A stretch of 64,000 bases of DNA from positions 251,877 to 315,876 of the forward strand of contig NZ_LT985754.1 in the NCBI RefSeq assembly GCF_900290285.1. The letters are read 5' to 3'. The DNA comes from Candidatus Centipeda massiliensis (GTDB taxonomy: Bacteria > Bacillota > Negativicutes > Selenomonadales > Selenomonadaceae). This document shows, in pieces, positions 1 through 64,000 of this stretch. The stretch's first letter is position 1. Each line of letters begins with the position of its first letter. Made by a program: the position numbers and the translations under genes. The notes under the pieces are model-generated. The model ran no database searches and was not told the origin of the DNA. It saw only the letters and a list, made by a program, of their open reading frames with translations.

Positions 1-242
1 TCATGGTGCGCGGCGTCGTCATGACGATGTACGACAGTCGGACGCGGATCGCGACGCAAGTCGTCGATGAGGTGAAAAAAGTTTTTGGCGCCACGGTCTA
101 CGAAACACTGATTCCACGCAATGTGCGCCTCTCGGAGGCTCCGTCGTTCGGTCAGCCCATCACCTCCTACGATATTACGTCGCGTGGAGCGGAGAGCTAT
201 ATTGCGCTGGCGAGGGAGGTCATGAAGCGTGAAGAAGGCTAA
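1..242 (+). CDS. parA: ParA/Soj chromosome-partitioning ATPase, C-terminal fragment
   Basis: This is the last part (about 80 codons visible) of a ParA/Soj ATPase whose start lies before the window. The visible segment carries the typical ParA C-terminal stretch, with a [12 protein letters not shown] motif followed by [14 protein letters not shown], which packs against the ATPase core. ParA is a Walker-type ATPase that binds DNA non-specifically and moves or organises the origin together with ParB. The stop codon lies inside the next gene: parB starts 14 bases before it, so the two are translationally coupled in one operon. The Walker A and B motifs are outside the window, so nothing can be said about catalysis from this fragment. 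Confidence 0.93.
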
Positions 243-1242
243 GACAGGCGGCTTGGGACGCGGCCTTGGCGCATTGGGGCTTGGGAAAAACGTCATCGTG
301 ACAGGTGCAGCATCGGCAGAGGCGTCCGCAGCAAGGGCAGTGTCGACCACCGCCCCGCCCGCACCGCAGCCCGGAACCCCCGCCGAACTCCCCGTAGAGG
401 CGATTGCACCGAATCCCTTTCAGCCGCGGCGTGAGTTCGACGAGGCGGCACTGGAGGAACTGCGTGAGTCCATTGTGCTCCACGGCATCCTTCAGCCCCT
501 CTCCGTCCGCGCGATTGGCGCAGGGCGCTATGAACTCATTGCGGGGGAACGTCGCCTGCGTGCCGCAAAGCTCGCAGGACTTTCGACCGTGCCCGCCGTC
601 TTTCGCACGGCATCGGATGCCGAGATGGCGGAGATGGCGCTCATCGAGAACATCCAGCGCGAGGAGCTGAATCCCATCGAGGAGGCGCACGCATACCGGC
701 GGCTGCTGACCGAATTCCGCCTCTCGCAGGAGGAGCTTGCACGGCGCGTCGCACGCAGCCGCTCGGCAATCGCGAACTGCGTCCGCCTCCTGCGGCTTGC
801 GGAGGAGGTACAGGCATTCATCGCGAACGGTGTCCTCACCATGGGGCAGGTGCGCCCCCTCCTCGCCATTGAGAGTACAACGCTCCAACGCGAGGCGGCG
901 GAGTACATCCAGGAGCACGAGCTGTCGGCACGCGGGGCGGAGGCACTCGTCAAACGGCTCAGCAAGGATCCAAACGCCCTCAAAAAGACGGCGCAGACCG
1001 CGCCGAAAGAGCGCACACCGGACATCTTCATGCGCGACGCAGAGGAGCGGCTGACCCAGAGGCTCGGGACGAAGGTGCGCATACAGGAAGGGCGTGAGCA
1101 GGGCAAGGGACGCCTTGAGATCAGCTACTTCTCCGTGGACGATCTCGAACGCCTCATGGGACTCCTCACCGGCGAGGGCGCAGAAAAGGAGGATAAGCGC
1201 GCGGCGCTGCGCGCCATTTCCACGCAGAACTTTACGGTGTGA
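229..1242 (+). CDS. parB: ParB chromosome-partitioning protein
   Basis: A 337-aa ParB/Spo0J protein, the CTPase that loads at parS sites and spreads along DNA to segregate the origin. It begins at a GTG ([16 protein letters not shown]), the usual ParB N-terminus, followed by the NPFQPRR box, the CTP-binding [12 protein letters not shown] region (about residues 105-118) and the [14 protein letters not shown] box. A helix-turn-helix follows (about 160-190, [18 protein letters not shown]). The C-terminal part forms the dimerisation domain. The length is typical (about 280-340 aa). It overlaps the end of parA by 14 bases. No parS palindrome was noticed in this window by eye. Confidence 0.95.
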
Positions 1243-1278
1243 ATCTGCGAGAAACGTAGGGAAGAAGGGAAGAAAGCA

Positions 1279-1800
1279 TTGTTTCTGAACAATCTCGTTA
1301 ACTATGTTGCAGCCCACGCGACACCACTCCTGCTGACGTCGATGCTGCTCATACTGATTTTATTGATTCTTGTTGTCTATACCATGGTGCGCCTCTCGAC
1401 GATGCGCGCGCGCTACCAGGAGATGATGCGCGGCTCGGAGACCGAGGATCTTGAGGGGATGCTGATCCAGCACATCGACGAGGTGGAGCAGGTCGCGGCG
1501 ACGAATGCACGCATTCTTGAGGAAAACGAACTCATTCGGCAGTTTATCCGTAAATCCCTCGTACGCACGGCCATGGTGCGCTTCCGTGCCTTCGAGGACA
1601 TGGGCGGCGACCTCAGCTACGCCGTCGCCATGCTCGACGCGAACAACGACGGCGTCATCTTTTCAAGCATCTTCGCGCGTGCGGACTCGCGCAGCTACAT
1701 CAAGCCGATCAAGAACGGCTCCTCAGAGTATCCGCTCACGGACGAGGAGAAGGGCGTGCTGAAAGAGGCAATGGCACAGCCCCTGCCGATTAGCTATTAA
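1279..1800 (+). CDS. DUF4446 family membrane-anchored protein
   Basis: A 173-aa protein that starts at a TTG preceded by a GAAGGGAAG ribosome-binding stretch. An N-terminal transmembrane helix (about residues 15-38) is followed by a charged coiled-coil region (about 40-85) and a compact domain with the sequence VRFRAFEDMGGDLSYAVAML. This pattern is that of the DUF4446 family, commonly found just downstream of parB in Firmicutes. Its function is not known; the conserved position suggests a link to chromosome segregation or sporulation-era membrane processes, which is inference. The stop codon TAA is part of the TTAA target duplication of the MITE that follows directly. Confidence 0.85.
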   Translation: MFLNNLVNYVAAHATPLLLTSMLLILILLILVVYTMVRLSTMRARYQEMMRGSETEDLEGMLIQHIDEVEQVAATNARILEENELIRQFIRKSLVRTAMVRFRAFEDMGGDLSYAVAMLDANNDGVIFSSIFARADSRSYIKPIKNGSSEYPLTDEEKGVLKEAMAQPLPISY

Positions 1801-1961
1801 GGAATCGCTGATAAAATGAAGTCCGTCGTATTGGTGCAGATTTTTTGTCCTGCCAAGGAGACAAACCGGACGCATAGCAAGGGCTATGTGGAGGATTTGT
1901 CGACACAGGCAGGGCGAAAAAGATGTGCTAAGGCGGCAGTGCTGAATTTATCAGTGCTTCC
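1801..1961 (+). repeat. MITE family A, copy 1
   Basis: A 161-bp element starting GGAATCGCTGATAAA and ending TTTATCAGTGCTTCC, imperfect terminal inverted repeats, flanked on both sides by TTAA (1797-1800 and 1962-1965). No coding sequence. The same element recurs at 4165, 15915, 21801, 24854, 37522 and 61611. The left TTAA includes the stop codon of the DUF4446 gene. Confidence 0.9.
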
Positions 1962-1966
1962 TTAAG

Positions 1967-2097
1967 GGGCGCCCCCACCGGCTCGCAGAGCTCGCCACCT
2001 CCCCCCCGTATCGACGGGGGAGGCTAATATGCCGTTATCCAAAAGCCTGCCCCGCCACAGCGGGGAAGGGGAACCGCGGAGCGGTGGAAGGGGCACT
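1967..2097. repeat. GC-rich hairpin repeat (family B)
   Basis: Two head-to-head units, each with a CCTCCCCC/GGGGGAGG-type stem, outer arms GCCCCCACCGGCTC and GCGGTGGAAGGGGC. Same family as 8521, 12897, 16079, 24733, 25031, 45373, 47480 and 59836. REP/BIME-like; no protein is encoded. Together with the MITE before it and the terminator, repeat C and mini-MITE after it, it accounts for the 610-base gap before the M23 gene. Confidence 0.8.
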
Positions 2098-2111
2098 TCT
2101 GCCAATATCAA

Positions 2112-2147
2112 GAAAACCTGCTGGCACTCAGCAGGTTTTCATTTTAT
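2112..2147 (+). terminator. Rho-independent terminator
   Basis: Stem AAAACCTGCTG / CAGCAGGTTTT with a 5-base loop, followed by a T-rich run (CATTTTATT). It would end transcripts of the parAB-DUF4446 operon that read through the repeats. Confidence 0.75.
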
Positions 2148-2170
2148 TCGGCTAGGATAGAGAAACATGA

Positions 2171-2343
2171 CGGCTTACTGCAAGCTCCTCGCAGAACCCT
2201 CGTTACGCAAGTGATCGTGCGCTTATTCGCCTAAATTCCTGCGGATTCCAAACGCGCTTCGCTTGAACGATTAAAATCCGCAGGGGGCGAAACGCACACT
2301 TTGCTCACTTGCTCCACTAGGGTTTGCTACGGAGCATTGCCGT
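2171..2343 (+). repeat. Dispersed repeat family C, copy 1
   Basis: About 170 bp beginning near CTCCTCGCAGAACCCTCG and ending CTAGGGTTTGCTACGGAG, with a central GCGGATTCCAAACGCGCTTC segment. The two ends are imperfect inverted repeats of about 35 bp. Other copies: 20473-20643 (same strand), 37414-37735 and 39896-40056 (opposite strand). Confidence 0.8.
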
Positions 2344-2361
2344 GAGCAGTATATTTCCTAA

Positions 2362-2388
2362 GGAATCGCTGAATTTATCAGTGCTTTC
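2362..2388. repeat. Minimal MITE A relic (fused ends)
   Basis: GGAATCGCTGA is joined directly to ATTTATCAGTGCTTTC, so the two inverted ends of the MITE are present with the ~130-bp interior gone. It lies in the 5' leader of the M23 peptidase gene. Confidence 0.7.
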
Positions 2389-2410
2389 GCAGTATCATCA
2401 GGAGAACGAC

Positions 2411-3319
2411 TTGAACGAAGAAAAACGTTATAAAATCCAATTCACCGACAACGCAGAGGACGTGACGCGCACCGTCCGCCTCTCCCTGCGGTCCCTGCGC
2501 CTGCTTGCCGTGGGTGCGGGTGCGGCGGTAATTGCCTTTGCGGCCGCCGCCGTGCTCTCCGTCTACACCCTCATGACCGGATATCAGCACGATGCCGAGA
2601 CGGCACAGCTGCGCGAGGCGAACCGCATCCAGCAGGAGCAGATTCTGCAGGTAGCGAAAAGGGCATCCGCCCTTGAGCAGGATCTCGACGCGCTGCACCG
2701 CTCCGAGGACGGGCTGCGTTCCATCGTTGGCGCACCGCCGGCGGCGGAGGACGAGACGGTACAGGAGGGGACACAGGCACCCACGGGGGGCGCATGGCAT
2801 GAACTCACCACGGCAGATCTGGACGAGGCTCTTGCCATGATCGATACACGGCTCACGGCACGCCGCTCCTCCCTCAACCTCCTCGCAGAGGAGATGCGAA
2901 AGAATTACCCCGGCGCAGGCGTCTTTGTCGCCGACGACGGTCCGCACACAACGCCGTCGATCTGGCCGACGCAGGGATATGTCAGTTCACCCTACGGGCT
3001 GCGCTTTGGCGGGACGGAGTTTCATCCGGGGATCGACATCGCCGCCGAGATGGGTACGCCCATCGTCGCAGCTGCGGATGGCGTCGTCACCGCAGCGGGC
3101 TGGAACGGCGGCTACGGGAACATGGTCGACATTGACCACGGCGACGGCATCGTCACGCGCTACGGACACGCCTCTGCCCTCGCCGTCAGCGTGGGACAGC
3201 AGGTGCGGCGCGGTGAAACAATAGCCTACGTCGGCTCCACGGGGCGCTCCACGGGACCCCATCTGCACTACGAAGTGCGCGTTGATGGGCAGCCCGTCAA
3301 CCCCGCAGCGTATTTATAA
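2411..3319 (+). CDS. M23 family metallopeptidase, membrane-anchored
   Basis: A 302-aa bitopic protein predicted to cut peptidoglycan cross-links in the periplasm or to regulate such cutting. The TTG at 2411 is chosen because AGGAG lies 6 bases before it and the upstream ATG at 2324 falls inside repeat sequence. A transmembrane helix lies at about residues 30-55, a coiled coil at about 60-160, and a LytM/M23 domain at about 190-300. All zinc ligands are visible: FHPGID (HxxxD) and HLHYE (HxH), plus the DHGDGIVTRYGH strand. Because the catalytic residues are intact it is likely an active endopeptidase rather than an EnvC/NlpD-like activator. It is followed 12 bases later by a small secreted protein gene, probably co-transcribed. 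Confidence 0.9.
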   Translation: MNEEKRYKIQFTDNAEDVTRTVRLSLRSLRLLAVGAGAAVIAFAAAAVLSVYTLMTGYQHDAETAQLREANRIQQEQILQVAKRASALEQDLDALHRSEDGLRSIVGAPPAAEDETVQEGTQAPTGGAWHELTTADLDEALAMIDTRLTARRSSLNLLAEEMRKNYPGAGVFVADDGPHTTPSIWPTQGYVSSPYGLRFGGTEFHPGIDIAAEMGTPIVAAADGVVTAAGWNGGYGNMVDIDHGDGIVTRYGHASALAVSVGQQVRRGETIAYVGSTGRSTGPHLHYEVRVDGQPVNPAAYL

Positions 3320-3331
3320 GGAAGGTTTGCA

Positions 3332-4105
3332 ATGAAAATTATGATATGCCTGCTTGCCGCAGGGCTCCTCGTTCTCCCTGCATGGGGCGTGAGCGCGGAG
3401 AAGAAGGAGATTCACACGGTCATGACGGCGGAGGAAGGATCTCCCGCCGCACAAGCGCCGCCGCAGGAGACAGCCACACACGCCGAGGCGGAGGAGGCGG
3501 CTCTCGACGAGGAGATGGATGAACTCGGAGAGGAGGCCGCAGGCTCGCATGATGCGGCGACACCTCCTCCCGCGCAGAGACATGCCGCAGCAACGGCACT
3601 CCCCGCTGCAAAAGAGCCCGCACCGCAGGACGGTGGGCACGGGATCGGCATTGCTCCCGTGACATCCGACGATGCTGCCTACGGCGCGGCGACGGCGATC
3701 GAACCCGTGACGCTCGCGGACGGCGACTGGGTATTCATCGAGGGGGATGAGCGGCGCGGCTGGTTCTTCGACCGCTCCAGGATGCGGCGCAACAGCGACG
3801 GCACCATTTCCTACTGGCAGCTCATCCTCTACAACGACTTTGGCAAAGCGCAGTTTGTGCGCGCCATGCACGATGAGGCGTACGACGGACTCGCCTACAC
3901 CTTGCAGCGGCGCGTGCTGAACACCAAGAAGAACACGATCCGCACCTACGAGATCCTTGCATACGACAATGCAAACGCCCTCATCACGGACGGCGACCGC
4001 GACGGGCACGCCGCCGAGATTCATCCGAACACGATGGCGGCAAAAGAGCGCGACGCCGTGAAGAAGGCGGCGAAGAAAATAAAAAATAAACAGCATACAT
4101 CTTGA
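3332..4105 (+). CDS. Secreted protein of unknown function
   Basis: A 257-aa protein with an N-terminal signal peptide (MKIMICLLAAGLLVLPAW, likely cut after GVSA). Residues about 25-120 are a low-complexity, Ala/Pro/Glu-rich linker. The C-terminal half (about 125-230) looks folded, with WVFIEGDERRGWFFDRS and alternating hydrophobic residues that suggest a beta-rich domain of the surface-affixed type found in Negativicutes. RBS AGGAAGG is 7 bases upstream. It lies immediately behind the M23 peptidase and is probably in the same transcript. No enzyme motif was recognised. The C-terminus is Lys-rich (KKAAKKIKNK). Confidence 0.7.
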   Translation: MKIMICLLAAGLLVLPAWGVSAEKKEIHTVMTAEEGSPAAQAPPQETATHAEAEEAALDEEMDELGEEAAGSHDAATPPPAQRHAAATALPAAKEPAPQDGGHGIGIAPVTSDDAAYGAATAIEPVTLADGDWVFIEGDERRGWFFDRSRMRRNSDGTISYWQLILYNDFGKAQFVRAMHDEAYDGLAYTLQRRVLNTKKNTIRTYEILAYDNANALITDGDRDGHAAEIHPNTMAAKERDAVKKAAKKIKNKQHTS

Positions 4106-4164
4106 GAATAAATGTCGTATATTGACATTTGTCATAGAACCTGTTAGAATCAACGAACAATTAA

Positions 4165-4325
4165 GGAATCGCTGATAAAATGAAGTCTGTCAGATTGGTA
4201 CAGATTTTTCGCCCTGTCAAGGAGACAAACCGGACGCATAGCAAAGGCTATGTGGAGGATTTGTCGACGAAGAGAGGGCGGAAAAGATGTGCCAAGATGG
4301 CAGTGCTGAATTTATCAGTGCTTCC
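4165..4325 (+). repeat. MITE family A, copy 2
   Basis: 161 bp, nearly identical to the copy at 1801, flanked by TTAA on both sides (4161-4164 and 4326-4329). Same orientation as copy 1. Confidence 0.9.
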
Positions 4326-4492
4326 TTAAAATACGGGAGAGGGGAGTTCTCTCCCCGTTTCCGAGCAAAAATATCTAAGGGCAGAGCCTATGATATTGCG
4401 CCTGCGCTGCGGAGCAAAGTGCCTCCAAGACGCGCACAGGGTTCCCGCAGAAATGACGGAGCCTTCCCCTTCGAAGCGGAGTTTTCTGATGG

Positions 4493-4640
4493 AAGCCCTG
4501 TTTCCCCTTGAAAAGGAGACGACAGAATTGCTGCGTGCAGGCGGCGCTGCGGTGTTTTCGTGTGCAGAACACCGGCAGTGTCCGCCTGGTTCGAGAGGGC
4601 TGTTCGTCGTGCCTTTGGGTACGGGGGACAGCCTTTTTTC
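4493..4640 (+). ncRNA. ssrS: Candidate 6S-like structured RNA with terminator
   Basis: By-eye folding gives one long, interrupted hairpin. Terminal stem: 4538-4556 (CAGGCGG, CGCTGC, GGTGTT) pairs with 4568-4588 (AACACC, GCAGTG, CCGCCTG). A large symmetric bubble follows (4526-4537 against 4589-4599). The closing stem pairs GACGACAG with CTGTTCGTC, AAAGG with CCTTT, and CTGT-CCCC with GGGG-ACAG. A six-T run comes straight after (4634-4639). Long hairpin, central bubble and closing stem are the hallmark of 6S RNA, which binds the sigma-A RNA polymerase holoenzyme. The 5' end is uncertain. Identification is by architecture only; no consensus search was possible. The rest of the gap 4330-4492 shows no gene. 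Confidence 0.5.
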
Positions 4641-4677
4641 GTATTGCAAATTTGTTTGGATACATAGCAAAAGTGTG

Positions 4678-4706
4678 TTTCTTTCTGCCTGTGCAAGGTG
4701 TATAAT
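4678..4706 (+). promoter_or_regulatory. Possible promoter of the hydrogenase operon
   Basis: A perfect TATAAT at 4701-4706, about 70 bases before the hyaA start, with only a weak -35 (TTTCTT) 17 bases upstream. The weak -35 would fit an activator-dependent promoter; no clear FNR site was seen. Confidence 0.4.
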
Positions 4707-4775
4707 GATAAATATTTTTCTGGATTTGCCATGAGGACGCCCACAAGGCGCCTGTGTATTGTTAGGAGGGATCAT

Positions 4776-5864
4776 GTGAGTAAGAGGGAGAGCTTGTGGG
4801 AGGCCTATCTCGCAAAGGGCATGAGTCGGCGCAGTTTTTTGAAGGGCTGCGTGACGCTCACGTCGCTGATGGGGCTGAGCACGGACATGATGACGAAGGT
4901 CGTCGAGGCGGCGGAGACGAAGCCGCTGCCGGTGGTGATCTGGCTGCATGGGCACGAGTGCACGGGATGCGATGAGTCCTTCATCCGCTCGGGCGCACCG
5001 CTTGCGTCGGATCTCGTACTCAGCAGCATCGCGCTCGAATACAGCCACGTCCTCAGTGCGGGCTGTGGTGAGCCGTTCGAGGAGCACCTTGAGACGACGA
5101 TCAAGAAGTACCACGGCGAGTACATCCTCGCGGTGGAGGGCGCCGTCGCAACGGGTGCGCACGAGTACACCTGCATGTCGGGCGGGCACCCGTTCTCGCA
5201 TACACTTCAGCGTGTTGCCGAGGGCGCAAAGGCGGTCATCGCATACGGTACCTGCGCAACGGCGGGCGGCATCCAGGCGGCTGCGCCGAATCCGACGGAG
5301 TCCAAGGGGATCCGCTCGTTCATTGGATCGAAACCATACATCGCCGTGCCCGGCTGCCCGCCGATCCCCGAGGTCATGACGGGCGTCGTCATGCACGTCG
5401 CGCTCTTCGGCACCCTGCCTCCGCTCGACGGGGAGGGGCGGCCGCGCCAGTTCTACGGCAACCGCATTCACGACACCTGCTACCGTCGTCCGTTCTTCGA
5501 TGCGGGCATGTTTGCCGATCGCTTCGACGATGCGGGCGCAAAGGCGGGCTGGTGCCTCTACCACCTCGGCTGCAGAGGGCCTGAGACGTATAACTCCTGC
5601 GGCAATCTGCGCTGGTATCAGGGGCTCTCGTACCCCATCCAGTCCGGTGCGCCCTGCATCGGCTGCAGCAACGCGAATTTCTGGGACGATGCACCCTTCT
5701 CAAAACGCCTGCCTGAGTATGACGGCATCGACGTCGATATGGTCGGCGCAGGGCTTGCCGTCGCTACGGCGGTCGGTGTCGCGGCGCACGCGGGCGCAAG
5801 CCTCGTGCAGAAGAAATGCCATGAGAAGCAGATCGAAAAAGAGGGAAAGCAGGTGCATGAATGA
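4776..5864 (+). CDS. hyaA: [NiFe] uptake hydrogenase small subunit
   Basis: A 362-aa Fe-S subunit of a group 1 membrane-bound hydrogenase that passes electrons from H2 oxidation to cytochrome b. The GTG at 4776 is chosen because AGGAGGG ends six bases before it. It has a Tat signal with the twin arginine in SRRSFLKG (residues 16-23), so the dimer is exported folded. The cluster ligands are visible: CTGCDES (proximal), GTCATAGG and PGCPP, then the medial/distal ligands in RIHDTCYRR, GWCLYHLGC, SCGNL and APCIGCSN. A C-terminal hydrophobic helix (about 325-345) would anchor it in the membrane. It overlaps hyaB by 4 bases (ATGA). Confidence 0.96.
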   Translation: MSKRESLWEAYLAKGMSRRSFLKGCVTLTSLMGLSTDMMTKVVEAAETKPLPVVIWLHGHECTGCDESFIRSGAPLASDLVLSSIALEYSHVLSAGCGEPFEEHLETTIKKYHGEYILAVEGAVATGAHEYTCMSGGHPFSHTLQRVAEGAKAVIAYGTCATAGGIQAAAPNPTESKGIRSFIGSKPYIAVPGCPPIPEVMTGVVMHVALFGTLPPLDGEGRPRQFYGNRIHDTCYRRPFFDAGMFADRFDDAGAKAGWCLYHLGCRGPETYNSCGNLRWYQGLSYPIQSGAPCIGCSNANFWDDAPFSKRLPEYDGIDVDMVGAGLAVATAVGVAAHAGASLVQKKCHEKQIEKEGKQVHE

Positions 5865-7774
5865 AACACGTAGTTGTCGATCCGATTACCCGCATTGAGG
5901 GGCATCTGCGCGTCGAGATCCAAGTCGATGAGGCAACGGGCAAGGTTACGGATGCCATCTCCTCCGGAACCGCGTGGCGCGGACTCGAACTCGTCATGAA
6001 CGACCGCGATCCGCGTGACGCATGGGCGTATATCCAGCGTATCTGCGGCGTGTGCACGTCGTCCCATGCGCTTGGCTGTCTGCGTGCCGTGGAGGATGCG
6101 TTCGGCATCACGATCCCGAAGAACGCGCACTACATTCGCAACATCATCGCAGCCTGCCTCGGCCATCAGGATCACATCATCCATTTCTACCACCTCCACG
6201 CCCTCGACTGGGTCAGCCCGCTCGAGGCACTCAAGGCGGATCCGGCGGCGACGGCGGCGCTCCAGAATACGGTGCTCGCGACCTACCGCCTACCCTTCCG
6301 CGGTCCTCAGGGTCTCGATACGGAGGCATACCCGCACGACTTTCCCGTCTCGAATGCGGACTACTATGCCGCGATCCAGGCGAAGGTGCAGAAGATTGTG
6401 GAGAGCGGTCAGCTCGGCATCTTCTCCGCGCAGTGGTGGGATCATCCGGACTACCAGATGCTGCCGCCCGAGGTGCATCTCATGGCGATCTCCCATTACC
6501 TTGAGATGCTGGACAAGCAGCGCGATCTCGTTGTGCCGCACGTCGTCTTCGGCGGCAAGAATCCCCATCCGCACTACTGCCTCGGCGGGATGCCCTGCTC
6601 CATCTCGATGGAGGACGGCAACGCTCCGATCAATGCCGCGCGCCTCGCGATTGTTGACCGTTCGATCCAGTCCGCGCGCCACATGATGAACGACTACTAT
6701 CTGCCGGATGTGCTCGCCATCGGGCATCTGTATGTGCAGAAGGGTTATGTCTCGGGCGGCGGGCTCGCAAAGGAGCGCGTGCTCGCGTTCGGCATGTTCC
6801 CCGAGGAGCCGTTCTCGGGCGCGACGAATGGCGATTTCTTCAGCAAGCTGCTCGTACGTTGTAATGGCGTTGTCGAGAACTTCGCGGGCGGTGTGATGCA
6901 GGCAAAGGTCTATGACTTCAAGATGGAGGATGTGTCCGACCCCGAGGTCATCAGCGAGAGCGTTGAGCACGGCTGGTACGAGTACAGCGGCGGCGACAGC
7001 AAGGGGCTGCACCCGTGGGACGGTGAGACGAAGCCGCACTATACGGAGCCGAAGGAAGGAACGAAGACCGAGTGGAAGGCGCTGAACGAGCAGGGCAAAT
7101 ACTCCTGGCTCAAGACGCCGAAATGGCGCGGCAAGCTCTGCGAGGTCGGCCCGCTCGCGCGCTACATCGTGCTCTACACGAAGGCGAAGCAGGGGCTGCT
7201 CGGCGAACTGAGCTGGGCAGAGAAGATGATCGTCGATCAGATCGACGCCGTGACGAAGGTGCTCGGCGTACCGCCCGAGGCATGGCTGCCCTCGACGGTC
7301 GGACGCACGGCGGCGCGCGCACTCGATGCGCAGCTGCAGGCGGAGATCAGCAAATATTTCTTCGACAAGCTCGTCGCGAACATCAAGAGCGGCGACACGC
7401 GCGTCGTGAACAACGACAAGTGGGATCCCTCGACGTGGCCGAAGGAGGCAAAGGGCGTCGGCTTCTACGAGGCACCGCGCGGCGGACTCAGTCACTGGGT
7501 CGTCATCAAGGACGGTAAGGTGGCGAACTATCAGGCTGTTGTACCGACAACGTGGAACGCCTGCCCGCGCGATGACGCGGCAGGACATGGCGCATACGAA
7601 ATGTCAATGATGGATACGCCGGTCAAGATCGCGGACAAACCACTTGAGATCGTGAAGGCTGTGCGCTCGTTCGACCCGTGCATGGCGTGCTCGACCCACC
7701 TCTTCAACGCAAAGGGGGAGAAGATCCGCGTCGTCACGACCGACCCCTACGCCGGCGTGCGTGTGGACGAATAG
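5861..7774 (+). CDS. hyaB: [NiFe] uptake hydrogenase large subunit
   Basis: A 637-aa catalytic subunit holding the Ni-Fe(CN)2CO centre where H2 is split. Both nickel-binding boxes are intact: RICGVCTSSH near the N-terminus (C62, C65) and DPCMACSTH near the C-terminus (C607, C610, H613). A 24-residue tail follows H613 and should be removed by the HyaD protease after nickel insertion. The N-terminal DPITRIEGHLRVEI is the family signature. Start overlaps hyaA. It is exported as a passenger with the Tat signal of HyaA. Length is normal for group 1 enzymes. Confidence 0.97.
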   Translation: MKHVVVDPITRIEGHLRVEIQVDEATGKVTDAISSGTAWRGLELVMNDRDPRDAWAYIQRICGVCTSSHALGCLRAVEDAFGITIPKNAHYIRNIIAACLGHQDHIIHFYHLHALDWVSPLEALKADPAATAALQNTVLATYRLPFRGPQGLDTEAYPHDFPVSNADYYAAIQAKVQKIVESGQLGIFSAQWWDHPDYQMLPPEVHLMAISHYLEMLDKQRDLVVPHVVFGGKNPHPHYCLGGMPCSISMEDGNAPINAARLAIVDRSIQSARHMMNDYYLPDVLAIGHLYVQKGYVSGGGLAKERVLAFGMFPEEPFSGATNGDFFSKLLVRCNGVVENFAGGVMQAKVYDFKMEDVSDPEVISESVEHGWYEYSGGDSKGLHPWDGETKPHYTEPKEGTKTEWKALNEQGKYSWLKTPKWRGKLCEVGPLARYIVLYTKAKQGLLGELSWAEKMIVDQIDAVTKVLGVPPEAWLPSTVGRTAARALDAQLQAEISKYFFDKLVANIKSGDTRVVNNDKWDPSTWPKEAKGVGFYEAPRGGLSHWVVIKDGKVANYQAVVPTTWNACPRDDAAGHGAYEMSMMDTPVKIADKPLEIVKAVRSFDPCMACSTHLFNAKGEKIRVVTTDPYAGVRVDE

Positions 7775-7786
7775 GGGGCGATCCGC

Positions 7787-8470
7787 ATGAAAAAAGAAGA
7801 ACGGCAGGAATACTACCTGTTCAGCCCCTTTCTGCGCATCTTTCACTGGCTGATGGTCGCTGCGATCATCGTGCTCTTCATCACGGGCTTTCTGATCACA
7901 AAGCCTGTGGTCATCCTCGCCTCAGAGCCGACGAATACGCCGCTCCTCATGAATCTCGTGCGCAACATTCACTTCATCGCGGCGTTTGCGTTCTGTGCGG
8001 GCTTCATCGGGCGCGTCTACGGCTTCCTCATCAGCAAGGGCGATCGCCTCTTCCCGCATTTCTGGAAGAAGCAGTACTATCTGGATGCGTGGGAGGTTGT
8101 GCAGCACTATATCTTCCTGCGCACGTCTCATCGCCCGTTCCTGCGCAACCCCTTGGCGCGCGCGGCATACGCGGGGCTGTATGTGATGGTGGCGGTCGAG
8201 GTGCTGACGGGCTTTGCCATGTACTATATGACGGAGCCGTCCGCGATTGGCGGCATCCTCTTCGGCTGGGTGAACCGCGTTCTCGGCAACGAGTTTATGT
8301 CGCATTTCGTTCATCACTATGCGGCGTGGGCGATTATTCTCTTTGCGATTGGACATTTCTACCTCGTCATCCGTGCGGAGTTCATGGAGGGTGAGGCGGA
8401 GGTTTCAAGTATGTTCGCAGGCAGCAAGCTCCTGCGGCATACGCCGGCGGATGCACAGGATGTGGAGTAA
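7787..8470 (+). CDS. hyaC: Hydrogenase cytochrome b subunit
   Basis: A 227-aa integral membrane di-haem cytochrome b of the HyaC/HupC family that receives electrons from HyaA and reduces the menaquinone pool. Four to five hydrophobic segments are visible (about residues 20-42, 60-80, 125-150, 180-200). Candidate haem ligands are the histidines in RIFHWLM, RNIHFIAA and the HFVHHY / GHFYLV helix. It begins 13 bases after hyaB with the AGGGGG region as RBS and closes the structural part of the operon; a GC-rich repeat separates it from the maturation genes. Confidence 0.93.
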   Translation: MKKEERQEYYLFSPFLRIFHWLMVAAIIVLFITGFLITKPVVILASEPTNTPLLMNLVRNIHFIAAFAFCAGFIGRVYGFLISKGDRLFPHFWKKQYYLDAWEVVQHYIFLRTSHRPFLRNPLARAAYAGLYVMVAVEVLTGFAMYYMTEPSAIGGILFGWVNRVLGNEFMSHFVHHYAAWAIILFAIGHFYLVIRAEFMEGEAEVSSMFAGSKLLRHTPADAQDVE

Positions 8471-8520
8471 AAATCAGGTTAGCTTGCGCGAGTCCAACGC
8501 AAACGCTTAGCTCCGCAGGC

Positions 8521-8652
8521 AATGAGCGCCCCTTCCACCGCTTCGCGGTCCCCCTCCCCCGCTGTGGCAGGGGAGGTATTCGGTGAGCGGTGATTAGCCT
8601 CCCCCGTCGCGACGGGGGAGGTGGCGCGCTTGCGAGCCGGTGGGGGCGTCTT
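8521..8652. repeat. GC-rich hairpin repeat (family B)
   Basis: Inverted pair of units: CCTTCCACCGCTTCGCGG, then CCTCCCCC-type stem, and the mirrored GGGGGAGGTGG arm with GAGCCGGTGGGGGCG. It splits the hydrogenase structural genes from the hyp genes. Confidence 0.8.
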
Positions 8653-8731
8653 GGGCAATCAAGGCAGACCTTCCGGTGGGGGCGTCTGTGACGCAAGAGA
8701 ATACTCTCGTTAGAATACAAAGGAGATTTTT

Positions 8732-8974
8732 ATGTGTAAGGAATGTGGCTGCGGGCTCGCGGAGAGCACGACGCACCTTCAGTTTTTTGTGAAGGGCTAT
8801 ACGGCGGAGAACGCTGCCGCCGTGGAGAAGGCACTGCTGGGGCTTCCTGGCGTCCTCTATGTGCATATACATACGCATGACGGTGAGACGACGGTGGACT
8901 ATGATCCGGCAAAGACGAAGATGACGGAGCTGATCTCCACGTTTGCCGCGCACAATCTCTCGGCGGAGCTGTAG
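8732..8974 (+). CDS. HMA-like small protein with MCxxCGCG N-terminus
   Basis: An 80-aa protein. Its first residues, MCKECGCG, match the N-terminal metal-binding motif found in many HypB proteins, while the rest (about 15-78) reads as a ferredoxin-like heavy-metal-associated (HMA) fold: alternating strands and helices with VEKALLGLPGVLYVHIH, TTVDYDPAKT and a terminal LISTFAAHNL helix. The CxxC normally in the first HMA loop is absent, so the metal site is probably the N-terminal CxxCxC. RBS AAAGGAG. It ends one base before hypA and lies in the maturation operon, where the downstream HypB lacks this motif. Proposed role (inference): nickel carrier for HypA/HypB. Confidence 0.75.
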   Translation: MCKECGCGLAESTTHLQFFVKGYTAENAAAVEKALLGLPGVLYVHIHTHDGETTVDYDPAKTKMTELISTFAAHNLSAEL

Positions 8975-8975
8975 G

Positions 8976-9314
8976 ATGCACGAGATGGCGATTGCCGAGG
9001 GCATCCTTGACATCGCCCTCACGCACGCGCGGGACAATGATGCGCAGCGCATTGAGCGCATCCACCTGCTCCTCGGGGAACTCTCGGGCGTGGAGACGGA
9101 GGCACTGACGCTTGCCTTTCGGGCGCTCGTGCGCGGGACAATCGCAGAGACGGCGGCGCTGACGTGGACGCGCGTCCCCTTTGCGGGACGCTGCCACGAC
9201 TGCGGCAAAGAGCGCACCCTGCGCCCACAGGACTACCTCTGCCCCGACTGCGGCGGCGGGATGGAGTTCACACACGGGCGCGAGATGCGCGTCGACTATA
9301 TAGAGATGGAATAG
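8976..9314 (+). CDS. hypA: Hydrogenase nickel-insertion protein HypA
   Basis: A 112-aa HypA that delivers nickel to the hydrogenase large subunit together with HypB. The start is set at 8976 because the protein must begin MHEMAIA: His2 is the conserved nickel ligand. The zinc site is visible as two CxxC pairs, CHDC (about residues 74-77) and CPDC (about 88-91). Length is typical. It follows the HMA-like gene by a single base and precedes hypB by three bases, so translation is coupled. Confidence 0.95.
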   Translation: MHEMAIAEGILDIALTHARDNDAQRIERIHLLLGELSGVETEALTLAFRALVRGTIAETAALTWTRVPFAGRCHDCGKERTLRPQDYLCPDCGGGMEFTHGREMRVDYIEME

Positions 9315-9317
9315 GAT

Positions 9318-9980
9318 ATGAAGGTAGTTGTAAAGGCGGACATCCTCGGCAGGAACGAGGCGGCGGCGGAGGAGAACGCGGCGCTCTTTGCGCGGCACGG
9401 CATCTACGCGCTGAACCTCCTCGGCTCGCCGGGCTGCGGCAAGACCTCACTGCTGGAGCAGACGCTTGCGCAGCTCGGAGATGAGCTGCGGATGGCGGTC
9501 ATCGAGGGGGATCTCTTCACGACGAAGGACGCGGCACGCATCGAGCGCTGCGGCGCACCCGTCGTGCAGATCAACACGAGCGGCGGCTGTCATCTGGACG
9601 CGGCAATGGTCGCGGCGGCGCTTGGGAAGCTGGATCTCACGGCGCTCGACCTGCTCGTCATTGAAAATGTCGGGAACCTCGTCTGCCCCGCGGAGTTCGC
9701 GCTCGGCGAGGATGCGAAGGCGGTGGCGCTCAGCATCACGGAGGGCGACGACAAGCCGCTGAAGTACCCGCTGATTTTCAAGGAGTCGGCGGTGGCGCTC
9801 CTCAACAAGGTGGACATCCTGCCCTATACGAACTTCGATATGGCGGCGGCGGAGCGGGATATCACGGCGCTCCACCCCGGCATCGCGGTGCTGCCCGTCT
9901 CGTGCCGGACGGGCGAGGGTCTCGCGGCGTGGTACGATTGGCTGCGTGCGGCGGTTCGGGCGAAGAAAGAACGCACATGA
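9318..9980 (+). CDS. hypB: Hydrogenase nickel-insertion GTPase HypB
   Basis: A 220-aa SIMIBI GTPase that drives nickel insertion. The P-loop GSPGCGKTS lies at about residues 36-44, followed by IEGDLFTTKDA, the INTSGGCHLDA metal/switch region (with the conserved Cys-His) and the NKVD base-recognition motif. It starts directly with the GTPase part and has neither a His-rich stretch nor the MCxxCGCG N-terminus common in other HypB proteins; that motif occurs instead on the separate 80-aa protein at 8732. RBS is overlapping the end of hypA. Confidence 0.95.
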   Translation: MKVVVKADILGRNEAAAEENAALFARHGIYALNLLGSPGCGKTSLLEQTLAQLGDELRMAVIEGDLFTTKDAARIERCGAPVVQINTSGGCHLDAAMVAAALGKLDLTALDLLVIENVGNLVCPAEFALGEDAKAVALSITEGDDKPLKYPLIFKESAVALLNKVDILPYTNFDMAAAERDITALHPGIAVLPVSCRTGEGLAAWYDWLRAAVRAKKERT

Positions 9981-9996
9981 GCATAGGAGGAAGGCG

Positions 9997-10530
9997 ATGA
10001 GAATGATCCATGATGATCTGGTTGCGGTAACGCCCGTCACGGTGCTCGGGATTGGCAATATCATCCTGCGCGATGAGGGCTTTGGCGTACGCGCGATGGA
10101 GTATCTGAACGAGCATTTCCGCTTTTCGCCGGAGGTGCAGCTGCTCGATGGCGGGACGCTCGGCCCCGAGCTGCTCCACTTCATCACGGGGACGGAGAAG
10201 CTGCTCATCCTCGACGCCGTTGCGGGCGATGCGCCTGCGGGGACGGTCTACCGCTTTGAAAACGATGCGGTGATGGCGCATTTTCAGGAGAAGATGTCCT
10301 CGCACGAGATTGGGATTCAGGATGTGCTCGCATGGCTGACGGTCACGGATCGCGCCATTCCAAATGTGGTCGTGCTCGGTATGCAGCCCTACGAGGTGGC
10401 GGCGGGGCTTACGCTCAGTTCGGAGATGGCGGCGGCGCTGCCCGCATTCGCCCACCGCGCTGTGGAGGAGCTGATCCGCTGGGGGATTGTGCCCGTGGAG
10501 CGTCCACAAAAGAGCCGGCGGAGCGCATGA
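9997..10530 (+). CDS. hyaD: Hydrogenase maturation protease
   Basis: A 177-aa endopeptidase of the HyaD/HybD family that removes the C-terminal tail of HyaB after nickel is in place. The start at 9997 is preceded by AGGAGGAAGGC; the longer upstream reading frame is inside hypB. The family signature GIGNIILRDEGFG (about residues 16-28) carries the conserved nickel-sensing Glu/Asp; a second conserved Asp is in LLILDAVAGD and a His in the MSSHEIG segment (about 98-104). It overlaps hypF by four bases (ATGA). Confidence 0.93.
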   Translation: MRMIHDDLVAVTPVTVLGIGNIILRDEGFGVRAMEYLNEHFRFSPEVQLLDGGTLGPELLHFITGTEKLLILDAVAGDAPAGTVYRFENDAVMAHFQEKMSSHEIGIQDVLAWLTVTDRAIPNVVVLGMQPYEVAAGLTLSSEMAAALPAFAHRAVEELIRWGIVPVERPQKSRRSA

Positions 10531-12857
10531 GCGTGCACGCCGATGGCGGTCTGATACATCCGGCGGGAGGCGCGCGTACAAGGCGCGCTTTTCGTGTTTC
10601 TGGGATTGTGCAGGGGGTGGGGTTCCGCCCCTTTGTCTATCGCCTTGCGGAGGCGTTTGCGCTCGCGGGTCGGGTATGGAACGACAGCGCAGGGGTCGGC
10701 ATCGAGGCGGAGGGGGCTGCGGAGGCGCTCGACGCATTCGCGGCGGCACTGCGCACGGAGGCGCCGCTTGCCGCAGCCGTTGCCTCCGTGACGTTTTCGG
10801 AACTTCCGCCGACGGGCGAGGAGGGCTTTCGCATTCTGCCGAGTCCTGCGGGAACGGTCGCGCGGACGCTCGTCTCGCCCGATCTTGCCGTCTGTGCGGA
10901 CTGCCGCCGTGAGATTTTGTCCACCGAAAACAGGCGGTATGGCTATGCCTTTACGAACTGCACGAACTGCGGGCCGCGCTACTCGATCATCAGGGGGGTG
11001 CCATACGACCGCCCGCTGACTTCGATGGCTCCGTTTCAGATGTGCCCTGCGTGCCAGCGCGAGTATGACGATCCCGCCGACCGACGCTTCCATGCGCAGC
11101 CGAATGCGTGTGCGGACTGCGGTCCCGCCTACCGACTGTTGGTGGACGGTGTGGAGCAGACGGGCGACCCCCTCGCGCGGGCGCGGGAAATGATCGCAGC
11201 GGGCGGCATTGTCGCTGTCAAGGGGATCGGCGGCTACCATCTCGCGTGCGATGCGCGGCGTGACGCGGCGGTGCGCCGCCTGCGGGAGCGGAAGCGGCGC
11301 GAGGCAAAGGCGCTTGCCGTGATGGCGGGCAGTATGGAACTGGTGCGGTCGCTGTGCGTCGTTTCCGATGAGGAGGCGCGGTGGCTGACCTCGCCTGCTG
11401 CGCCGATTGTGCTGCTCCGTCGGCGCACGGATGTGTTGGATGCCGTCGCACAGAGCGTGGCGCCGGGGAATGCGTATCTCGGTGTGCTCCTGCCGTATGC
11501 ACCCGTTCACCTTCTGCTGCTCGATGCGGACGATCTCTGGGTGATGACGAGCGCGAACCGCTCGGGCGAGCCGATTGTCTATGAGGATGCGGCGGCGCAG
11601 GAGGCTCTTGCGGGGATTGCAGACGGGGTTCTCGCGCACAATCGGGAGATCGTGCACCGCGTTGACGACTCCGTCCTGCGCATGACGGCGGGCGGACGGC
11701 AGATGATTCGCCGCAGCCGGGGCTTTGCGCCGATGCCGCTCGCGCTGCCGACGGCAAAGGAGCGGTCGGTGCTCGCGGGCGGTGCGGAGCTGAAGAATAC
11801 GTTCTGCCTCACGCGCGGCGCCGAGGCGTTTCTGAGCGAGCACATCGGAGATCTGACGGAGCGCAGTGTGCTCGCATCGTTCGAGGCGACGATTGCGCAG
11901 TACGAGCAGTTTTTCGAGGTGCGGCCGGAGGTGCTTGCAGCAGATCTGCATCCCGCATATCTCTCGGGGCAGTACCTTGCGGCGCGTGCCGCGCGGGAGG
12001 GACTGCCGCTCGTGCGTGTGCAGCACCATCATGCACACATCGCGGCGGTGCTCGCAGAATATGGATATGAGGGGCGCGTGCTCGGCGTCGCACTCGACGG
12101 GACGGGCTATGGGGACGACGGTACGGCATGGGGCGGGGAGTTCCTTGCTGCCGATCTCACGGGCTATGAGCGGTGCGCTCATTTTGCATATCTGCCGCTG
12201 CCGGGCGGCGACCGCGCGGCGGTGGAGCCGTGGCGGCTCGCACTCTGGGTGCTGCATGGGATGTATGGGGCGGAACTGGCGAAGCGTGCACCGCTCTTTG
12301 CGGGGGCGCTTCCCGCAGGGTGGGAGCTGCTCATGCAGGCGACGGCGGCGGGGGTAAATGCGCCGCCCACGTCGAGTGCGGGGCGGCTCTTTGATGCGGC
12401 GGCGGCGCTCCTCGGTGTGTGCCGCGTGAATACGTACGAGGGACAGGCGGCAATCGGACTCGAACTGCTCGCACGGCGGGCGCGGCGCACGGGTGTCGTG
12501 CTGCCGTATCGTGTGAACCGTGCAGCGGAGCCGATGATTCTTGACTTCGTGCCCGCGCTGCGCGCCCTTGCGGACGGTGCGGAGGAGCTGACGGACGAGG
12601 AGCGTGCGGGGCGTGCGCTCGACTTCCATGTGACGATGGCGGCGGCGGTCGCGGAGATGCTTGGCGTGCTCGCGGATGAGACGCGACTCCGCACGGTCGC
12701 GCTCGCGGGCGGGGTGTTCCAGAATGCCCTGCTGCTTGAGCAGCTGCTCCTGCGCCTCGCGGACTTCCGCGTTCTTCTGCCGCACCTCGTTCCGCCGAAC
12801 GACGGCGGGATTGCGTATGGACAGGCGGCAGCGGCGCTCGCGCGGATGGAAGAGTAG
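10527..12857 (+). CDS. hypF: Carbamoyltransferase HypF
   Basis: A 776-aa enzyme that makes the thiocarbamate precursor of the cyanide ligands on HypE from carbamoyl phosphate and ATP. Domains in order: acylphosphatase (about 18-105, GIVQGVGFRPFVYRL), a double zinc-finger (CADCRRE, CTNCGPRYS, CPACQREYDD, CADCGPAY), a YrdC-like ATP domain (about 210-390, VKGIGGYHLACDA and KRREAKALAVM), and a Kae1-like carbamoyltransferase domain (about 400-770) with the metal-binding VQHHHAHIAAVLAEYG. The start at 10527 overlaps hyaD and excludes an out-of-family N-terminal extension. All catalytic motifs look intact; size is normal. Confidence 0.96.
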   Translation: MSVHADGGLIHPAGGARTRRAFRVSGIVQGVGFRPFVYRLAEAFALAGRVWNDSAGVGIEAEGAAEALDAFAAALRTEAPLAAAVASVTFSELPPTGEEGFRILPSPAGTVARTLVSPDLAVCADCRREILSTENRRYGYAFTNCTNCGPRYSIIRGVPYDRPLTSMAPFQMCPACQREYDDPADRRFHAQPNACADCGPAYRLLVDGVEQTGDPLARAREMIAAGGIVAVKGIGGYHLACDARRDAAVRRLRERKRREAKALAVMAGSMELVRSLCVVSDEEARWLTSPAAPIVLLRRRTDVLDAVAQSVAPGNAYLGVLLPYAPVHLLLLDADDLWVMTSANRSGEPIVYEDAAAQEALAGIADGVLAHNREIVHRVDDSVLRMTAGGRQMIRRSRGFAPMPLALPTAKERSVLAGGAELKNTFCLTRGAEAFLSEHIGDLTERSVLASFEATIAQYEQFFEVRPEVLAADLHPAYLSGQYLAARAAREGLPLVRVQHHHAHIAAVLAEYGYEGRVLGVALDGTGYGDDGTAWGGEFLAADLTGYERCAHFAYLPLPGGDRAAVEPWRLALWVLHGMYGAELAKRAPLFAGALPAGWELLMQATAAGVNAPPTSSAGRLFDAAAALLGVCRVNTYEGQAAIGLELLARRARRTGVVLPYRVNRAAEPMILDFVPALRALADGAEELTDEERAGRALDFHVTMAAAVAEMLGVLADETRLRTVALAGGVFQNALLLEQLLLRLADFRVLLPHLVPPNDGGIAYGQAAAALARMEE

Positions 12858-12896
12858 AGGGGGCATCGCACTGCGGGGCGCTCACACCAATTGCCG

Positions 12897-13497
12897 TTAT
12901 CAAAAGCCTCCCCTGCCAGAGCGGGGGAGGTGGCACGCGTTCGCGTGACGGTGGGGGCGCTTTGAGTGATATAGGCTTTCTATCGTAAGAAATGGATATG
13001 AGCAACGAGCGCCCCTATCGCCTCACTTTGCTCGGCACTTCCCCCGTCGCGGACGGGGGAAGCTGAGTGCCGTTATTAAGAGCCTCCCCTGCCAGAGCGG
13101 GGGAGGTGGCACGCGTCAGCGTGACGGTGGGGGCGCTTTGGGCGATATAGGCTTTCTATCGTAAGAAATGGATATGAGCAACGAGCGCCCCTATCGCCTC
13201 GCTTTGCTCGGCACTTCCCCCGCCGCGGACGGGGGAAGCTGAGTGCCGTTATTAAGAGCCTCCCCTGCCGGAGCGGGGGAGGTGGCACGCGTTCGCGTGA
13301 CGGTGGGGGCGCTTTGGGCGATATAGGCTTTCTATCGTAAGAAATGGATATGAGCAACGAGCGCCCCCATCGCCTCGCTTTGCTCGGCACTTCCCCCGTC
13401 GCGGACGGGGGAAGCTGAGTGCCGTTATCAAAAGCCTCCCCTGCCAGAGCGGGGGAGGTGGCACGCGTTCGCGTGACGGTGGGGGCGCTTTGGGCGC
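12897..13497. repeat. 176-bp tandem repeat array (family B derived)
   Basis: Units begin at 12897, 13073, 13249 and 13425, an exact 176-base spacing, giving three full units and a partial fourth. Each unit holds a GCCTCCCCTGCC/GGGGGAGG hairpin, an ACGCG..CGTGAC hairpin, a constant GATATAGGCTTTCTATCGT spacer and a CTTCCCCCGTC/GACGGGGGAAG hairpin. Units differ by a few substitutions only. It fills the 700-base gap between hypF and hypC; no open frame of interest is inside. Confidence 0.92.
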
Positions 13498-13509
13498 GCA
13501 AGGATACGC

Positions 13510-13530
13510 TTTGATTGAGATGGAATCAAA
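13510..13530. promoter_or_regulatory. Inverted repeat upstream of hypC, possible operator
   Basis: TTTGATT-N7-AATCAAA, perfect 7-base arms, 31 bases before the hypC start. The arms resemble half an FNR site (TTGAT) but the spacer is too wide for FNR. A regulator-binding site or small hairpin in the leader are both possible. Confidence 0.35.
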
Positions 13531-13560
13531 CAACATTTTACAGAATACAGAGGAGAAACT

Positions 13561-13800
13561 ATGTGTTTGGCAGTTCCGGCGAAAGTCGTTGAGATCAATG
13601 ATCAGCTTGCCTCGGTCGAACTGAATGGGGTGCGCCGCGCGGCGAGCCTCATGCTGCTGCCCGAGGCGGCGGTGGGGGACTATGTGCTCGTCCATGCGGG
13701 CTTTGCGATGCAGATCGTTGACCATGCAGAGGCGGCGCGGATTGAGGCGCTGCGTGCGGAGATGCACGGGGCGCCGCGTACGGTGGAGGGTCTCGGATGA
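13561..13800 (+). CDS. hypC: Hydrogenase maturation chaperone HypC
   Basis: A 79-aa HypC/HybG chaperone. It begins MCLAVPAKV: after removal of Met the essential Cys2 becomes N-terminal and binds the Fe(CN)2CO precursor with HypD, then hands it to the HyaB precursor. The rest is an OB-like small barrel (VELNGVRRAASLMLLPEA, VGDYVLVHAGFAMQIVD), the standard family pattern. RBS AGAGGAGAA. It overlaps hypD by four bases. Confidence 0.95.
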   Translation: MCLAVPAKVVEINDQLASVELNGVRRAASLMLLPEAAVGDYVLVHAGFAMQIVDHAEAARIEALRAEMHGAPRTVEGLG

Positions 13801-14900
13801 GGAGCGCACAGGAGACGCAGCAGCTTGCGGCTGAGATACTTGCTAATATGCGCGCCCTCCTCCATGGGCGGCGCATCCGCATCATGGAGGTCTGCGGCAC
13901 GCATACGGTGGCGATTTTCCGCGCGGGGCTGCGGCAGATTCTCCCCGAGGGCATTGAGCTCGTCTCGGGTCCCGGCTGCCCCGTCTGCGTGACGGCGGAT
14001 GACTACATCGACGCGGCGATTGCCTATGCGGGGATGGAGGATGTCATTATCACGACGTTCGGCGATATGCTGAAAGTCCCAGGCACGCGCTCCAGTCTCG
14101 CCGAGGCACAGGCGCAGGGCGCGGATGTGCGCATCGTCTACTCGCCGCTCGACGCGCTTGCGATTGCGGCAGACAATCCGGCAAAGCAGGTCGTATTCCT
14201 TGCCGTCGGCTTCGAGACAACGGCACCGACGGAGGCGGCGGCGGTGCTTGCCGCAAAGGAGCAGGGGCTGCGGAACTTTTTCCTGCTGTCCGCACAGAAG
14301 CTTGTCCCGCCCGTGATGCGTGCGCTCCTTCATGGCGGTGAAACCCATGTCGACGGATTCCTCCTGCCGGGTCATGTCTCCGTGGTGACGGGGACGGAGG
14401 GCTTTGACTTCCTCGCGCGGGACTATTCTCTACCGGGCGTGGTCGGGGGCTTTCAGCCGCTTGAGATTCTGCGTGCGGTCGATCTGCTCGTGCGGCAGAT
14501 CGCAGCAGGCGAGGCGCACATCGAGAACGCCTACGAGAGTGTGGTACGGCGGGAGGGCAACCCCGCCGCCCGCGCGGCGATGGAGCGCGTCTACGAGCCG
14601 GCGGCAGTGCGTTGGCGCGGACTCGGCACGATCCCCGCCTCGGGGCTGTCGATGCGCGAGGAATACGCGCAGTATGACTTTGCACGCGTGCGTCCGCTCT
14701 CCGTCGAGGTGCAGGGCGATGGGCGGCACGGCTGCCGCTGCGGTGAGGTGCTGCGCGGCGCGATTGTGCCGCGCGACTGTGCGCTTTTCGGCAGGGCGTG
14801 CGTGCCGGAGCACGCCGTAGGGCCGTGCATGGTGTCGGTTGAGGGAACGTGTGCCGCATGGTACAAATATGGGGGAGGACGGTTCCGCTATGGAGCATGA
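13797..14900 (+). CDS. hypD: Hydrogenase maturation protein HypD
   Basis: A 367-aa [4Fe-4S] scaffold on which, with HypC, the Fe(CN)2CO unit is built. The conserved motifs are in place: MEVCGTHT (Cys at about residue 34), SGPGCPVCVT (about 60-69), VGFETTAPT (about 140-148) and the cluster Cys residues in the last third (HGCRCGEVLRG and DCALFGRACVPEHAVGPCMVSVEG). Length is normal. It overlaps hypC by four bases and runs 11 bases past the start of hypE. Confidence 0.95.
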   Translation: MRSAQETQQLAAEILANMRALLHGRRIRIMEVCGTHTVAIFRAGLRQILPEGIELVSGPGCPVCVTADDYIDAAIAYAGMEDVIITTFGDMLKVPGTRSSLAEAQAQGADVRIVYSPLDALAIAADNPAKQVVFLAVGFETTAPTEAAAVLAAKEQGLRNFFLLSAQKLVPPVMRALLHGGETHVDGFLLPGHVSVVTGTEGFDFLARDYSLPGVVGGFQPLEILRAVDLLVRQIAAGEAHIENAYESVVRREGNPAARAAMERVYEPAAVRWRGLGTIPASGLSMREEYAQYDFARVRPLSVEVQGDGRHGCRCGEVLRGAIVPRDCALFGRACVPEHAVGPCMVSVEGTCAAWYKYGGGRFRYGA

Positions 14901-15897
14901 GGTCATTACGCTCGCGCACGGTGCGGGCGGGCAGCTCAGCCACGCCCTGATGGAGGAGGTCGTGCTGCCGGAGCTGGGCAATACGATCCTGAATGCACTG
15001 CATGACGGTGCCGTGCTGCCAACGGCGGGGCGCGCGGCGTTTACGACGGACTCCTACGTCGTGCAGCCGCATTTCTTCCCCGGCGGGAGCATCGGGCGGC
15101 TCGCGGTCTGCGGGACGGTCAACGATCTCGCGATGACGGGGGCGGTGCCGCGCTGGCTCTCGCTCGCTGTGATCCTGGAGGAGGGCTTTCCGATGGAGAC
15201 CCTGCGCCGCATTGTGCGCGATATCCGCACGGCGGCCGAGGAGGCGGGCGTCCTCATCGTGACGGGCGATACGAAGGTCGTGCCGCGCGGCTGCGGGGAC
15301 GGCATCTACATCAATACGGCGGGCGTGGGCGAGATGATCGAGGGCGTGGACATCGCACCCGTGAATATCAAGCCGGGCATGGACATCATCGTCTCGGGTA
15401 CGCTTGGCGACCATGCGGCAACGGTGATGGCGGCGCGGCACAATCTGACGCTCCCGCCCGACATACGGAGTGACAGTGCGCCGCTCTGCCACATGACGGC
15501 GGCGATGCTCGCGGCGGCGCCGTCGATTGCCGTGCTGCGCGATCCGACGCGTGGCGGGGTGGCGGCGTCGCTGAACGAACTCGCAGCGGCGGCACAGGTC
15601 GGCATCCTGCTCGACGAGGCGGCGATTCCCGTGCATCCCGCCGTGCAGGGCGTCTGCGACCTCCTCGGCTTCGACCCGCTGACGCTCGCGAACGAGGGGA
15701 AGCTGCTCGCGTTCGTCCCGCCCGCCGACACGGAGCGCGTGCTCGCGGTGATGCACGCCGATCCGCACGGGCAGAGTGCCTGTGTGATCGGACACACAAC
15801 GGCGGAGGCGGCGGGTACGGTGGGGCTCCGCACCCCGCTCGGCGGCATCCGCATCGTCGATCTGCCGCTCGGGGAGCTTGTTCCTAGGATTTGTTGA
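14890..15897 (+). CDS. hypE: Hydrogenase maturation dehydratase HypE
   Basis: A 335-aa PurM-fold enzyme that dehydrates the thiocarbamate placed by HypF on its C-terminal cysteine, producing a thiocyanate for transfer to iron. It begins MEHEVITLAHGAGG, has GDTKVVPRG and the DPTRGGVA signature, and ends exactly in PRIC, the required terminal Cys. The ATG at 14890 is chosen because the LAHGAGGQ motif normally lies near residue 10; it overlaps hypD. It is the last gene of the hydrogenase locus. Confidence 0.95.
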   Translation: MEHEVITLAHGAGGQLSHALMEEVVLPELGNTILNALHDGAVLPTAGRAAFTTDSYVVQPHFFPGGSIGRLAVCGTVNDLAMTGAVPRWLSLAVILEEGFPMETLRRIVRDIRTAAEEAGVLIVTGDTKVVPRGCGDGIYINTAGVGEMIEGVDIAPVNIKPGMDIIVSGTLGDHAATVMAARHNLTLPPDIRSDSAPLCHMTAAMLAAAPSIAVLRDPTRGGVAASLNELAAAAQVGILLDEAAIPVHPAVQGVCDLLGFDPLTLANEGKLLAFVPPADTERVLAVMHADPHGQSACVIGHTTAEAAGTVGLRTPLGGIRIVDLPLGELVPRIC

Positions 15898-15914
15898 GGG
15901 GGCGACCTACCTAG

Positions 15915-16074
15915 GGAAGCACTGATAAATTCAGCCGCGCCATCTTGACGCATCTTTTTTGCCCGTACCGTGCCCTCGATCCTCCACATAGCTTTGGCTA
16001 TGCGTCCGGTTTGCCTCCTTGTTCGGACGAAAAATCTACGCCAATCTGACGGACTTCATTTTATCAGCGATTCC
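15915..16074 (-). repeat. MITE family A, copy 3 (inverted)
   Basis: 160 bp in the opposite orientation to copies 1 and 2 (starts GGAAGCACTGATAAA, ends TTTATCAGCGATTCC). Flanked by CTAG on both sides (15911-15914 and 16075-16078), a different target duplication from the TTAA of copies 1 and 2. Confidence 0.9.
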
Positions 16075-16078
16075 CTAG

Positions 16079-16245
16079 AAGCCTCCCCCGTGCGACACGG
16101 GGGAGGGGGACCATGCGCAGCATGGTGGAAGGGGCGCCATGAGCGACATAGGCTATCTACCGTCAGAGAGTCGAAATAGCCACAAGAGCCCCTATCGTCA
16201 CGCCTATGGCGTGCCACTTCCCCCGCTTCGGCGGGGGAAGCTGAT
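16079..16245. repeat. GC-rich hairpin repeat (family B)
   Basis: Unit with GCCTCCCCC/GGGGGAGG and CTTCCCCC/GGGGGAAG stems separated by the GACATAGGCTATCTACCGT spacer also seen in the 176-bp array. Together with the MITE before it, it fills the gap behind hypE. Confidence 0.8.
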
Positions 16246-16274
16246 CGTTGCGTGCCCTGTTTTCCGCGCACGAA

Positions 16275-16308
16275 AAAAGCGGGCAGTGGTCAGCCGCCCG
16301 CTTTTCCC
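16275..16308 (-). terminator. Rho-independent terminator of the 54-aa gene
   Basis: Stem AAGCGGGC(G)... with AGCGGGC/GCCCGCT arms around a 12-base loop; read on the minus strand it ends in TTTTTTCG. It lies about 30 bases behind the small minus-strand gene. It may also work weakly on the plus strand. Confidence 0.75.
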
Positions 16309-16338
16309 TTATCTATGCTATAGTAGGATGATCGTAGG

Positions 16339-16503
16339 TCATTTTGTGAGGTGCACGTCGGGGATCTCGACATCGTGATGTGTGTCGGGATCGACATTCG
16401 TGTATACACCCGGTTTCGTCTCGTATGCTTTCAGGTTGTCCTCGTTCGCCTCAAGCATATCCGCGACGAACTGCTCCACTGCATCTGCAAAATATACTGC
16501 CAT
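16339..16503 (-). CDS. Small acidic protein, 54 aa, unknown
   Basis: A short frame with a good ribosome-binding site (AAAGGGGT, 6 bases before ATG) and its own terminator at 16275-16308. The product starts MAVYFADAVEQFVADMLEA and ends EIPDVHLTK; it is acidic, without a transmembrane helix or Cys, with a predicted N-terminal helix and a short Thr/Asp/His-rich tail (YTNVDPDTHHDVEIPDV). It diverges from the LysR gene, so the two may share control sequences. I do not recognise the family. The combination of RBS, terminator and codon choice makes it likely a real gene. Confidence 0.65.
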   Translation of the reverse strand: MAVYFADAVEQFVADMLEANEDNLKAYETKPGVYTNVDPDTHHDVEIPDVHLTK

Positions 16504-16607
16504 TCGTCATACCCCTTTTCCATCCATCGTCTGCGCTGCAGTACTTCTGTAGTTGCGTTTAATTTAGCACTTTTTTTTCTCTATGAGAAATATTGCTTTT
16601 TGATAAA

Positions 16608-16640
16608 ACGATAGGTTAAGCCTATAAAAATTTTTTATAG
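16608..16640. promoter_or_regulatory. Palindromes between 54-aa gene and LysR gene
   Basis: ATAGG-TTAAG-CCTAT (near 16610-16624) and TATAAAAATTTTTTATA right after it. LysR-type regulators bind interrupted dyads in such divergent spacers, so this is the likely autoregulatory site; a TATAAT-like box (near 16683) follows for the lysR promoter. Confidence 0.4.
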
Positions 16641-16734
16641 TTCTGTGACATTTGCCCTGTTCAGCGCACCGTATATATAGTAATATAATAGTGAAATAGA
16701 TTGCACAAATAGAGTAGCGTTGGGAGATGATTGG

Positions 16735-17634
16735 ATGACGTTGGTACAGATGCGGTATTTCTACGAGGTCTGCCAGTGGCAGAACATCACGAAGGCAGCG
16801 GAGCACCTCCATGTCTCGCAGCCGACTGTCACCGTCGCCATGCAGGCACTTGAGGCGGAGACGGGGCTGAACCTCTTTCACCGCGAGGGGCGCAAGATCA
16901 CGGTTACGACGGACGGTGCGAAGCTCCTTGGCAAGGTGTCCTATATTCTCACGGAGGTCGCACGCCTCGACAACGAGATCCGCGATATGGCGCACCGCCA
17001 CGCGAAGGTGCGCATTGCGATGCCCCTGCAGCTCGGCGTGGTCTTCCTGCCGCACATCCTCGGCGATTTTCACCGCGATCACCCCGAGATCGACCTTGAG
17101 ATCATCGAGACGGGCGGCGTGAGCGCGCTGCAGATGGTCGAGGAGGAAAAGCTGGATTTCGCGCTGACGAACTACACCGTCGATTTCAGCACGCGCCTCA
17201 CGTACTCCAAACTCTTTGACTGCGAGTGCACCTTTGTCACGCGCCCCGACCACCCCCTTGCGGGGCGGCACGCACTCAGCATCACGGATCTGAAGGACGA
17301 GCCGCTCATCATGCTCGACAGCAATTTCTTCGTGGATCGTCTGGTGCAGGATGCCTACGGCCGCGCGGGCGAGAAGCCGAATGTCGTGCACTACTCGCCC
17401 TACCTCCACACGGTCAAGAATCTCGTCCACGCAGGGATCGGATCGACCTTCCTTGCGCGTCCGTCCGTGCTTCCGTCCGACAACTTTATCCAGATTCCGC
17501 TGATCGATCCCATCTTCATCAACAGCGGTCTCGTTACGAAGAAGGGGCGCCAGATCTTTGACGACGTGCGCCTCGTCATGAACTACCTGCGCGGGTTGAC
17601 GAAGGAGCTGCTGGGGAGCGGAAAGAAGGGCTGA
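16735..17634 (+). CDS. LysR-type transcriptional regulator
   Basis: A 299-aa regulator. N-terminal winged helix-turn-helix (about residues 1-65: MTLVQMRYFYEVCQWQNITK, then AAEHLHVSQPTVTVAMQALE), a linker helix, and a type 2 periplasmic-binding-like effector domain (about 90-295). The ATG at 16735 sits 8 bases after GGGAG and gives the usual LysR start; a TTG five codons upstream is less likely. The effector is unknown. It is divergent from the 54-aa gene and followed by a hairpin terminator, so it is monocistronic. Confidence 0.9.
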   Translation: MTLVQMRYFYEVCQWQNITKAAEHLHVSQPTVTVAMQALEAETGLNLFHREGRKITVTTDGAKLLGKVSYILTEVARLDNEIRDMAHRHAKVRIAMPLQLGVVFLPHILGDFHRDHPEIDLEIIETGGVSALQMVEEEKLDFALTNYTVDFSTRLTYSKLFDCECTFVTRPDHPLAGRHALSITDLKDEPLIMLDSNFFVDRLVQDAYGRAGEKPNVVHYSPYLHTVKNLVHAGIGSTFLARPSVLPSDNFIQIPLIDPIFINSGLVTKKGRQIFDDVRLVMNYLRGLTKELLGSGKKG

Positions 17635-17639
17635 GGGGC

Positions 17640-17691
17640 TGCCTCCTTGTTCTGCGCCAATCTGGCAGACTTCATTTTAGCAGTGATCTTG
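17640..17691 (-). repeat. MITE A relic (one end)
   Basis: GCCTCCTTGTTC...GCCAATCTGGCAGACTTC..TTAGCAGTGATC matches the right third of inverted MITE copies with a short deletion. Only one end survives. Confidence 0.65.
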
Positions 17692-17698
17692 CCCTACG

Positions 17699-17742
17699 TC
17701 CCCCGTCTTTGCAACATTTATTGTGCAAAGGCGGGGGCTTTG
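17699..17742 (+). terminator. Hairpin terminator behind the LysR gene
   Basis: CCCCCGTCTTTGCA / TGCAAAGGCGGGGG stem with a short loop (ACATTTAT), followed by CTTTGTGTT. It separates the regulator from secA. Confidence 0.7.
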
Positions 17743-17751
17743 TGTTATAAT
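17743..17751 (+). promoter_or_regulatory. secA promoter, extended -10
   Basis: TGTTATAAT: a perfect TATAAT with the TGn extension, immediately after the terminator hairpin and about 50 bases before the secA start. A poor -35 (TTGTGC) overlaps the hairpin. Confidence 0.6.
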
Positions 17752-17802
17752 GAAACGAATACTGTCTTTCAAACGACATCAGATACAGGAGTGTGAAACT
17801 AC

Positions 17803-20448
17803 TTGTTCGGAATATCTTCGATTCTCAAACGCTTCCTTGGCGATAACAATGACAAGGAGATTGCGCGCTACCGCGAGATCGTCGCACAGATCAATGCGCT
17901 CGAACCCACGATGGCGAACCTTACGGACGACAAGCTGACGGGCTATACGCGGAAATTCCGCGAGCAGCTCGCAGAGGGTGTGACGATGGAGGAGATCCTC
18001 CCGGAGGCGTTTGCCGTCGTGCGCGAGACCTCGCGCCGCGTGCTCGGCATGCGCCACTTCGACGTGCAGATGATTGGCGGAATATGTCTCCACGAGGGGC
18101 GGATCGCGGAGATGCGTACGGGCGAGGGCAAGACCCTCGTCGCGACGACGGCGGTCTACCTCAACGCGCTGGAGGGCAAGGGCGTCCACGTCGTCACGGT
18201 CAACGACTACCTCGCACGGCGCGACAGCGAGTGGATGGGCAAGCTCTACCGCTACCTCGGGCTTTCGGTCGGACTCATCGCGCACAATATGGATTTCCCC
18301 GAGCGCAAGGCGGCATACGCGGCGGACGTGACGTTCGGCACGAACAACGAGTTCGGCTTTGACTACCTGCGCGACAACATGGTGCTGTCCGAGAGCCAGA
18401 TGGTGCAGCGCCCGCTGCACTACGCCATCGTGGACGAGGTGGACTCCATCCTCATCGACGAGGCGCGCACGCCGCTCATCATCTCCGGCCCCGGCACGAA
18501 GTCCACGGACAACTACCGCGTCATGGCGGAGGCGGTGCGCCACCTGAAGGAGGGTGAGGACTACACGGTCGACGAGAAGCAGAAGACCGTCGCGCCCGCG
18601 GACAGCGCCGTGCCGAAGATCGAGAAGATCGTCGGCATCCAGAACCTCTACGCGCCCGAGAACATCGAGCTGTCCCACTGCTTCACGGCGGCACTGCGTG
18701 CAAAGGCGCTGATGCACCGCGACCGCGACTACGTCGTCAAGGGGGACGAGATCGTCATTGTCGACGAGTTTACGGGGCGTCTGATGGAGGGACGGCGCTA
18801 CTCGGACGGCCTGCATCAGGCAATCGAGGCGAAGGAGGGCGTCAAGATCCAGCGTGAGTCACAGACGCTCGCGAGCATCACGTTCCAGAACTACTTCCGT
18901 ATGTACGACAAGCTCGCGGGCATGACGGGCACGGCAAAGACCGAGGAGAACGAATTCCTCAAGATCTACAATCTGCCCGTCATCGTCATCCCGACGAACA
19001 AGCCCATTCAGCGCATCGACGAGCCGGACGTGATCTACAAGACGAAGGCGGCGAAGTACCGCGCCGTCGGACGTGCGGTCAAGGAGATCCACGAGACGGG
19101 GCAGCCCGTCCTCATCGGTACGACCTCGATCACGCAGTCCGAGGAGATGTCGAATGTCCTCAAAAAGAACGGCATTCCGCACGTCGTACTGAATGCGAAG
19201 TTCCACGAAAAGGAAGCCGAGATCGTCGCCAACGCGGGGCAGAAGGGCGCTGTGACCATCGCGACGAACATGGCGGGGCGCGGCACGGACATCAAGCTCG
19301 GCGAGGGCGTTGAGGCACTCGGCGGTCTTTACATTGTCGGTACGGAGCGGCACGAGTCGCGGCGTATTGACAATCAGCTGCGCGGACGCTCGGGGCGTCA
19401 GGGCGACCCCGGTGCGTCGAAGTTCTTCCTCTCGCTTGAGGATGATCTCATGCGCCTCTTTGCCTCCGACCGCATTGCGGGCATCATGGATCGCCTCGGC
19501 ATGGAGGAAGACGAGCCGATTGAGCACGCGATCATCACGCGCTCGATTGAGCACGCGCAGAAGAAGGTCGAGGCGCGCAACTTCGACATCCGCAAGCACG
19601 TCCTTGAGTATGACGATGTCATGAATCAGCAGCGCGAGGTCATCTACGGCGAGCGCAGGAAGATCCTCAAGGGGGAGAACCTGCGCGAGAACATCCTCGC
19701 GATGGTGAAGCACATCATCAAGGACGAGATGACGCAGTACGCGAACGAAAAACTCTACCCCGAGGAGTGGCAGCTGGACGCGCTCATCGAGGACGCGGAG
19801 AAGGTGTATGCGCCGCAGGGACGCCTCAAGAAGGAAGAGCTTGAGCAGCTCGCACGCGACGAGATCCAGGAGACGCTGGAAAAGGTCGCCGAGGAGGGCT
19901 ACGCGGCGCGTGAGCAGATGTTCGGCGCGGAGAATATGCGCGAGCTCGAAAAGGTCGTCATGCTGCGCGTCGTGGATCAGAAGTGGATGGATCATCTCGA
20001 TCACATGGATATGCTGCGCGAGGGCATCAACCTGCGTGCGTATGGACAGCGCAATCCTCTGGTCGAGTACAAGATCGAGGCGCTCACGATGTTCGAGGAG
20101 ATGGAGGCGTCCATCATGGATCAGATCGCCTCGCTCATGTACCATGTGAGTATCGTGACGCCGCAGGCGGCTGCTGCTGCGCCTCCCATGTCGGAGAACG
20201 GCACGCCGCGCCCCGCGCCCGTGGTGGACGAGGGGGCGCAGCGCCGCGCGGAGCAGCTGCTTGCACGCGAGCGCTCGAAGCTGGAGGATCACCTCATGAA
20301 TGCGCGCGCCTCGCACGGCGACGAGTCCGTGCCCGCCGAGGCAAAGTCGGCGAAGAAGAACGAGGACGGGAAGAAGGTCGGGCGCAACGATCCGTGCCCC
20401 TGCGGCAGCGGCAAGAAGTATAAGAACTGCCACGGGAAGGATAAGTAA
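17803..20448 (+). CDS. secA: Preprotein translocase ATPase SecA
   Basis: An 881-aa motor ATPase that drives unfolded preproteins through SecYEG. It begins at TTG ([20 protein letters not shown]) with AGGAG upstream. Visible: nucleotide-binding domain 1 with [11 protein letters not shown] (Walker A, about residue 105) and [16 protein letters not shown] (Walker B), the preprotein-crosslinking region, nucleotide-binding domain 2 with [13 protein letters not shown] and [13 protein letters not shown], the helical scaffold/wing domains, and a C-terminal zinc-binding SEC-C motif ([16 protein letters not shown]) that can contact ribosomes or SecB. Size is normal. Single SecA copy in the window. Confidence 0.97.
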
Positions 20449-20472
20449 TTTAGCGTCTACGTCAAATGTTAC

Positions 20473-20643
20473 GGACGTGCGAGCTCCTCGCAGAACCCTC
20501 GTTACACAAGCGGTCGGGCACTTATCTGCCGAAATACCTGCGGATTCCAAACGCGCTTCGCTTGAACGGTTAAAATCCGCAGGGGGCAGAACGTGCCCTC
20601 TCTTCCGCTCGCTCCACTAGGGTTTGCTACGGAGCATCGCCGT
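20473..20643 (+). repeat. Dispersed repeat family C, copy 2
   Basis: Same ends (GAGCTCCTCGCAGAACCCTC and CTAGGGTTTGCTACGGAG) and same GCGGATTCCAAACGCGCTTC core as the copy at 2171. It fills the secA-prfB spacer. Confidence 0.85.
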
Positions 20644-20693
20644 CCGTACTTCCCCATGACATTATCATAGAGATGTAATTTAAGGAATCAACT

Positions 20694-21800
20694 ATGCTGG
20701 AAGATCTGAAACCGATACTGAATGATCTGGGCGAAAAGCTCGATCAGATGCGCATCTCTCTGGAGATCCCCGCGAAGGAGGAGAAGATCGCCGAGCTCGA
20801 ATACAAGATGAGCGAGCCGTCCTTCTGGGACGATGCGGCGGCGGCGCAGAAGCTGAATCAGGAGCTCGCCGCCTTGAAGGGCGGGGTGGACACCTATAAG
20901 AACCTCATGGCGAAGTATGAGGACGCTGAGACGCTGTATGAAATGGGCATCGAGGAGAACGATCCGTCGATGGAGGGGGACATCCGCGCGGAGCTTGACC
21001 TCATCGCGGATGGACTCGAAACCCTCCAGCTTGAGGTGCTTCTCTCGGGCGAATACGACGCGAACGATGCCATCTTGACGCTCCACGCGGGCGCGGGCGG
21101 CACGGAGGCGCAGGACTGGACGCAGATGCTCCTCAGGATGTACGGCCGCTGGGCGGAGCGGCACGGCTTTACCGCCCTAACCGCCGATCTGCAGCCGGGC
21201 GATGAGGCGGGCGTGAAGTCCGCGACGCTCTTTATCAAGGGGCACAATGCCTATGGCTTCCTCAAGTCCGAGAAGGGCGTGCACCGCCTTGTGCGCATCT
21301 CGCCGTTTGACTCGCAGGCGCGGCGGCACACGTCCTTCTCCGCGTGCGATGTCATGCCGGAGATCGACGATGCGGTCGAGGTTCCCATCAATATGGACGA
21401 TGTGCGCGTCGACTATTTCCGTGCGAGCGGCGCGGGTGGACAGCACATCAACAAGACCTCGTCCGCCGTGCGCATGACGCACGAGCCGACGGGCATCGTC
21501 GTGCAGTGCCAGAACGAGCGGTCGCAGCTGCAGAACAAGGAGCAGTGTCTCAAGATGCTCCGCGCGAAGCTGTTTGAGCTGGAGCAGGAGAAGAAGGAAG
21601 AGGAGATCGCGAGGCTCGAAGGCGTACAGCAGAAGATCGAGTGGGGCAGCCAGATCCGCTCCTACGTGTTCCAGCCGTACACGATGGTGAAGGATGTGCG
21701 CACGAACGCCGAGACGGGCAACGTGCAGGCGGTCATGGACGGGGACATCGATCCCTTCATCCGCGCGTATCTCAACGCAAAGGCGAACCACGAGTTTTAA
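20694..21800 (+). CDS. prfB: Peptide chain release factor 2
   Basis: A 368-aa class I release factor that recognises UAA and UGA. Visible: the SPFDSQARRH region (SPF codon-recognition tripeptide) at about residues 203-212 and the catalytic GGQ in SGAGGQHINKTSSAVR (about 245-260). The gene is read in a single uninterrupted frame: the programmed +1 frameshift (CUU UGA) present near codon 25 of many bacterial prfB genes is not there, the corresponding place reading MRISLEIP. The stop codon TAA is joined directly to a MITE. Confidence 0.96.
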   Translation: MLEDLKPILNDLGEKLDQMRISLEIPAKEEKIAELEYKMSEPSFWDDAAAAQKLNQELAALKGGVDTYKNLMAKYEDAETLYEMGIEENDPSMEGDIRAELDLIADGLETLQLEVLLSGEYDANDAILTLHAGAGGTEAQDWTQMLLRMYGRWAERHGFTALTADLQPGDEAGVKSATLFIKGHNAYGFLKSEKGVHRLVRISPFDSQARRHTSFSACDVMPEIDDAVEVPINMDDVRVDYFRASGAGGQHINKTSSAVRMTHEPTGIVVQCQNERSQLQNKEQCLKMLRAKLFELEQEKKEEEIARLEGVQQKIEWGSQIRSYVFQPYTMVKDVRTNAETGNVQAVMDGDIDPFIRAYLNAKANHEF

Positions 21801-21960
21801 GGAAGCACTGATAAATTCAGCACCGCCATCTTAACGCATCTTTTTTGCCCACACAACGCCTGCAAATCCTCCACATAGCCCTTGCTATGCGTCCGGTTTG
21901 CCTTCTAGTTCGGACGAAAAAATCTGCGCTAATCTGAGGGTCTATTTTATCAGCGATTCC
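21801..21960 (-). repeat. MITE family A, copy 4 (inverted)
   Basis: 160 bp, GGAAGCACTGATAAA to ATCAGCGATTCC. Flanked by TTTAA on the left (including the prfB stop) and TTTAA on the right (21961-21965). The right flank continues as AAGGAG and serves as RBS of the next gene. Confidence 0.9.
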
Positions 21961-21978
21961 TTTAAGGAGTTCATCATC

Positions 21979-22653
21979 ATGTGGAAAGTATCAGCCGTCA
22001 TCCTGTTCCTCGTTTTCAGCCTCGTCTGCGGCATCTTTGCGCTGCCGTATGGGGTTACAACGATGGTGACGGACGGGCTGCGCGAGCGCACGGGCGCACA
22101 GGATGTGCAGCTTTCGATCATCGACAGCCCGCGTCTCATATTCGGCGAGATCGGTGCCATCGACGGCGTGATCCGTCAGGGGCGCATCGGAAAGGTGTTT
22201 GTACGTGAACTGACGGTCACGGGCAAGCACTTGCGCTTTGATGTGGGGACGCTTCTGCGTGATCAGCAGCTCGTCCTCACCGATGCGGAGAGCGTTCAGA
22301 TGCGCGGTGTGGTGGATGCGGACGCGATCCGCGAACTCGTCACGAGCGAGGCGGACAAATTCAGTGATGTCGCCGTGACGGTGCATCCCGGTGCCGTCCT
22401 CACGACGGCAAGGACGCGCGCCTTTGGGCAGACCTTTGAGGTCACGCTGGAGGGCGGCTTCTTTATCGAGAATGGCGACCTCTACTACAAGGCAACGCAC
22501 ATCGCCGCGCGCGGCATGGGACTGAACGTGCTGAGCCTTGACGGTCTCTTCCCCGATCTGCTCGTCGCGCGTGCCGATACACTTCCCTTTGGGCTTGGGT
22601 TCGAGAGCATCGAGGAGAAGGACGGCGTTGTGATCCTCACGGCGGGGGAATAA
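21979..22653 (+). CDS. DUF2993 (LmeA-like) membrane-anchored protein
   Basis: A 224-aa protein with an N-terminal signal anchor (WKVSAVILFLVFSLVCGIFA) and a beta-rich extracytoplasmic domain: DVQLSIIDSPRLIFGEIGAI, then alternating strands such as VFVRELTVTGKHLRFDVGTLL. This pattern matches the DUF2993/LmeA family of lipid-binding TULIP-like periplasmic proteins. The ATG at 21979 has AAGGAG 8 bases before it; the longer frame starts inside the MITE and is rejected. It precedes the DUF5693 gene by 10 bases. Function here is unknown; an envelope lipid role is inference. Confidence 0.75.
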   Translation: MWKVSAVILFLVFSLVCGIFALPYGVTTMVTDGLRERTGAQDVQLSIIDSPRLIFGEIGAIDGVIRQGRIGKVFVRELTVTGKHLRFDVGTLLRDQQLVLTDAESVQMRGVVDADAIRELVTSEADKFSDVAVTVHPGAVLTTARTRAFGQTFEVTLEGGFFIENGDLYYKATHIAARGMGLNVLSLDGLFPDLLVARADTLPFGLGFESIEEKDGVVILTAGE

Positions 22654-22663
22654 GGAATCATCT

Positions 22664-24715
22664 ATGAAGAAATTTTACTATCATCCGATCCTCCTCGCGG
22701 CGATCCTCGTTGGCTTCATTGCGAGTCTCCTCATCGGCATGGAGCGTCACGAAGTCGAGGAGGATACGCGTACGGTGGAGCTTGCCATCGACTACGAGGG
22801 ACTCTTGGAGCTTGCCGCGCGTGAGGGCGTGCCTGCAGGCGAAGTCCTCGCCCGCGCAAGGGAGGCGGGCATCACCTCGCTCGCCGTCTACGAGACGACG
22901 TTCAAGAAGTTCAACGAGAACGGCAAGGCAAGTGCCGTGCCGGGCGCGGATATCCTCGCTGCCTACCATACGGGGACGCTGACCGATCCGCGTTGGCGTG
23001 CACTCGTCGAGGAAGGCAAGATCGTCGGTACGGAGATCTACGTCGTCGTGCACGACCCCGTGATCGGTGCCGAGCTGAAGGAGGATCTCCTGCGCCGCTT
23101 CGGCACGCAGCGCATTACGGTGCACACGGTCGGCACGGACGAGATCATTGCGGTCAAGGATCACTACGAATCGTTCCTCAAGCGCAACATTGGGCTGCCG
23201 ACCGACGAGATGCGCGCCGTGAACGCTGCGGGCTTCGACGTGCTCGCGCGCCCCTCGAACTATGCAGCCTGCACGCCGGAGGATGTGCACGCCGTTTTCC
23301 AGCGCATGGATGGAATCGCCGTCTCGGCGATTGTCTTTTCGGGGCAGGAGACGCTTGGCGCACCGAAGGCGCTGCAAGCCACCATTGACGAGATGAACGC
23401 ACGCCGCCTCACGCTTGGGCTGATCGAGGGCGTGACCCAGCTGCAGTTTTACAAGCAGCAGGGCATGGACGAGATCGCAAAGGGCATCGGCTATGACCGC
23501 GTCGCACGCCTCTACGCCATTCCGCAGGATGAGCTGAAAAAGCTCAAGATCGCAGATGCCGTTGAGCGTTGGGAGACGACGGACGAGGAGCGGAACATCC
23601 GCATCAATCTCCTGCGCATCTACGAGGAACCCGCGCCGAACATGACCCTCCTCGAAACGAATATGAAGTACTTCGCCGACACGCGTGCGGCGCTTGAGGC
23701 AAAGGGCTTTCACATCGGGCGCGCAGGAACGTTTGCCATCTATGCGCCGTCGCAGATGCTGCGCGCACTTGTCATCATGGGCGTTGCGGCAGCGGGCGTG
23801 CTCTACCTCTCGCTCGTCATCCCTGCGCTGAACCGTCGGCGTAAGGCGGTTCTGCTCTTTTTCGCCGTGGCGGCGCTCATCTCCATGATGCCCGTCCTCA
23901 TCGGTGCGGGCAGCAAGGTGCGGATCGTCGCGGCACTCCTGAGTGCGAATCTCTTTCCGGCGCTCGCGCTCGTGGCACTGCTCGATCTCCTGCGCGGGCG
24001 GCGCTTCCAAAAGGATGCGCCCACATGGCGCATTCTCGTTGCGGGGCTTGTGCTCCTCGGCATCACGAGTGCGCTTTCGATGATCGGAGCCTCCTATCTC
24101 TCGGGTGCACTCGCTGACACGCGCTATCTCCTTGAGTTCGACATCTTCCGCGGGATCAAGCTGACCTTTGTCCTGCCGATGATTCTCGTCGCCGTCGCCT
24201 TTATGCAGCGGTTTGACATCTTTGACGGACAGTTTGACGCCTCGGCGGGTGTCCTCGGTCAGCTGCGCGAGATCATGGCAACGCCTGTGCGCGTCGGCTC
24301 GCTGCTCGGCGGACTCGTCCTCATCGGGGCGCTCATCGTTTTGGTGCTGCGCAGCGGGCACACCTCGGGCATGCCCGTGCCCGGCATCGAGCTGAAGATG
24401 CGCGCGGCACTTGAGCAGCTGTTCTACGCGCGCCCGCGCACGAAGGAGTTCATGATCGGACATCCCGCGTTCCTGCTCGCTCTCTACGGTGCAGCGCGGC
24501 GGTGGCGGACATGGATCCTCTTCGGACTCGTGCTCGCGGCGACCATCGGACAGGGGTCGATGGTCGAGACCTTTGCACACATGCGCACGCCGATTGAGAT
24601 GTCGCTTGTGCGCGGCATCGGCGGCGTATTCCTCGGCGGTGCCATCGGCGCCGTGCTTGTGGCACTGGTGGCGGCGTGGAATCACCTCTTGGAGCGCGTG
24701 TGGAAAGCAGTATAG
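22664..24715 (+). CDS. DUF5693 family multi-spanning membrane protein
   Basis: A 683-aa protein with one N-terminal helix (about residues 8-25, PILLAAILVGFIASLLIGME), a soluble extracytoplasmic domain of about 330 residues with a PLP-independent TIM-barrel-like feel (AREAGITSLAVYETTFKKF, RLTLGLIEGVTQLQFYKQQ) and eight or so C-terminal transmembrane helices (about 365-680). This matches DUF5693, often found next to csaB in Firmicutes, as here. The function is not established; the neighbourhood suggests cell-surface polymer export or modification. RBS AAGGAATC. Confidence 0.8.
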   Translation: MKKFYYHPILLAAILVGFIASLLIGMERHEVEEDTRTVELAIDYEGLLELAAREGVPAGEVLARAREAGITSLAVYETTFKKFNENGKASAVPGADILAAYHTGTLTDPRWRALVEEGKIVGTEIYVVVHDPVIGAELKEDLLRRFGTQRITVHTVGTDEIIAVKDHYESFLKRNIGLPTDEMRAVNAAGFDVLARPSNYAACTPEDVHAVFQRMDGIAVSAIVFSGQETLGAPKALQATIDEMNARRLTLGLIEGVTQLQFYKQQGMDEIAKGIGYDRVARLYAIPQDELKKLKIADAVERWETTDEERNIRINLLRIYEEPAPNMTLLETNMKYFADTRAALEAKGFHIGRAGTFAIYAPSQMLRALVIMGVAAAGVLYLSLVIPALNRRRKAVLLFFAVAALISMMPVLIGAGSKVRIVAALLSANLFPALALVALLDLLRGRRFQKDAPTWRILVAGLVLLGITSALSMIGASYLSGALADTRYLLEFDIFRGIKLTFVLPMILVAVAFMQRFDIFDGQFDASAGVLGQLREIMATPVRVGSLLGGLVLIGALIVLVLRSGHTSGMPVPGIELKMRAALEQLFYARPRTKEFMIGHPAFLLALYGAARRWRTWILFGLVLAATIGQGSMVETFAHMRTPIEMSLVRGIGGVFLGGAIGAVLVALVAAWNHLLERVWKAV

Positions 24716-24732
24716 TATCGCCTCCTTGCAGG

Positions 24733-24851
24733 GGCGGAAGGGGCGCTTTGAGCGAGGGGGCGTTTCTGTCGTAAGAAAGTCACATGAGCCACGAGCGCCC
24801 CTATCGACACGCCTTTGGCGTGCCACTTCCCCCGTTTTGACGGGGGAAGCT
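24733..24851. repeat. GC-rich hairpin repeat (family B)
   Basis: GAAGGGGCGCTTTGAGCG, spacer with TCTGTCGTAAGAAAG, GAGCGCCCCTATCGACACGC and a CTTCCCCCGTTTTGACGGGGGAAG stem. Degenerate unit of the 176-bp type. It abuts the MITE at 24854. Confidence 0.75.
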
Positions 24852-24853
24852 AA

Positions 24854-25012
24854 GGAAGCACTGATAAATTCAGCCGCGCCATCTTAGCGCATCTTTTTTG
24901 CCCGCTCAATGCCTGCAAAACCTCCACATAGCTTTGGCTATGCGTCCGGTTTGTCTCCTTGTTCGGACGAAAAATCTATGCCAATCTGCAGGATTGTTTT
25001 ATCAGTGATTCC
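24854..25012 (-). repeat. MITE family A, copy 5 (inverted)
   Basis: 159 bp, flanked by the direct repeat CTAA (24850-24853 and 25013-25016). CTAA is not a palindrome, so this copy proves that the flanks are true target-site duplications and not part of the inverted ends. The left CTAA is the end of a family B hairpin, so the MITE inserted into that repeat's edge. Confidence 0.92.
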
Positions 25013-25030
25013 CTAAAATGTCGTAAATCA

Positions 25031-25100
25031 AAAGCCTCCCCTGCCGCAGCGGGGGAGGTGGCGAACGAAGTGAGCCGGTGGGGGCGCTTTGAGCAATCAA
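25031..25100. repeat. GC-rich hairpin repeat (family B), half unit
   Basis: AAAGCCTCCCCTGCCGC with GCGGGGGAGGTGG and the GAGCCGGTGGGGGCGCTTTG arm. Fills the last part of the gap before csaB. Confidence 0.75.
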
Positions 25101-25148
25101 GGAAGATCATCATAGGAATGGGAAACGGAACGGAGGGCATTTCACCCG

Positions 25149-26237
25149 ATGAAGCGGATCGTTGTATCGGGGTACTACGGAGCGAAGAACGCGGGCGATG
25201 AAGCCATGCTCGCGGCAATGCTTGAGGTACTCGCGGATTTGGACCCGGAACTTCATATCACCGTAATCAGTGCGGACCCTGCCGACACCGAACGGCGCCA
25301 CGGCGTGCACGCCGTCGGTTCGTTTGATGTGGGCGGGATCCTCGGCGCACTGCGCCGCGCAGACCTGCTCATCAGCGGCGGCGGCAGCCTCCTCCAGAAC
25401 GTCACGAGCCGCCGCAGCCTCTACTACTACATGGGCATCATCCTGCTCGCCCTCCTGCTCCGCAAAAAGGTCATGCTGTATGCACAGGGCATCGGCCCCG
25501 TTACGGGACGTTTTGCCTGTCGCTGCATGCGCTGGCTCGGCAACCGCGTCTCCCTCATCACGGTACGCGACGAGGGATCCATGGCGGAGCTGCGCCGCCT
25601 CGGCATCACGCACCCGCCGATGGAGTGTACGGCGGATCCCGTGCTCGGCATCCATCCCGTCGGTCGCGGGGCAGGGCGTGCCATCCTCAGCCGCTATGGG
25701 GCGGACGGCGCAAAGCCCGTCGTCGGCATCTCCGTGCGCGACTGGCAGGGCTGGCAGCACTACAAGGAGATCCTCGCAGAGATCAGCGACGCCATTGTCC
25801 GTGAGCTGGACGCGCGCGTCGTCTTTCTCCCCATGCAGTACCCCGAGGACGTGCGGACGGCAAAGACCGTTGCCGCATGGACGCGCGAGGACTGCACCGT
25901 CCTCGCCGATGAGTACACGACGGGCGAGCTGCTCTCCCTCGTTGCCAACATGGATCTGATGATCGGCGTGCGCCTCCATGCGCTCATCTTCGCCGGCGTC
26001 ATGGGCGTTCCCATGATCGGGATCTCCTACGACCCGAAGGTCGACCGCTTCCTGCGCTCCATCGGCGAAAAGCCCGTCAACGACCTGCAGGACATCACCA
26101 CCGCGAGCGTCCTCAAGGAGGTGCGCCGCAAATGGGCGGCACGCCACGCGTTTACGGAGGGAAATGCCGAGCTCCTCGCCAAGATGCGCAGCCTCGCCGC
26201 CCGCAACGCCGAGCTTGCGATGGGGCTGGTGCGTTGA
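25149..26237 (+). CDS. csaB: Polysaccharide pyruvyl transferase CsaB
   Basis: A 362-aa enzyme that adds pyruvate ketals from PEP to cell-wall polysaccharide, creating the ligand for SLH domains; in Negativicutes SLH-bearing outer-membrane proteins are tethered to the wall this way. It begins MKRIVVSGYYGAKNAGDEAM, followed by LLISGGGSLLQNVTSRRS and the second Rossmann half with DEYTTGELLSLVANMDLMIG and the conserved RLHALIFAG, the standard CsaB pattern. The ATG lacks a strong RBS. Its partner gene DUF5693 lies upstream behind repeats. The end is directly followed by the AT-rich toxin island. Confidence 0.92.
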   Translation: MKRIVVSGYYGAKNAGDEAMLAAMLEVLADLDPELHITVISADPADTERRHGVHAVGSFDVGGILGALRRADLLISGGGSLLQNVTSRRSLYYYMGIILLALLLRKKVMLYAQGIGPVTGRFACRCMRWLGNRVSLITVRDEGSMAELRRLGITHPPMECTADPVLGIHPVGRGAGRAILSRYGADGAKPVVGISVRDWQGWQHYKEILAEISDAIVRELDARVVFLPMQYPEDVRTAKTVAAWTREDCTVLADEYTTGELLSLVANMDLMIGVRLHALIFAGVMGVPMIGISYDPKVDRFLRSIGEKPVNDLQDITTASVLKEVRRKWAARHAFTEGNAELLAKMRSLAARNAELAMGLVR

Positions 26238-26242
26238 ATTAG

Positions 26243-26248
26243 TATAAT
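26243..26248 (+). promoter_or_regulatory. Possible -10 box of the toxin-antitoxin-chaperone operon
   Basis: TATAAT just behind the csaB stop. If used, the mRNA starts near 26255, which excludes the ATG at 26247 as start of the first gene. Confidence 0.4.
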
Positions 26249-26276
26249 GATACGTTTATATGCAAGGATGATTCCT

Positions 26277-26864
26277 GTGGAGATGACAGTATTTCATGGA
26301 ACCTGTTCTGCGCATAGAAGATCCATAGAGGAGTGTGGTCTCGACCCTGATAAGACACAGTATAGTGAACAACATTGGTTGGGGCAGGGACTTTACTTTT
26401 TTGAGGAAACATCAAAAGCGCAATGGTGGGCAACAAATATTTCCAGGAAATACCCGGACAGCTTTGTACTTATATATCAAGCGCTGATCAAAGCACCGAC
26501 AAACAGAGTGCTGAATCTTGATAATTCGTGCGAACTGGATGCTTTTTGTACGGAAATGGCGGACTGTTTGCGCCAACCGTCACAGGGAAGCAGCGGGAAA
26601 CAGCCAATTCTGTCGATGGATATGGGACGCGCTGTTTTTCTGGATTATTATAAAAAGAAGCATGATATAGCAGTCACTATTTATACGTTTGAAAAAGAAT
26701 ACGCAGGATACACCAGGCCAAGAAGCAGAGAAGATCTAGAGCTTCAAAAAAAGCTTTTGCAGAAGTTGCATATCAAACATCACGAAAAACAAATTTGTGT
26801 GTCGGATAAGACGGTCATTCAGAATACGCAACTGTACTATGATGAAGAGGAGGAAATACTGTGA
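26277..26864 (+). CDS. ADP-ribosyltransferase-like toxin (CmdT-like)
   Basis: A 195-aa protein (205 aa from the ATG at 26247). The GTG at 26277 has AAGGA 8 bases before it; ATG 26268 and 26283 are alternatives. Near its start it has VFHGTCSAHRRSIEECGL, then LGQGLYFFEETSKAQWWA: the His of HGT and the Tyr of GLYFF correspond to the H-Y motif of ADP-ribosyltransferases, and the spacing and A-x-WA motif recall the PARP/DUF3990 type. The catalytic Glu cannot be assigned by eye. It overlaps the next gene by four bases and the base composition is AT-rich unlike the neighbours. In E. coli CmdTAC, an ART toxin that modifies mRNA is encoded with an antitoxin and a SecB-like chaperone in this same arrangement. 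Function here is inference. Confidence 0.65.
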   Translation: MEMTVFHGTCSAHRRSIEECGLDPDKTQYSEQHWLGQGLYFFEETSKAQWWATNISRKYPDSFVLIYQALIKAPTNRVLNLDNSCELDAFCTEMADCLRQPSQGSSGKQPILSMDMGRAVFLDYYKKKHDIAVTIYTFEKEYAGYTRPRSREDLELQKKLLQKLHIKHHEKQICVSDKTVIQNTQLYYDEEEEIL

Positions 26865-27073
26865 AATTTGATAGAGCGTTATTTGACGCAATCTGCGAAT
26901 CATACGGTGTCGAATTTTGTGAAGGTTATGATCGACCTATGCTGAGAGAAGCGGATGGCAGTATTCATTCTCTTGGAGAAAATGATGTGAAGCGCATGTT
27001 TTCTTCTCGCGTTTATAATATTCCTCAACAATGTGTCTATGAAAGTAATGATATACTGGCTGTTGCCTGTTAG
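26861..27073 (+). CDS. Putative antitoxin of the ART module (CmdA-like position)
   Basis: A 70-aa protein starting at GTG (GAGGAGGAAA upstream) that overlaps the ART gene by GTGA. The product begins MKFDRALFDAICESYGVEF and ends in a hydrophobic tail (VYESNDILAVAC). I recognise no DNA-binding domain. Position and size fit the antitoxin of a toxin-antitoxin-chaperone triplet, where a short C-terminal hydrophobic tag makes the antitoxin dependent on the SecB-like chaperone; the tail here would suit that. The identification rests on context. Confidence 0.55.
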   Translation: MKFDRALFDAICESYGVEFCEGYDRPMLREADGSIHSLGENDVKRMFSSRVYNIPQQCVYESNDILAVAC

Positions 27074-27082
27074 GAGAGTATC

Positions 27083-27484
27083 ATGAAGTTGAATGTCATG
27101 ACAGAATATCATAGCCCACTCACATTGGAGAAACTGGAAATTGTAGAAGGGATATTTCGCAAGAAGGACAGCGTAGTTGACGAGTTGGATCTTACAATTC
27201 GTCCGCAATATCGTGTGGAGGAACAAAGCGGCGATTTCTACTGCGTTACGCTGTCTTTGACGCTTGCGGATAAAAATGAAGAAATCTACATTCATGTCAA
27301 GGGGAAAGCGTTGTTTCATACAACATCCGATAACCGAATCCTGATCCAAAAAAATACACTTGCGATTATGTTTCCTTATTTACGCAGCTACATAACGTCT
27401 CTTACAGCAAATCCTGGCTTCACGCCTATCGTGCTGCCTCCGATGAATATTGTTGCGATGCTTGAGGAGATGGATAAATCGTAA
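27083..27484 (+). CDS. SecB-like chaperone of a TA-chaperone system (CmdC-like)
   Basis: A 133-aa protein with the layout of SecB: a four-strand sheet region (residues about 1-95, with DELDLTIRPQYRV and DFYCVTLSLTLADKNEEIYI) and two C-terminal helices. The most telling stretch is MFPYLRSYITSLTANPGFTP followed by IVLPPMNIVAML, matching the SecB motif FPYARE-x-IS-x-LT...GFPP-x-LPPINF. A housekeeping SecB would sit elsewhere and Firmicutes usually lack it; here it ends the AT-rich triplet, 9 bases behind the putative antitoxin. SecB-like chaperones of TAC systems protect the antitoxin and release the toxin when a phage protein titrates them. Confidence 0.7.
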   Translation: MKLNVMTEYHSPLTLEKLEIVEGIFRKKDSVVDELDLTIRPQYRVEEQSGDFYCVTLSLTLADKNEEIYIHVKGKALFHTTSDNRILIQKNTLAIMFPYLRSYITSLTANPGFTPIVLPPMNIVAMLEEMDKS

Positions 27485-27499
27485 GATGGATCTGCTATT

Positions 27500-27558
27500 C
27501 AGCGCAACAAAACGGCTCCGCTGGAATCATCATTCCGCCGGAGCCGTTTTGTTGTGCT
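27500..27558. terminator. Strong bidirectional terminator
   Basis: AACAAAACGGCTCCG / CGGAGCCGTTTTGTT, extended by GGAAT/ATTCC inside. T-tracts on both strands: it ends the plus-strand toxin module and the minus-strand phosphonate operon, which converge here. Confidence 0.88.
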
Positions 27559-27594
27559 GTTATTCGTACGATTGGTGAACCCGTTTTGATCCTG

Positions 27595-28710
27595 CTACCC
27601 ACGCAGCGTCTGCATCAACGCCTCTTTATTCTCGATTGGTGTTGTGGTTGGCCGCCCAAGATCGGCGCGGGAGCCGATGGCGGTGCGCACCTCAAGGAAG
27701 GTCAGTCCATCGCCCTGTGCGAATCCTGTGAGGGCGCGGGTCAGCTCCTCTGCCGTCGTCGCCGACGGCAGGACGCGATAGCCGAAACTCTCCGCAAGGG
27801 CGGGAAAATGGACGCTGTGCGCCGCCGTCGGAGCGCCGCCGACGCTCTCGTGTGCCTCGTTATTGAGGAGGATGTGCGTGAGATTCGGCGGAGCGGCGGC
27901 GCCAATGGTCGCCATTGCGCCTGTGTGCATGAGCGCCGCACCGTCGCCGTCGAGGACGATCACGCGTCGCTGCGGACGGTGCAGGGCAATGCTGAGCGCT
28001 ATGGCAGAGGCATGCCCCATCGAGCCGACGGTAAGGAAGTCATGCGCGTGCCCCGCGCCGCGTTTCTCCCGCAGCTCGAACAGCTCGCGCCCCGTCTTGC
28101 CCGTTGTTGCGACGATGACGGCATCCCCTGCCGCATCGAGGATCTGGGCAATCGCGTCCTCACGGCGCAGGGTGTAGGCATTCGCGTATTTCCGTTTCGG
28201 ATAGTCCAGTGCCCCGTCACGGACGAGGAGGGCGCACTGACCGCCTTCTTTTAGATGCGGGCGCATCGTCGCCATCCATGCCGCGACCTCTGCGGGCGTG
28301 CTGTCACGCGTCAGCACCATCGTCCGCACCCCCATCGTTTCAAGAAGCGGCAGAGAGAGGCGTCCCTGCACAAGATGCTGCGGCTCATCGTGCAGATCCG
28401 GCTCGCCGCGCCAGCCGATGACGAAGATGCACGGGATGCCGTAGACCTCCCGATGCAGCAGTGAGAGCAGGGGATTGACGAGGTTGCCGAGGCCGCTGTT
28501 CTGCAGGTAGACGAGCGGTACTTTGCCCGTTGCGAGGTGGCAGCCCGCCGCGAGCGCCGCCGCACTTCCCTCATTGGCAGCGATGAGATGCGCAGGGCTG
28601 TTTGCCCCGTACGTATCCATCAGATAATCCACGAGCGGGCGCAGCTTCGAGTCGGGGACACCCGTGAAGCACTCCGCACCGAGCACGGAAATCAGTTCGT
28701 TTACGTTCAT
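27595..28710 (-). CDS. aepY: Phosphonopyruvate decarboxylase
   Basis: A 371-aa TPP enzyme that decarboxylates phosphonopyruvate to phosphonoacetaldehyde, the step that pulls PEP mutase forward. It starts MNVNELISVLGAECFTGVPD; the first half carries the conserved Glu of AANEGSAAALAAG that activates TPP and the second half the TPP/Mg motif GDGAALMHTGAMATIG (about residues 240-260) plus LLNNEAHESVGG. Length is typical for AepY/Fom2/Ppd enzymes (about 370). It is the last gene of the minus-strand phosphonate operon, 12 bases behind paralogue A. Confidence 0.95.
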   Translation of the reverse strand: MNVNELISVLGAECFTGVPDSKLRPLVDYLMDTYGANSPAHLIAANEGSAAALAAGCHLATGKVPLVYLQNSGLGNLVNPLLSLLHREVYGIPCIFVIGWRGEPDLHDEPQHLVQGRLSLPLLETMGVRTMVLTRDSTPAEVAAWMATMRPHLKEGGQCALLVRDGALDYPKRKYANAYTLRREDAIAQILDAAGDAVIVATTGKTGRELFELREKRGAGHAHDFLTVGSMGHASAIALSIALHRPQRRVIVLDGDGAALMHTGAMATIGAAAPPNLTHILLNNEAHESVGGAPTAAHSVHFPALAESFGYRVLPSATTAEELTRALTGFAQGDGLTFLEVRTAIGSRADLGRPTTTPIENKEALMQTLRG

Positions 28711-28722
28711 GGTTACTCCTTT

Positions 28723-30873
28723 TCACACCGACCCGAACCACTGCGGGCGTGCCGCACGCATCGCCGGCCAGAACTCACCGTTGTTTGCGATCGCGCGCAC
28801 AATTTCTCGGGCGCGCGGGTAGAAGAAGCGGCGGAGATCCGCGCTGTCCAGCGCATAGTCCTCCTCGAGTTCGTGGGCGCGCGGGTAGATTGCCACCTTT
28901 GCCTCGGCGAAGTCCACTGTTCCGTCCTCGTCGACCACCTCTTTCGTCTCAAGGCGCAGCGTATGCTCGTGCGTGCGCACGGCGAGCTTGTACGTCTGCC
29001 CCGGGAACATCGACATACTGACCACAGCATCGCGCTCCCGACCGCCAAAGACGGCGGGGAGGTTCCCGTCGATATCGGCGGCGACGGGAAAGCCTGCGAG
29101 GTGTCCGAGCGTGGGGTAGAGATCCGCCGTGCTCGTCAGCTCGTCCGTGACCACACCCGCAGGGACGCCCGCACCGCGCATCATCCACACGGCGCGCGTC
29201 GAATTTTCGCCGATCACATCCACCACGCCGCCCGTCGGGGTCGTGAACACCGAGTTCCCGTGATCGGAGTAGAGGCTGACGATGTATTCGTCCTCCGCGA
29301 AATGTTCCTCGATGTAGGCGAGCAGGTATCCGACGTTGCGGTCGACATGGCGGAGGCTCTGCCAAAACTGCTCCTGATAGATTGCTAGCTTCGGCAGACG
29401 CACGCTCGCGACGTGTTCGTCAATCTCAAAGAGGCGAGTGGCAAGTGGCAGATGCGTTTCCACCGCAGGATAAAATTTGAATCCCTTTGCATTCCATGGA
29501 TGTACGTCTGTTGTATGGAGATAGAGAAATTGATCCGTTTCGTCCAGTGCTTCGAGCTGCATGATTGCACGGTCAGTCATCTCTGCGGACGGCAGCTTCC
29601 ATGCGGCGACATTCATCATATCGTAGCCGCGCAGTGCGCCGCAGTAGACACTGTCGCTTGCACCCATCGGCGCAGCACAGTAGTAGCCGAGATCCGCCAT
29701 GCACTCCGAGAGCGTCTGAAAATCAAGCGGAATCTCATGGCTGTCGCGCTCATTAAACACCTGCGTATGATGCGGCCAGCGTCCCGTCTCGATCACGGGC
29801 AGGGAGGGATAGGTACACTCGGACGTGGAGAAGTGCTGATCGAAAATTGTACCGCGTGCAAAGAAGCGCGCAATGTTCGGCATACAGTCAGGGAAACGTG
29901 TGCGTACCACATTCCATGGGAGTCCATCGACGAGGAGGTTCAGCACGAGCTTCTTCCGTGCGGGACTGTGACCGAGGCGGATCGGCGTGCCCACGGCGTA
30001 GGGCGTATCATCTGCCGCCGCGAGGCGTGTCGTTTCTCCGAGCCGAAAATGGCTGAACGCCCATTTGCCGAGATAGGCCGCTGCGGGCGGCGTGGATGCC
30101 GTCTCCACCGTCAGCTCCTGCAGATACTCTGTCCCCGCAACGGGGACAATGACCTCCGTCCCCTCTGGAACCTCGATGGTCACCGTGCCGCGCACCTCCT
30201 CCGCACGCTGCAGCTGAAAGGGGAAGTCGCGCTGCATCTTGTCAACGAAGACCGCCGTGTGGCGTACCTCCTCAATGAGCGCGCTCTTGTCCGAGAGGAA
30301 GGCGTTCTCCACGTAGGCAGCGACCCAGTGACGCGGCTTTCCTGCGGGCGGCGTCAGCGGCAGATGCTCGCCGACAAAGGCATCGAGGTCAAACCGCAGG
30401 CCAACCTCATCGAGAACGGCGCGGCTCTGCGTCATGGGGGCACCCGTGCCAAGCCCTGCGGCGACGGAGAGGCGATTCAGCCCCTCCGCTCCGCCGCTTG
30501 CGACCAGCTCAATGGGGATCTCTGAGCCGAGGTACAGCCCGTGGGCATAGCCGTACATCGTCAGCGCGTCCGCCGTGCGCCCGCGCCGCGCATGGATCGC
30601 CGCGAGCAGCTTCCACACCTCATAGTTTACGGGGCGGCGGCGATTGGCACGCTCCGCGCAGATCGCAGCACTTTCGACATCGTCATGGTGCAGGAGGTAC
30701 ATGGCGGCAAAGAGATCCGCACGCTCGGAGTCCGGAGCCGCTCCCCGATAGGCGGCGAGCAGCGCAAGGAAATCATCATCATACGCCCCGCGCTCCGTGC
30801 ACGCCAAAAGGTCGTAAAAAAGCGCTTGGGCACGTTCGTCATTTTGCCAAAATACGCTGCAATCGTTCGTCAT
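28723..30873 (-). CDS. TPR plus alkaline-phosphatase-superfamily protein, paralogue A
   Basis: A 716-aa soluble protein, one of six tandem paralogues (A-F). Residues about 1-110 form a TPR-like helical domain (DLFAAMYLLHHDDVESAAIC, EVWKLLAAIHARRGRTADAL); about 150-300 is a beta-rich, variable region; about 305-600 is a sulfatase/phosphodiesterase-type alkaline-phosphatase (AP) core. Metal and catalytic residues are visible: D316 in LVDGLPW, T354 in SECTYPS (nucleophile position), D456 and H458 in TDVHPWN, D537 and H538 in YSDHGN. There is no signal peptide or membrane helix, so it acts in the cytoplasm. It has a long C-terminus ending ARPQWFGSV, like paralogue C. The N-terminus (MTNDCSVFWQ) diverges from the MQDDFTVFWR of the others. 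Reaction unknown; linkage to AEP transfer or hydrolysis is inference. Confidence 0.85.
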   Translation of the reverse strand: MTNDCSVFWQNDERAQALFYDLLACTERGAYDDDFLALLAAYRGAAPDSERADLFAAMYLLHHDDVESAAICAERANRRRPVNYEVWKLLAAIHARRGRTADALTMYGYAHGLYLGSEIPIELVASGGAEGLNRLSVAAGLGTGAPMTQSRAVLDEVGLRFDLDAFVGEHLPLTPPAGKPRHWVAAYVENAFLSDKSALIEEVRHTAVFVDKMQRDFPFQLQRAEEVRGTVTIEVPEGTEVIVPVAGTEYLQELTVETASTPPAAAYLGKWAFSHFRLGETTRLAAADDTPYAVGTPIRLGHSPARKKLVLNLLVDGLPWNVVRTRFPDCMPNIARFFARGTIFDQHFSTSECTYPSLPVIETGRWPHHTQVFNERDSHEIPLDFQTLSECMADLGYYCAAPMGASDSVYCGALRGYDMMNVAAWKLPSAEMTDRAIMQLEALDETDQFLYLHTTDVHPWNAKGFKFYPAVETHLPLATRLFEIDEHVASVRLPKLAIYQEQFWQSLRHVDRNVGYLLAYIEEHFAEDEYIVSLYSDHGNSVFTTPTGGVVDVIGENSTRAVWMMRGAGVPAGVVTDELTSTADLYPTLGHLAGFPVAADIDGNLPAVFGGRERDAVVSMSMFPGQTYKLAVRTHEHTLRLETKEVVDEDGTVDFAEAKVAIYPRAHELEEDYALDSADLRRFFYPRAREIVRAIANNGEFWPAMRAARPQWFGSV

Positions 30874-32979
30874 CTAAATCTCCTCCGGCAGCGGGAACAT
30901 CTCCCCGTTGTTGCCGATCCCCTGTAAGAACTCCCGCACGCGTGGGTAGAAGAAGGAGCGCAGAGCGGGGGTATCCACCGCACGCCCCGGAATCCCCTCG
31001 TATGCACGCGGATAGATCGCAGCCTTTACCCGCGCGAGATCGGCCGTTCCACTGAGTGATACGGGATCGAGCGTTTCAAGGCAGAGTGTATGATCCTGTG
31101 CGCGTGCCGCGAGATAGTAGTGCTTGCGTGGGAAGAGCGAGTTGCTGTACGCGATCTCCCGCCCCGTTCCGCCGAAGATCTGCGGGAGCATACCGTCCAC
31201 CGTTTCATCCACGGGGAAATCGAGGAGATGTGCAAGGGCGGGGTAGATGTCGACGGCGCTTGTCAGCTCATTGGCAACGACGCCCTCAGGAACGCCCGCG
31301 CCGCGCATCATCCACGCCGCCCCCGTCAGCTGCGCGTCCACGATGTAGTGTGCCTCACTGAAGATCGGCACGCCGTGGTCGGAGCAAAGACAGACGAGAT
31401 AGTCCTCTGGGGCATAGTGCCGCTCAAGATAGCAGAACAGTGCGCCGAGTGCGCGATCCGTATCGTGCACCGCCTGCAGGAATGCCGTCTGGTAGAACGC
31501 ACTCGGGCGCAGATAGGGGCTCGCCACCTTTTCCTTTGAACCCGAGAGGCGTCCCGCGAGCGGCAGGCGCATCTGTGCGGCAGAGGAGATCTGGAACGTC
31601 TCGCCGCCCCACGGGTGTACATCATTGAAATGCAGGAAGATAAAATGATCCGCCTCATGACACCCATTCAGATAGCGGATCGTGCGCTCGACCCCCTCGT
31701 ATGCAAAGGTGCGATAGGGCGAGACGATGAGGCGGTCATAGCCGCGCGTCACCCCGTTGTAGATGCCGATGCCGTCGCCCATGAGGCTCGCTGTGGCATA
31801 GCCCGCATCACGCGCCCGCTCGGAGATCGTGATATATTCTTCGTTCAGCTCAATCGCAGCCCACTCACTGAAGATGCCCGTGTGCTGCGGGTACATCCCC
31901 GTCTCGATTGTCGCGAGTGATGGGTAGGTGTACTCAAGCACGGAGAAATGCTGGTCGAAGATTGTGCCGCGCGCGAAAAAACGCGCCGTCTCGGGCATGT
32001 GCTCGGCGAACGATGTGCGCAGCACCTGCCATGGCAGCGCATCCACAAGGACATGCAGGACAAGTTTTTTCCGTGCGGCATTGTGCCGGAGGCGGATCGG
32101 CGTGCCGACGATAAAGTCCTCCGACGAGGTGAGCTTCGTATCTTCATCGAGCCGAAAATAATTCGGTGTTGCAGGATTCAGCCAAATACAATCGTCCACC
32201 GTTCCTGTCGTTGCCGTGAGCACCTGCCCGTCCGCCGTACCGAAGATGGGAATGATCGCCTCCGTGCCCGCCTCAATGGAGATCGTCGCTTCCTTCGGCG
32301 CACGTGAGCCGCGCATGATGTCAAAGGTGAAATCCCCGCCGACATTGGCGGAGAGCCCCGCCGCATTCCGGATTGCATTCATCAGCCAGCGTTTGTTCCC
32401 GTGCACCTCCTGCTCCGTATAGGCACCGACATAGTAGTGCGGCGCAATGTGCTGCGAGACGGGCAGAAACTCCTCGAAGAACACCGTCGATTCTGCCGTA
32501 AGCCCCGCCTCGGGGGTGTACCGCATACGGCTCAGTGCGTATGGCGCGTAGTTCGCCTTGCCCGTCGCCCGCGAGAGGCGGGCAAGCGTCTCCTCCGTCA
32601 GCACGGAGGAGGGAACATCGAGCGTGATGGGCACATGGAAGAAGTTCAGCGCATACCCCTGCATGACGAGCGCGTCCGCATAGCGTCCGCACGCCGCATA
32701 AGCACGGGAGAGCACGTCCCAGACACGCGGCTCGACGGGGCGATGGCGGAAAGCGCGCTCTGCGCAGGCAGCGGCATCCGCTGCGTCACCGCTATGAAGC
32801 AGATACTCAGCGGCAAAGATATCCGCATGAACAGCATTCCCCTCTGTCCCCCGATAGGCGGCAAGTCGGGCGAGAAAGTCATCGTCGTATTCTTCTTTTT
32901 CCGCGCGTGCAAGGAGATCGTAAAAGAGATCATAGGCGCGCGCGTTGTTCCGCCAGAATACCGTGAAATCGTCCTGCAT
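30874..32979 (-). CDS. TPR plus alkaline-phosphatase-superfamily protein, paralogue B
   Basis: A 701-aa paralogue, the most divergent in the middle region. The start at 32979 (MQDDFTVFWRNNARAYDLFY) has AAAGGA upstream; the longer frame upstream only reads spacer sequence. TPR-like region about 45-115. AP core: D313 in LVDALPW, T351 in LEYTYPS, D and H in FNDVHPWGG and CSDHGVPIF. It keeps the WMMRGAGVPEG motif shared by all six. It ends NNGEMFPLPEEI, different from both the GEFWPAMR and GEVFA tail types. Its stop is only one base from the start codon of paralogue A, so the two are translationally coupled. Confidence 0.85.
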   Translation of the reverse strand: MQDDFTVFWRNNARAYDLFYDLLARAEKEEYDDDFLARLAAYRGTEGNAVHADIFAAEYLLHSGDAADAAACAERAFRHRPVEPRVWDVLSRAYAACGRYADALVMQGYALNFFHVPITLDVPSSVLTEETLARLSRATGKANYAPYALSRMRYTPEAGLTAESTVFFEEFLPVSQHIAPHYYVGAYTEQEVHGNKRWLMNAIRNAAGLSANVGGDFTFDIMRGSRAPKEATISIEAGTEAIIPIFGTADGQVLTATTGTVDDCIWLNPATPNYFRLDEDTKLTSSEDFIVGTPIRLRHNAARKKLVLHVLVDALPWQVLRTSFAEHMPETARFFARGTIFDQHFSVLEYTYPSLATIETGMYPQHTGIFSEWAAIELNEEYITISERARDAGYATASLMGDGIGIYNGVTRGYDRLIVSPYRTFAYEGVERTIRYLNGCHEADHFIFLHFNDVHPWGGETFQISSAAQMRLPLAGRLSGSKEKVASPYLRPSAFYQTAFLQAVHDTDRALGALFCYLERHYAPEDYLVCLCSDHGVPIFSEAHYIVDAQLTGAAWMMRGAGVPEGVVANELTSAVDIYPALAHLLDFPVDETVDGMLPQIFGGTGREIAYSNSLFPRKHYYLAARAQDHTLCLETLDPVSLSGTADLARVKAAIYPRAYEGIPGRAVDTPALRSFFYPRVREFLQGIGNNGEMFPLPEEI

Positions 32980-33005
32980 CGTGCTGTCCTTTCTTTGAGG
33001 ATGTC

Positions 33006-33062
33006 GTGAGAGAGCGCCGTTTAGCGCTCTCTTATGCAAACACTTCCCCGTTATTTGCGATC
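33006..33062 (-). pseudogene. 3'-end remnant of a seventh paralogue with spacer
   Basis: The stretch at 33032-33062 encodes, on the minus strand, the last ten codons IANNGEVFA-stop found at the ends of paralogues E and F, yet no gene body is attached: paralogue C's own end (ARPEWFGKE) lies 22 bases further. The flank GTGAGAGAGCGC..TTTAGCGCTCTCTT is the same spacer as between D/E and E/F but without the repeat C element. It is the scar of a lost or recombined paralogue. Confidence 0.75.
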
Positions 33063-33083
33063 CTCCCGTGCCGCACGGGGGGT

Positions 33084-35234
33084 TTATTCCTTCCCAAACC
33101 ACTCCGGCCTAGCCTTTCGCATCGCCGGCCAGAACTCGCCGTTGTTGGCGATCTCACGCAGGAAATTGCGCGCACGCGGATAGAAGAAGCGACGCAGTTC
33201 CTCACTGTCCACGGCATAGCCGTCCTCCGCCTCATGTCCGCGCACGAAGATCGTCGGCTCACACCCCGCGAAGTCGACCGTGCCGTCGTCATCGACGACC
33301 TCGTCCGTCTGGAGTCGCAGCGCGTAGTCGTGCGTGCGCATGGCGAGCTTGAACGTCTGCCCGCGATAGAGGGAGGTGGTATAGACCGCATCGCGCGCCG
33401 TGCCGCCGAATGCGGCGGGCAGATTGCCGTCGATGTCAGGAGCGACGGGGAAGCCGCAGAGATGCCCCAGCGTCGGATAGAGGTCGATGGAGCTGGTCAG
33501 TTCGTGGGTGACGCCCTGCGGGATCCCCGCACCGCGCATCATCCATGTCGCTCCTGTCGAGTTTTCGCCCGTGACATCGACCGACCAGGTATCCGTGTCT
33601 ATGCTGAAGATTGAAACCCCGTGATCCGAATAGAGATTGACGATATACTCGTCCTCTGCGTAGTTTTCCTCGATGAAGGAGAGCAATGTGCCCATCGTGC
33701 GGTCGACATTGCGCGCCCCATCGAGGAACTGTTCCTGATAGATTGCGAGGCTCGGCATGCGCACACTTGCCACGCCGTCCTCCGCAGCAAAGAGCCGCTC
33801 GGAGAGCGGCAGCTGCGTCTCCACCAGCGAGTTGAACTTATAGCCCTTCGCATTGTAGGGATGCACATCCGAGACATGGAGGAAGAGAAAGAGATCCGCC
33901 TCGCCAAATGCCTTGATGTAGCGGATCGTACGGTCTGCACCTGCATAGGCGGGATCGCTCCACGAGCAGGATGTAATCTGATCATAGCCGCGAAAAACAT
34001 CGCTGTAGGTGCAGTCCGACATGAGCATGGGGGAGGCGCAGTGATAGCCCAGCTCCTTCATGCACTCGGCAAGAGTCTTATAGCGTGGGGAGAGGCGATG
34101 ATAGTGCGCTCCGTTGAAGATCTGCGTATGGTGGGAGTAGCGTCCTGTCTCGATCGAGGGGAGCGCAGGATAGGTGAACTCGGATGTGGAGAAATGCTGG
34201 TCAAAGAGGATGCCCTTCTCGAAGAATGCGGCGATGCGCGGCATATCCTGCGCAAAACGAGCGCGCATGACCGGCCACGAGAGTGCGTCTACGAGAATGT
34301 TCAGCACGAGTTTTTTGCGCTGCGGACTGTGCCCGAGGAGGATTGGCGTGCCGACGGCAAAAGAGGCATTTCCCTCGGACTTAAGCGTCGTATCCTCATT
34401 CAGGCGGTAGTAGCCGAATGACCATTTGCCGAGATAGGCTGCGCGCTCGCCCATAGTCTTTGTCGAGATCAGAAACGGCTGGTCTACCTCGGTTCCCGCG
34501 AGCGGCAGGATCGCCTCCATCCCCTCGGGCACCTCGATCTCTACCGTACCCTGTGCCTTGCGTGCCTTCTGTATATGGAATGTGAAGTCGCGATGCCCGC
34601 AGACGGAGAACCACTTTGTGTGGCGTGCGTCCTCGATGAGGAAACTCTTCTCCGAGAGGAATCCGTAGTCCACGTAGCAGCCCACCCAGAACGGATCGCT
34701 GCCGGGCAGCACGGGGAGCGGCAGATCTTCGCCGATAAAGACATCGGGGCAGAACGTGATTTCTCCGTTTTCGAGATGGGCGCGTCGTGTCGCCATCGGC
34801 GCGTACGTCGTGTTCTCGATTGCGGCGGAAAGGTACGCGAGCGCCATCTCCTCGTCCGTATGCGTGAGGCAGAGCGGCGGGAGGGGATCGCCATAGAGGT
34901 TGAAGCAATAGCCGCGCATCATCAGCGCATCGAGTTCGCGTCCGGTCTTCTCGTAGGCGGCGGCAAGCACCTTCCACACCTCATAGTTCACGGGACGCTT
35001 CGCGTAGGCACGCTCCCCACAGACGAGTGCCGTTTCCGCATCGCCGTATGCAAGGAGATACTGTGCGGCAAAGATATCCGCCTTTTCGCTTTCGGGTGCT
35101 GCCTCTCGATAGGCAGCAAGCTGTGTCAGAAAATCGTCGTCGTATTCTTCTTTTTCCGCGCGTGCGAGAAGATCGTAAAAGAGATCACAGGCGCGTGCAT
35201 TGTTGCGCCAGAATACCGTAAAATCGTCCTGCAT
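33084..35234 (-). CDS. TPR plus alkaline-phosphatase-superfamily protein, paralogue C
   Basis: A 716-aa paralogue. The start at 35234 (MQDDFTVFWRNNARACDLFY) follows AAGGGA; an upstream in-frame ATG reads the C-terminal coding region of paralogue D in another frame and is rejected. TPR-like domain with AQYLLAYGDAETALVCGERA. AP core: D of LVDALSW, Thr in TSEFTYPA, D/H in VSDVHPYN and YSDHGVSIF. The long C-terminal tail IANNGEFWPAMRKARPEWFG is shared with paralogue A, suggesting A and C form one subtype. Cytoplasmic by absence of export signals. Confidence 0.85.
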   Translation of the reverse strand: MQDDFTVFWRNNARACDLFYDLLARAEKEEYDDDFLTQLAAYREAAPESEKADIFAAQYLLAYGDAETALVCGERAYAKRPVNYEVWKVLAAAYEKTGRELDALMMRGYCFNLYGDPLPPLCLTHTDEEMALAYLSAAIENTTYAPMATRRAHLENGEITFCPDVFIGEDLPLPVLPGSDPFWVGCYVDYGFLSEKSFLIEDARHTKWFSVCGHRDFTFHIQKARKAQGTVEIEVPEGMEAILPLAGTEVDQPFLISTKTMGERAAYLGKWSFGYYRLNEDTTLKSEGNASFAVGTPILLGHSPQRKKLVLNILVDALSWPVMRARFAQDMPRIAAFFEKGILFDQHFSTSEFTYPALPSIETGRYSHHTQIFNGAHYHRLSPRYKTLAECMKELGYHCASPMLMSDCTYSDVFRGYDQITSCSWSDPAYAGADRTIRYIKAFGEADLFLFLHVSDVHPYNAKGYKFNSLVETQLPLSERLFAAEDGVASVRMPSLAIYQEQFLDGARNVDRTMGTLLSFIEENYAEDEYIVNLYSDHGVSIFSIDTDTWSVDVTGENSTGATWMMRGAGIPQGVTHELTSSIDLYPTLGHLCGFPVAPDIDGNLPAAFGGTARDAVYTTSLYRGQTFKLAMRTHDYALRLQTDEVVDDDGTVDFAGCEPTIFVRGHEAEDGYAVDSEELRRFFYPRARNFLREIANNGEFWPAMRKARPEWFGKE

Positions 35235-35265
35235 GTCATATCCCTTCCCTCGTTCAAAGCGCCCC

Positions 35266-37377
35266 TCAGCCGAACACTTCCCCGTTGTTTGCGATCTCCC
35301 GCACGAAGTCCCGTGCACGCGGATAGAAGAAGCGGCGCAGTTCCTCACTGTCTACGGCATAGTCGTCCTCTAGCTCATGTCCGCGCAGATAAATGCGTGC
35401 TGTCGCCCCTGCAAAGTCCGCCGTCCCATCCTCCTGCGTAAAGCCCTGTGTCTCCACGCGCAGCGTATGCGTCGCACTCCGCACGGCGAGCTTGAACGTC
35501 TGCCCCGGGAACTGGGAGGCGGAATAGACGGCATCGCGCGCCGCGCCGCCGAAGACGGCGGGCAGATTGCCGTCGATATCACCTGAGATGTGGAAACCGC
35601 ATAGATGTCCGAGGGTCGGATAGATGTCAACGGAGGAGGTCAGCTCGTCCGCAACGATGCCCGCAGGAACGCCCGCCCCGCGCATCATCCACGCTGCGCC
35701 TGTCGCATACGTTCCGATCACATCGACCGCCCGTCCGCGCGTGTTCGGATCGAAGATGGAGCAGCCGTGATCGGAGTAGAGATTTACGATATACTCATCC
35801 GTGTCATAGCGCTCCTCGATATAGCTGAGGAGGTGTCCGAGCGTGCGGTCGATATGGGCGAGGCTGATGCGGAACTGTTCCAGATATATCGGCAGATGCG
35901 GCGTTCTGACGCTTGGCACCGTCGGATCCAGGGGGACAAAGCGATCCGCGAGCGGCACGGAGAGTTCCGCTGCCGTTGAGAATTTGAGCGGGGTCTGTAT
36001 GTTCAGTGGATGGACATCCGTGATATGCAGGAGCATGAAATGATCCGTTTCAGGGAATGCCTCCAGCGTCCGCAGGGTGCGCTCGACGCCCTCGTAGGCG
36101 GGCAGAAATCCATAGCTCGAGATGAGGCGGTCATAGCCGCGGTATGTGCCGTAGTAGCAGCACTGCCCCGTTGCCATCGGGGCGGTGCAGTAGTAGCCGA
36201 GCGATTTCATCTGCTCCGCGAGCGTCAGCAGCGTATGCGGCATCTCGTGGCTGTCCCGCTCGTTGAATACGTGCGTGTGGTGAGCGTAAAACCCCGTCTC
36301 GATGGAGGGGAGGGAGGGCAACGTGTACTCCGAGGCGGAGAAATGTTGATCGAAGATCGTGCCCTGCGAGAAAAAGCGTGCAATGCGCGGCATGTGCACA
36401 GAAAAAAGACCATCTGTAGCGGGGCGGCATAGCCCATCCACGAGAATGTTCAGCACGAGCTTTTTGAGCGCGGGACTATGGCGCAGTGGGATCGGCGTGC
36501 CGACGGCATAGGGAACGCCGTCCTCCGAGCGCAGCGTGACGCTCTCATTGAGACGGAAATAGCTGAACGCATACTTGCCGAGATGACCGATGTGCTCCCC
36601 GCTGCTGTCTTTGATGGCGAAGCCCTGCGCGAACTTCGTCCCCGCGACGGGCAGCGCGACAGGCACGCCATCCGACAGTTCGATGCGATGCTGCCCCGTG
36701 ACCGTACTGACACGCTGCAGGTCAAAGGTAACGTCGCGGTCGTTTATCATAAAGAAGTGATCGTGCCGCATCTTTTCGTACACCATGCCCTTCGTCGAGA
36801 GGAAGCCCTCGTCCACGAAGAGCCCCGCCCAGAGACGTGGTACTCCCGCCCGCTCCATGAGGGGGATCTCCTCCCCAAGGAAGGTGTCGGGGCGAAAGTG
36901 CAGCGTCCCGTTTTCGAGATAGGTACGGCTGCTCAGCATGGGAGCACTGTTACAGGTGTTGGCGGCAAGCGAAAAGCGCTTCAACGCCTCGTTGATCTCT
37001 TTTTTGGGCAATGTGAGGGAAATGTCTTCCATCGGATACAGCCCTTGGATATGCCCCTGCATTGTGAGCGCATCCAGTTCGCGCCCAACGCCCTTGTAGG
37101 CGGCGGCGAGCACCTTCCACACCTCATAGTTTACGGGACGTTTCGCGTAGGCGCGCTCCCCGCAGACGAGTGCCGTTTCCGCATCGCCGTATGCAAGGAG
37201 ATACTGTGCGGCAAAGATATCCGCATGCACGGTATTTCCCATTGCCTCACGGTAGGCGGCAAGCTGGGCGAGGAAGTCGTCATCGTAGGCGTCCTTTTTG
37301 GCGCGCGCCAAAAGATCCTGAAAGAAATCGTAGGCGCGTGCATTGTTCCGCCAGAATACCGTGAAATCGTCCTGCAT
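35266..37377 (-). CDS. TPR plus alkaline-phosphatase-superfamily protein, paralogue D
   Basis: A 703-aa paralogue (MQDDFTVFWRNNARAYDFFQ). The TPR segment AQYLLAYGDAETALVCGERA is identical to that of paralogue C although the following region differs, which suggests gene conversion of the N-terminal part. AP core: D of LVDGLCR, where the usual Trp after the VDGL/VDAL motif is replaced; Thr in SASEYTLPS; ITDVHPLN; YSDHGCSIF. It ends IANNGEVFG. Start follows AAAGGACAGGACG. The spacer to paralogue C is only 31 bases. Confidence 0.85.
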   Translation of the reverse strand: MQDDFTVFWRNNARAYDFFQDLLARAKKDAYDDDFLAQLAAYREAMGNTVHADIFAAQYLLAYGDAETALVCGERAYAKRPVNYEVWKVLAAAYKGVGRELDALTMQGHIQGLYPMEDISLTLPKKEINEALKRFSLAANTCNSAPMLSSRTYLENGTLHFRPDTFLGEEIPLMERAGVPRLWAGLFVDEGFLSTKGMVYEKMRHDHFFMINDRDVTFDLQRVSTVTGQHRIELSDGVPVALPVAGTKFAQGFAIKDSSGEHIGHLGKYAFSYFRLNESVTLRSEDGVPYAVGTPIPLRHSPALKKLVLNILVDGLCRPATDGLFSVHMPRIARFFSQGTIFDQHFSASEYTLPSLPSIETGFYAHHTHVFNERDSHEMPHTLLTLAEQMKSLGYYCTAPMATGQCCYYGTYRGYDRLISSYGFLPAYEGVERTLRTLEAFPETDHFMLLHITDVHPLNIQTPLKFSTAAELSVPLADRFVPLDPTVPSVRTPHLPIYLEQFRISLAHIDRTLGHLLSYIEERYDTDEYIVNLYSDHGCSIFDPNTRGRAVDVIGTYATGAAWMMRGAGVPAGIVADELTSSVDIYPTLGHLCGFHISGDIDGNLPAVFGGAARDAVYSASQFPGQTFKLAVRSATHTLRVETQGFTQEDGTADFAGATARIYLRGHELEDDYAVDSEELRRFFYPRARDFVREIANNGEVFG

Positions 37378-37413
37378 CGTCCTGTCCTTTCCGCATCGTG
37401 AGAGAGCGCTGTG

Positions 37414-37735
37414 CGGTACTCCGTAACAAACCCTAGTGGAGCAAGCGGGAAAAAGTGTGCGACCCGCCCCCTGCGGATTTTAACCGGAGGGGCGCAGCGC
37501 GTTTGGAATCCGCAGGTATGGGGAATCACGAACGCAATGATGTTGTTCAGATTGGTGCAGATTTTCCGTCCTGTCAAGGAGATAAACCGGAAGCATAGCG
37601 GTGGCTATGCTGAGGATTTATCGACGCAGAGAGGGCGAAAAAGATGTGCCAAGATGGAGAGCTGAATGCGTCCGTGATTCCCTCGCGGACGAGCACACGA
37701 CCGCTTGCGTAACGAGGGTTCTGCGAGGAGTACCG
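37414..37735 (-). repeat. Repeat family C, copy 3, split by a MITE
   Basis: Left part CGGTACTCCGTAACAAACCC to GCGGATTTTAACC..AATCCGCAGGTAT (37414-37519) and right part GCGGACGAGCACACGACCGC to GGTTCTGCGAGGAGTACCG (37685-37735) together equal the uninterrupted copy at 39896-40056. Confidence 0.88.
37522..37681 (+). repeat. MITE family A, variant copy inserted in repeat C
   Basis: 160 bp. Interior matches the other MITEs (TTGGTGCAGATTTTCCGTCC, GAGGGCGAAAAAGATGTGCC) but both ends are changed together: GGAATCACGAACGCA at the left and TGCGTCCGTGATTCC at the right, still mutually inverted. No clear target duplication is left. Confidence 0.85.
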
Positions 37736-37747
37736 TTTAGCGCTCTC

Positions 37748-39859
37748 TTATGCAAACACTTCCCCGTTATTTGCGATCTCCCGCACGAAGTCCCGTGCGC
37801 GAGGATAGAAGAAGCGGCGCAGCTCCGCACTGTCCACGGCGCAGGCGGGATCGAACTCGTGCCCGCGCGGATAGATCTCTGCCATCGCCCCTGCAAAGTT
37901 CGCCGTCCCATCTGTTTCCGTAAATCCCTGCGTCTCCATGCGCAGGGCATAGTCGTGTGTGCGCACAGCAAGCTTGAACGTCTGCCCCGGGAACTGGGAG
38001 GCGCTGCACACGCAATCGCGCGGCGTGCCGCCGAAAACAGCGGGGAGGCGTCCGTCAATATCACCGGTGACGGGAAAACCGCACAGGTGCGCAAGCGTCG
38101 GAAAAATATCCACGCTGCTCGTCAGATCCTGCACCCGCACGCCCTCGGGCACGCCTGCGCCGCGCATCATCCACGCCGCGCCGGTGGAGTTTTCGCTGAT
38201 GACATCGACCCTGCCGTCCGGCGGGGGTGGCGCAAAAATCGAGGAGCCGTGATCGGAGTAGAGATTGACGATGTATTCGTCCTCCGTATACCGCTGCGTG
38301 ATATAGGCAAAGAGCTGTCCTAGGCTTCGATCCACATGGCACAGGTTTGCGAAGAATTGCCGCTGATAGATGGGGTAGTGGGGGAGACGGACGCTTAGCC
38401 CGTTCTTTTCGAGTGGAAAAAGCCGCTCCTCAGGCGGCAGATGTGTCTCAACCTCGGGCGCGAACTTATAGCCGACCCCGTTCCACGGGTGTACGTCTGC
38501 GCAGTGGAGAAAGAGGAACTGATCCGCCTCGTCGAACGCCTCCAGATGACGGATCGTGCGCTCGACCCCCTCGTGACAGGGAAGATTCCCCGTATGTGTG
38601 AGAATACGGTCATGCCCCCGCAGTGCGCCTGAGTAGATGCCGTCTCCACTCGCCATTACGGCGGTACAATAATAGCCAAGATCCTTCATGCACTCGGACA
38701 GCGTCCTATGGGCAGGGAGGAGGGGGTGACTGTTCTGTTCGTTGAACACTTGCGTATGATGTGGGCAGCGTCCCGTCTCGATAGCGGGCAGAGCTGGGTA
38801 GGTGTACTCGGAGGTGGAGAAATGCTGATCGAAGACGGTGCCGCGCGCAAAGAACTGCGCCGTCTCGGGCATCCGTGCGGCGAAGCATTCACGTACCGCC
38901 GGCCATGAAAGACCGTCCACGAGAATGTTCAGCACGAGCTTCCTGCGGTGCGGTGCATGTCCGACGCGAATGGGTGTGCCCACGATGTAGGGGCTATCGT
39001 CCTCCGCGCGCAGCGTCACGCTCTCATCGAACCGAAAGTAGCTGAACGCCCATTTGCCGAGTACGGCAGGACGCTCACTGCCTGACACGGAAACAAAGAG
39101 TTTTTGCCCCTCCTCCGTACCCGCCACGGGCACATAGACGGCACCGCCCTCGGTCACCTCAATGGCGCTTGTGGCACGGCATTCGTGCGCCTTCTGCAGA
39201 TCGAATACGAAGTCCTGGCAGCGATACGCGAGAAGGTGTGGGTCGGTTCGGAGCGCGTCCAAAAAGATGCTGCGCTCGGACAAGACCTCGTTTTCAACAT
39301 AGACCGCCGACCAAAAGGGAATCCCATCGGGCGTGTCTATGGGAAGCGGCTCGCCAAGGAGGAGATCGGGGGCAAAGTGCAGCCCTTCCTCGTCAATGAT
39401 GGCACGCGTGGGGAGCAGGGGGGCGCAGTTCCCTGTATTGATGGCGACGGAAAAGCGCGCGAGTGCCGCGCGCATATTTTCCTCCGTCAAATGGAGCGAG
39501 AGGTGTGCATGAGCAGGATCGTGGCGATAGAGATAGCCCTGCAGGACGGCAGCATCGAGCGTGCGGCCGCACATCGCATAGGCGGCGGCGAGTACCTTCC
39601 ACAGCGCATGATTCACAGGGCGCTTCGCATACGCGCGCTCGCCGCAGGAGACGGCGTTCTCCACGTCGCCGTGGTGCAGGAGATACTGCGCGGCAAAGAT
39701 GTCCGCATTCTCACTTGTGGGCGATTCCGCACGGTAGACGGCAAGCTGGGCGAGGAAGTCGTCATCGTAGGCGTTCTTTGCGGCGCGCGCCAAAAGATCC
39801 TGAAAGAGATCGTAGGCACGTTCGTTGTTGCGCCAGAATACCGTGAAATCGTCCTGCAT
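37748..39859 (-). CDS. TPR plus alkaline-phosphatase-superfamily protein, paralogue E
   Basis: A 703-aa paralogue (MQDDFTVFWRNNERAYDLFQ). TPR-like region with AQYLLHHGDVENAVSCGERA. AP core: D of LVDGLSW, Thr in TSEYTYPA, ADVHPWNG, YSDHGSSIF. The C-terminus is IANNGEVFA. The 208-base spacer upstream (towards F) contains a full repeat C element. Start follows AAAGGACAGGACG, the same leader as paralogue D. No signal peptide. Likely same class of reaction as the other five, with a different acceptor specificity set by the variable middle region (inference). Confidence 0.85.
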   Translation of the reverse strand: MQDDFTVFWRNNERAYDLFQDLLARAAKNAYDDDFLAQLAVYRAESPTSENADIFAAQYLLHHGDVENAVSCGERAYAKRPVNHALWKVLAAAYAMCGRTLDAAVLQGYLYRHDPAHAHLSLHLTEENMRAALARFSVAINTGNCAPLLPTRAIIDEEGLHFAPDLLLGEPLPIDTPDGIPFWSAVYVENEVLSERSIFLDALRTDPHLLAYRCQDFVFDLQKAHECRATSAIEVTEGGAVYVPVAGTEEGQKLFVSVSGSERPAVLGKWAFSYFRFDESVTLRAEDDSPYIVGTPIRVGHAPHRRKLVLNILVDGLSWPAVRECFAARMPETAQFFARGTVFDQHFSTSEYTYPALPAIETGRCPHHTQVFNEQNSHPLLPAHRTLSECMKDLGYYCTAVMASGDGIYSGALRGHDRILTHTGNLPCHEGVERTIRHLEAFDEADQFLFLHCADVHPWNGVGYKFAPEVETHLPPEERLFPLEKNGLSVRLPHYPIYQRQFFANLCHVDRSLGQLFAYITQRYTEDEYIVNLYSDHGSSIFAPPPPDGRVDVISENSTGAAWMMRGAGVPEGVRVQDLTSSVDIFPTLAHLCGFPVTGDIDGRLPAVFGGTPRDCVCSASQFPGQTFKLAVRTHDYALRMETQGFTETDGTANFAGAMAEIYPRGHEFDPACAVDSAELRRFFYPRARDFVREIANNGEVFA

Positions 39860-39895
39860 CGTCCTGTCCTTTCCGCATCGTGAGAGAGCGCTGTG

Positions 39896-40056
39896 CGGTA
39901 CTCCGTAGCAAACCCTAGTGGAGCAAGCGGGAAAAAGTGTGCGACCCGCCCCCTGCGGATTTTAACCGTTCAAGCGCAGCGCGTTTGGAATCCGCAGGTA
40001 TTTAGGCGGACGAGCACACGACCGCTTGCGTAACGAGGGTTCTGCGAGGAGTACCG
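39896..40056 (-). repeat. Repeat family C, copy 4
   Basis: 161 bp with ends CGGTACTCCGTAGCAAACCC and GGGTTCTGCGAGGAGTACCG. It is bordered by GAGAGAGCGCTGTG and TTTAGCGCTCTCTT, also inverted. Serves as the empty-site reference for the MITE insertion in copy 3. Confidence 0.88.
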
Positions 40057-40068
40057 TTTAGCGCTCTC

Positions 40069-42168
40069 TTATGCAAACACTTCCCCGTTATTCGCGATCT
40101 CCCGCACGAAATCCCGTGCACGCGGATAGAAAAACGCACGCAGTTCGGGGCTGTTCACGGCATACTCCTTTTCCAGCTCATGCCCGCGCGGATAGATGCG
40201 CACTGTCGCCTCTGCAAAGTCCGCCGTCCCATCCTTTCTAACGAAGCCCTGTGTTTCAAGGCGCAGGGCATGCTCATGCGTGCGCACGGCGAGCTTGTAC
40301 GTCTGCCCGGGGAAATGAGAGGCGCTATAGACCGCATCGCGCTCCTTGCCGCCGAAGACGGCGGGCAGATTCCCGTCGATCTTCGGCGGCACATAGAATC
40401 CGCAGAGATGGCCGAGTGTTGGGTACAGATCCACCGTACTCGTCAGCTCCTGTGCGACAACACCTTCGGGCACGCCGGCACCGCGCATCATCCACGTCGC
40501 GCTCGTGGCGTACTCGCTCATGAGATCACCGCTATTCCCCGCCGTGCAGCTGAATACGGACGCACCGTGATCGGAGTAGAGATTCACGAGGTACTCCTCC
40601 TCCGCAAAGGTCTGCTCAATCTCGGAGAAGAGCAGACCAAGGTTGCGGTCGAGCTGGCGCATACGTTCCAAATACTGCTCCCGATAGATTTGGAGCGCGG
40701 CGAGACGTACACTCGGCGCGTCCTTGTCTTGGGCGGGAAAGCGTTCGGCGAGCGGCAGATGTGTCTCCACCGTCGTGTCGATCTTGTACCCGTGTATGTT
40801 GTACGGATGCACGTCGTTCGTGACGAGCAGAAGATACTGGTCGCACTCCTCAAAGGCTCGAATCTGGCGCAGGACACGATCTGTGCCATCAAGCGAATGC
40901 TGGATCCACGAGGAAGTGACGACGCGGTCAAAGCCGCGCAGCTCACCGTGCAGGAGCAGCTGATTCGCTGCCATTGGCGTAGCGCAGTAGTAGCCCAGAT
41001 CCTTCATCTGCTCCGCCGTTGTCCGCATGGAGAGTGGCAGTTCATAGCCCGCATCCACGTTGAAAATATGTGTGTGGTGGGGGTAATACCCCGTTTCGAT
41101 CGCGGCAAATGCGGGCAGCGTGTACTCGGATGTCGAAAAGTGCTGATCGAAGATCGTACCGCGTGAAAAAAAGCGCGTGATGTTCGGCAGATGCGTTGCG
41201 GCGTAGGGGCGTGCAATTACCCACGACAGTGCATCGACAAAGATGTTCAGGACGAGCTTGCGCCGCGCGGGGCTGTGTCCGAGGAGAATCGGCGTACCAA
41301 CCGCGTATGGGGTATCGGAGCGAAGTTCGGTATCCTCGTCGAGACGCAGAAAGCTGAACGTCCACTGACCGAGCGCCGTCTCATGCGTGTCGTCCGCTGT
41401 GCGGATGAAGAGGGGCTGATCTTCCTCCGTCCCTGCGACGGGAAGGATCGCCTCACGCGCAGGGACTTTGAGCGAGACGATGCCGCACGCTGCGCGAGCC
41501 TTTTGCAGATCGAAGAAGAAATTGCGGTGCCCGTACGAGAGGAACCAGTCGGCATGACGCCCCGCAGCGAGGGTGTGGCTGTGGGCGTAGATCCCCTCGT
41601 TCTCAGCATAGACTCCGCTCCAAAAGCGCGCGCTGCCCTCCGGCATCGTCATAGGGATTTCCTCACCGACAAAGGCATCGAAGCGAAAGGAAAGCTCCCC
41701 ATTTTCCATATAGGCACGGCTCCCCGCAACGGGCAGCTGAAAGCATTTTCCCATCGCAAAGGTGAGGCGTCCGAGTCCTTCCTCCACCTTATCCGCCGTG
41801 AGGGATAGGGCGAGCTTCGGCGTGCCGTAGAGTCCGTAGGCACGACCCTGCATGACGAGAGAATCCATCTCCCGATGAAGCGCTTTGTATGCAACGGCAA
41901 GGATCTTTAGAACCTCGTGATTCAGCGGGCGCTTCGCATAAGCACGCTCGCCGCAGATCACTGCATTCTCCACGTCGCCGTGGTGCAGGAGATACTGCGC
42001 GGCAAAGATGTCCGCCTTTTCGCTTTCGGGCGATTCCGCACGGTAGGCGGCAAGCTGGGCGAGGAAGTCGTCATCGTAGGCGTTCTTTGCGGCGCGCACC
42101 AAAAGATCCTGAAAGAGATCGTAGGCGCGGTCGTTGTTTCGCCAGAATACCGTGAAATCGTCCTGCAT
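40069..42168 (-). CDS. TPR plus alkaline-phosphatase-superfamily protein, paralogue F
   Basis: A 699-aa paralogue and the first of the six to be transcribed, 71 bases behind phnW. MQDDFTVFWRNNDRAYDLFQ; TPR-like AQYLLHHGDVENAVICGERA nearly identical to paralogue E. AP core: D of FVDALSW, Thr in TSEYTLPA, TNDVHPYN, YSDHGASVF. It ends IANNGEVFA like E. Start follows AAAGGACATC. Across A-F the catalytic positions and the WMMRGAGVP motif are constant while the 120-300 region varies, as in a family diversified for substrates. Confidence 0.85.
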   Translation of the reverse strand: MQDDFTVFWRNNDRAYDLFQDLLVRAAKNAYDDDFLAQLAAYRAESPESEKADIFAAQYLLHHGDVENAVICGERAYAKRPLNHEVLKILAVAYKALHREMDSLVMQGRAYGLYGTPKLALSLTADKVEEGLGRLTFAMGKCFQLPVAGSRAYMENGELSFRFDAFVGEEIPMTMPEGSARFWSGVYAENEGIYAHSHTLAAGRHADWFLSYGHRNFFFDLQKARAACGIVSLKVPAREAILPVAGTEEDQPLFIRTADDTHETALGQWTFSFLRLDEDTELRSDTPYAVGTPILLGHSPARRKLVLNIFVDALSWVIARPYAATHLPNITRFFSRGTIFDQHFSTSEYTLPAFAAIETGYYPHHTHIFNVDAGYELPLSMRTTAEQMKDLGYYCATPMAANQLLLHGELRGFDRVVTSSWIQHSLDGTDRVLRQIRAFEECDQYLLLVTNDVHPYNIHGYKIDTTVETHLPLAERFPAQDKDAPSVRLAALQIYREQYLERMRQLDRNLGLLFSEIEQTFAEEEYLVNLYSDHGASVFSCTAGNSGDLMSEYATSATWMMRGAGVPEGVVAQELTSTVDLYPTLGHLCGFYVPPKIDGNLPAVFGGKERDAVYSASHFPGQTYKLAVRTHEHALRLETQGFVRKDGTADFAEATVRIYPRGHELEKEYAVNSPELRAFFYPRARDFVREIANNGEVFA

Positions 42169-42239
42169 GATGTCCTTTCGTTTTGAGAAATGTCGTGAGG
42201 GAGCACTGCTGCGGAGTACCGCGCTGTCGCATATCGCCT

Positions 42240-43334
42240 CTACGCCTTTAGTGCCGCTTCCAACACGCGGAAAAAGCCCTTGATATCCGTCTCGTCAATC
42301 GCGCCGAGGGCGCAGAGGCGGAACGTCGAGGAGGTCTGCATCTTGCCGGGATAGATGGTGTAGCCGCGCTCGTAGCAATAGTCGTGTACTCGTGTGAAAT
42401 CAAAGTCCGCCGACGGATATTCCACGGCGACGACGAGCCCCGACTGGATCTCACGGGGGATTGCCTCCGTGAGACCAAGCCTCGCGAGCCCTTCATGAAT
42501 GGCATTGATGGTTCGCGTATGGCGTGCCCACTTCTTCGCCGCACCCTCGGCAAAGTACTCCGCGAGTGCGCGCCTTGCGGCATACACGGTCTGCACGGGT
42601 GGGGTGAAGCGCATCTCGCCCGTCTCCTCGAATCCCTCGTACTGCATGACGAGATTCGTGTAGTAGGAGCGCACGGGATATGCCTTTGCCGCGTCGAGGA
42701 CGGTCTTTCGCGCGATCACAAAGGACAGCCCCGTCATGCCCTGAATGCCCTTCTGTGCCGAGGACATACAGACATCGATGTTCATCTCATCCACCGTGAA
42801 CGGGATCATGGCGTAGGTCGAGATCGTGTCCGCAATCATGATGGCACCGTGCGCGTGGGCGAGGGTGCCGATCTCGCGCACGGGATTCAGGATGCCTGTT
42901 CCCGTCTCCTGATGCGTCGTGTAGACGGCGGCGATGTCCGGATTCTCATCGAGTACCCGTTCAACCTCCGCGAGATCGGGCAGCCCGTCGATGGGGAACT
43001 GTAGGTCGATATGCGGCACGCTGTAGGCGCGCGCCATCGCAGCCGCACGCGCGGAGTACGCGCCGTTGTTGACGATGAGGAGCTTCCCATCCGCAGGGAC
43101 GAGCGAGCTGACGCAGGCATCCATCGCAATGGTTCCCGAGCCGCAGAAAAGGACGGTCGCCCAGTCCGCAGGATCTGCGTGGACGACCTTGCCGAGATCC
43201 GTGCCGAGATCCCGCATCAGCTGCCCGAACTCCCGCTCGCGCGGGCAGATATCGGGGACGAGCTGTGCACGTTTGACCGTGTCGGTGGTCGTTGCGGGGC
43301 CGGGGTTGAGGAGAATGTTGCGTTTGATATCCAT
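42240..43334 (-). CDS. phnW: 2-aminoethylphosphonate-pyruvate aminotransferase
   Basis: A 364-aa fold-type I PLP enzyme. In a biosynthetic locus it runs in the direction phosphonoacetaldehyde plus alanine to 2-aminoethylphosphonate plus pyruvate. Family motifs: start NILLNPGPATTTDTVK, SGTIAMDACVSSL (phosphate cup), the Asp in MIADTISTYA, and the PLP lysine in SSAQKGIQGMTGLSF (about residue 190). C-terminal small domain includes GYTIYPGKMQTSSTFRLCALG. Length is normal. It follows the methyltransferase gene by three bases and precedes the paralogue array. Confidence 0.95.
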   Translation of the reverse strand: MDIKRNILLNPGPATTTDTVKRAQLVPDICPREREFGQLMRDLGTDLGKVVHADPADWATVLFCGSGTIAMDACVSSLVPADGKLLIVNNGAYSARAAAMARAYSVPHIDLQFPIDGLPDLAEVERVLDENPDIAAVYTTHQETGTGILNPVREIGTLAHAHGAIMIADTISTYAMIPFTVDEMNIDVCMSSAQKGIQGMTGLSFVIARKTVLDAAKAYPVRSYYTNLVMQYEGFEETGEMRFTPPVQTVYAARRALAEYFAEGAAKKWARHTRTINAIHEGLARLGLTEAIPREIQSGLVVAVEYPSADFDFTRVHDYCYERGYTIYPGKMQTSSTFRLCALGAIDETDIKGFFRVLEAALKA

Positions 43335-43337
43335 AGG

Positions 43338-44045
43338 TCACTTCCGATACATAAAACAGGTAAAGACGAACGGGTTGTTCCAGTAATGCGCCAGTTCGAG
43401 ACTGGGGAAGAGGATGGAGAGATCATGCGCAGCAGCAAAGCCCTCGAAGAAGGAGCGGCGGTAGAATAGGCGGCTCAGCCCCTCATAGCGTTCGTCATAG
43501 TTTGGGATGTTCGCGCGGCGGAAGGCAAGATACTCCTGTCGTGTCGCGCGGTCATGCAGCTCCGTGATGCCAATGGCGTGCGTGCTCTTTTCGAGCATCC
43601 GCTCGAGCACGCGGGTCGTGTAGTCATGATCGGGGAAATAGGAGAAGACGCCGCAGGAATAGACCGCGTCGTACTTCTCCTCCGTCGGAATGTCCGCCGC
43701 CTCCATCGCGCCCATCTCGCGTGCGTCGGGCACGACCATACGTGCCGTCTCGACCAGTCCCGCGGCATAGTCGCTGCCGCCGACAATCAGCCCCTCGCGC
43801 TGCATGAGGTACATATTCGCGCCTGCACCGCAGCCAACCTCATAGACGGACTTGCCCGGCGTGAGGTCGAGCAGCTCCACGAGACCTGCGTTGAAGTTGA
43901 GATAGGAGTCCAGCGGGATGCCGCCCTCTATCACATCATAGCCATTGAGGCGCTTCAGTTCGAGAAAGACTTCCTGCCAATCGCCGTCGAGTCCGCCCGT
44001 GACGGGTCTCCTGCGGTTCCAGATTTCCTTCCATTTATTTCCCAA
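43338..44045 (-). CDS. Class I SAM-dependent methyltransferase
   Basis: A 235-aa methyltransferase. The SAM-binding motif I is VYEVGCGAGANMYLM (about residues 66-80), followed by GGSDYAAGLVETA (motif II acidic residue) and YDAVYSCGVFSYFPD (motif IV/V). It is tightly placed: start one base from the end of the PEP mutase gene and stop three bases before phnW. The substrate cannot be read from sequence; N-methylation of AEP or methylation of a phosphonate-bearing glycan are reasonable options given the operon, both inferred. Confidence 0.85.
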   Translation of the reverse strand: MGNKWKEIWNRRRPVTGGLDGDWQEVFLELKRLNGYDVIEGGIPLDSYLNFNAGLVELLDLTPGKSVYEVGCGAGANMYLMQREGLIVGGSDYAAGLVETARMVVPDAREMGAMEAADIPTEEKYDAVYSCGVFSYFPDHDYTTRVLERMLEKSTHAIGITELHDRATRQEYLAFRRANIPNYDERYEGLSRLFYRRSFFEGFAAAHDLSILFPSLELAHYWNNPFVFTCFMYRK

Positions 44046-45341
44046 TTACATTACCTCAATCAGCCGAATGATGTCCTTGATCGGCAGCAGCGTGCTGTCG
44101 ATCTCGCGCGCGCGGTGGTGCGTGAGAATGGAGCGCGCCGCGCTCTCCATGGCGGGAAATGCCGCGCGTGTCAGCTGGTTCGCGTAGATGACGATGCGCA
44201 CGCCATGCGCCGCGAGCTCCGCCTCCGTGATCGTGTTGTAGGAGGAGGGGACGGCGACGATGGGGATGTTCGGATGCTTTGCGTGGAATGCGTCGCAGAA
44301 CGCGATGACCTCGTCGGGGGACTTCGCGCGCGAGTGGATCATGATGCCGTCCGCGCCGGCTGCGACGTATCCCTCCGCCCGTGCGAGTGCGTCATCAAGC
44401 CCCTTTTCGAGGATGAGGCTCTCGATGCGTGCGATGATCATGAACTCCTCTGTACGCTGTGCCGCTTTGCCCGCCGCAATCTTCTCGGAGAAATTCTCGA
44501 TTGTGTCCTGCGTCTGCGCGACCTCCGTGCCAAAGAGCGAGTTGCGCTTTGCACCCGTCTTGTCCTCGACGATGACAGCGGAGACGCCGATGCGCTCCAG
44601 GGTGCGGACGTTGTATGCGAAATGCTCCGCCGTGCCGCCCGTGTCCATGTCGAGGATGATCGGCTTCGTCGTCACGTCCATGACCTCGTTGATGGTCTGG
44701 ATGCGGTCGGAGAGGTCGACCAGCTCGATGTCGGGCTTGCCGCGCGAGGTCGAGTCGCAGAGGCTTGAGATCCACATCGCATCGAACTGGTCAAGCCCGC
44801 CGTCGTTCTCGACCACCGTCTTTTCGGCAATCAGCCCGGTCAGGCCGTTGTGTACCTCGATGGTCTTAACGATGGGAACAATGTCCAATAGGCGGCGGAG
44901 TCTGCCGCGTCGCGCCTCGGGCATGGCGAGCTGCTCGCGCATCCGCCAGTCCATATTGCGGACTTCGACATTCTCCGTGTACGGCGGCTCTACGAGTTCG
45001 CCGCCGCAGCGTGCGAGCGCGGCGAGCACGTTCTTGCGGATGGAGGACTCGGGGCCCTGCGCCCAGTTGCTCCCATGCACGACATAGTCGGGACGCAGCT
45101 GCTCGATGATCTCGTCGTACATGATGTGTTCCTGTACGACCACCTCTGCGACCTCGGGCAGCACGCGGATCATCTCCATACGTTCCTCAAGGCTTTTGGT
45201 CGGAAAGCGGTTGTAGCGCACCATCTCCGGATCGGACAGCACGCCGACCGTGACCTCGCCCAACTCCGCCGCCGCACGCAGGAGGTTGCGATGCCCCGCG
45301 TGAATGATGTCGGTGCAGAAACAGGTGTAAACTTTCTTCAT
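44046..45341 (-). CDS. aepX: PEP mutase fused to an N-terminal nucleotidyltransferase domain
   Basis: A 431-aa two-domain protein. Residues about 1-135 are a cytidylyltransferase-like domain (TagD/GCT type) with the nucleotide motif IIHAGHRNLL (H-x-GH). Residues about 140-431 are phosphoenolpyruvate mutase, which forms the C-P bond by converting PEP to phosphonopyruvate: LDMDTGG, the catalytic-loop EDKTGAKRNSLFG, ARIESLI, AGADGIMIHSRAKSP and VPSSYN. Such fusions are known in phosphonate loci. It is read after pntC across a 308-base repeat-bearing spacer and overlaps nothing; the methyltransferase starts right behind it. Confidence 0.95.
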   Translation of the reverse strand: MKKVYTCFCTDIIHAGHRNLLRAAAELGEVTVGVLSDPEMVRYNRFPTKSLEERMEMIRVLPEVAEVVVQEHIMYDEIIEQLRPDYVVHGSNWAQGPESSIRKNVLAALARCGGELVEPPYTENVEVRNMDWRMREQLAMPEARRGRLRRLLDIVPIVKTIEVHNGLTGLIAEKTVVENDGGLDQFDAMWISSLCDSTSRGKPDIELVDLSDRIQTINEVMDVTTKPIILDMDTGGTAEHFAYNVRTLERIGVSAVIVEDKTGAKRNSLFGTEVAQTQDTIENFSEKIAAGKAAQRTEEFMIIARIESLILEKGLDDALARAEGYVAAGADGIMIHSRAKSPDEVIAFCDAFHAKHPNIPIVAVPSSYNTITEAELAAHGVRIVIYANQLTRAAFPAMESAARSILTHHRAREIDSTLLPIKDIIRLIEVM

Positions 45342-45372
45342 GTGGCAGTTCTCCCTCTATCCCAGTGTAACT

Positions 45373-45640
45373 TTAAGCCTCCCCTGCCACGGCGGGGGAG
45401 GGGGACCGCGTGAGCGGTGGAAGGGGCGCTTTGGACGATTTGCATATCCCTATCGTAAGAAAGCCGCAGTTCCCACCGGCGCCCCTATCGGCTCACTACG
45501 TTCGCCACTTACTGACCTGTCCAAGAAGCAAGTCCGTAGGACGAAGCTGATTGGGAAACAGGTCGTATGGGAAAACGTCCCAAGAACACGAGCGACAGCG
45601 ACGTGTGATTGGATGACGTTGACCGCTCCCCCCGCCGCGA
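45373..45640. repeat. GC-rich hairpin repeats (family B), degenerate
   Basis: AGCCTCCCCTGCCACGGC with GGGGGAGG stem and GCGGTGGAAGGGGCGC arm (45373-45433), the CCCTATCGTAAGAAAG spacer, GCGCCCCTATCGGCTCAC, then a segment where the usual CCCCC/GGGGG stem is replaced by ACTGACCTGTCCAAGAAGC; a last short hairpin CCCGCCGCGACGGG ends at about 45640. It separates pntC from aepX inside the operon. Confidence 0.7.
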
Positions 45641-45649
45641 CGGGAGTGC

Positions 45650-46369
45650 TTATTTTTCGCGCATCCGCGCCTCCAGTTCTCGCAGCTCCTCCACCGTGTC
45701 GATCTCCCATACGTCCTCCCGCCGACACTCCCGTATGTGGATGGAGAACGCGGGCAGATAGTATTTCAGCGCGATCTCGTCCCAGTAGAGCTGACGATAC
45801 TGCTCCTCGTGGTAGAGCGCATTCGCACATGCCGCGAGCCGCTGCCCGTCCTCCGCCGTCCAGTAGGACAGCCCGAGCATCTGATGACAGGGGTGGTCGC
45901 TCTTTGTGTCGATGTGTGTGATCGTTCCGTCCGCATCCGCGTCGAAGCACCAGTCGTCCGTCGCGGAAACAGGAAATGCGATGTAGTTCGTCCGCGTCTG
46001 CGTGGGCGTGATGACGGCGGGATTCGCGAGGTAGAGATCGCCCTCGATGACATAGCTGTCCGCGAGGAGTCCTGCACGCCCCGCAAGCGCGACGGAGGAA
46101 ATATTATTCGCCGTCGCCCAGTCAGGGTTGTCGATGTAGGCGAGATGCGGATATTTCTCGTGAAGCGCGTCAAACGCCTCGCCAGAGTAGCCCCGTATAA
46201 TAGTTATCGACGAAACCCCCGCAGCATTAAGCGCATCTAAAATGGTCATGATGATCGGCACGCCATTCACGGGCACGAGCGGCTTCGGCATCCGATCCGT
46301 CAGCGGCGCGAGCCGCGAGCCGCGTCCCGCCGCGAGAATGACGGCGCGTGTTACACGGTGCGCACCCAT
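45650..46369 (-). CDS. pntC: PntC-like phosphonate cytidylyltransferase
   Basis: A 239-aa nucleotidyltransferase of the sugar-phosphate type (Rossmann-like NTP_transferase). N-terminal AVILAAGRGSRLAPLTDRMP with the KPLVPVNG lysine motif, then IIRGYSGEAF, NPDWATANNISSVALA (nucleotide/metal site) and VIEGDLYL (catalytic Asp). This matches CTP:2-aminoethylphosphonate cytidylyltransferases that make CMP-AEP, although LicC-type CTP:phosphocholine enzymes share the motifs. The ATG at 46369 overlaps the trpS stop (TGATG); a GTG two codons earlier is possible. Context with aepX, phnW and aepY favours AEP as substrate. Confidence 0.82.
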   Translation of the reverse strand: MGAHRVTRAVILAAGRGSRLAPLTDRMPKPLVPVNGVPIIMTILDALNAAGVSSITIIRGYSGEAFDALHEKYPHLAYIDNPDWATANNISSVALAGRAGLLADSYVIEGDLYLANPAVITPTQTRTNYIAFPVSATDDWCFDADADGTITHIDTKSDHPCHQMLGLSYWTAEDGQRLAACANALYHEEQYRQLYWDEIALKYYLPAFSIHIRECRREDVWEIDTVEELRELEARMREK

Positions 46370-47382
46370 CAGCACAGCCCCATCTTGCGCATCGTCTTCT
46401 TCAGCGTTTTCTCCGCGATGTGCGCGGCACGCTCCGCGCCCCTTGCGATCTCCGCATCGAGATATGCCTTGTCCGCGAGGATGCGGGCATACTCCTCACG
46501 GATCGGGCGCAGCTCGTCGGCGACTGCCGTGCCGACGGCAGTCTTGAAGTCGCCGTAACCCTTGCCCGCAAACTCATCCGTGATCGCCTCGAACGACTTT
46601 CCTGTGACGGCGGAGTAGATCGTCATCAGATTGTTGATGCCGTCCTTGCCCTCGCGGAATGCAACCTCCGCTTCGCTGTCCGTCACGGCGGACTTGAACT
46701 TTTTGAGGATCGTCTTCTCATCGTCGAGGATGTAGATTGTCGCCTTCGCATTCTCGTCTGACTTGCTCATCTTCGCCGTCGGCTCCGCGAGACTCATGAC
46801 GCGCGCGCCCGCCTTCGGGAAATAGCCCTCAGGCAGACGGAACGTCTCGCCGTAGACGTGGTTGAACCGCGCGGCGATGTTCCGCGTAAACTCAAGATGC
46901 TGCGTCTGATCCGCGCCGACGGGCACATAGTCCGCCTGATAGAGAAGGATATCTCCTGCCATCAGCGCCGGATACGTAAACAGCCCCGCATTGATGTCCT
47001 CGGGGTGCTTCGCCGACTTGTCCTTGAACTGCGTCATGCGCGAGAGATCGCCGAACGGGCTGAGGCAGGACAGCATCCACCCCATCTGCGCGTGCGCGGG
47101 GACGTGGCTCTGGATAAAGACAAGACTCTGCGCGGGATCGAGACCGCACGCGAGCAGCAGAGCAAACGCCTCACGGCTTGCCTTGCGGCGCGCAGCGGGT
47201 TCGTGGTACACCGTCAGCGCATGGAGATCGGCGACAAAATAATAGCAGTCGTACTCCTCCTGCAGGCGCCGCCAGTTCTTCACCGCTCCGAGATAGTTGC
47301 CGAGGGTGAATGTGCCGGTGGGCTGAATGCCGCTCAGGATAATCTTGCGGCGGGAGTTGACTGCTGCTGTATTGTCGTTCAT
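46369..47382 (-). CDS. trpS: Tryptophanyl-tRNA synthetase
   Basis: A 337-aa class I synthetase. Signature motifs: GIQPTGTFTLGNYLGA (HIGH-equivalent, TxGN) at about residues 18-33, DLHALTV, GADQTQHLEFTR for Trp/adenylate recognition and KMSKSDENA (KMSKS) at about 204-212. Size is normal for bacterial TrpRS. It has its own good promoter and an AAAGGAAGG RBS, without a T-box leader. Its stop codon overlaps the start of the phosphonate gene pntC, so read-through of this housekeeping transcript can express the phosphonate genes. Confidence 0.97.
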   Translation of the reverse strand: MNDNTAAVNSRRKIILSGIQPTGTFTLGNYLGAVKNWRRLQEEYDCYYFVADLHALTVYHEPAARRKASREAFALLLACGLDPAQSLVFIQSHVPAHAQMGWMLSCLSPFGDLSRMTQFKDKSAKHPEDINAGLFTYPALMAGDILLYQADYVPVGADQTQHLEFTRNIAARFNHVYGETFRLPEGYFPKAGARVMSLAEPTAKMSKSDENAKATIYILDDEKTILKKFKSAVTDSEAEVAFREGKDGINNLMTIYSAVTGKSFEAITDEFAGKGYGDFKTAVGTAVADELRPIREEYARILADKAYLDAEIARGAERAAHIAEKTLKKTMRKMGLC

Positions 47383-47414
47383 GACGTTCCTTCCTTTACT
47401 GTAGAATACTTTTC

Positions 47415-47443
47415 ATTATATACCATGAGAGAAAGATAAGCAA
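47415..47443 (-). promoter_or_regulatory. trpS promoter
   Basis: On the minus strand: TTGCTT, 17-base spacer, TATAAT, about 35 bases before the trpS start. No T-box or Trp-codon leader is seen. Confidence 0.8.
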
Positions 47444-47479
47444 AGGAAGAATGGCGCACCGTTTCAGTGGAATCTTATT

Positions 47480-47700
47480 GATTCGCTCAAAGCGCCCCTT
47501 CCACCGCTTCGCGGTCCCCCTCCCCCGTACTGACGGGGGAGGCCTGAGATCGCTGCATGAGCCTCCCCTGCCGCGCGGGGGAGGTGGCACGCGCCAGCGT
47601 GACGGTAGGGGCGCCTGTGGCAGATATGACTTTTGAACGCTAGAACCCTCGTGATTCGCTCAAAGCGCCCCTTCCACCGCTTCGCGTGATCCCCAGGGGC
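47480..47700. repeat. GC-rich hairpin repeats (family B)
   Basis: One and a half units: GCGCCCCTTCCACCGCTTCG, CCTCCCCCGTACTGACGGGGGAGG stem arms, then GAGCCTCCCCTGCCGCGC / GGGGGAGGTGGC with ACGCG..CGTGACGG, and a second GCGCCCCTTCCACCGCTTCG start. Lies between the divergent trpS and nrdD promoters. Confidence 0.78.
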
Positions 47701-47728
47701 ATTTTCTCTACTGCGCTCAAAAATCCCC

Positions 47729-47757
47729 TTGCCAACATTCCTTCTCTCTGTTACAAT
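47729..47757 (+). promoter_or_regulatory. nrdD promoter
   Basis: TTGCCA (47729-47734), 17-base spacer, TACAAT (47752-47757), 54 bases before the nrdD start. Confidence 0.8.
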
Positions 47758-47797
47758 ATCTTCCGTACCATCAAAAGCAAACCACAATATATAGTAT
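47751..47797 (+). promoter_or_regulatory. Paired NrdR boxes controlling nrdD
   Basis: Downstream box 47782-47797 fits the 16-bp NrdR consensus at 14 positions, with an exact CAATATATAGT core. An upstream, weaker box starts at 47751 (11 of 16). The two are exactly 31 bases apart, three helical turns, as is characteristic of NrdR boxes, and the upstream one covers the -10 box, so NrdR binding would block transcription. Confidence 0.78.
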
Positions 47798-47810
47798 AAG
47801 GAGCTCAAAT

Positions 47811-50075
47811 ATGACAGTGACGACCGTAACGAAGCGTGCAGGCCATGCCGTCCCTTATGACCGCGCGAAGATCCGCAACGCGATTGCAGCGGCGAGCAAG
47901 GAATACGTCCACCCGATGACGGGCATCGAGATCGACAATGTGACAAGCGCCGTCGAGGCGTCGTTCGGCGACCGCACGGAGATCAGCGTCGAGGAGATAC
48001 AGGATCTCGTCGAGAAGCAGCTGCTTGTGCACGGCTTCCACGACATCGCGCGCCGCTACATCACCTATCGTCAGCGGCACGCACAGCGCCGCCTCGCGCA
48101 GAAGCACCTCATGGCGAGCTACCGCGACATCTTCTTCGCGGACTCCGTCGACTCCGACCTCAAGCGCGACAACGCGAACATCAACACGGACGCCTCCATG
48201 GGCATCATGCTCAAGCTCGGTGCCGAGGGCGCAAAGCACTTCGTCGACAACTACGTCCTCGACGAACGCTATGCGACCGCCGACCGCGAGAACTTCATCC
48301 ACATCCACGACAAGGACTTCTCGCTCATCACGTTCAACTGCTGCCAGATCGACCTGCTGAAGCTGTTCCGCGGCGGCTTCTCCACGGGGCACGGCTTCCT
48401 GCGTGAGCCGAACTCCATCCGTGCCTACGCGAGCCTTGCGTGCATTGCAATCCAGTCGAACCAGAACGATATGTTCGGCGGGCAGAGCATCAACGCATTC
48501 GACTACGCGATGGCGGACGGCGTGAAGAAGTCCTTCCGCAAGGCACTCGTCGAGGAGGCGTGGAAGGCACTCCTCTACCGCATTGGGCGCGGCCATTTCA
48601 CACACGAGGCGTTCAAGAAGGCACTGCGCAGCGAACTTGACTTTGCCGTCTGCGTCTATGCGGAAAAGCAGGACGAGGCGCGTGCGGAAAAGGCACGTGC
48701 AGAACTCGCACGCGCCCTGCACGTCGTCTACAGCACGGCGTTCGAGACACCGGTCGCACAGGAACTCGAAGCGGACGTGCGCACCGTCTATCAGCTTGCG
48801 TGTGAGAGCGTCGAGGAGGAGACCCATCAGGCGATGGAGGCGCTCATCCACAACTTTAACACGCTGCACTCCCGCGCGGGCGCACAGGTCCCGTTCAGCT
48901 CCATCAACTACGGTATGGACACCTCCCCCGAGGGACGCCTCGTCATCCGCGAGGTGCTCAGCGCAATATGGCAGGGGCTTGGCAACGGCGAGACGGCGAT
49001 CTTCCCGATCTCCGTGTTCCAGCTCAAGGCGGGCGTCAACTACAACCCCGAGGACCCGAACTACGACCTCTTCATCGAGTCCTGCCGCGTCAGTGCACGC
49101 CGCCTGTTCCCGAACTACGTCAACCTCGACGCGCCGTACAACCTCCAGTACTACAAGCCGGGGGACTACAACAGCTGCGTCGCGACCATGGGCTGCCGCA
49201 CGCGCGTTATGAGCAACGTCAACGGCCCCGAGCAGTCGGGCAGCCGCGGCAACTTCTCCTTTACGACGATCAACCTGCCGAAGCTTGCGCTGGAGGCAAA
49301 GGGCGACCTCGATAAATTCTGGGAGCTGTACGATCACTACATTGATCTCTGTCACGACTACCTCCTCGACCGCCTGAAGATCATTGAGGAGAAGCACGTT
49401 TACAACTATCCGTTCCTCATGGGGCAGGGCGTGTGGATGGACAGCGAGAAGGCGAGTCCGGTCGACTCGATCAAGGATCTTCTCAAGCACGCCTCATACT
49501 CCATTGGCTTCTGCGGACTTGCCGAGTGCCTTGTCGCCCTCACGGGCAAGCACCACGGCGAGAGTGCAGCGGCACAGGAGCTCGGGCTGAGGATCGTCGG
49601 ACATCTCAGAGAGCGCACGGACGCGTACACCGAGGCGGAACAGCGCAACTGGACGACGTTCGGCACGCCCGCCGAGAGCACAGCGGGGCAGTTCCAGCGT
49701 GCGAACAAGAAGGCGTACGGCATCATCCCCGGTGTCACGGATCGCTCCTACATGACGAACTCCAGTCATGTGCCCGTCTACTACGACATCAGCGCGTATG
49801 ACAAGATCTGCATCGAGGCACCGTATCATGCGCTTGAGAACGCGGGGCACATCGCCTACATCGAGATGGACGGCGATCCGTCGAAGAACGTCAAGGCGTT
49901 CGAGAAGGTCGTCCGTGCGATGCACGACGCGGACATGGGCTACTTCTCCATCAACCATCCCGTCGACCGCGACCCTGTCTGCGGCTACACGGGACTCATC
50001 GAGAACGAGTGCCCGCACTGCCACCGCAAGGAAAGCTCGTTTGGTACCATGACCGTGCCGCGTATGAAGGACTGA
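47811..50075 (+). CDS. nrdD: Anaerobic (class III) ribonucleotide reductase, truncated radical tail
   Basis: A 754-aa NrdD that reduces NTPs to dNTPs without oxygen. Residues about 5-95 are an ATP-cone (VTKRAGHAVPYDRAKIRNAI) for allosteric control. The barrel contains FGGQSINAFDYAMADG, NYGMDTSPEG, and the active-site Cys region NSCVATMGCRTRV. The C-terminus holds the zinc-binding motifs CGYTG and CPHC, and then ends TVPRMKD. In other NrdD proteins this point is followed by RxxGYLG and about 25 more residues that carry the glycyl radical; here there is a stop and then a terminator, and no other frame supplies it. Start follows AAGGAG. Whether the radical domain is encoded separately is unknown. 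Confidence 0.92.
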   Translation: MTVTTVTKRAGHAVPYDRAKIRNAIAAASKEYVHPMTGIEIDNVTSAVEASFGDRTEISVEEIQDLVEKQLLVHGFHDIARRYITYRQRHAQRRLAQKHLMASYRDIFFADSVDSDLKRDNANINTDASMGIMLKLGAEGAKHFVDNYVLDERYATADRENFIHIHDKDFSLITFNCCQIDLLKLFRGGFSTGHGFLREPNSIRAYASLACIAIQSNQNDMFGGQSINAFDYAMADGVKKSFRKALVEEAWKALLYRIGRGHFTHEAFKKALRSELDFAVCVYAEKQDEARAEKARAELARALHVVYSTAFETPVAQELEADVRTVYQLACESVEEETHQAMEALIHNFNTLHSRAGAQVPFSSINYGMDTSPEGRLVIREVLSAIWQGLGNGETAIFPISVFQLKAGVNYNPEDPNYDLFIESCRVSARRLFPNYVNLDAPYNLQYYKPGDYNSCVATMGCRTRVMSNVNGPEQSGSRGNFSFTTINLPKLALEAKGDLDKFWELYDHYIDLCHDYLLDRLKIIEEKHVYNYPFLMGQGVWMDSEKASPVDSIKDLLKHASYSIGFCGLAECLVALTGKHHGESAAAQELGLRIVGHLRERTDAYTEAEQRNWTTFGTPAESTAGQFQRANKKAYGIIPGVTDRSYMTNSSHVPVYYDISAYDKICIEAPYHALENAGHIAYIEMDGDPSKNVKAFEKVVRAMHDADMGYFSINHPVDRDPVCGYTGLIENECPHCHRKESSFGTMTVPRMKD

Positions 50076-50088
50076 GTAGAATATTTGG

Positions 50089-50134
50089 GCTGCTGCATGA
50101 ATTGTTTTGATTCGTGCAGCAGCTCCTCTTTTTA
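50089..50134 (+). terminator. Terminator of nrdD
   Basis: GCTGCTGCATGAAT / ATTCGTGCAGCAGC stem with TGTTTTG loop, then TCCTCTTTTTAT, starting 13 bases behind the nrdD stop. Confidence 0.85.
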
Positions 50135-50199
50135 TGCAAACATATTTATGGAATCACTGATAAATAGTGGATAATCACAGCCAGCTGATCCGCAGACAC

Positions 50200-50466
50200 A
50201 AATTTCACAAATTGCAATACAAACTTACATGCCTAAGGGCACCATCATAAATGAAAAGTTTAGATTCATAGCGGCAATCCGTATGCTATAATTGAATAGA
50301 CGGTATAAGACCGGTTCTTTTTTGAGCCTAGAGCCCGTGATACAAACTGGTCTGGCCTCTTATTTGTACCACACTTTGTCCAGAGCAGCCGCTCGAAAGG
50401 ACGTATAACAAAATGAGTTGTTATAGAGAGGCCACGTCGTACAAATCTAGCATGGAGGTGTCAATC
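50200..50466 (+). ncRNA. Candidate bridge RNA region of the IS110 element
   Basis: The non-coding left end of IS110-group elements encodes the bridge RNA that pairs with target and donor DNA. Here the 5' region is long enough and contains the inverted segments GACCGGTT..AACTGGTC and GGCCTCTTATTTGTACC, plus a TATAAT-like box (about 50288). The presence of an RNA is inferred from family knowledge, not proven by structure. Confidence 0.35.
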
Positions 50467-51702
50467 ATGGAAGTATTGTACGAACGTTGTTGTGGGATTG
50501 ATGTACACAAGAGGGTTCTGGTTTGCTGCTTGAAATGCGGCAATAAACAGGAAATCAGGACCTTCGACAGCAACAATGACGAGATTCGTGAACTAACCAA
50601 GTGGCTGCAGCAGCGCAAATGTCAGATCATCGCTATGGAAAGTACCGGTTCCTATTGGAAGCCGCTTTACAACATTTTTGAACTATCTGGGCTCGACGCT
50701 ATCGTTGCGAACGCTCGTGACATCAAAAATGTGCCAGGACGAAAAACCGACATTGGCGATGCTGAATGGATCGCTGATCTACTCAGGCATGGACTAATCA
50801 AGGCGAGCTATATCCCGAATCGTGAGCAACGTGAGCTCAGAGAACTCTCTAGATACCGTATCAGTCTTGTACGGGAACGAGCACGTGAACTCAACCGATT
50901 GCAGAAAATGCTCGAGGGGGGTAACGTAAAGTTGTCCAATGTCGTCTCCAATATCAATGGACGTAGCGCTCGTAAATTACTCCAATCCATGCTTGAAAGC
51001 GATGAACCATTGACTCGAGAATGTGTTGAGGGGATGATTCACGGTAAACTTGTCAGGAAAGTGGATGCGATCCTAAAAGCCATGAACGGATTCCTCACAC
51101 CGTTGCAAAAGGAGCTCATTCGAAGAGTTGTGGATCATATCGATGATATGAGTCAGCGGATTGGCGAAATGGATGACATGTTAAGCCGTTATCTGCAACC
51201 GTATCAAGAAGCCATAGAAAAATTAGACGAACTACCGGGCATTGGTAAGCGTAGTGCAGAGACAATCACAATCATCATTGAGACGGGCCTTGATATGAGT
51301 CGTTTTGCCACAGACAAGCATTTCTCTAGTTGGGCGGGGCTTGCCCCCGGAAATAACGAAAGCGCCCAAAAAAGGCGAAGGTGCCGTGTTGTAAAGGGAA
51401 ACCAAACACTTCGAACGACGCTCGTGCAGTGTGCTAAGGCAGCATCACGCTGCAAGTCTTATTTTCGTGCACAATACCAACGGTTGGTTGTACGCAGAGG
51501 TGCCAACAGAGCTACAGTCGCTGTTGCACATAGTATGCTCATTGCGATTTATCATATTCTAAAGAGTGGCAAGACCTTTATTGATCTAGGAGAAGATTTT
51601 TACACGCAGTTCAACCGCGATAAGAAGATTACTCACCATCTCAAACAATTAACAAAACTTGGTTGGCTTCCTCATGCCGCAGAGGATGTTGCTATTGCAT
51701 AA
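50467..51702 (+). CDS. IS110-family transposase
   Basis: A 411-aa transposase of the DEDD/RuvC-plus-Ser type. The ATG at 50467 is preceded by GGAGGT; upstream in-frame ATGs are less well placed. N-terminal DEDD_Tnp_IS110 domain: GIDVHKRVLVCC (first Asp), IAMESTGSYWKPLY (Glu), KTDIGDAEWIADLL (DxxD pair). C-terminal transposase_20 domain: IEKLDELPGIGKRSAETI helix-hairpin-helix and FSSWAGLAPGNNESAQK with the catalytic Ser region, then KGNQTLRTTLVQCA. Full length, probably active. Recombination is guided by a bridge RNA in this family. Confidence 0.93.
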   Translation: MEVLYERCCGIDVHKRVLVCCLKCGNKQEIRTFDSNNDEIRELTKWLQQRKCQIIAMESTGSYWKPLYNIFELSGLDAIVANARDIKNVPGRKTDIGDAEWIADLLRHGLIKASYIPNREQRELRELSRYRISLVRERARELNRLQKMLEGGNVKLSNVVSNINGRSARKLLQSMLESDEPLTRECVEGMIHGKLVRKVDAILKAMNGFLTPLQKELIRRVVDHIDDMSQRIGEMDDMLSRYLQPYQEAIEKLDELPGIGKRSAETITIIIETGLDMSRFATDKHFSSWAGLAPGNNESAQKRRRCRVVKGNQTLRTTLVQCAKAASRCKSYFRAQYQRLVVRRGANRATVAVAHSMLIAIYHILKSGKTFIDLGEDFYTQFNRDKKITHHLKQLTKLGWLPHAAEDVAIA

Positions 51703-51790
51703 TTTTTTTCATTCAAGATAGCTATGGGGGACTTTTGCGCTTTTTTATTCTTGTATAAACTTTTCATAACAAAAGAGCGTGCAATGATCT

Positions 51791-51834
51791 GCCCCCCAAA
51801 AGTTAGATCCTATCAGTCTAACTTTTGGGGGTCA
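51791..51834. repeat. Fused inverted ends resembling IS3-family termini
   Basis: CCCCCAAAAGTTAGA and TCTAACTTTTGGGGGTCA face each other across a 9-base gap. The outer TGACCCCCAAAAGTTAGA sequence is typical of IS150/IS3-group ends. No transposase is between them; there is no T-run, so it is unlikely to be a terminator. Confidence 0.5.
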
Positions 51835-51877
51835 CTACATAAGAATTTATCAGTGTTTCCTATTTGACTGCTTTCGC

Positions 51878-51917
51878 GTTCATGACATACTTTCGTCGTT
51901 TATGACATACTTTGTTG
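51878..51917 (+). promoter_or_regulatory. Two 20-bp direct repeats upstream of the autotransporter gene
   Basis: GTTCATGACATACTTTCGTC followed at once by GTTTATGACATACTTTGTTG: the ATGACATACTTT core is repeated with a 20-base period, two helical turns, about 70-110 bases before the start codon. Likely a binding site for a regulator acting on the autotransporter promoter. Confidence 0.55.
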
Positions 51918-51984
51918 ATATTTCTCGTAGATGTGAGAAAATATTGATAGGATGTATAGGAATCACGCGCAGGAGGCAAATGAT

Positions 51985-54900
51985 ATGTATCAGGAAATCA
52001 AATCAAGACGGCTGGCGCTTCTCGTCGCAATCGCACTGACGGGCGGCTCCCTCGCGGGGGCGACGAATGCGTATGCGGCAGAGGTGACGGGGCAGAACGT
52101 GACGATCAATGCGTCAACCCCGCCGACCAACAATGCCACGGATCCGTACGGCAATACCGGCAGTGCTGCCGGTGCCATCAACGATCCCGCAAATGGAGAC
52201 GATGTATCGGGCAACACGCTGACCTTGGCGAACTATGACTACAGCGGCAAGAATATATTCGGCGGCTTCACGCGCGGTACGGGGCGCGCGAAGGACAATA
52301 TTGTCCATATCCGCAGCGGCGGAACAGTCGACAGCGCCGTAGGCGGCGGCACCTACGGCGGCGGCGATGTCGTGGGGAACCGGGTCTATCTCCATGCAGG
52401 AGGGCTGGTGGATGGGGTCGTGGGCGGCTACGTCGACGGTGCATCCGGCAGTGCAGAGGACAATCATGTTGTCGTAGAGAGCGGCACAGTGAAGAACTTC
52501 ATCTACGGCGGCAACATCGGGATCGCGTCCACGGGACATGTGACGGGCAACACGGTCAAGATTGCGGGCGGAGTAATCGGCGCACCTGTGTATGGCGGCT
52601 ATACCAATGGAAGCGGCCATGTGACGGGCAATACGGTCACAATCACGGGCGGCGAGATTCGTGATCACGTCTACGGCGGCTTTACGAATGGGGATGGCGA
52701 TGTCAAGGACAATATCGTCAACATCGGCGACGGTGCGCATGACCTCGCGGCAGGCACGCGCATTCAAAAATCCATCTACGGCGGCTCCAACGGCGGAGGT
52801 TCGGGAACGATCTCGGGCAACATCCTCAATGTCAATGCATCCGCTTCGGCGCAGAATATCCACAATTTCGACACGATCAACTTCTCCTTTACGAATACGC
52901 TCTCGCCCAAGCTCACGCTGAGTGACACTGCGGGCACGACCATTAAGAGCCTGAGCGATATTACCGTGAACGGCTTCTCGACAATCGGTACGAGCACGCT
53001 GATCGAGAACGTGAACGGCATTACCGTGTCGGACGGTACTTTATCAGTGACCACTACGGGCGATACCGCAGAGACAATCCTGAGCACAGACACAACGGGT
53101 CAAAAAATCGACTATGCGCGCTATATCTTCAAGGGTGCACGCACTGCCGAGAGCAGCATCTACAATGAAACATGGGGCGGACGCTCCGTCATCGGCAACA
53201 CGACGACGGGCAACGAGATCACGGTTACGAGCGGTACGCATACGGACGTGTACGGCGGCTGGACGAGGGAGGCATCCTCACAGACTGCAACAGCGGACAA
53301 GGGCAACAGCACGTATAACAAGGTCACAGTCGACGGCACTGCCACGGTCAGCGGCAATGTCTATGGCGGTATGACGACTGTGATGGACGGCAAGGCATCG
53401 AACAACGAAGTGACGATCAACGGGGGCACACTGAATGGCATCGGCGATGTCTATGGCGGAAGTGCCAACAGCGGTTCTTCGGTAGACAACAACAAGGTCT
53501 ACTTGAACGGCATAAGTACGCCGGGCACTGTTTACGGTGGCTCTGCCGGTCTTGGGACGGCAAATGGCAACGAAGTCCATCTGAACGGCGCGACGGTGGG
53601 GGGGACTGTCTTCGGCGGCGCTGGCCCTACCTCGACAAGCAAGAACAAGGTTTACTTGAACGGCGCGCAGGTGACGGGTGACGTCTACGGCGGCAATGCT
53701 ACCTCGGCAAACGACAACGAAGTCCATCTGAACGGTGCGACGGTGACGGGGGGTGTCTCCGGCGGCGCGGCAGACGGCACGGGCAATCTGCTCAGTGTCA
53801 AGGGCGTGAACAGCGCCGGGCAGATTGCGTGCTTCCAAAAGGTCAGCTTCGATACGGCGGGTGTCGCTGCGGGTGCGACTATGCTCACCATTACGAATAC
53901 CGCCAACCGGACGGCGCTCGATTGGAATGCGCTCACAGCCACAGGCACGGCGCGGGGCATCGATTTGATCTATCACGAGCAGGGCATTGACCTTTCGCAC
54001 TACACGGCGGGCAGTGTAAAATCCGCATTGAGCGCAGACGGCAAGAGCGAGTACGACATCGAAGCCGTCGAGGCGGGCGGCACTGTCAAGAGAATCGCCT
54101 ACAACAGCTACCAGTTCAAGGACGCACGCACTGCCGAGACGGTTGGGGGCGAAACATGGGGCGGCCGCTCGAGGGTCGGCAACACGACCACGGGCAACGA
54201 GATCACGGTGAGCAGCGGAACGCATACGGAGGTCTACGGCGGCTGGACGAGGGGGGCATCCTCACAGACTGCAACAGCGGACAAGGGCAACAGCACGTAT
54301 AACAAGGTCACAGTCGACGGCACTGCCACGGTCAGCGGCAATGTCTATGGCGGTATGACGACCGTGGCGGGCGGCAAGGCATCGAACAACGTAGTGACGA
54401 TCAACGAAGGTGTCACACTGAATGACAGCCGCTATGTCTATGGCGGAAGTGCCACCAGCGGTTCTTCGGTAGACAACAACAAGGTCTACTTGAACGGCAT
54501 ACGTACTTCGGGCACTGTTTACGGTGGCTCTACCGGTTTTGGGACGGCAAACGGCAACGAAGTCCATCTGAACGGCGCGACGGTGAGGGGGGCTGTCTTC
54601 GGCGGCGAAGGTGCCTCGGCAAGCAAGAACAAGGTCTACCTCTTGAACGACGCGCAGGTGACGGGTGACGTCTACGGCGGCAATGCTACCTCGGCAAACG
54701 ACAACGAAGTCCATCTGAACGGCGCGACGGTGACGGGGGCTGTCATTGGCGGCGCGATAGACGGCACGGGCAATCTGCTCAGTGTCAAGGGCGTGAACAG
54801 CGCCAGGTGGATTGCGGGCTTCCAAGAGGTCAGCTTCGATACGGCGGGTGTCGCTGCGGGTGAGACCATGCTGAATCTGAACGGCAGCGCGGGCACGACG

Positions 54901-57900
54901 CTCGACAGGGGCGCGATTGACGCCACGGGCGACACGGTCAGCGGCGGCATTTCCCTCCTGCACAATGCGAACGGCATCACGGTCAACGGGCTTGCTGCGA
55001 CCGATAACATTCTGAAATCCGAGGCGGATGAGACGACGGAGAAAAATATCGCCGCCCATAGGACGGGCGGCAATATCACGGACATCCGCTACGAAGGCTA
55101 CCAGTTCGCGGGTGTAACGACCCCTGTCGTCAGTGGCACCGACGCCTACGGCGGCATCTCGCGGGCGGGCAACTCCACGCACAATAATGTGATCACCGTA
55201 AACGGCAACTACGCGAACGTCTACGGCGGTCACACGAGCGGCGCAGGTACGACGAGGGCCGACAAGGATAACAGCTACAGCAATACCGTCACCATCACGG
55301 GCGGGACGCTTGGCAACGTCTACGGCGGCTATACGGCGGCGGCGGACGGCACGACGAACAATAATACCGTCACGCTTGCGGGCGGCACGGTCACGGGCAC
55401 AGTCTCCGGCGGCAACCGCACGGCGGACGGCAATACGCTGAACGTCGTGGGCATGAACAACCGTGCGGGCAGTGTTGAGAACTTCCAAAACATGAACTTC
55501 GATGCGACGGGTGCTGTGAAGAACAGCACGCTGCTGACCGTCACGGGCGCTAATGCGACCAAGGTGGACTGGACGAAGGTCTCGGCGACGGGAACGTCGG
55601 TGAAACCGCTCACCCTGCTGAAGAACGAGAGCGGCATCGACCTCACGGGCTATACGGGCGCGGCGAAGTCCGAGACGACGGACACGGCGGAGACGAACGT
55701 CGATGTCCGCAAGAACAGCCTCGGCAGAATCACCGCAATCACCTACGAGGGCTACCAGTTCGCCCGCGCAGAGTCTGCGAGCGTCATAGGTGCTGACGCC
55801 TACGGCGGCATCTCGCGGGCGGGCAACGCAACGCATACGAATCATATCACCGTCAACGGCAACTATACGAACGTGTATGGCGGTCACACGAGCGGCATGA
55901 GCACAACAGCTGTCGAGAAGAAGAACAGCCATGACAATACGGTCACCATCACGGGCGGCACGCTCGGCAACGTCTACGGCGGCTATACGGCGGCGGCAGA
56001 CGGCACGACGAACAATAATACCGTCACGCTTGCGGGCGGCACGGTCACGGGCACAGTCTCCGGCGGCAACCGCACGGCGCAGGGCAACAAGCTCGTTGTC
56101 AACACAAATGCGCGTGTCGGCAAGATTGAGAACTTCGAGAAATATGTCTTTAACTACAAGGAGTCAATGACTGCAAATCCGATGCTGACGCTCACAGGGG
56201 GCGCAGCCTCTATGCGCCTCGACGCCATCGAAGCGAACGGCACGGTGACGGAAACACCTACGACCCTCGTACACAACGCGGCAGGTCTGACCATCGCCGA
56301 CTATGACAACAAGCCGAAGTCCATGCTGAACGCCGACGGCACGCGCGAGACGAATCTCGACGTGAGGAAGACCGGCACGCTGCTGACCGACATCGTTCGC
56401 TACTCCTCCTACAGCCTCAAGGGTACGACGGAGAGCACGACCTCCGGCGGGAACACATGGGGCGGCCGCTCCTCTGCGGGCAACACGACGGCGGAGAACA
56501 GCGTCGCCATCACGGGCGGCAATCACACGGACATCTACGGCGGCTGGACGACGGGAACGGGTTCTCAGGCTGCGGCAGACAAGCGCGGCGACAGCATTTC
56601 CAACAAGGTCACGGTAAACGGCTCGGCTGCGGTCAGCGGCACAGTCTACGGCGGTTTTACGGATGTTGCAAATGGCAAGGCGACGCGCAACGAGGTCGCG
56701 GTTGAGAAGGCAATCGCGGGCAGCGTTGTCGGCGGTCAGTCGGCGGGCGATGCGAAGGGCAATATTGTCAATATCAAGGCAGACAGCGGCGCCATCACGG
56801 GCGGCAAGTCCGCAGGCGGCGAAGCCACGGGCAACAGCGTCACGGTCGGCAATGGCACAGTCTCCGGCAATATCGTCGGCGGCGATGGTACGACGACGAA
56901 TAAAAATATCGTCAGCCTCGCACAGGCGAACGTCACGGGGAGTATCACGGGCGGCAGCGGCACGACTGCAAACGAAAACACGGTCAATATCGACCGCACG
57001 AATGTCGCGGGTACAATCACGGGCGGCGCGGCAGACGGCACGGGCAACACGCTGAATGTTGCGGGCACGAATATCGCCGCGAACATTGGCGGCTTCCAGA
57101 AGGTAAACTTTGATGCGGCGGGCGCTGTAAAGAACAGCACGCTGCTGACCATCACGGGCGGCGCGCAGACGAAGGTCAACTGGACGAATCTCACGGCGAC
57201 GGGAACGGCGGAGAAACCGCTCACCCTGCTGAAGAACGAGAGCGGCATCGACCTCGTGGGCTACACGGGCGCGGCGAAGTCCGAGACGACGGACACGGCG
57301 GAGACGAACGTCGATGTCCGCAAGAACAATGACGGCAAAGTCACTGAAATTACCTACGAAGGCTACCAGTTTGCGCGCGCAGAGTCTGCGAGCGTCATAG
57401 GTACTGACGCCTACGGCGGCATCTCGAAGGCGGGCAACGCAACGCATACGAATCATATCACCGTAAACAGCGACTATACGAACGTCTACGGCGGTCATAC
57501 GAGCGGCGCGGGCACGACGAAGGACGACAAGGATAACAGCTACAGTAACAGTGTCACCATCACGGGCGGCAAGATTGGCAATGTCTACGGCGGCTATACG
57601 GCGGCGGCGGACGGCACGACAAATAATAATACCGTCACGCTTGCGGGCGGTACGGTCACGGGCACAGTCTCCGGCGGCAACCGCACGGCGGACGGCAATA
57701 GGCTGAACGTCGATGCGGCGGCGCGTGTCGGCAGGGTTGAGAACTTCGAGAAGGTCGCGTTCAAGGATGCCGCCTCGAAGCTGACGCTGACGGATACGGG
57801 GACATTCAACCTCGATACCCTTGCGACGAACTTTGATGCGACGGCGAACCCCGTGACCCTCGTCGAGAGTGCAAACGCGCTGACCCTCGCGGGCGGCAAA

Positions 57901-59823
57901 GCGTTCAAGTCTGAACTGAATGCCGACGGGACGCAGGAAACGGATCTCGATGTTCGCGGCGGGAAAAAGATTGTCCGCTATGCCTATACCTTTGCAGGTG
58001 CGAAGGCGGCGACGACCGTCGGCGCTGACACATGGGGCGGACGCTCGGCGGCGGGCAATACGACGACGAACAATGAGATCACGCTCGCGGACGGCAGCTA
58101 TACGAATGTGTACGGCGGCCGGACGACGGGCGCAGGCTCTCAGGCTGCTACGGATAAGCGCGGCGACAGCATTTCCAATAAGGTCACAGTGAATGGCACG
58201 GCTGCGGTCAGCGGGATAGTCTACGGCGGCTACACCGATGTCACGGGCGGCAGGGCAACGGGCAACGAGGTCACGATTGAAAAGGCGACCGTTGGCAGCG
58301 TTGTCGGCGGCTATGGCACGACCGCGAGCGGCAATGCGATCAACCTGACGGATGCGACCGTCTCGGGCAGTGTCACGGGCGGCAGAGGCACGATCACGAA
58401 CGACAATATCATCCGCCTCCGCAACACCAAGGTTACAGGCACGGTTACGGGCGGCAGCGGTACGATCACGAACGAGAACCGCACCGGCTTCCGCAGCGTG
58501 ACGGTCAGCAGCACGGCTGCAAGCGGCACGGGCAACACGCTCGCCGTTTACTATGGCACGGGCACGACGTCGATTGGCGACCTCGGCGGCATCCAGAACA
58601 TCCATTTTGATCTGGAGGATGCGCCGACGGACGGCACGGCACATACGCTGCTGAGTCTTACGAATGCTGCGGGCGAGAAGAATCTTTCCGATATCCATCT
58701 CGTGGTTCACCGCAGTGGCGCGACGAAGAAACTTCGGAAGGGCGACACGTTCACCCTTGTGGAGAACAAGACGGCGGGCGGCTCGGTCAGCATTGGCGAC
58801 AATGTGACGGCCGAGGGCACGGACGGCGTCACGCGCAACTATACGTTTGGCATCGCAAGGAATGCGGACGGCAAGCTCGTTGCGACCGTCACGAAGGCGG
58901 GCATGAACGGACAGGCCAAGTCCCTCGTCGAGACGCGCGCGGGCGCGAGCGCATTCCTGAACGACGGCGCGGACTTCCTCGCGGGTGCAGGTATGTCTGC
59001 GGCGCAGAAGGAGGCGGCTGCTGCGGCGATGACGAGCGGCGGCGTATATGGTCTCTGGGCAGGCATGGGCGCAGGTTCTCTGCGTCACAAGACCGGTTCA
59101 TACGTCGATATGAAGGGATGGAATCTCGGCGTCGGCTGGGCGCGTGAGAATGCGGTGAAGGCAGGAACTCTGACCTTTGGCCCCTTCATCGAATACGGGC
59201 GCGGCAGCTATGACTCCTACCTCGACGACGGCACGCACGGCAGCGGCAAGACGAGCTATGTCGGCGTTGGTATGATGGCGAAGCTGGAGACGAAGGCGAA
59301 CAGCTGGATCGACGGTGCGCTGCGCGTCGGCCGCACGAAGAGCGACTATACGGGGCTTGACACCAGCTACGATACAACGAGCACCTACTACGCGATGCAC
59401 GTCGGCGTGGGCAAGGACTTCCGCGTGCGTGAGGGCGATACCGTCAGCGCGTATGTGCGCTACTCCTACGCGCATACGGCGGGTGCGAGCGCACATCTCA
59501 GCTCGGGCGAGACCTGTGACTTCGATGCGGTGAACTCGCATCGCCTGCGCATCGGCACGCGCTACACGCACGGTGAGACGGCGCTGAGTCAGCTCTATGC
59601 GGGACTTGCGTGGGAGTATGAGTTTGGCGGCGATGCGCGTGCGACCTACGATGGAGACAGCGCGCCGAGTCCGTCGCTGAGGGGCGGCAGCGGGCTTCTT
59701 GAGCTGGGCTATCGCTTCGCACCGAAGGCGGACAGCCGTATCAGCTACGATCTGAACCTGAGCGGCTGGCAGGGCAAGCGTCAGGGCGTCACGGGCGGCA
59801 TCTCCGTCAAGTGGGCGTTCTAA
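51985..59823 (+). CDS. Giant autotransporter adhesin (type Va), 2,612 aa
   Basis: Secreted surface protein. The ATG at 51985 has AGGAGG 9 bases before it; an earlier frame start (51952) is not preceded by an RBS. Signal peptide: YQEIKSRRLALLVAIALTGG to ATNAYA (cut near residue 31). The passenger (about 35-2310) is built of Gly/Thr/Asn-rich strands with the recurrent VYGG-x-T motif, as in parallel beta-helices. Seven long modules start with a Y-x-x-Y-x-F...WGGRS or AYGGIS-x-AGN block (near DNA positions 53100, 54100, 55090, 55744, 56401, 57355 and 57979). The C-terminal beta-barrel (about 2330-2612) starts GVYGLWAGMGAGSLR and ends in Phe (SVKWAF), the BAM signal. There are no catalytic motifs; adhesion or aggregation is the likely role. 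Confidence 0.92.
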   Translation: MYQEIKSRRLALLVAIALTGGSLAGATNAYAAEVTGQNVTINASTPPTNNATDPYGNTGSAAGAINDPANGDDVSGNTLTLANYDYSGKNIFGGFTRGTGRAKDNIVHIRSGGTVDSAVGGGTYGGGDVVGNRVYLHAGGLVDGVVGGYVDGASGSAEDNHVVVESGTVKNFIYGGNIGIASTGHVTGNTVKIAGGVIGAPVYGGYTNGSGHVTGNTVTITGGEIRDHVYGGFTNGDGDVKDNIVNIGDGAHDLAAGTRIQKSIYGGSNGGGSGTISGNILNVNASASAQNIHNFDTINFSFTNTLSPKLTLSDTAGTTIKSLSDITVNGFSTIGTSTLIENVNGITVSDGTLSVTTTGDTAETILSTDTTGQKIDYARYIFKGARTAESSIYNETWGGRSVIGNTTTGNEITVTSGTHTDVYGGWTREASSQTATADKGNSTYNKVTVDGTATVSGNVYGGMTTVMDGKASNNEVTINGGTLNGIGDVYGGSANSGSSVDNNKVYLNGISTPGTVYGGSAGLGTANGNEVHLNGATVGGTVFGGAGPTSTSKNKVYLNGAQVTGDVYGGNATSANDNEVHLNGATVTGGVSGGAADGTGNLLSVKGVNSAGQIACFQKVSFDTAGVAAGATMLTITNTANRTALDWNALTATGTARGIDLIYHEQGIDLSHYTAGSVKSALSADGKSEYDIEAVEAGGTVKRIAYNSYQFKDARTAETVGGETWGGRSRVGNTTTGNEITVSSGTHTEVYGGWTRGASSQTATADKGNSTYNKVTVDGTATVSGNVYGGMTTVAGGKASNNVVTINEGVTLNDSRYVYGGSATSGSSVDNNKVYLNGIRTSGTVYGGSTGFGTANGNEVHLNGATVRGAVFGGEGASASKNKVYLLNDAQVTGDVYGGNATSANDNEVHLNGATVTGAVIGGAIDGTGNLLSVKGVNSARWIAGFQEVSFDTAGVAAGETMLNLNGSAGTTLDRGAIDATGDTVSGGISLLHNANGITVNGLAATDNILKSEADETTEKNIAAHRTGGNITDIRYEGYQFAGVTTPVVSGTDAYGGISRAGNSTHNNVITVNGNYANVYGGHTSGAGTTRADKDNSYSNTVTITGGTLGNVYGGYTAAADGTTNNNTVTLAGGTVTGTVSGGNRTADGNTLNVVGMNNRAGSVENFQNMNFDATGAVKNSTLLTVTGANATKVDWTKVSATGTSVKPLTLLKNESGIDLTGYTGAAKSETTDTAETNVDVRKNSLGRITAITYEGYQFARAESASVIGADAYGGISRAGNATHTNHITVNGNYTNVYGGHTSGMSTTAVEKKNSHDNTVTITGGTLGNVYGGYTAAADGTTNNNTVTLAGGTVTGTVSGGNRTAQGNKLVVNTNARVGKIENFEKYVFNYKESMTANPMLTLTGGAASMRLDAIEANGTVTETPTTLVHNAAGLTIADYDNKPKSMLNADGTRETNLDVRKTGTLLTDIVRYSSYSLKGTTESTTSGGNTWGGRSSAGNTTAENSVAITGGNHTDIYGGWTTGTGSQAAADKRGDSISNKVTVNGSAAVSGTVYGGFTDVANGKATRNEVAVEKAIAGSVVGGQSAGDAKGNIVNIKADSGAITGGKSAGGEATGNSVTVGNGTVSGNIVGGDGTTTNKNIVSLAQANVTGSITGGSGTTANENTVNIDRTNVAGTITGGAADGTGNTLNVAGTNIAANIGGFQKVNFDAAGAVKNSTLLTITGGAQTKVNWTNLTATGTAEKPLTLLKNESGIDLVGYTGAAKSETTDTAETNVDVRKNNDGKVTEITYEGYQFARAESASVIGTDAYGGISKAGNATHTNHITVNSDYTNVYGGHTSGAGTTKDDKDNSYSNSVTITGGKIGNVYGGYTAAADGTTNNNTVTLAGGTVTGTVSGGNRTADGNRLNVDAAARVGRVENFEKVAFKDAASKLTLTDTGTFNLDTLATNFDATANPVTLVESANALTLAGGKAFKSELNADGTQETDLDVRGGKKIVRYAYTFAGAKAATTVGADTWGGRSAAGNTTTNNEITLADGSYTNVYGGRTTGAGSQAATDKRGDSISNKVTVNGTAAVSGIVYGGYTDVTGGRATGNEVTIEKATVGSVVGGYGTTASGNAINLTDATVSGSVTGGRGTITNDNIIRLRNTKVTGTVTGGSGTITNENRTGFRSVTVSSTAASGTGNTLAVYYGTGTTSIGDLGGIQNIHFDLEDAPTDGTAHTLLSLTNAAGEKNLSDIHLVVHRSGATKKLRKGDTFTLVENKTAGGSVSIGDNVTAEGTDGVTRNYTFGIARNADGKLVATVTKAGMNGQAKSLVETRAGASAFLNDGADFLAGAGMSAAQKEAAAAAMTSGGVYGLWAGMGAGSLRHKTGSYVDMKGWNLGVGWARENAVKAGTLTFGPFIEYGRGSYDSYLDDGTHGSGKTSYVGVGMMAKLETKANSWIDGALRVGRTKSDYTGLDTSYDTTSTYYAMHVGVGKDFRVREGDTVSAYVRYSYAHTAGASAHLSSGETCDFDAVNSHRLRIGTRYTHGETALSQLYAGLAWEYEFGGDARATYDGDSAPSPSLRGGSGLLELGYRFAPKADSRISYDLNLSGWQGKRQGVTGGISVKWAF

Positions 59824-59835
59824 CGACAGCAATAG

Positions 59836-59932
59836 CCGCCCCGCTGTGGCAGGGAGGCTTGGGAGCATGGCATATTAGCCTCCCCCGCCGGAGCGGGGGA
59901 GGTGGCGAGCAAGGCGAGCCGGAAGGGGAGCC
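59836..59932. repeat. GC-rich hairpin repeat (family B)
   Basis: GCCGCCCCGCTGTGGCAGGG, GGAGGCTT, AGCCTCCCCCGCCGGAGC / GGGGGAGGTGGCG and GAGCCGGAAGGGGAGCC. Directly behind the autotransporter gene and the only candidate for its transcription end. Confidence 0.72.
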
Positions 59933-60040
59933 ATGAACGATGCAGCTGAAGCATCGTATGCGTCACCGAACAACGCTTTACGCATTTCCAAACTCCTGAT
60001 TTTCTGCTGGAATAAAAGCGAAACGAAAGGAGAAGTTCCC

Positions 60041-60793
60041 ATGCACGAGAAACGATGGCGCGACTACGAGATGACCGTGAACGGACTGCCGCAGCGCATC
60101 CGCTATAACGCCGATACGGTGGAGGGGCTGTTTCTGCCGTTGCTGCGTCGCCTTACGGAGATGCAGCGTGCGGCAGCGCGGCGCATCCTCGTCTTCCTCG
60201 CCGCGCCGCCCGCCACGGGGAAATCCACGCTGCTGCTCTTCCTCGAACAGCTCGCGCGGCAGCACGAAGAACTCACGCGCGTTCAGCCACTCGGTATGGA
60301 CGGGGTTCACCATCCGAACCGTTATCTGGAGACACATACCATCCTGCGCGACGGTGTGGAGATACCACTGAAATCCATCAAGGGTGCGCCCGAGACGTTC
60401 GACGTATCTGCGCTCGCAGCAAAACTGCGTGCGGCGAAGAACGGGCGGACACTCTTCCCCGTCTATGACCGCCGCATTCACGATGTTGTACCCGATGCGC
60501 TCATCGCAGACGCGCCCATCCTCCTCATCGAGGGCAACTGGCTGCTGCTCGATGAGAAGCCGTGGCGCGATCTGCGTGCCCTCGCCGACTATACCTTGCG
60601 CATCGACGCGCCGCCCGCATTCCTGCGTGACCGCCTCATCGCCCGCAAGGTGCAGGGCGGAGGCTCGGAGGCAGAAGCAACGGCGTTCTACGAGACGAGC
60701 GATGCGCCGAATGTCCTGCGCTTTGCCGCGCACGCAGGTGCAGCGGACGAAGTCTGGCAGATGGAGGCGGACGGCGACTTTGTGCGCGGATAA
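60041..60793 (+). CDS. P-loop nucleoside/nucleotide kinase-like protein
   Basis: A 250-aa kinase of the uridine kinase/phosphoribulokinase/pantothenate kinase type. ATG at 60041 follows AAAGGAGAAG; the longer upstream frame is rejected. Walker A APPATGKSTLL (about residues 53-63), GMDGVHHPNRYL with a substrate-binding Asp, FPVYDRRIHDVVPDAL, Walker B-like LLIEGNWLLLDE (about 163-174) and a lid region DRLIARKVQGGG. The small-molecule substrate (nucleoside, pantothenate or sugar) cannot be told. It stands alone before the terminator at 60805. Confidence 0.82.
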   Translation: MHEKRWRDYEMTVNGLPQRIRYNADTVEGLFLPLLRRLTEMQRAAARRILVFLAAPPATGKSTLLLFLEQLARQHEELTRVQPLGMDGVHHPNRYLETHTILRDGVEIPLKSIKGAPETFDVSALAAKLRAAKNGRTLFPVYDRRIHDVVPDALIADAPILLIEGNWLLLDEKPWRDLRALADYTLRIDAPPAFLRDRLIARKVQGGGSEAEATAFYETSDAPNVLRFAAHAGAADEVWQMEADGDFVRG

Positions 60794-60804
60794 AGCTACA
60801 TACG

Positions 60805-60844
60805 AAAAATCCCACTGCGTTAACCAGGCGCAGTGGGATTTTTG
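60805..60844. terminator. Bidirectional terminator, cassette 1
   Basis: AAAAATCCCACTGCG / CGCAGTGGGATTTTT stem with TTAACCAGG loop. Ends the kinase gene; the same hairpin is copied at 61243. Confidence 0.88.
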
Positions 60845-60851
60845 TCGTCCG

Positions 60852-60863
60852 TTGTGTTATACT
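60852..60863 (+). promoter_or_regulatory. Promoter of 29-aa peptide gene 1 (extended -10)
   Basis: TTGTGTTATACT, with TGT-TATACT as extended -10, directly behind the terminator. The leader to the start codon is about 45 bases and contains CCACGGCC..AAGCCAAT..GG, conserved in the second cassette. Confidence 0.65.
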
Positions 60864-60915
60864 GAAATAGCCACGGCCCAACCAAGCCAATCCGGCAAGG
60901 AAGGGAGGGTGTCTC

Positions 60916-61005
60916 ATGATGTTCTATGACTTTGTCGTATCTCTCCTGATCAGTATTCTGGGAAGTATCCTGGGGGCGCTGATCCTTCGACTGTTGAGGT
61001 GGTAG
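60916..61005 (+). CDS. 29-aa hydrophobic peptide 1 (toxin-like)
   Basis: ATG with GGGAGGGTG 6 bases upstream, encoding MMFYDFVVSLLISILGS.. and ending in ILRLLRW. A single transmembrane helix with a basic C-terminus. A paralogue with the same length lies 440 bases downstream (LGSILGALIL is common to both). Size and shape match small type I toxins of the TisB/Fst kind; each copy has its own extended -10 promoter and terminator. An antisense RNA has not been identified by eye. Function is inferred. Confidence 0.6.
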   Translation: MMFYDFVVSLLISILGSILGALILRLLRW

Positions 61006-61053
61006 CGGAGAGCATCTCATGTGGCAGACAGTTGATGCGGTCTAACCAACCGC

Positions 61054-61096
61054 AAAAGAACGCCCTGCGGTAACCAGCCGCAGGGCGTTCTTTTTT
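61054..61096 (+). terminator. Terminator of peptide gene 1
   Basis: AAGAACGCCCTGCGG / CCGCAGGGCGTTCTT with TAACCAG loop, then TTTTTT. Confidence 0.88.
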
Positions 61097-61172
61097 ATGG
61101 ATTGTCCATGACATTCCATGACTTCTATAGACAGTATAACACGTTTATGTTGTTTTGCAAGGATAAATTTAT

Positions 61173-61217
61173 GGAATCGCTGATAAAACAGCCCCTCAGA
61201 TATTTATCAGTGCTTCC
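61173..61217. repeat. Internally deleted MITE A (45 bp)
   Basis: GGAATCGCTGATAAAACAGC to ATTTATCAGTGCTTCC: both ends with only a few bases between. It separates the two peptide cassettes. Confidence 0.8.
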
Positions 61218-61242
61218 CTAAGTTGCAGACGAAATTGCACAC

Positions 61243-61282
61243 GAAAAATCCCACTGCGTTTACCAGGCGCAGTGGGATTTTT
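61243..61282. terminator. Bidirectional terminator, cassette 2
   Basis: AAAAATCCCACTGCG / CGCAGTGGGATTTTT, virtually identical to 60805-60844. Confidence 0.85.
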
Positions 61283-61290
61283 GTCGTCCG

Positions 61291-61302
61291 TTGTGCTATA
61301 CT
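61291..61302 (+). promoter_or_regulatory. Promoter of 29-aa peptide gene 2 (extended -10)
   Basis: TTGTGCTATACT, TGC-TATACT as extended -10; same position relative to the terminator and start codon as in cassette 1. Confidence 0.65.
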
Positions 61303-61356
61303 GAAGCTGCCACGGCCTTTACCGAAGCCAATATGGTTAGGGGAGGAGGCTATCAG

Positions 61357-61446
61357 ATGACACTAACAGACTTTTTGCTTTCCCTGCTGAACAGCGTACT
61401 CGGGAGTATTCTCGGGGCGCTGATTTTGCAGAGGCTGAGGCGGTAG
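61357..61446 (+). CDS. 29-aa hydrophobic peptide 2 (toxin-like)
   Basis: ATG preceded by GGGGAGGAGG, encoding MTLTDFLLSLLNSVLGS.. and ending in QRLRR. Same length and helix pattern as the peptide at 60916, with a shared LGSILGALIL core and a more basic tail. The first residues differ while the membrane part and the non-coding flanks are conserved, as expected for a duplicated type I toxin cassette. Function is inferred from size, hydrophobicity and arrangement. Confidence 0.6.
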   Translation: MTLTDFLLSLLNSVLGSILGALILQRLRR

Positions 61447-61492
61447 AAGCAGCCGCCATTGTGGCATCAGCCTGACGCGACATTACCGGTCG

Positions 61493-61540
61493 CAAAGAAA
61501 GACCCCTGCGGTTACCAAGCGCAGGGGATTTTCTTTCTTT
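61493..61540 (+). terminator. Terminator of peptide gene 2
   Basis: AAAGAAAGACCCCTGCG / GCGCAGGGGATTTTCTTTC with GTTACCAA loop and a T-rich tail. Confidence 0.8.
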
Positions 61541-61610
61541 TGGCCTAAAATGACACATTCAGACTTTCTATGGTTATTATATCATTTTTTTTTGCTTTTT
61601 CAAGTCTTAA

Positions 61611-61772
61611 GGAATCGCTGATAAAATAAAGTCCGTCAGATTGGCGTAGATTTTTCTGTCCGATTGAGGAGGCAAACCGGACGCATAGCAAGGGCTATGT
61701 GGAGGATTTGCAGGCATTGAGCGGGCAAAAAAGATGCGCTAAGATGGCGTGGCTGAATTTATCAGTGCTTCC
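61611..61772 (+). repeat. MITE family A, copy 6
   Basis: 162 bp flanked by TTAA (61607-61610 and 61773-61776). The clpX stop codon (minus strand) begins one base after the right duplication. Confidence 0.9.
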
Positions 61773-61777
61773 TTAAT

Positions 61778-63070
61778 TCACCCCGCCGCCGCATTCTCGA
61801 TGATCGGTGCGGCACCCTCCGTGATGCACTCCGCTGTCACGGTGACGCGGCGCGGTGCAGTCTCACGCGGGATGTCGAACATCACGTCGAGCATGACCTC
61901 CTCGATGATCCCCTTCAGGCTGCGTGCGCCCGTCTTGCGCTCGATCGCCTTCTTTGCGACGGCGCGCAGGGCGTCCTCGGTAAAGATGAGCTCCACGCCG
62001 TCCATCGCGAGCAGCTTCTCATACTGGCGTACGGGTGCGTTGATCGGCTCCGTGAGAATGCGCAGGAGCGCGTCCTCGTCGAGCGTCTCAAGCGTGCAGA
62101 TCACGGGCAGGCGGCCGATGATCTCGGGGATGATTCCGTACTGCATCAGATCCTCGGGCGTTACCTGGTGGATCAGCGTGTCGAACTCCTTCTCCACCTC
62201 TTTGCCGCGCACCTCCGCGCCGAAGCCCATCGCGACGTTCCCCTTGCGCAGACGCTTTGCAATCGTCTTTTCAATGCCGACGAATGCGCCGCCCACGATA
62301 AAGAGGATGTTTTTCGTATCCACCTTGATCGTCGGTGCCTCGGGGTGCTTGCGCTGGCCGCGTGCCGTGAACTCGACCACGCTGCCCTCGAGCATCTTGA
62401 GCAGCGCCTGCTGCACGCCTTCATGCCCGGGATCGGCGGTGATGGAGTTGTTCGCACCGGACTTGCGCGCGATCTTGTCGAACTCGTCGAGGTAGATGAT
62501 GCCGTGCTCCGCCTTCTCCACGTCCTTGTCCGCCGCATAGTAGAGATTGCGTACGGCGACCTCCACATCTGCGCCAACAAAGCCCGCCTCCGTGAGGCTT
62601 GAGGCGTCCGTCACCGCAAACGGCACATCGAGCAGCTTCGAGAGATGGGAGAGGAGCGCCGTCTTGCCGCAGCCCGAGGGACCGAGCATGATCACGTTCG
62701 ACTTCTCGATCTCCGTGTCCTCTCCCTTGTTCTCGTAGCCGTACTTCATGCGCTTGTAGTGGTTGTAAACAGCAACGGCAAGGATCTTTTTTGCGCGATC
62801 CTGCTTGATGATGTAGTTGTCCAGATACTCCTTGATGAGGTGCGGGCGCGTCTTTTCGAGCACGTCGTCCAGCTGCATACGAAACGAAGACCGCTCCTCG
62901 GAGGAGACGGAGGCATCGTGCTCATCGAGAAAGCGGTTGATCTCCCGCACGCAGTCCTTGCAGATCGCAAAGCCCGTGTTCGGATCGTAGATCGGCATAT
63001 CGTATTGGTCGCGGACATCAATGATGCGCTTGCAAAAGCTGCACTGATGCTTCACCGGATTTTTCGACAT
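61778..63070 (-). CDS. clpX: ClpX-type AAA+ unfoldase, divergent
   Basis: A 430-aa ClpX. N-terminal zinc-binding domain with CSFC and CKDC (about residues 10-40); AAA+ core with Walker A GPSGCGKTALL (family norm: GPTGSGKTLLA), Walker B IIYLDEFDKIA, pore loop GFVG (norm: GYVG), RKH loop in GQRKHPEAP, sensor regions and EIIGRLPV, and the ERKTGARSLKGI sensor 2. The ClpP-docking loop reads MGF where ClpX normally has IGF. These shifts and the absence of clpP and tig beside it suggest a secondary ClpX paralogue. RBS GAAAGGAA. Confidence 0.88.
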   Translation of the reverse strand: MSKNPVKHQCSFCKRIIDVRDQYDMPIYDPNTGFAICKDCVREINRFLDEHDASVSSEERSSFRMQLDDVLEKTRPHLIKEYLDNYIIKQDRAKKILAVAVYNHYKRMKYGYENKGEDTEIEKSNVIMLGPSGCGKTALLSHLSKLLDVPFAVTDASSLTEAGFVGADVEVAVRNLYYAADKDVEKAEHGIIYLDEFDKIARKSGANNSITADPGHEGVQQALLKMLEGSVVEFTARGQRKHPEAPTIKVDTKNILFIVGGAFVGIEKTIAKRLRKGNVAMGFGAEVRGKEVEKEFDTLIHQVTPEDLMQYGIIPEIIGRLPVICTLETLDEDALLRILTEPINAPVRQYEKLLAMDGVELIFTEDALRAVAKKAIERKTGARSLKGIIEEVMLDVMFDIPRETAPRRVTVTAECITEGAAPIIENAAAG

Positions 63071-63194
63071 TTCAAATTCCTTTCAGGATCATTGTCCTTT
63101 GATAAATTCTATCATAGAATAACACAGGAACGTGAAAGAAACAAGGAACAATCATCTGCGGAACTGTAATTATGGATGGAAAAATTTTCTGCTG

Positions 63195-63220
63195 CATATG
63201 CTATTTTATGGTAGAATGGG
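63195..63220 (+). promoter_or_regulatory. Possible promoter in the clpX / 214-aa gene spacer
   Basis: TATGGTAGAAT (extended -10 type) before the 214-aa gene; on the other strand TATGATAGAAT precedes clpX. The two genes diverge from this 200-base spacer. Confidence 0.5.
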
Positions 63221-63270
63221 TTCGTATTCAATGAAATTCTTTAGCATTCGAAGAGAAAGGACGTGGGGAG

Positions 63271-63915
63271 ATGAGGAAGGGGATTCTGCTCGGGCTTGTT
63301 CTGGGGGCACTTATCTATTTTTTTGGTCCCGGCCTGGGACTTTGGGAAAAGGATGCACCCGCTGCGCAGCCAATGACAGCAGCACAAACGGACAAGGCGG
63401 ATGCCAAGACCAAGGAGGATGGGGCGAGCGGCACGAAGAAGGGCAGCGAGAAAACAACGGCGTCCCCTGTGCGTACGGACAAACCTGCGGCTCAGAGTGC
63501 CTCTGCACAGGAGCCTCCGCCCGCCGCACAGACGGAGTCCCGCCCCTCTACGCCGCTCGCCGGGCGTGTGGAGTCCATCTCGCGTGCATCCTCGCTGACG
63601 GGTCCGATGGGAACCGTGCAGGGACCCTTTGCTCTCGTTAAACTGACGCTTGCGAACCGCGGTTCGAGCAGTATCGACATCGTGAGTTTCAACATCCGCA
63701 TGGTTGACACGGACGGCAACAGTTACGCAGTCTCGGACAGCGGCATGGGCGTACTCTTTCACAAAGGGGTAGCTACGTTCCACATGGAAAACATATCGCC
63801 GGGGATGCAGACGACAGCAAGCGTCGTTTTTGCCATGCCCGCAGGAGCGACTCCTGCAAAGATACTGGTAAAGCCGCATGGACTGAATCAGCCAACAACG
63901 GAGATTACGCTGTAG
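63271..63915 (+). CDS. Membrane-anchored DUF4352-like protein
   Basis: A 214-aa protein with an N-terminal hydrophobic anchor (residues about 3-22, KGILLGLVLGALIYFFG), a long Ala/Pro/Thr/Glu-rich linker (about 28-105) and a C-terminal beta-sandwich domain: FALVKLTLANRGSSSIDIVS, FNIRMVDTDGNSYAV, then ISPGMQTTASVVFAMPAG. This order of strands matches DUF4352 telokin-like domains of Firmicute surface proteins. ATG follows GGGGAG. It diverges from clpX; the next gene begins 49 bases downstream and may be in the same operon. Function unknown. Confidence 0.72.
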   Translation: MRKGILLGLVLGALIYFFGPGLGLWEKDAPAAQPMTAAQTDKADAKTKEDGASGTKKGSEKTTASPVRTDKPAAQSASAQEPPPAAQTESRPSTPLAGRVESISRASSLTGPMGTVQGPFALVKLTLANRGSSSIDIVSFNIRMVDTDGNSYAVSDSGMGVLFHKGVATFHMENISPGMQTTASVVFAMPAGATPAKILVKPHGLNQPTTEITL

Positions 63916-63963
63916 GACGGGGCTGCGCGCAGAGAGCAGCCCTCTGACAGAGGAGGAGAATGT

Positions 63964-64000
63964 ATGGATATCCGAACCTATTATGAAGAGCAGCGCGGAC
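63964..64000 (+). CDS. Start of an unidentified gene (window edge)
   Basis: ATG at 63964 with AGGAGGAG 5 bases before it; the visible residues are MDIRTYYEEQRG. An out-of-frame ATG at 63960 is followed by a stop after eight codons and is rejected. Too little is visible for a function. It lies 49 bases behind the DUF4352-like gene. Confidence 0.6.
   Translation, partial: MDIRTYYEEQRG

Follow-up and report, generated by a model that had tools for sequence, protein, structure and literature searches.

Activation of the phosphonate 2-aminoethylphosphonate (AEP, 2-AEP) with CTP is widespread in bacteria, and the tailoring steps that come later have been called enigmatic (PMC6697681). The description of the PntC/AepX phosphonyl tailoring pathway (Rice et al., 2019; PMC6697681), with which the locus reported here shares AEP synthesis and CTP activation, leaves subsequent tailoring open, notes LicD-like genes nearby and never mentions a sulfatase. 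LicD (PF04991), a CDP-choline-dependent phosphocholine transferase, fills in licA-licB-licC and aepX-PntC operons the same slot as the alkaline phosphatase (AP) superfamily proteins that we describe; the two may share donor class and cytosolic location, but they belong to different families, the AP proteins having PF00884. A second point of comparison is provided by EptA, PptA and LtaS, which have the AP fold and a threonine nucleophile and handle similar zwitterionic groups. These enzymes are anchored in the membrane and work outside the cytoplasm, and phospholipids supply the group that they transfer. PptA acts on protein, and its phospholipid donor has been inferred (PMC10434233). The third is the type A modification of C. 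difficile flagellin (CD0240-CD0244), which combines a LicC-like cytidylyltransferase, a methyltransferase, a glycosyltransferase and a CDP-dependent phosphotransferase, as the AP loci appear to do. In that system, flagellin GlcNAc is the proposed target of LicC-like CD0242, methyltransferase CD0243 and phosphotransferase CD0244 (PMC10714395), and GlcNAc of the C. difficile flagellin glycan can carry 2-AEP (PMC8861647). The type A phosphotransferase is TagF-like, whereas here we propose an AP-superfamily protein in its place, in multi-copy arrays.

We analyzed a stretch of 64,000 nucleotides (the window) from Candidatus Centipeda massiliensis, in which an AEP operon encloses six AP-superfamily genes (Table 1). 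Transcription would run from the LicC/PntC-like gene through aepX, the methyltransferase, phnW and AP copies F, E, D, C, B and A to aepY. The phosphoenolpyruvate mutase, aminotransferase and decarboxylase all exceed their curated cut-offs (394 bits against 320, 425 against 361 and 432 against 313, respectively), which identifies a complete AEP biosynthesis operon; the AP copies are the genes without an assigned step in it. Searched against the PDB, the cytidylyltransferase matched S. pneumoniae LicC best (1jyk, E 1e-30 over residues 9-238) and T. denticola PntC second (6pd1, E 6e-12), a full-length similarity that places it with LicC/PntC. Promoter and terminator scans gave scores no better than those of shuffled sequences. 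The methyltransferase family travels with the AEP operon in relatives, in one or two copies, and its homologues adjoin AP genes at L066, L129 and L137, some such operons being without aepX. It may act on the amino head-group, which would then be N-methylated.

Table 1. Genes of the putative AEP operon in transcription order; coordinates count from the first nucleotide of the window.
Feature	Coordinates	Strand	Models and remarks
LicC/PntC-type cytidylyltransferase (MobA-like NTP transferase)	45650..46375	-	PF12804; first gene of the putative AEP operon; overlaps trpS
aepX, phosphoenolpyruvate mutase with N-terminal CTP_transf_like domain	44046..45341	-	TIGR02320; PF01467 + PF13714
SAM methyltransferase	43338..44045	-	PF08241 and related models
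phnW/aepZ, 2-AEP aminotransferase	42240..43334	-	TIGR03301
AP paralogue F, 699 aa	40069..42168	-	TPR-like 1-140, beta-rich variable middle ~141-300, AP core 301-699; nucleophile T350
AP paralogue E, 703 aa	37748..39859	-	PF00884 and motifs
AP paralogue D, 703 aa	35266..37377	-	PF00884 and motifs
AP paralogue C, 716 aa from conserved start	33084..35234	-	PF00884 and motifs
AP paralogue B, 701 aa	30874..32979	-	PF00884 and motifs; in a separate well-supported clade within the genus
AP paralogue A, 716 aa	28723..30873	-	PF00884 and motifs
aepY, phosphonopyruvate decarboxylase	27595..28710	-	TIGR03297

The initial annotation of the window, which was made from its letters, had described six full-length paralogues of 699-716 aa lying head to tail between phnW and aepY, and the six reading frames are indeed intact and co-directional. 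The longest frames of copies B and C begin upstream (742 and 754 aa), and the conserved start MQDDFTVFW gives the lengths in Table 1. All six copies match Pfam Sulfatase (PF00884, E 8e-16 to 6e-22), and the PF00884/PF01663 matches support assignment to the AP superfamily; a Pfam scan of the six for the LicD domain PF04991 returned none. Pairwise identities to copy F or A are ~43-57%. The shared catalytic positions and the WMMRGAGVP-type motif that had been reported are present throughout, in that VD[AG]L, E[YFC]T[YL]P, DVHP, SDHG and WMMRGAG[VI]P occur in 6/6 copies. The strong variation noted at about 120-300 also holds, with residues 1-90 ~70% identical among the six and residues 121-270 ~34%. 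Neighbouring copies share up to 88-91% DNA identity at their 5' ends, which fits recent duplication or gene conversion.

As had been noted, the copies carry no segment resembling a signal peptide or transmembrane helix (19-residue Kyte-Doolittle maximum 1.3 in the six), and this extends to all 88 family members that we surveyed, whose maximum stays below 1.7. The description of the array as soluble, of the AP superfamily and connected with AEP synthesis stands. The same result bears on whether phospholipids could serve these proteins as donors of phospho-groups, as they do for EptA, PptA and LtaS. Their common superfamily and threonine nucleophile would favour such a donor, as would the modification of pilin with phosphocholine or phosphoethanolamine by PptA (PMC10434233). 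However, a transmembrane-like segment is found in 0/88 members; where the known enzymes have an N-terminal transmembrane domain, the AP copies have a TPR-like N-terminus, and their recurrent partner is a CTP cytidylyltransferase, the maker of a soluble activated donor. The Lic-1 and PptA pathways are, moreover, reported never to coexist (PMC10434233), and we regard a phospholipid donor as highly improbable.

The AF2 model of copy F (pLDDT 93.1, pTM 0.93) comprises helical pairs at 13-139, a beta-rich middle domain at 147-300 and an AP core at 301-699. Sub-threshold TPR_4/TPR_16 matches were obtained for copy B alone, and the N-terminal profile matches designed TPR proteins. Modelled alone (pLDDT 89), the middle domain gave no Foldseek match below E 1e-3 in the PDB; its VIA comparisons reached Z 7.3 at most, to beta-sandwich and cupin-like domains, without a confident match. 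The nearest solved folds to the core (residues 299-699 in this comparison) are type I sulfatases, choline sulfatase and phosphonate monoester hydrolases (Z ~28, with ~357 residues superposed at rmsd ~3.3 Å), followed by PafA (24.9) and nucleotide pyrophosphatase (NPP, 24.7). This predicted core fold, at Z 24-28, and the presence of D312, T350, D533 and H534 (copy F numbering) in 88/88 members place the family in the AP superfamily, as first proposed from the letters alone. E348, H454, D507, S532, G535, D580 and R610 are likewise invariant in the 88. A two-metal, NPP-like site was considered; D452 is kept in 82/88 members and H454 in all, but a third conserved ligand was not identified among the 88. 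The nucleophile position is threonine in every member, in place of the cysteine or serine that becomes formylglycine, and no arginine stands at +4, so that the C/S-x-P-x-R motif is absent there. A simple sulfatase or phosphonate monoester hydrolase is ruled out by this nucleophile motif.

The family was found in 13/13 same-genus relatives, with 2-8 matches each including fragments. In-genus synteny takes the form trpS-[LicC/PntC, aepX, one or two methyltransferases, phnW, several AP copies, aepY]-csaB, with a varying set of AP copies. Centipeda periodontii has lost the AEP genes: fragments remain of the cytidylyltransferase and of aepY, together with a single intact AP copy. When 380 genomes of the class were searched with a profile, 41 were positive, all within one bacterial family, and among 398 genomes spread over the phylum a single positive fell outside it; the AP proteins are thus almost confined to one bacterial family, with oral Selenomonas and Centipeda the carriers among named records. 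In the tree of the 88 proteins, AEP and choline contexts are intermixed, with at least seven changes required for the AEP label, and proteins from an AEP context (L126) and a choline context (L130) are sisters. For the most part, the copies in the arrays of Selenomonas, G258/G266, G252 and G290 group by lineage, apart from one another; the arrays expanded independently in at least four genera, Selenomonas and three others.

Across about ten genera, AP genes adjoin a LicC/PntC-type CTP cytidylyltransferase. In other genera some belong to AEP operons, often as several copies interleaved with the AEP genes: five at L127, four each at L131 and L137, three at L132, two at L150 and one each at L069, L126 and L142. 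Other AP genes lie beside licA-licC without aepX, with or without a choline transporter (L067, L123, L124, L125, L130, L133), or next to a fusion of a cytidylyltransferase with a threonine-phosphate-decarboxylase-like domain (L066, L129). In the distant relative, from another taxonomic family of the same phylum, an AP protein with ~30% identity adjoins choline kinase (licA), LicC and a choline transporter of the BCCT type; NeuB-type sugar genes occur in the same region, and flagellin genes lie 12 kb away. Within AP-positive genomes, 16 of the 21 LicC/PntC-like genes, one of them a LicC fragment, lie no more than 4 kb from an AP gene, against an expectation of ~0.8% each under a crude uniform-placement model that ignores relatedness and the general clustering of glycan genes. 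Because the genomes are related and glycan genes cluster, this figure indicates association rather than mechanism; better evidence comes from the independent expansions and the distant relative, since there the pairing repeats on separate branches.

The common denominator of the AEP, choline and fusion contexts would be a CMP-activated zwitterionic head-group, and the best explanation is then a family of soluble transferases for AEP, phosphocholine or a related group. We consider it likely that all six paralogues act in the cytosol as soluble phospho(no)transferases of the AP superfamily, with CMP-AEP or CDP-choline as the donor. Their targets would be glycans, probably O-glycans linked to protein, and the variable middle domain would determine which acceptor is used. 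The CMP-AEP-dependent transfer suggested in the initial annotation is therefore retained as the best reading, with the donor inferred from genomic context. Its restriction to phosphonates is not, as members from sister lineages are found in CDP-choline (licA-licC) operons and next to the cytidylyltransferase fusion; strict phosphonate specificity is ruled out by the choline-type contexts. Homologues away from phosphonate genes, which had been named as contrary to the proposal, do exist, but most of them adjoin the parallel CDP-choline pathway.

The distribution of LicD is largely complementary. LicC/PntC operons without AP genes mostly have LicD (L071, L146, L147, L148); one has neither (L149), and at another (L072, genome G033) LicD is ~15 kb away. 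A 60-genome search returned LicD in 0/12 aepX-positive Selenomonas relatives; 11 of the 12 are counted as having no LicD anywhere in the genome, and five of these relatives (G002, G003, G006, G010, G012) had neither LicD nor a TagF-like protein. In the present genome a single LicD lies on another contig; a TagF-like protein (PF04464) is missing, so that it differs from the C. difficile type A system in this respect. Where LicD and TagF-like proteins are both missing, the AP genes appear, from a comparison of these gene families, to be the operon's remaining transferase candidates, and the family offers a concrete candidate for genomes without LicD. LicD nevertheless coexists with AP genes in the operons of L069, L123, L124, L126, L129 and L150, so that the AP proteins are not simply its replacement; a pure replacement is ruled out by this co-occurrence.

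The operons in which both occur also leave room for the AP proteins to be hydrolases, acting in editing or turnover by stripping AEP or phosphocholine from glycans or by cleaving CMP-AEP or CDP-choline, with LicD as the transferase. The AP fold holds mostly hydrolases, and the nearest solved structures are among them. The intact copy of C. periodontii, retained where only fragments of the cytidylyltransferase and of aepY are left, speaks against our preferred explanation. Against hydrolysis, many operons have AP genes and no LicD, including those of the five Selenomonas genomes named above, the formylglycine motif is missing, and six cytosolic copies that remove a product are hard to rationalise in a biosynthetic operon. 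We therefore judge hydrolysis to be improbable, and the removal of phosphonate esters, raised in the initial annotation as the other possible activity, is disfavoured on the same grounds: the operons are biosynthetic, and the AP proteins are often their sole transferase candidates.

Under the preferred reading of CMP-AEP/CDP-choline-dependent transfer, AepX, AepY and PhnW would make AEP, with optional N-methylation, and the LicC/PntC-like protein or the N-terminal domain of AepX would activate it with CTP to CMP-AEP. The conserved threonine (T350 in copy F), beside a metal site formed by D312, D533 and H534, could then attack the activated phosphorus, releasing CMP and passing AEP via a threonine intermediate to a glycan hydroxyl. 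If acceptor choice lies with the TPR-like N-terminus and the variable middle domain, a multi-copy array would provide several acceptor specificities. In relatives, the same family would use CDP-choline or a related CDP-amino-alcohol.

The acceptor would most likely be a protein-linked O-glycan rather than a lipid, with flagellin as the leading candidate. AP genes lie within 35 kb of flagellin in 11/14 non-Selenomonas genomes tested (at 0.3 kb in G153), and GT41 genes are found near many non-Selenomonas AP loci. At L070:16636-19860, a GT41 (OGT-type) glycosyltransferase domain and an AP-family domain form a single protein of 1074 aa, much as a glycosyltransferase and a phosphotransferase are joined in P. 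aeruginosa FgtA. In the present genome, the array is ~300 kb from the nearest flagellin gene, a distance at which position does not indicate the Selenomonas acceptor; GT41 genes adjoin flagellin here, and the array is linked to neither. The acceptor is the least certain step of the scheme because the flagellin link is weaker for the window's own array. This leaves some scope for CMP-AEP-dependent transferases that act on LPS or on a different surface polysaccharide or lipid, a reading that would accord with the unlinked Selenomonas array and with known phosphonate clusters of this type, read as phosphonoglycan or phosphonolipid types (PMC6697681). We consider such an acceptor rather unlikely, given the flagellin neighbourhoods of the non-Selenomonas loci, the GT41 fusion and the TPR-like domain, which is also found in GT41 protein glycosyltransferases. 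The lipid-linked acceptor included in the initial annotation likewise gained no support from these neighbourhoods and the fusion.

The AP superfamily and head-group transfer are both known; the soluble, nucleotide-donor, TPR-bearing, arrayed form appears in no paper that we found in the open-licence literature, a search that also returned none on Selenomonas phosphonates. More tentatively, an undescribed class of cytosolic AP proteins might use CMP-AEP or CDP-choline to place phosphonate or phosphocholine on glycoproteins, the Selenomonas paralogues phosphonylating different acceptors or sites and so forming a strain-variable phosphonate code on surface proteins. If our reading is correct, a soluble, nucleotide-dependent branch would be added to a superfamily in which the known head-group transferases are membrane-bound and lipid-dependent, protein glycosylation would gain a connection to phosphonates in bacteria common in the mouth and gut, and tools for placing zwitterionic groups on glycoproteins could follow.

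Two further family members in this genome, at C1:679542-683850 (equivalent to L009:7474-11932; 36-37% identity), adjoin fhs (formate-tetrahydrofolate ligase), a placement conserved in other Selenomonas; in this genome, radical SAM, ACP and KAS-III-like genes come after them. Near this pair phosphonate and choline genes are absent, and members at seven other loci (L068, L135, L136, L138-L141) similarly have neither AEP nor choline genes nearby; such members count against the preferred explanation. At L066:12904-14706 and L129:7803-9604, the fusion of LicC-like and threonine-phosphate-decarboxylase-like domains lies beside a methyltransferase and an AP gene, and is a possible route to a CDP-amino-alcohol. 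A LicC-LicA fusion at L067:10820-12494 is apparently split into two overlapping frames by a frameshift or sequencing error. Within the window, the G+C content is lower (0.50) at 26000-28000, between csaB and aepY, where a 205-aa reading frame (26247-26864) has no Pfam match. An IS110-family transposase (50413-51702) lies upstream of a 2623-aa reading frame (51952-59823) that has no Pfam match and an apparent signal sequence.
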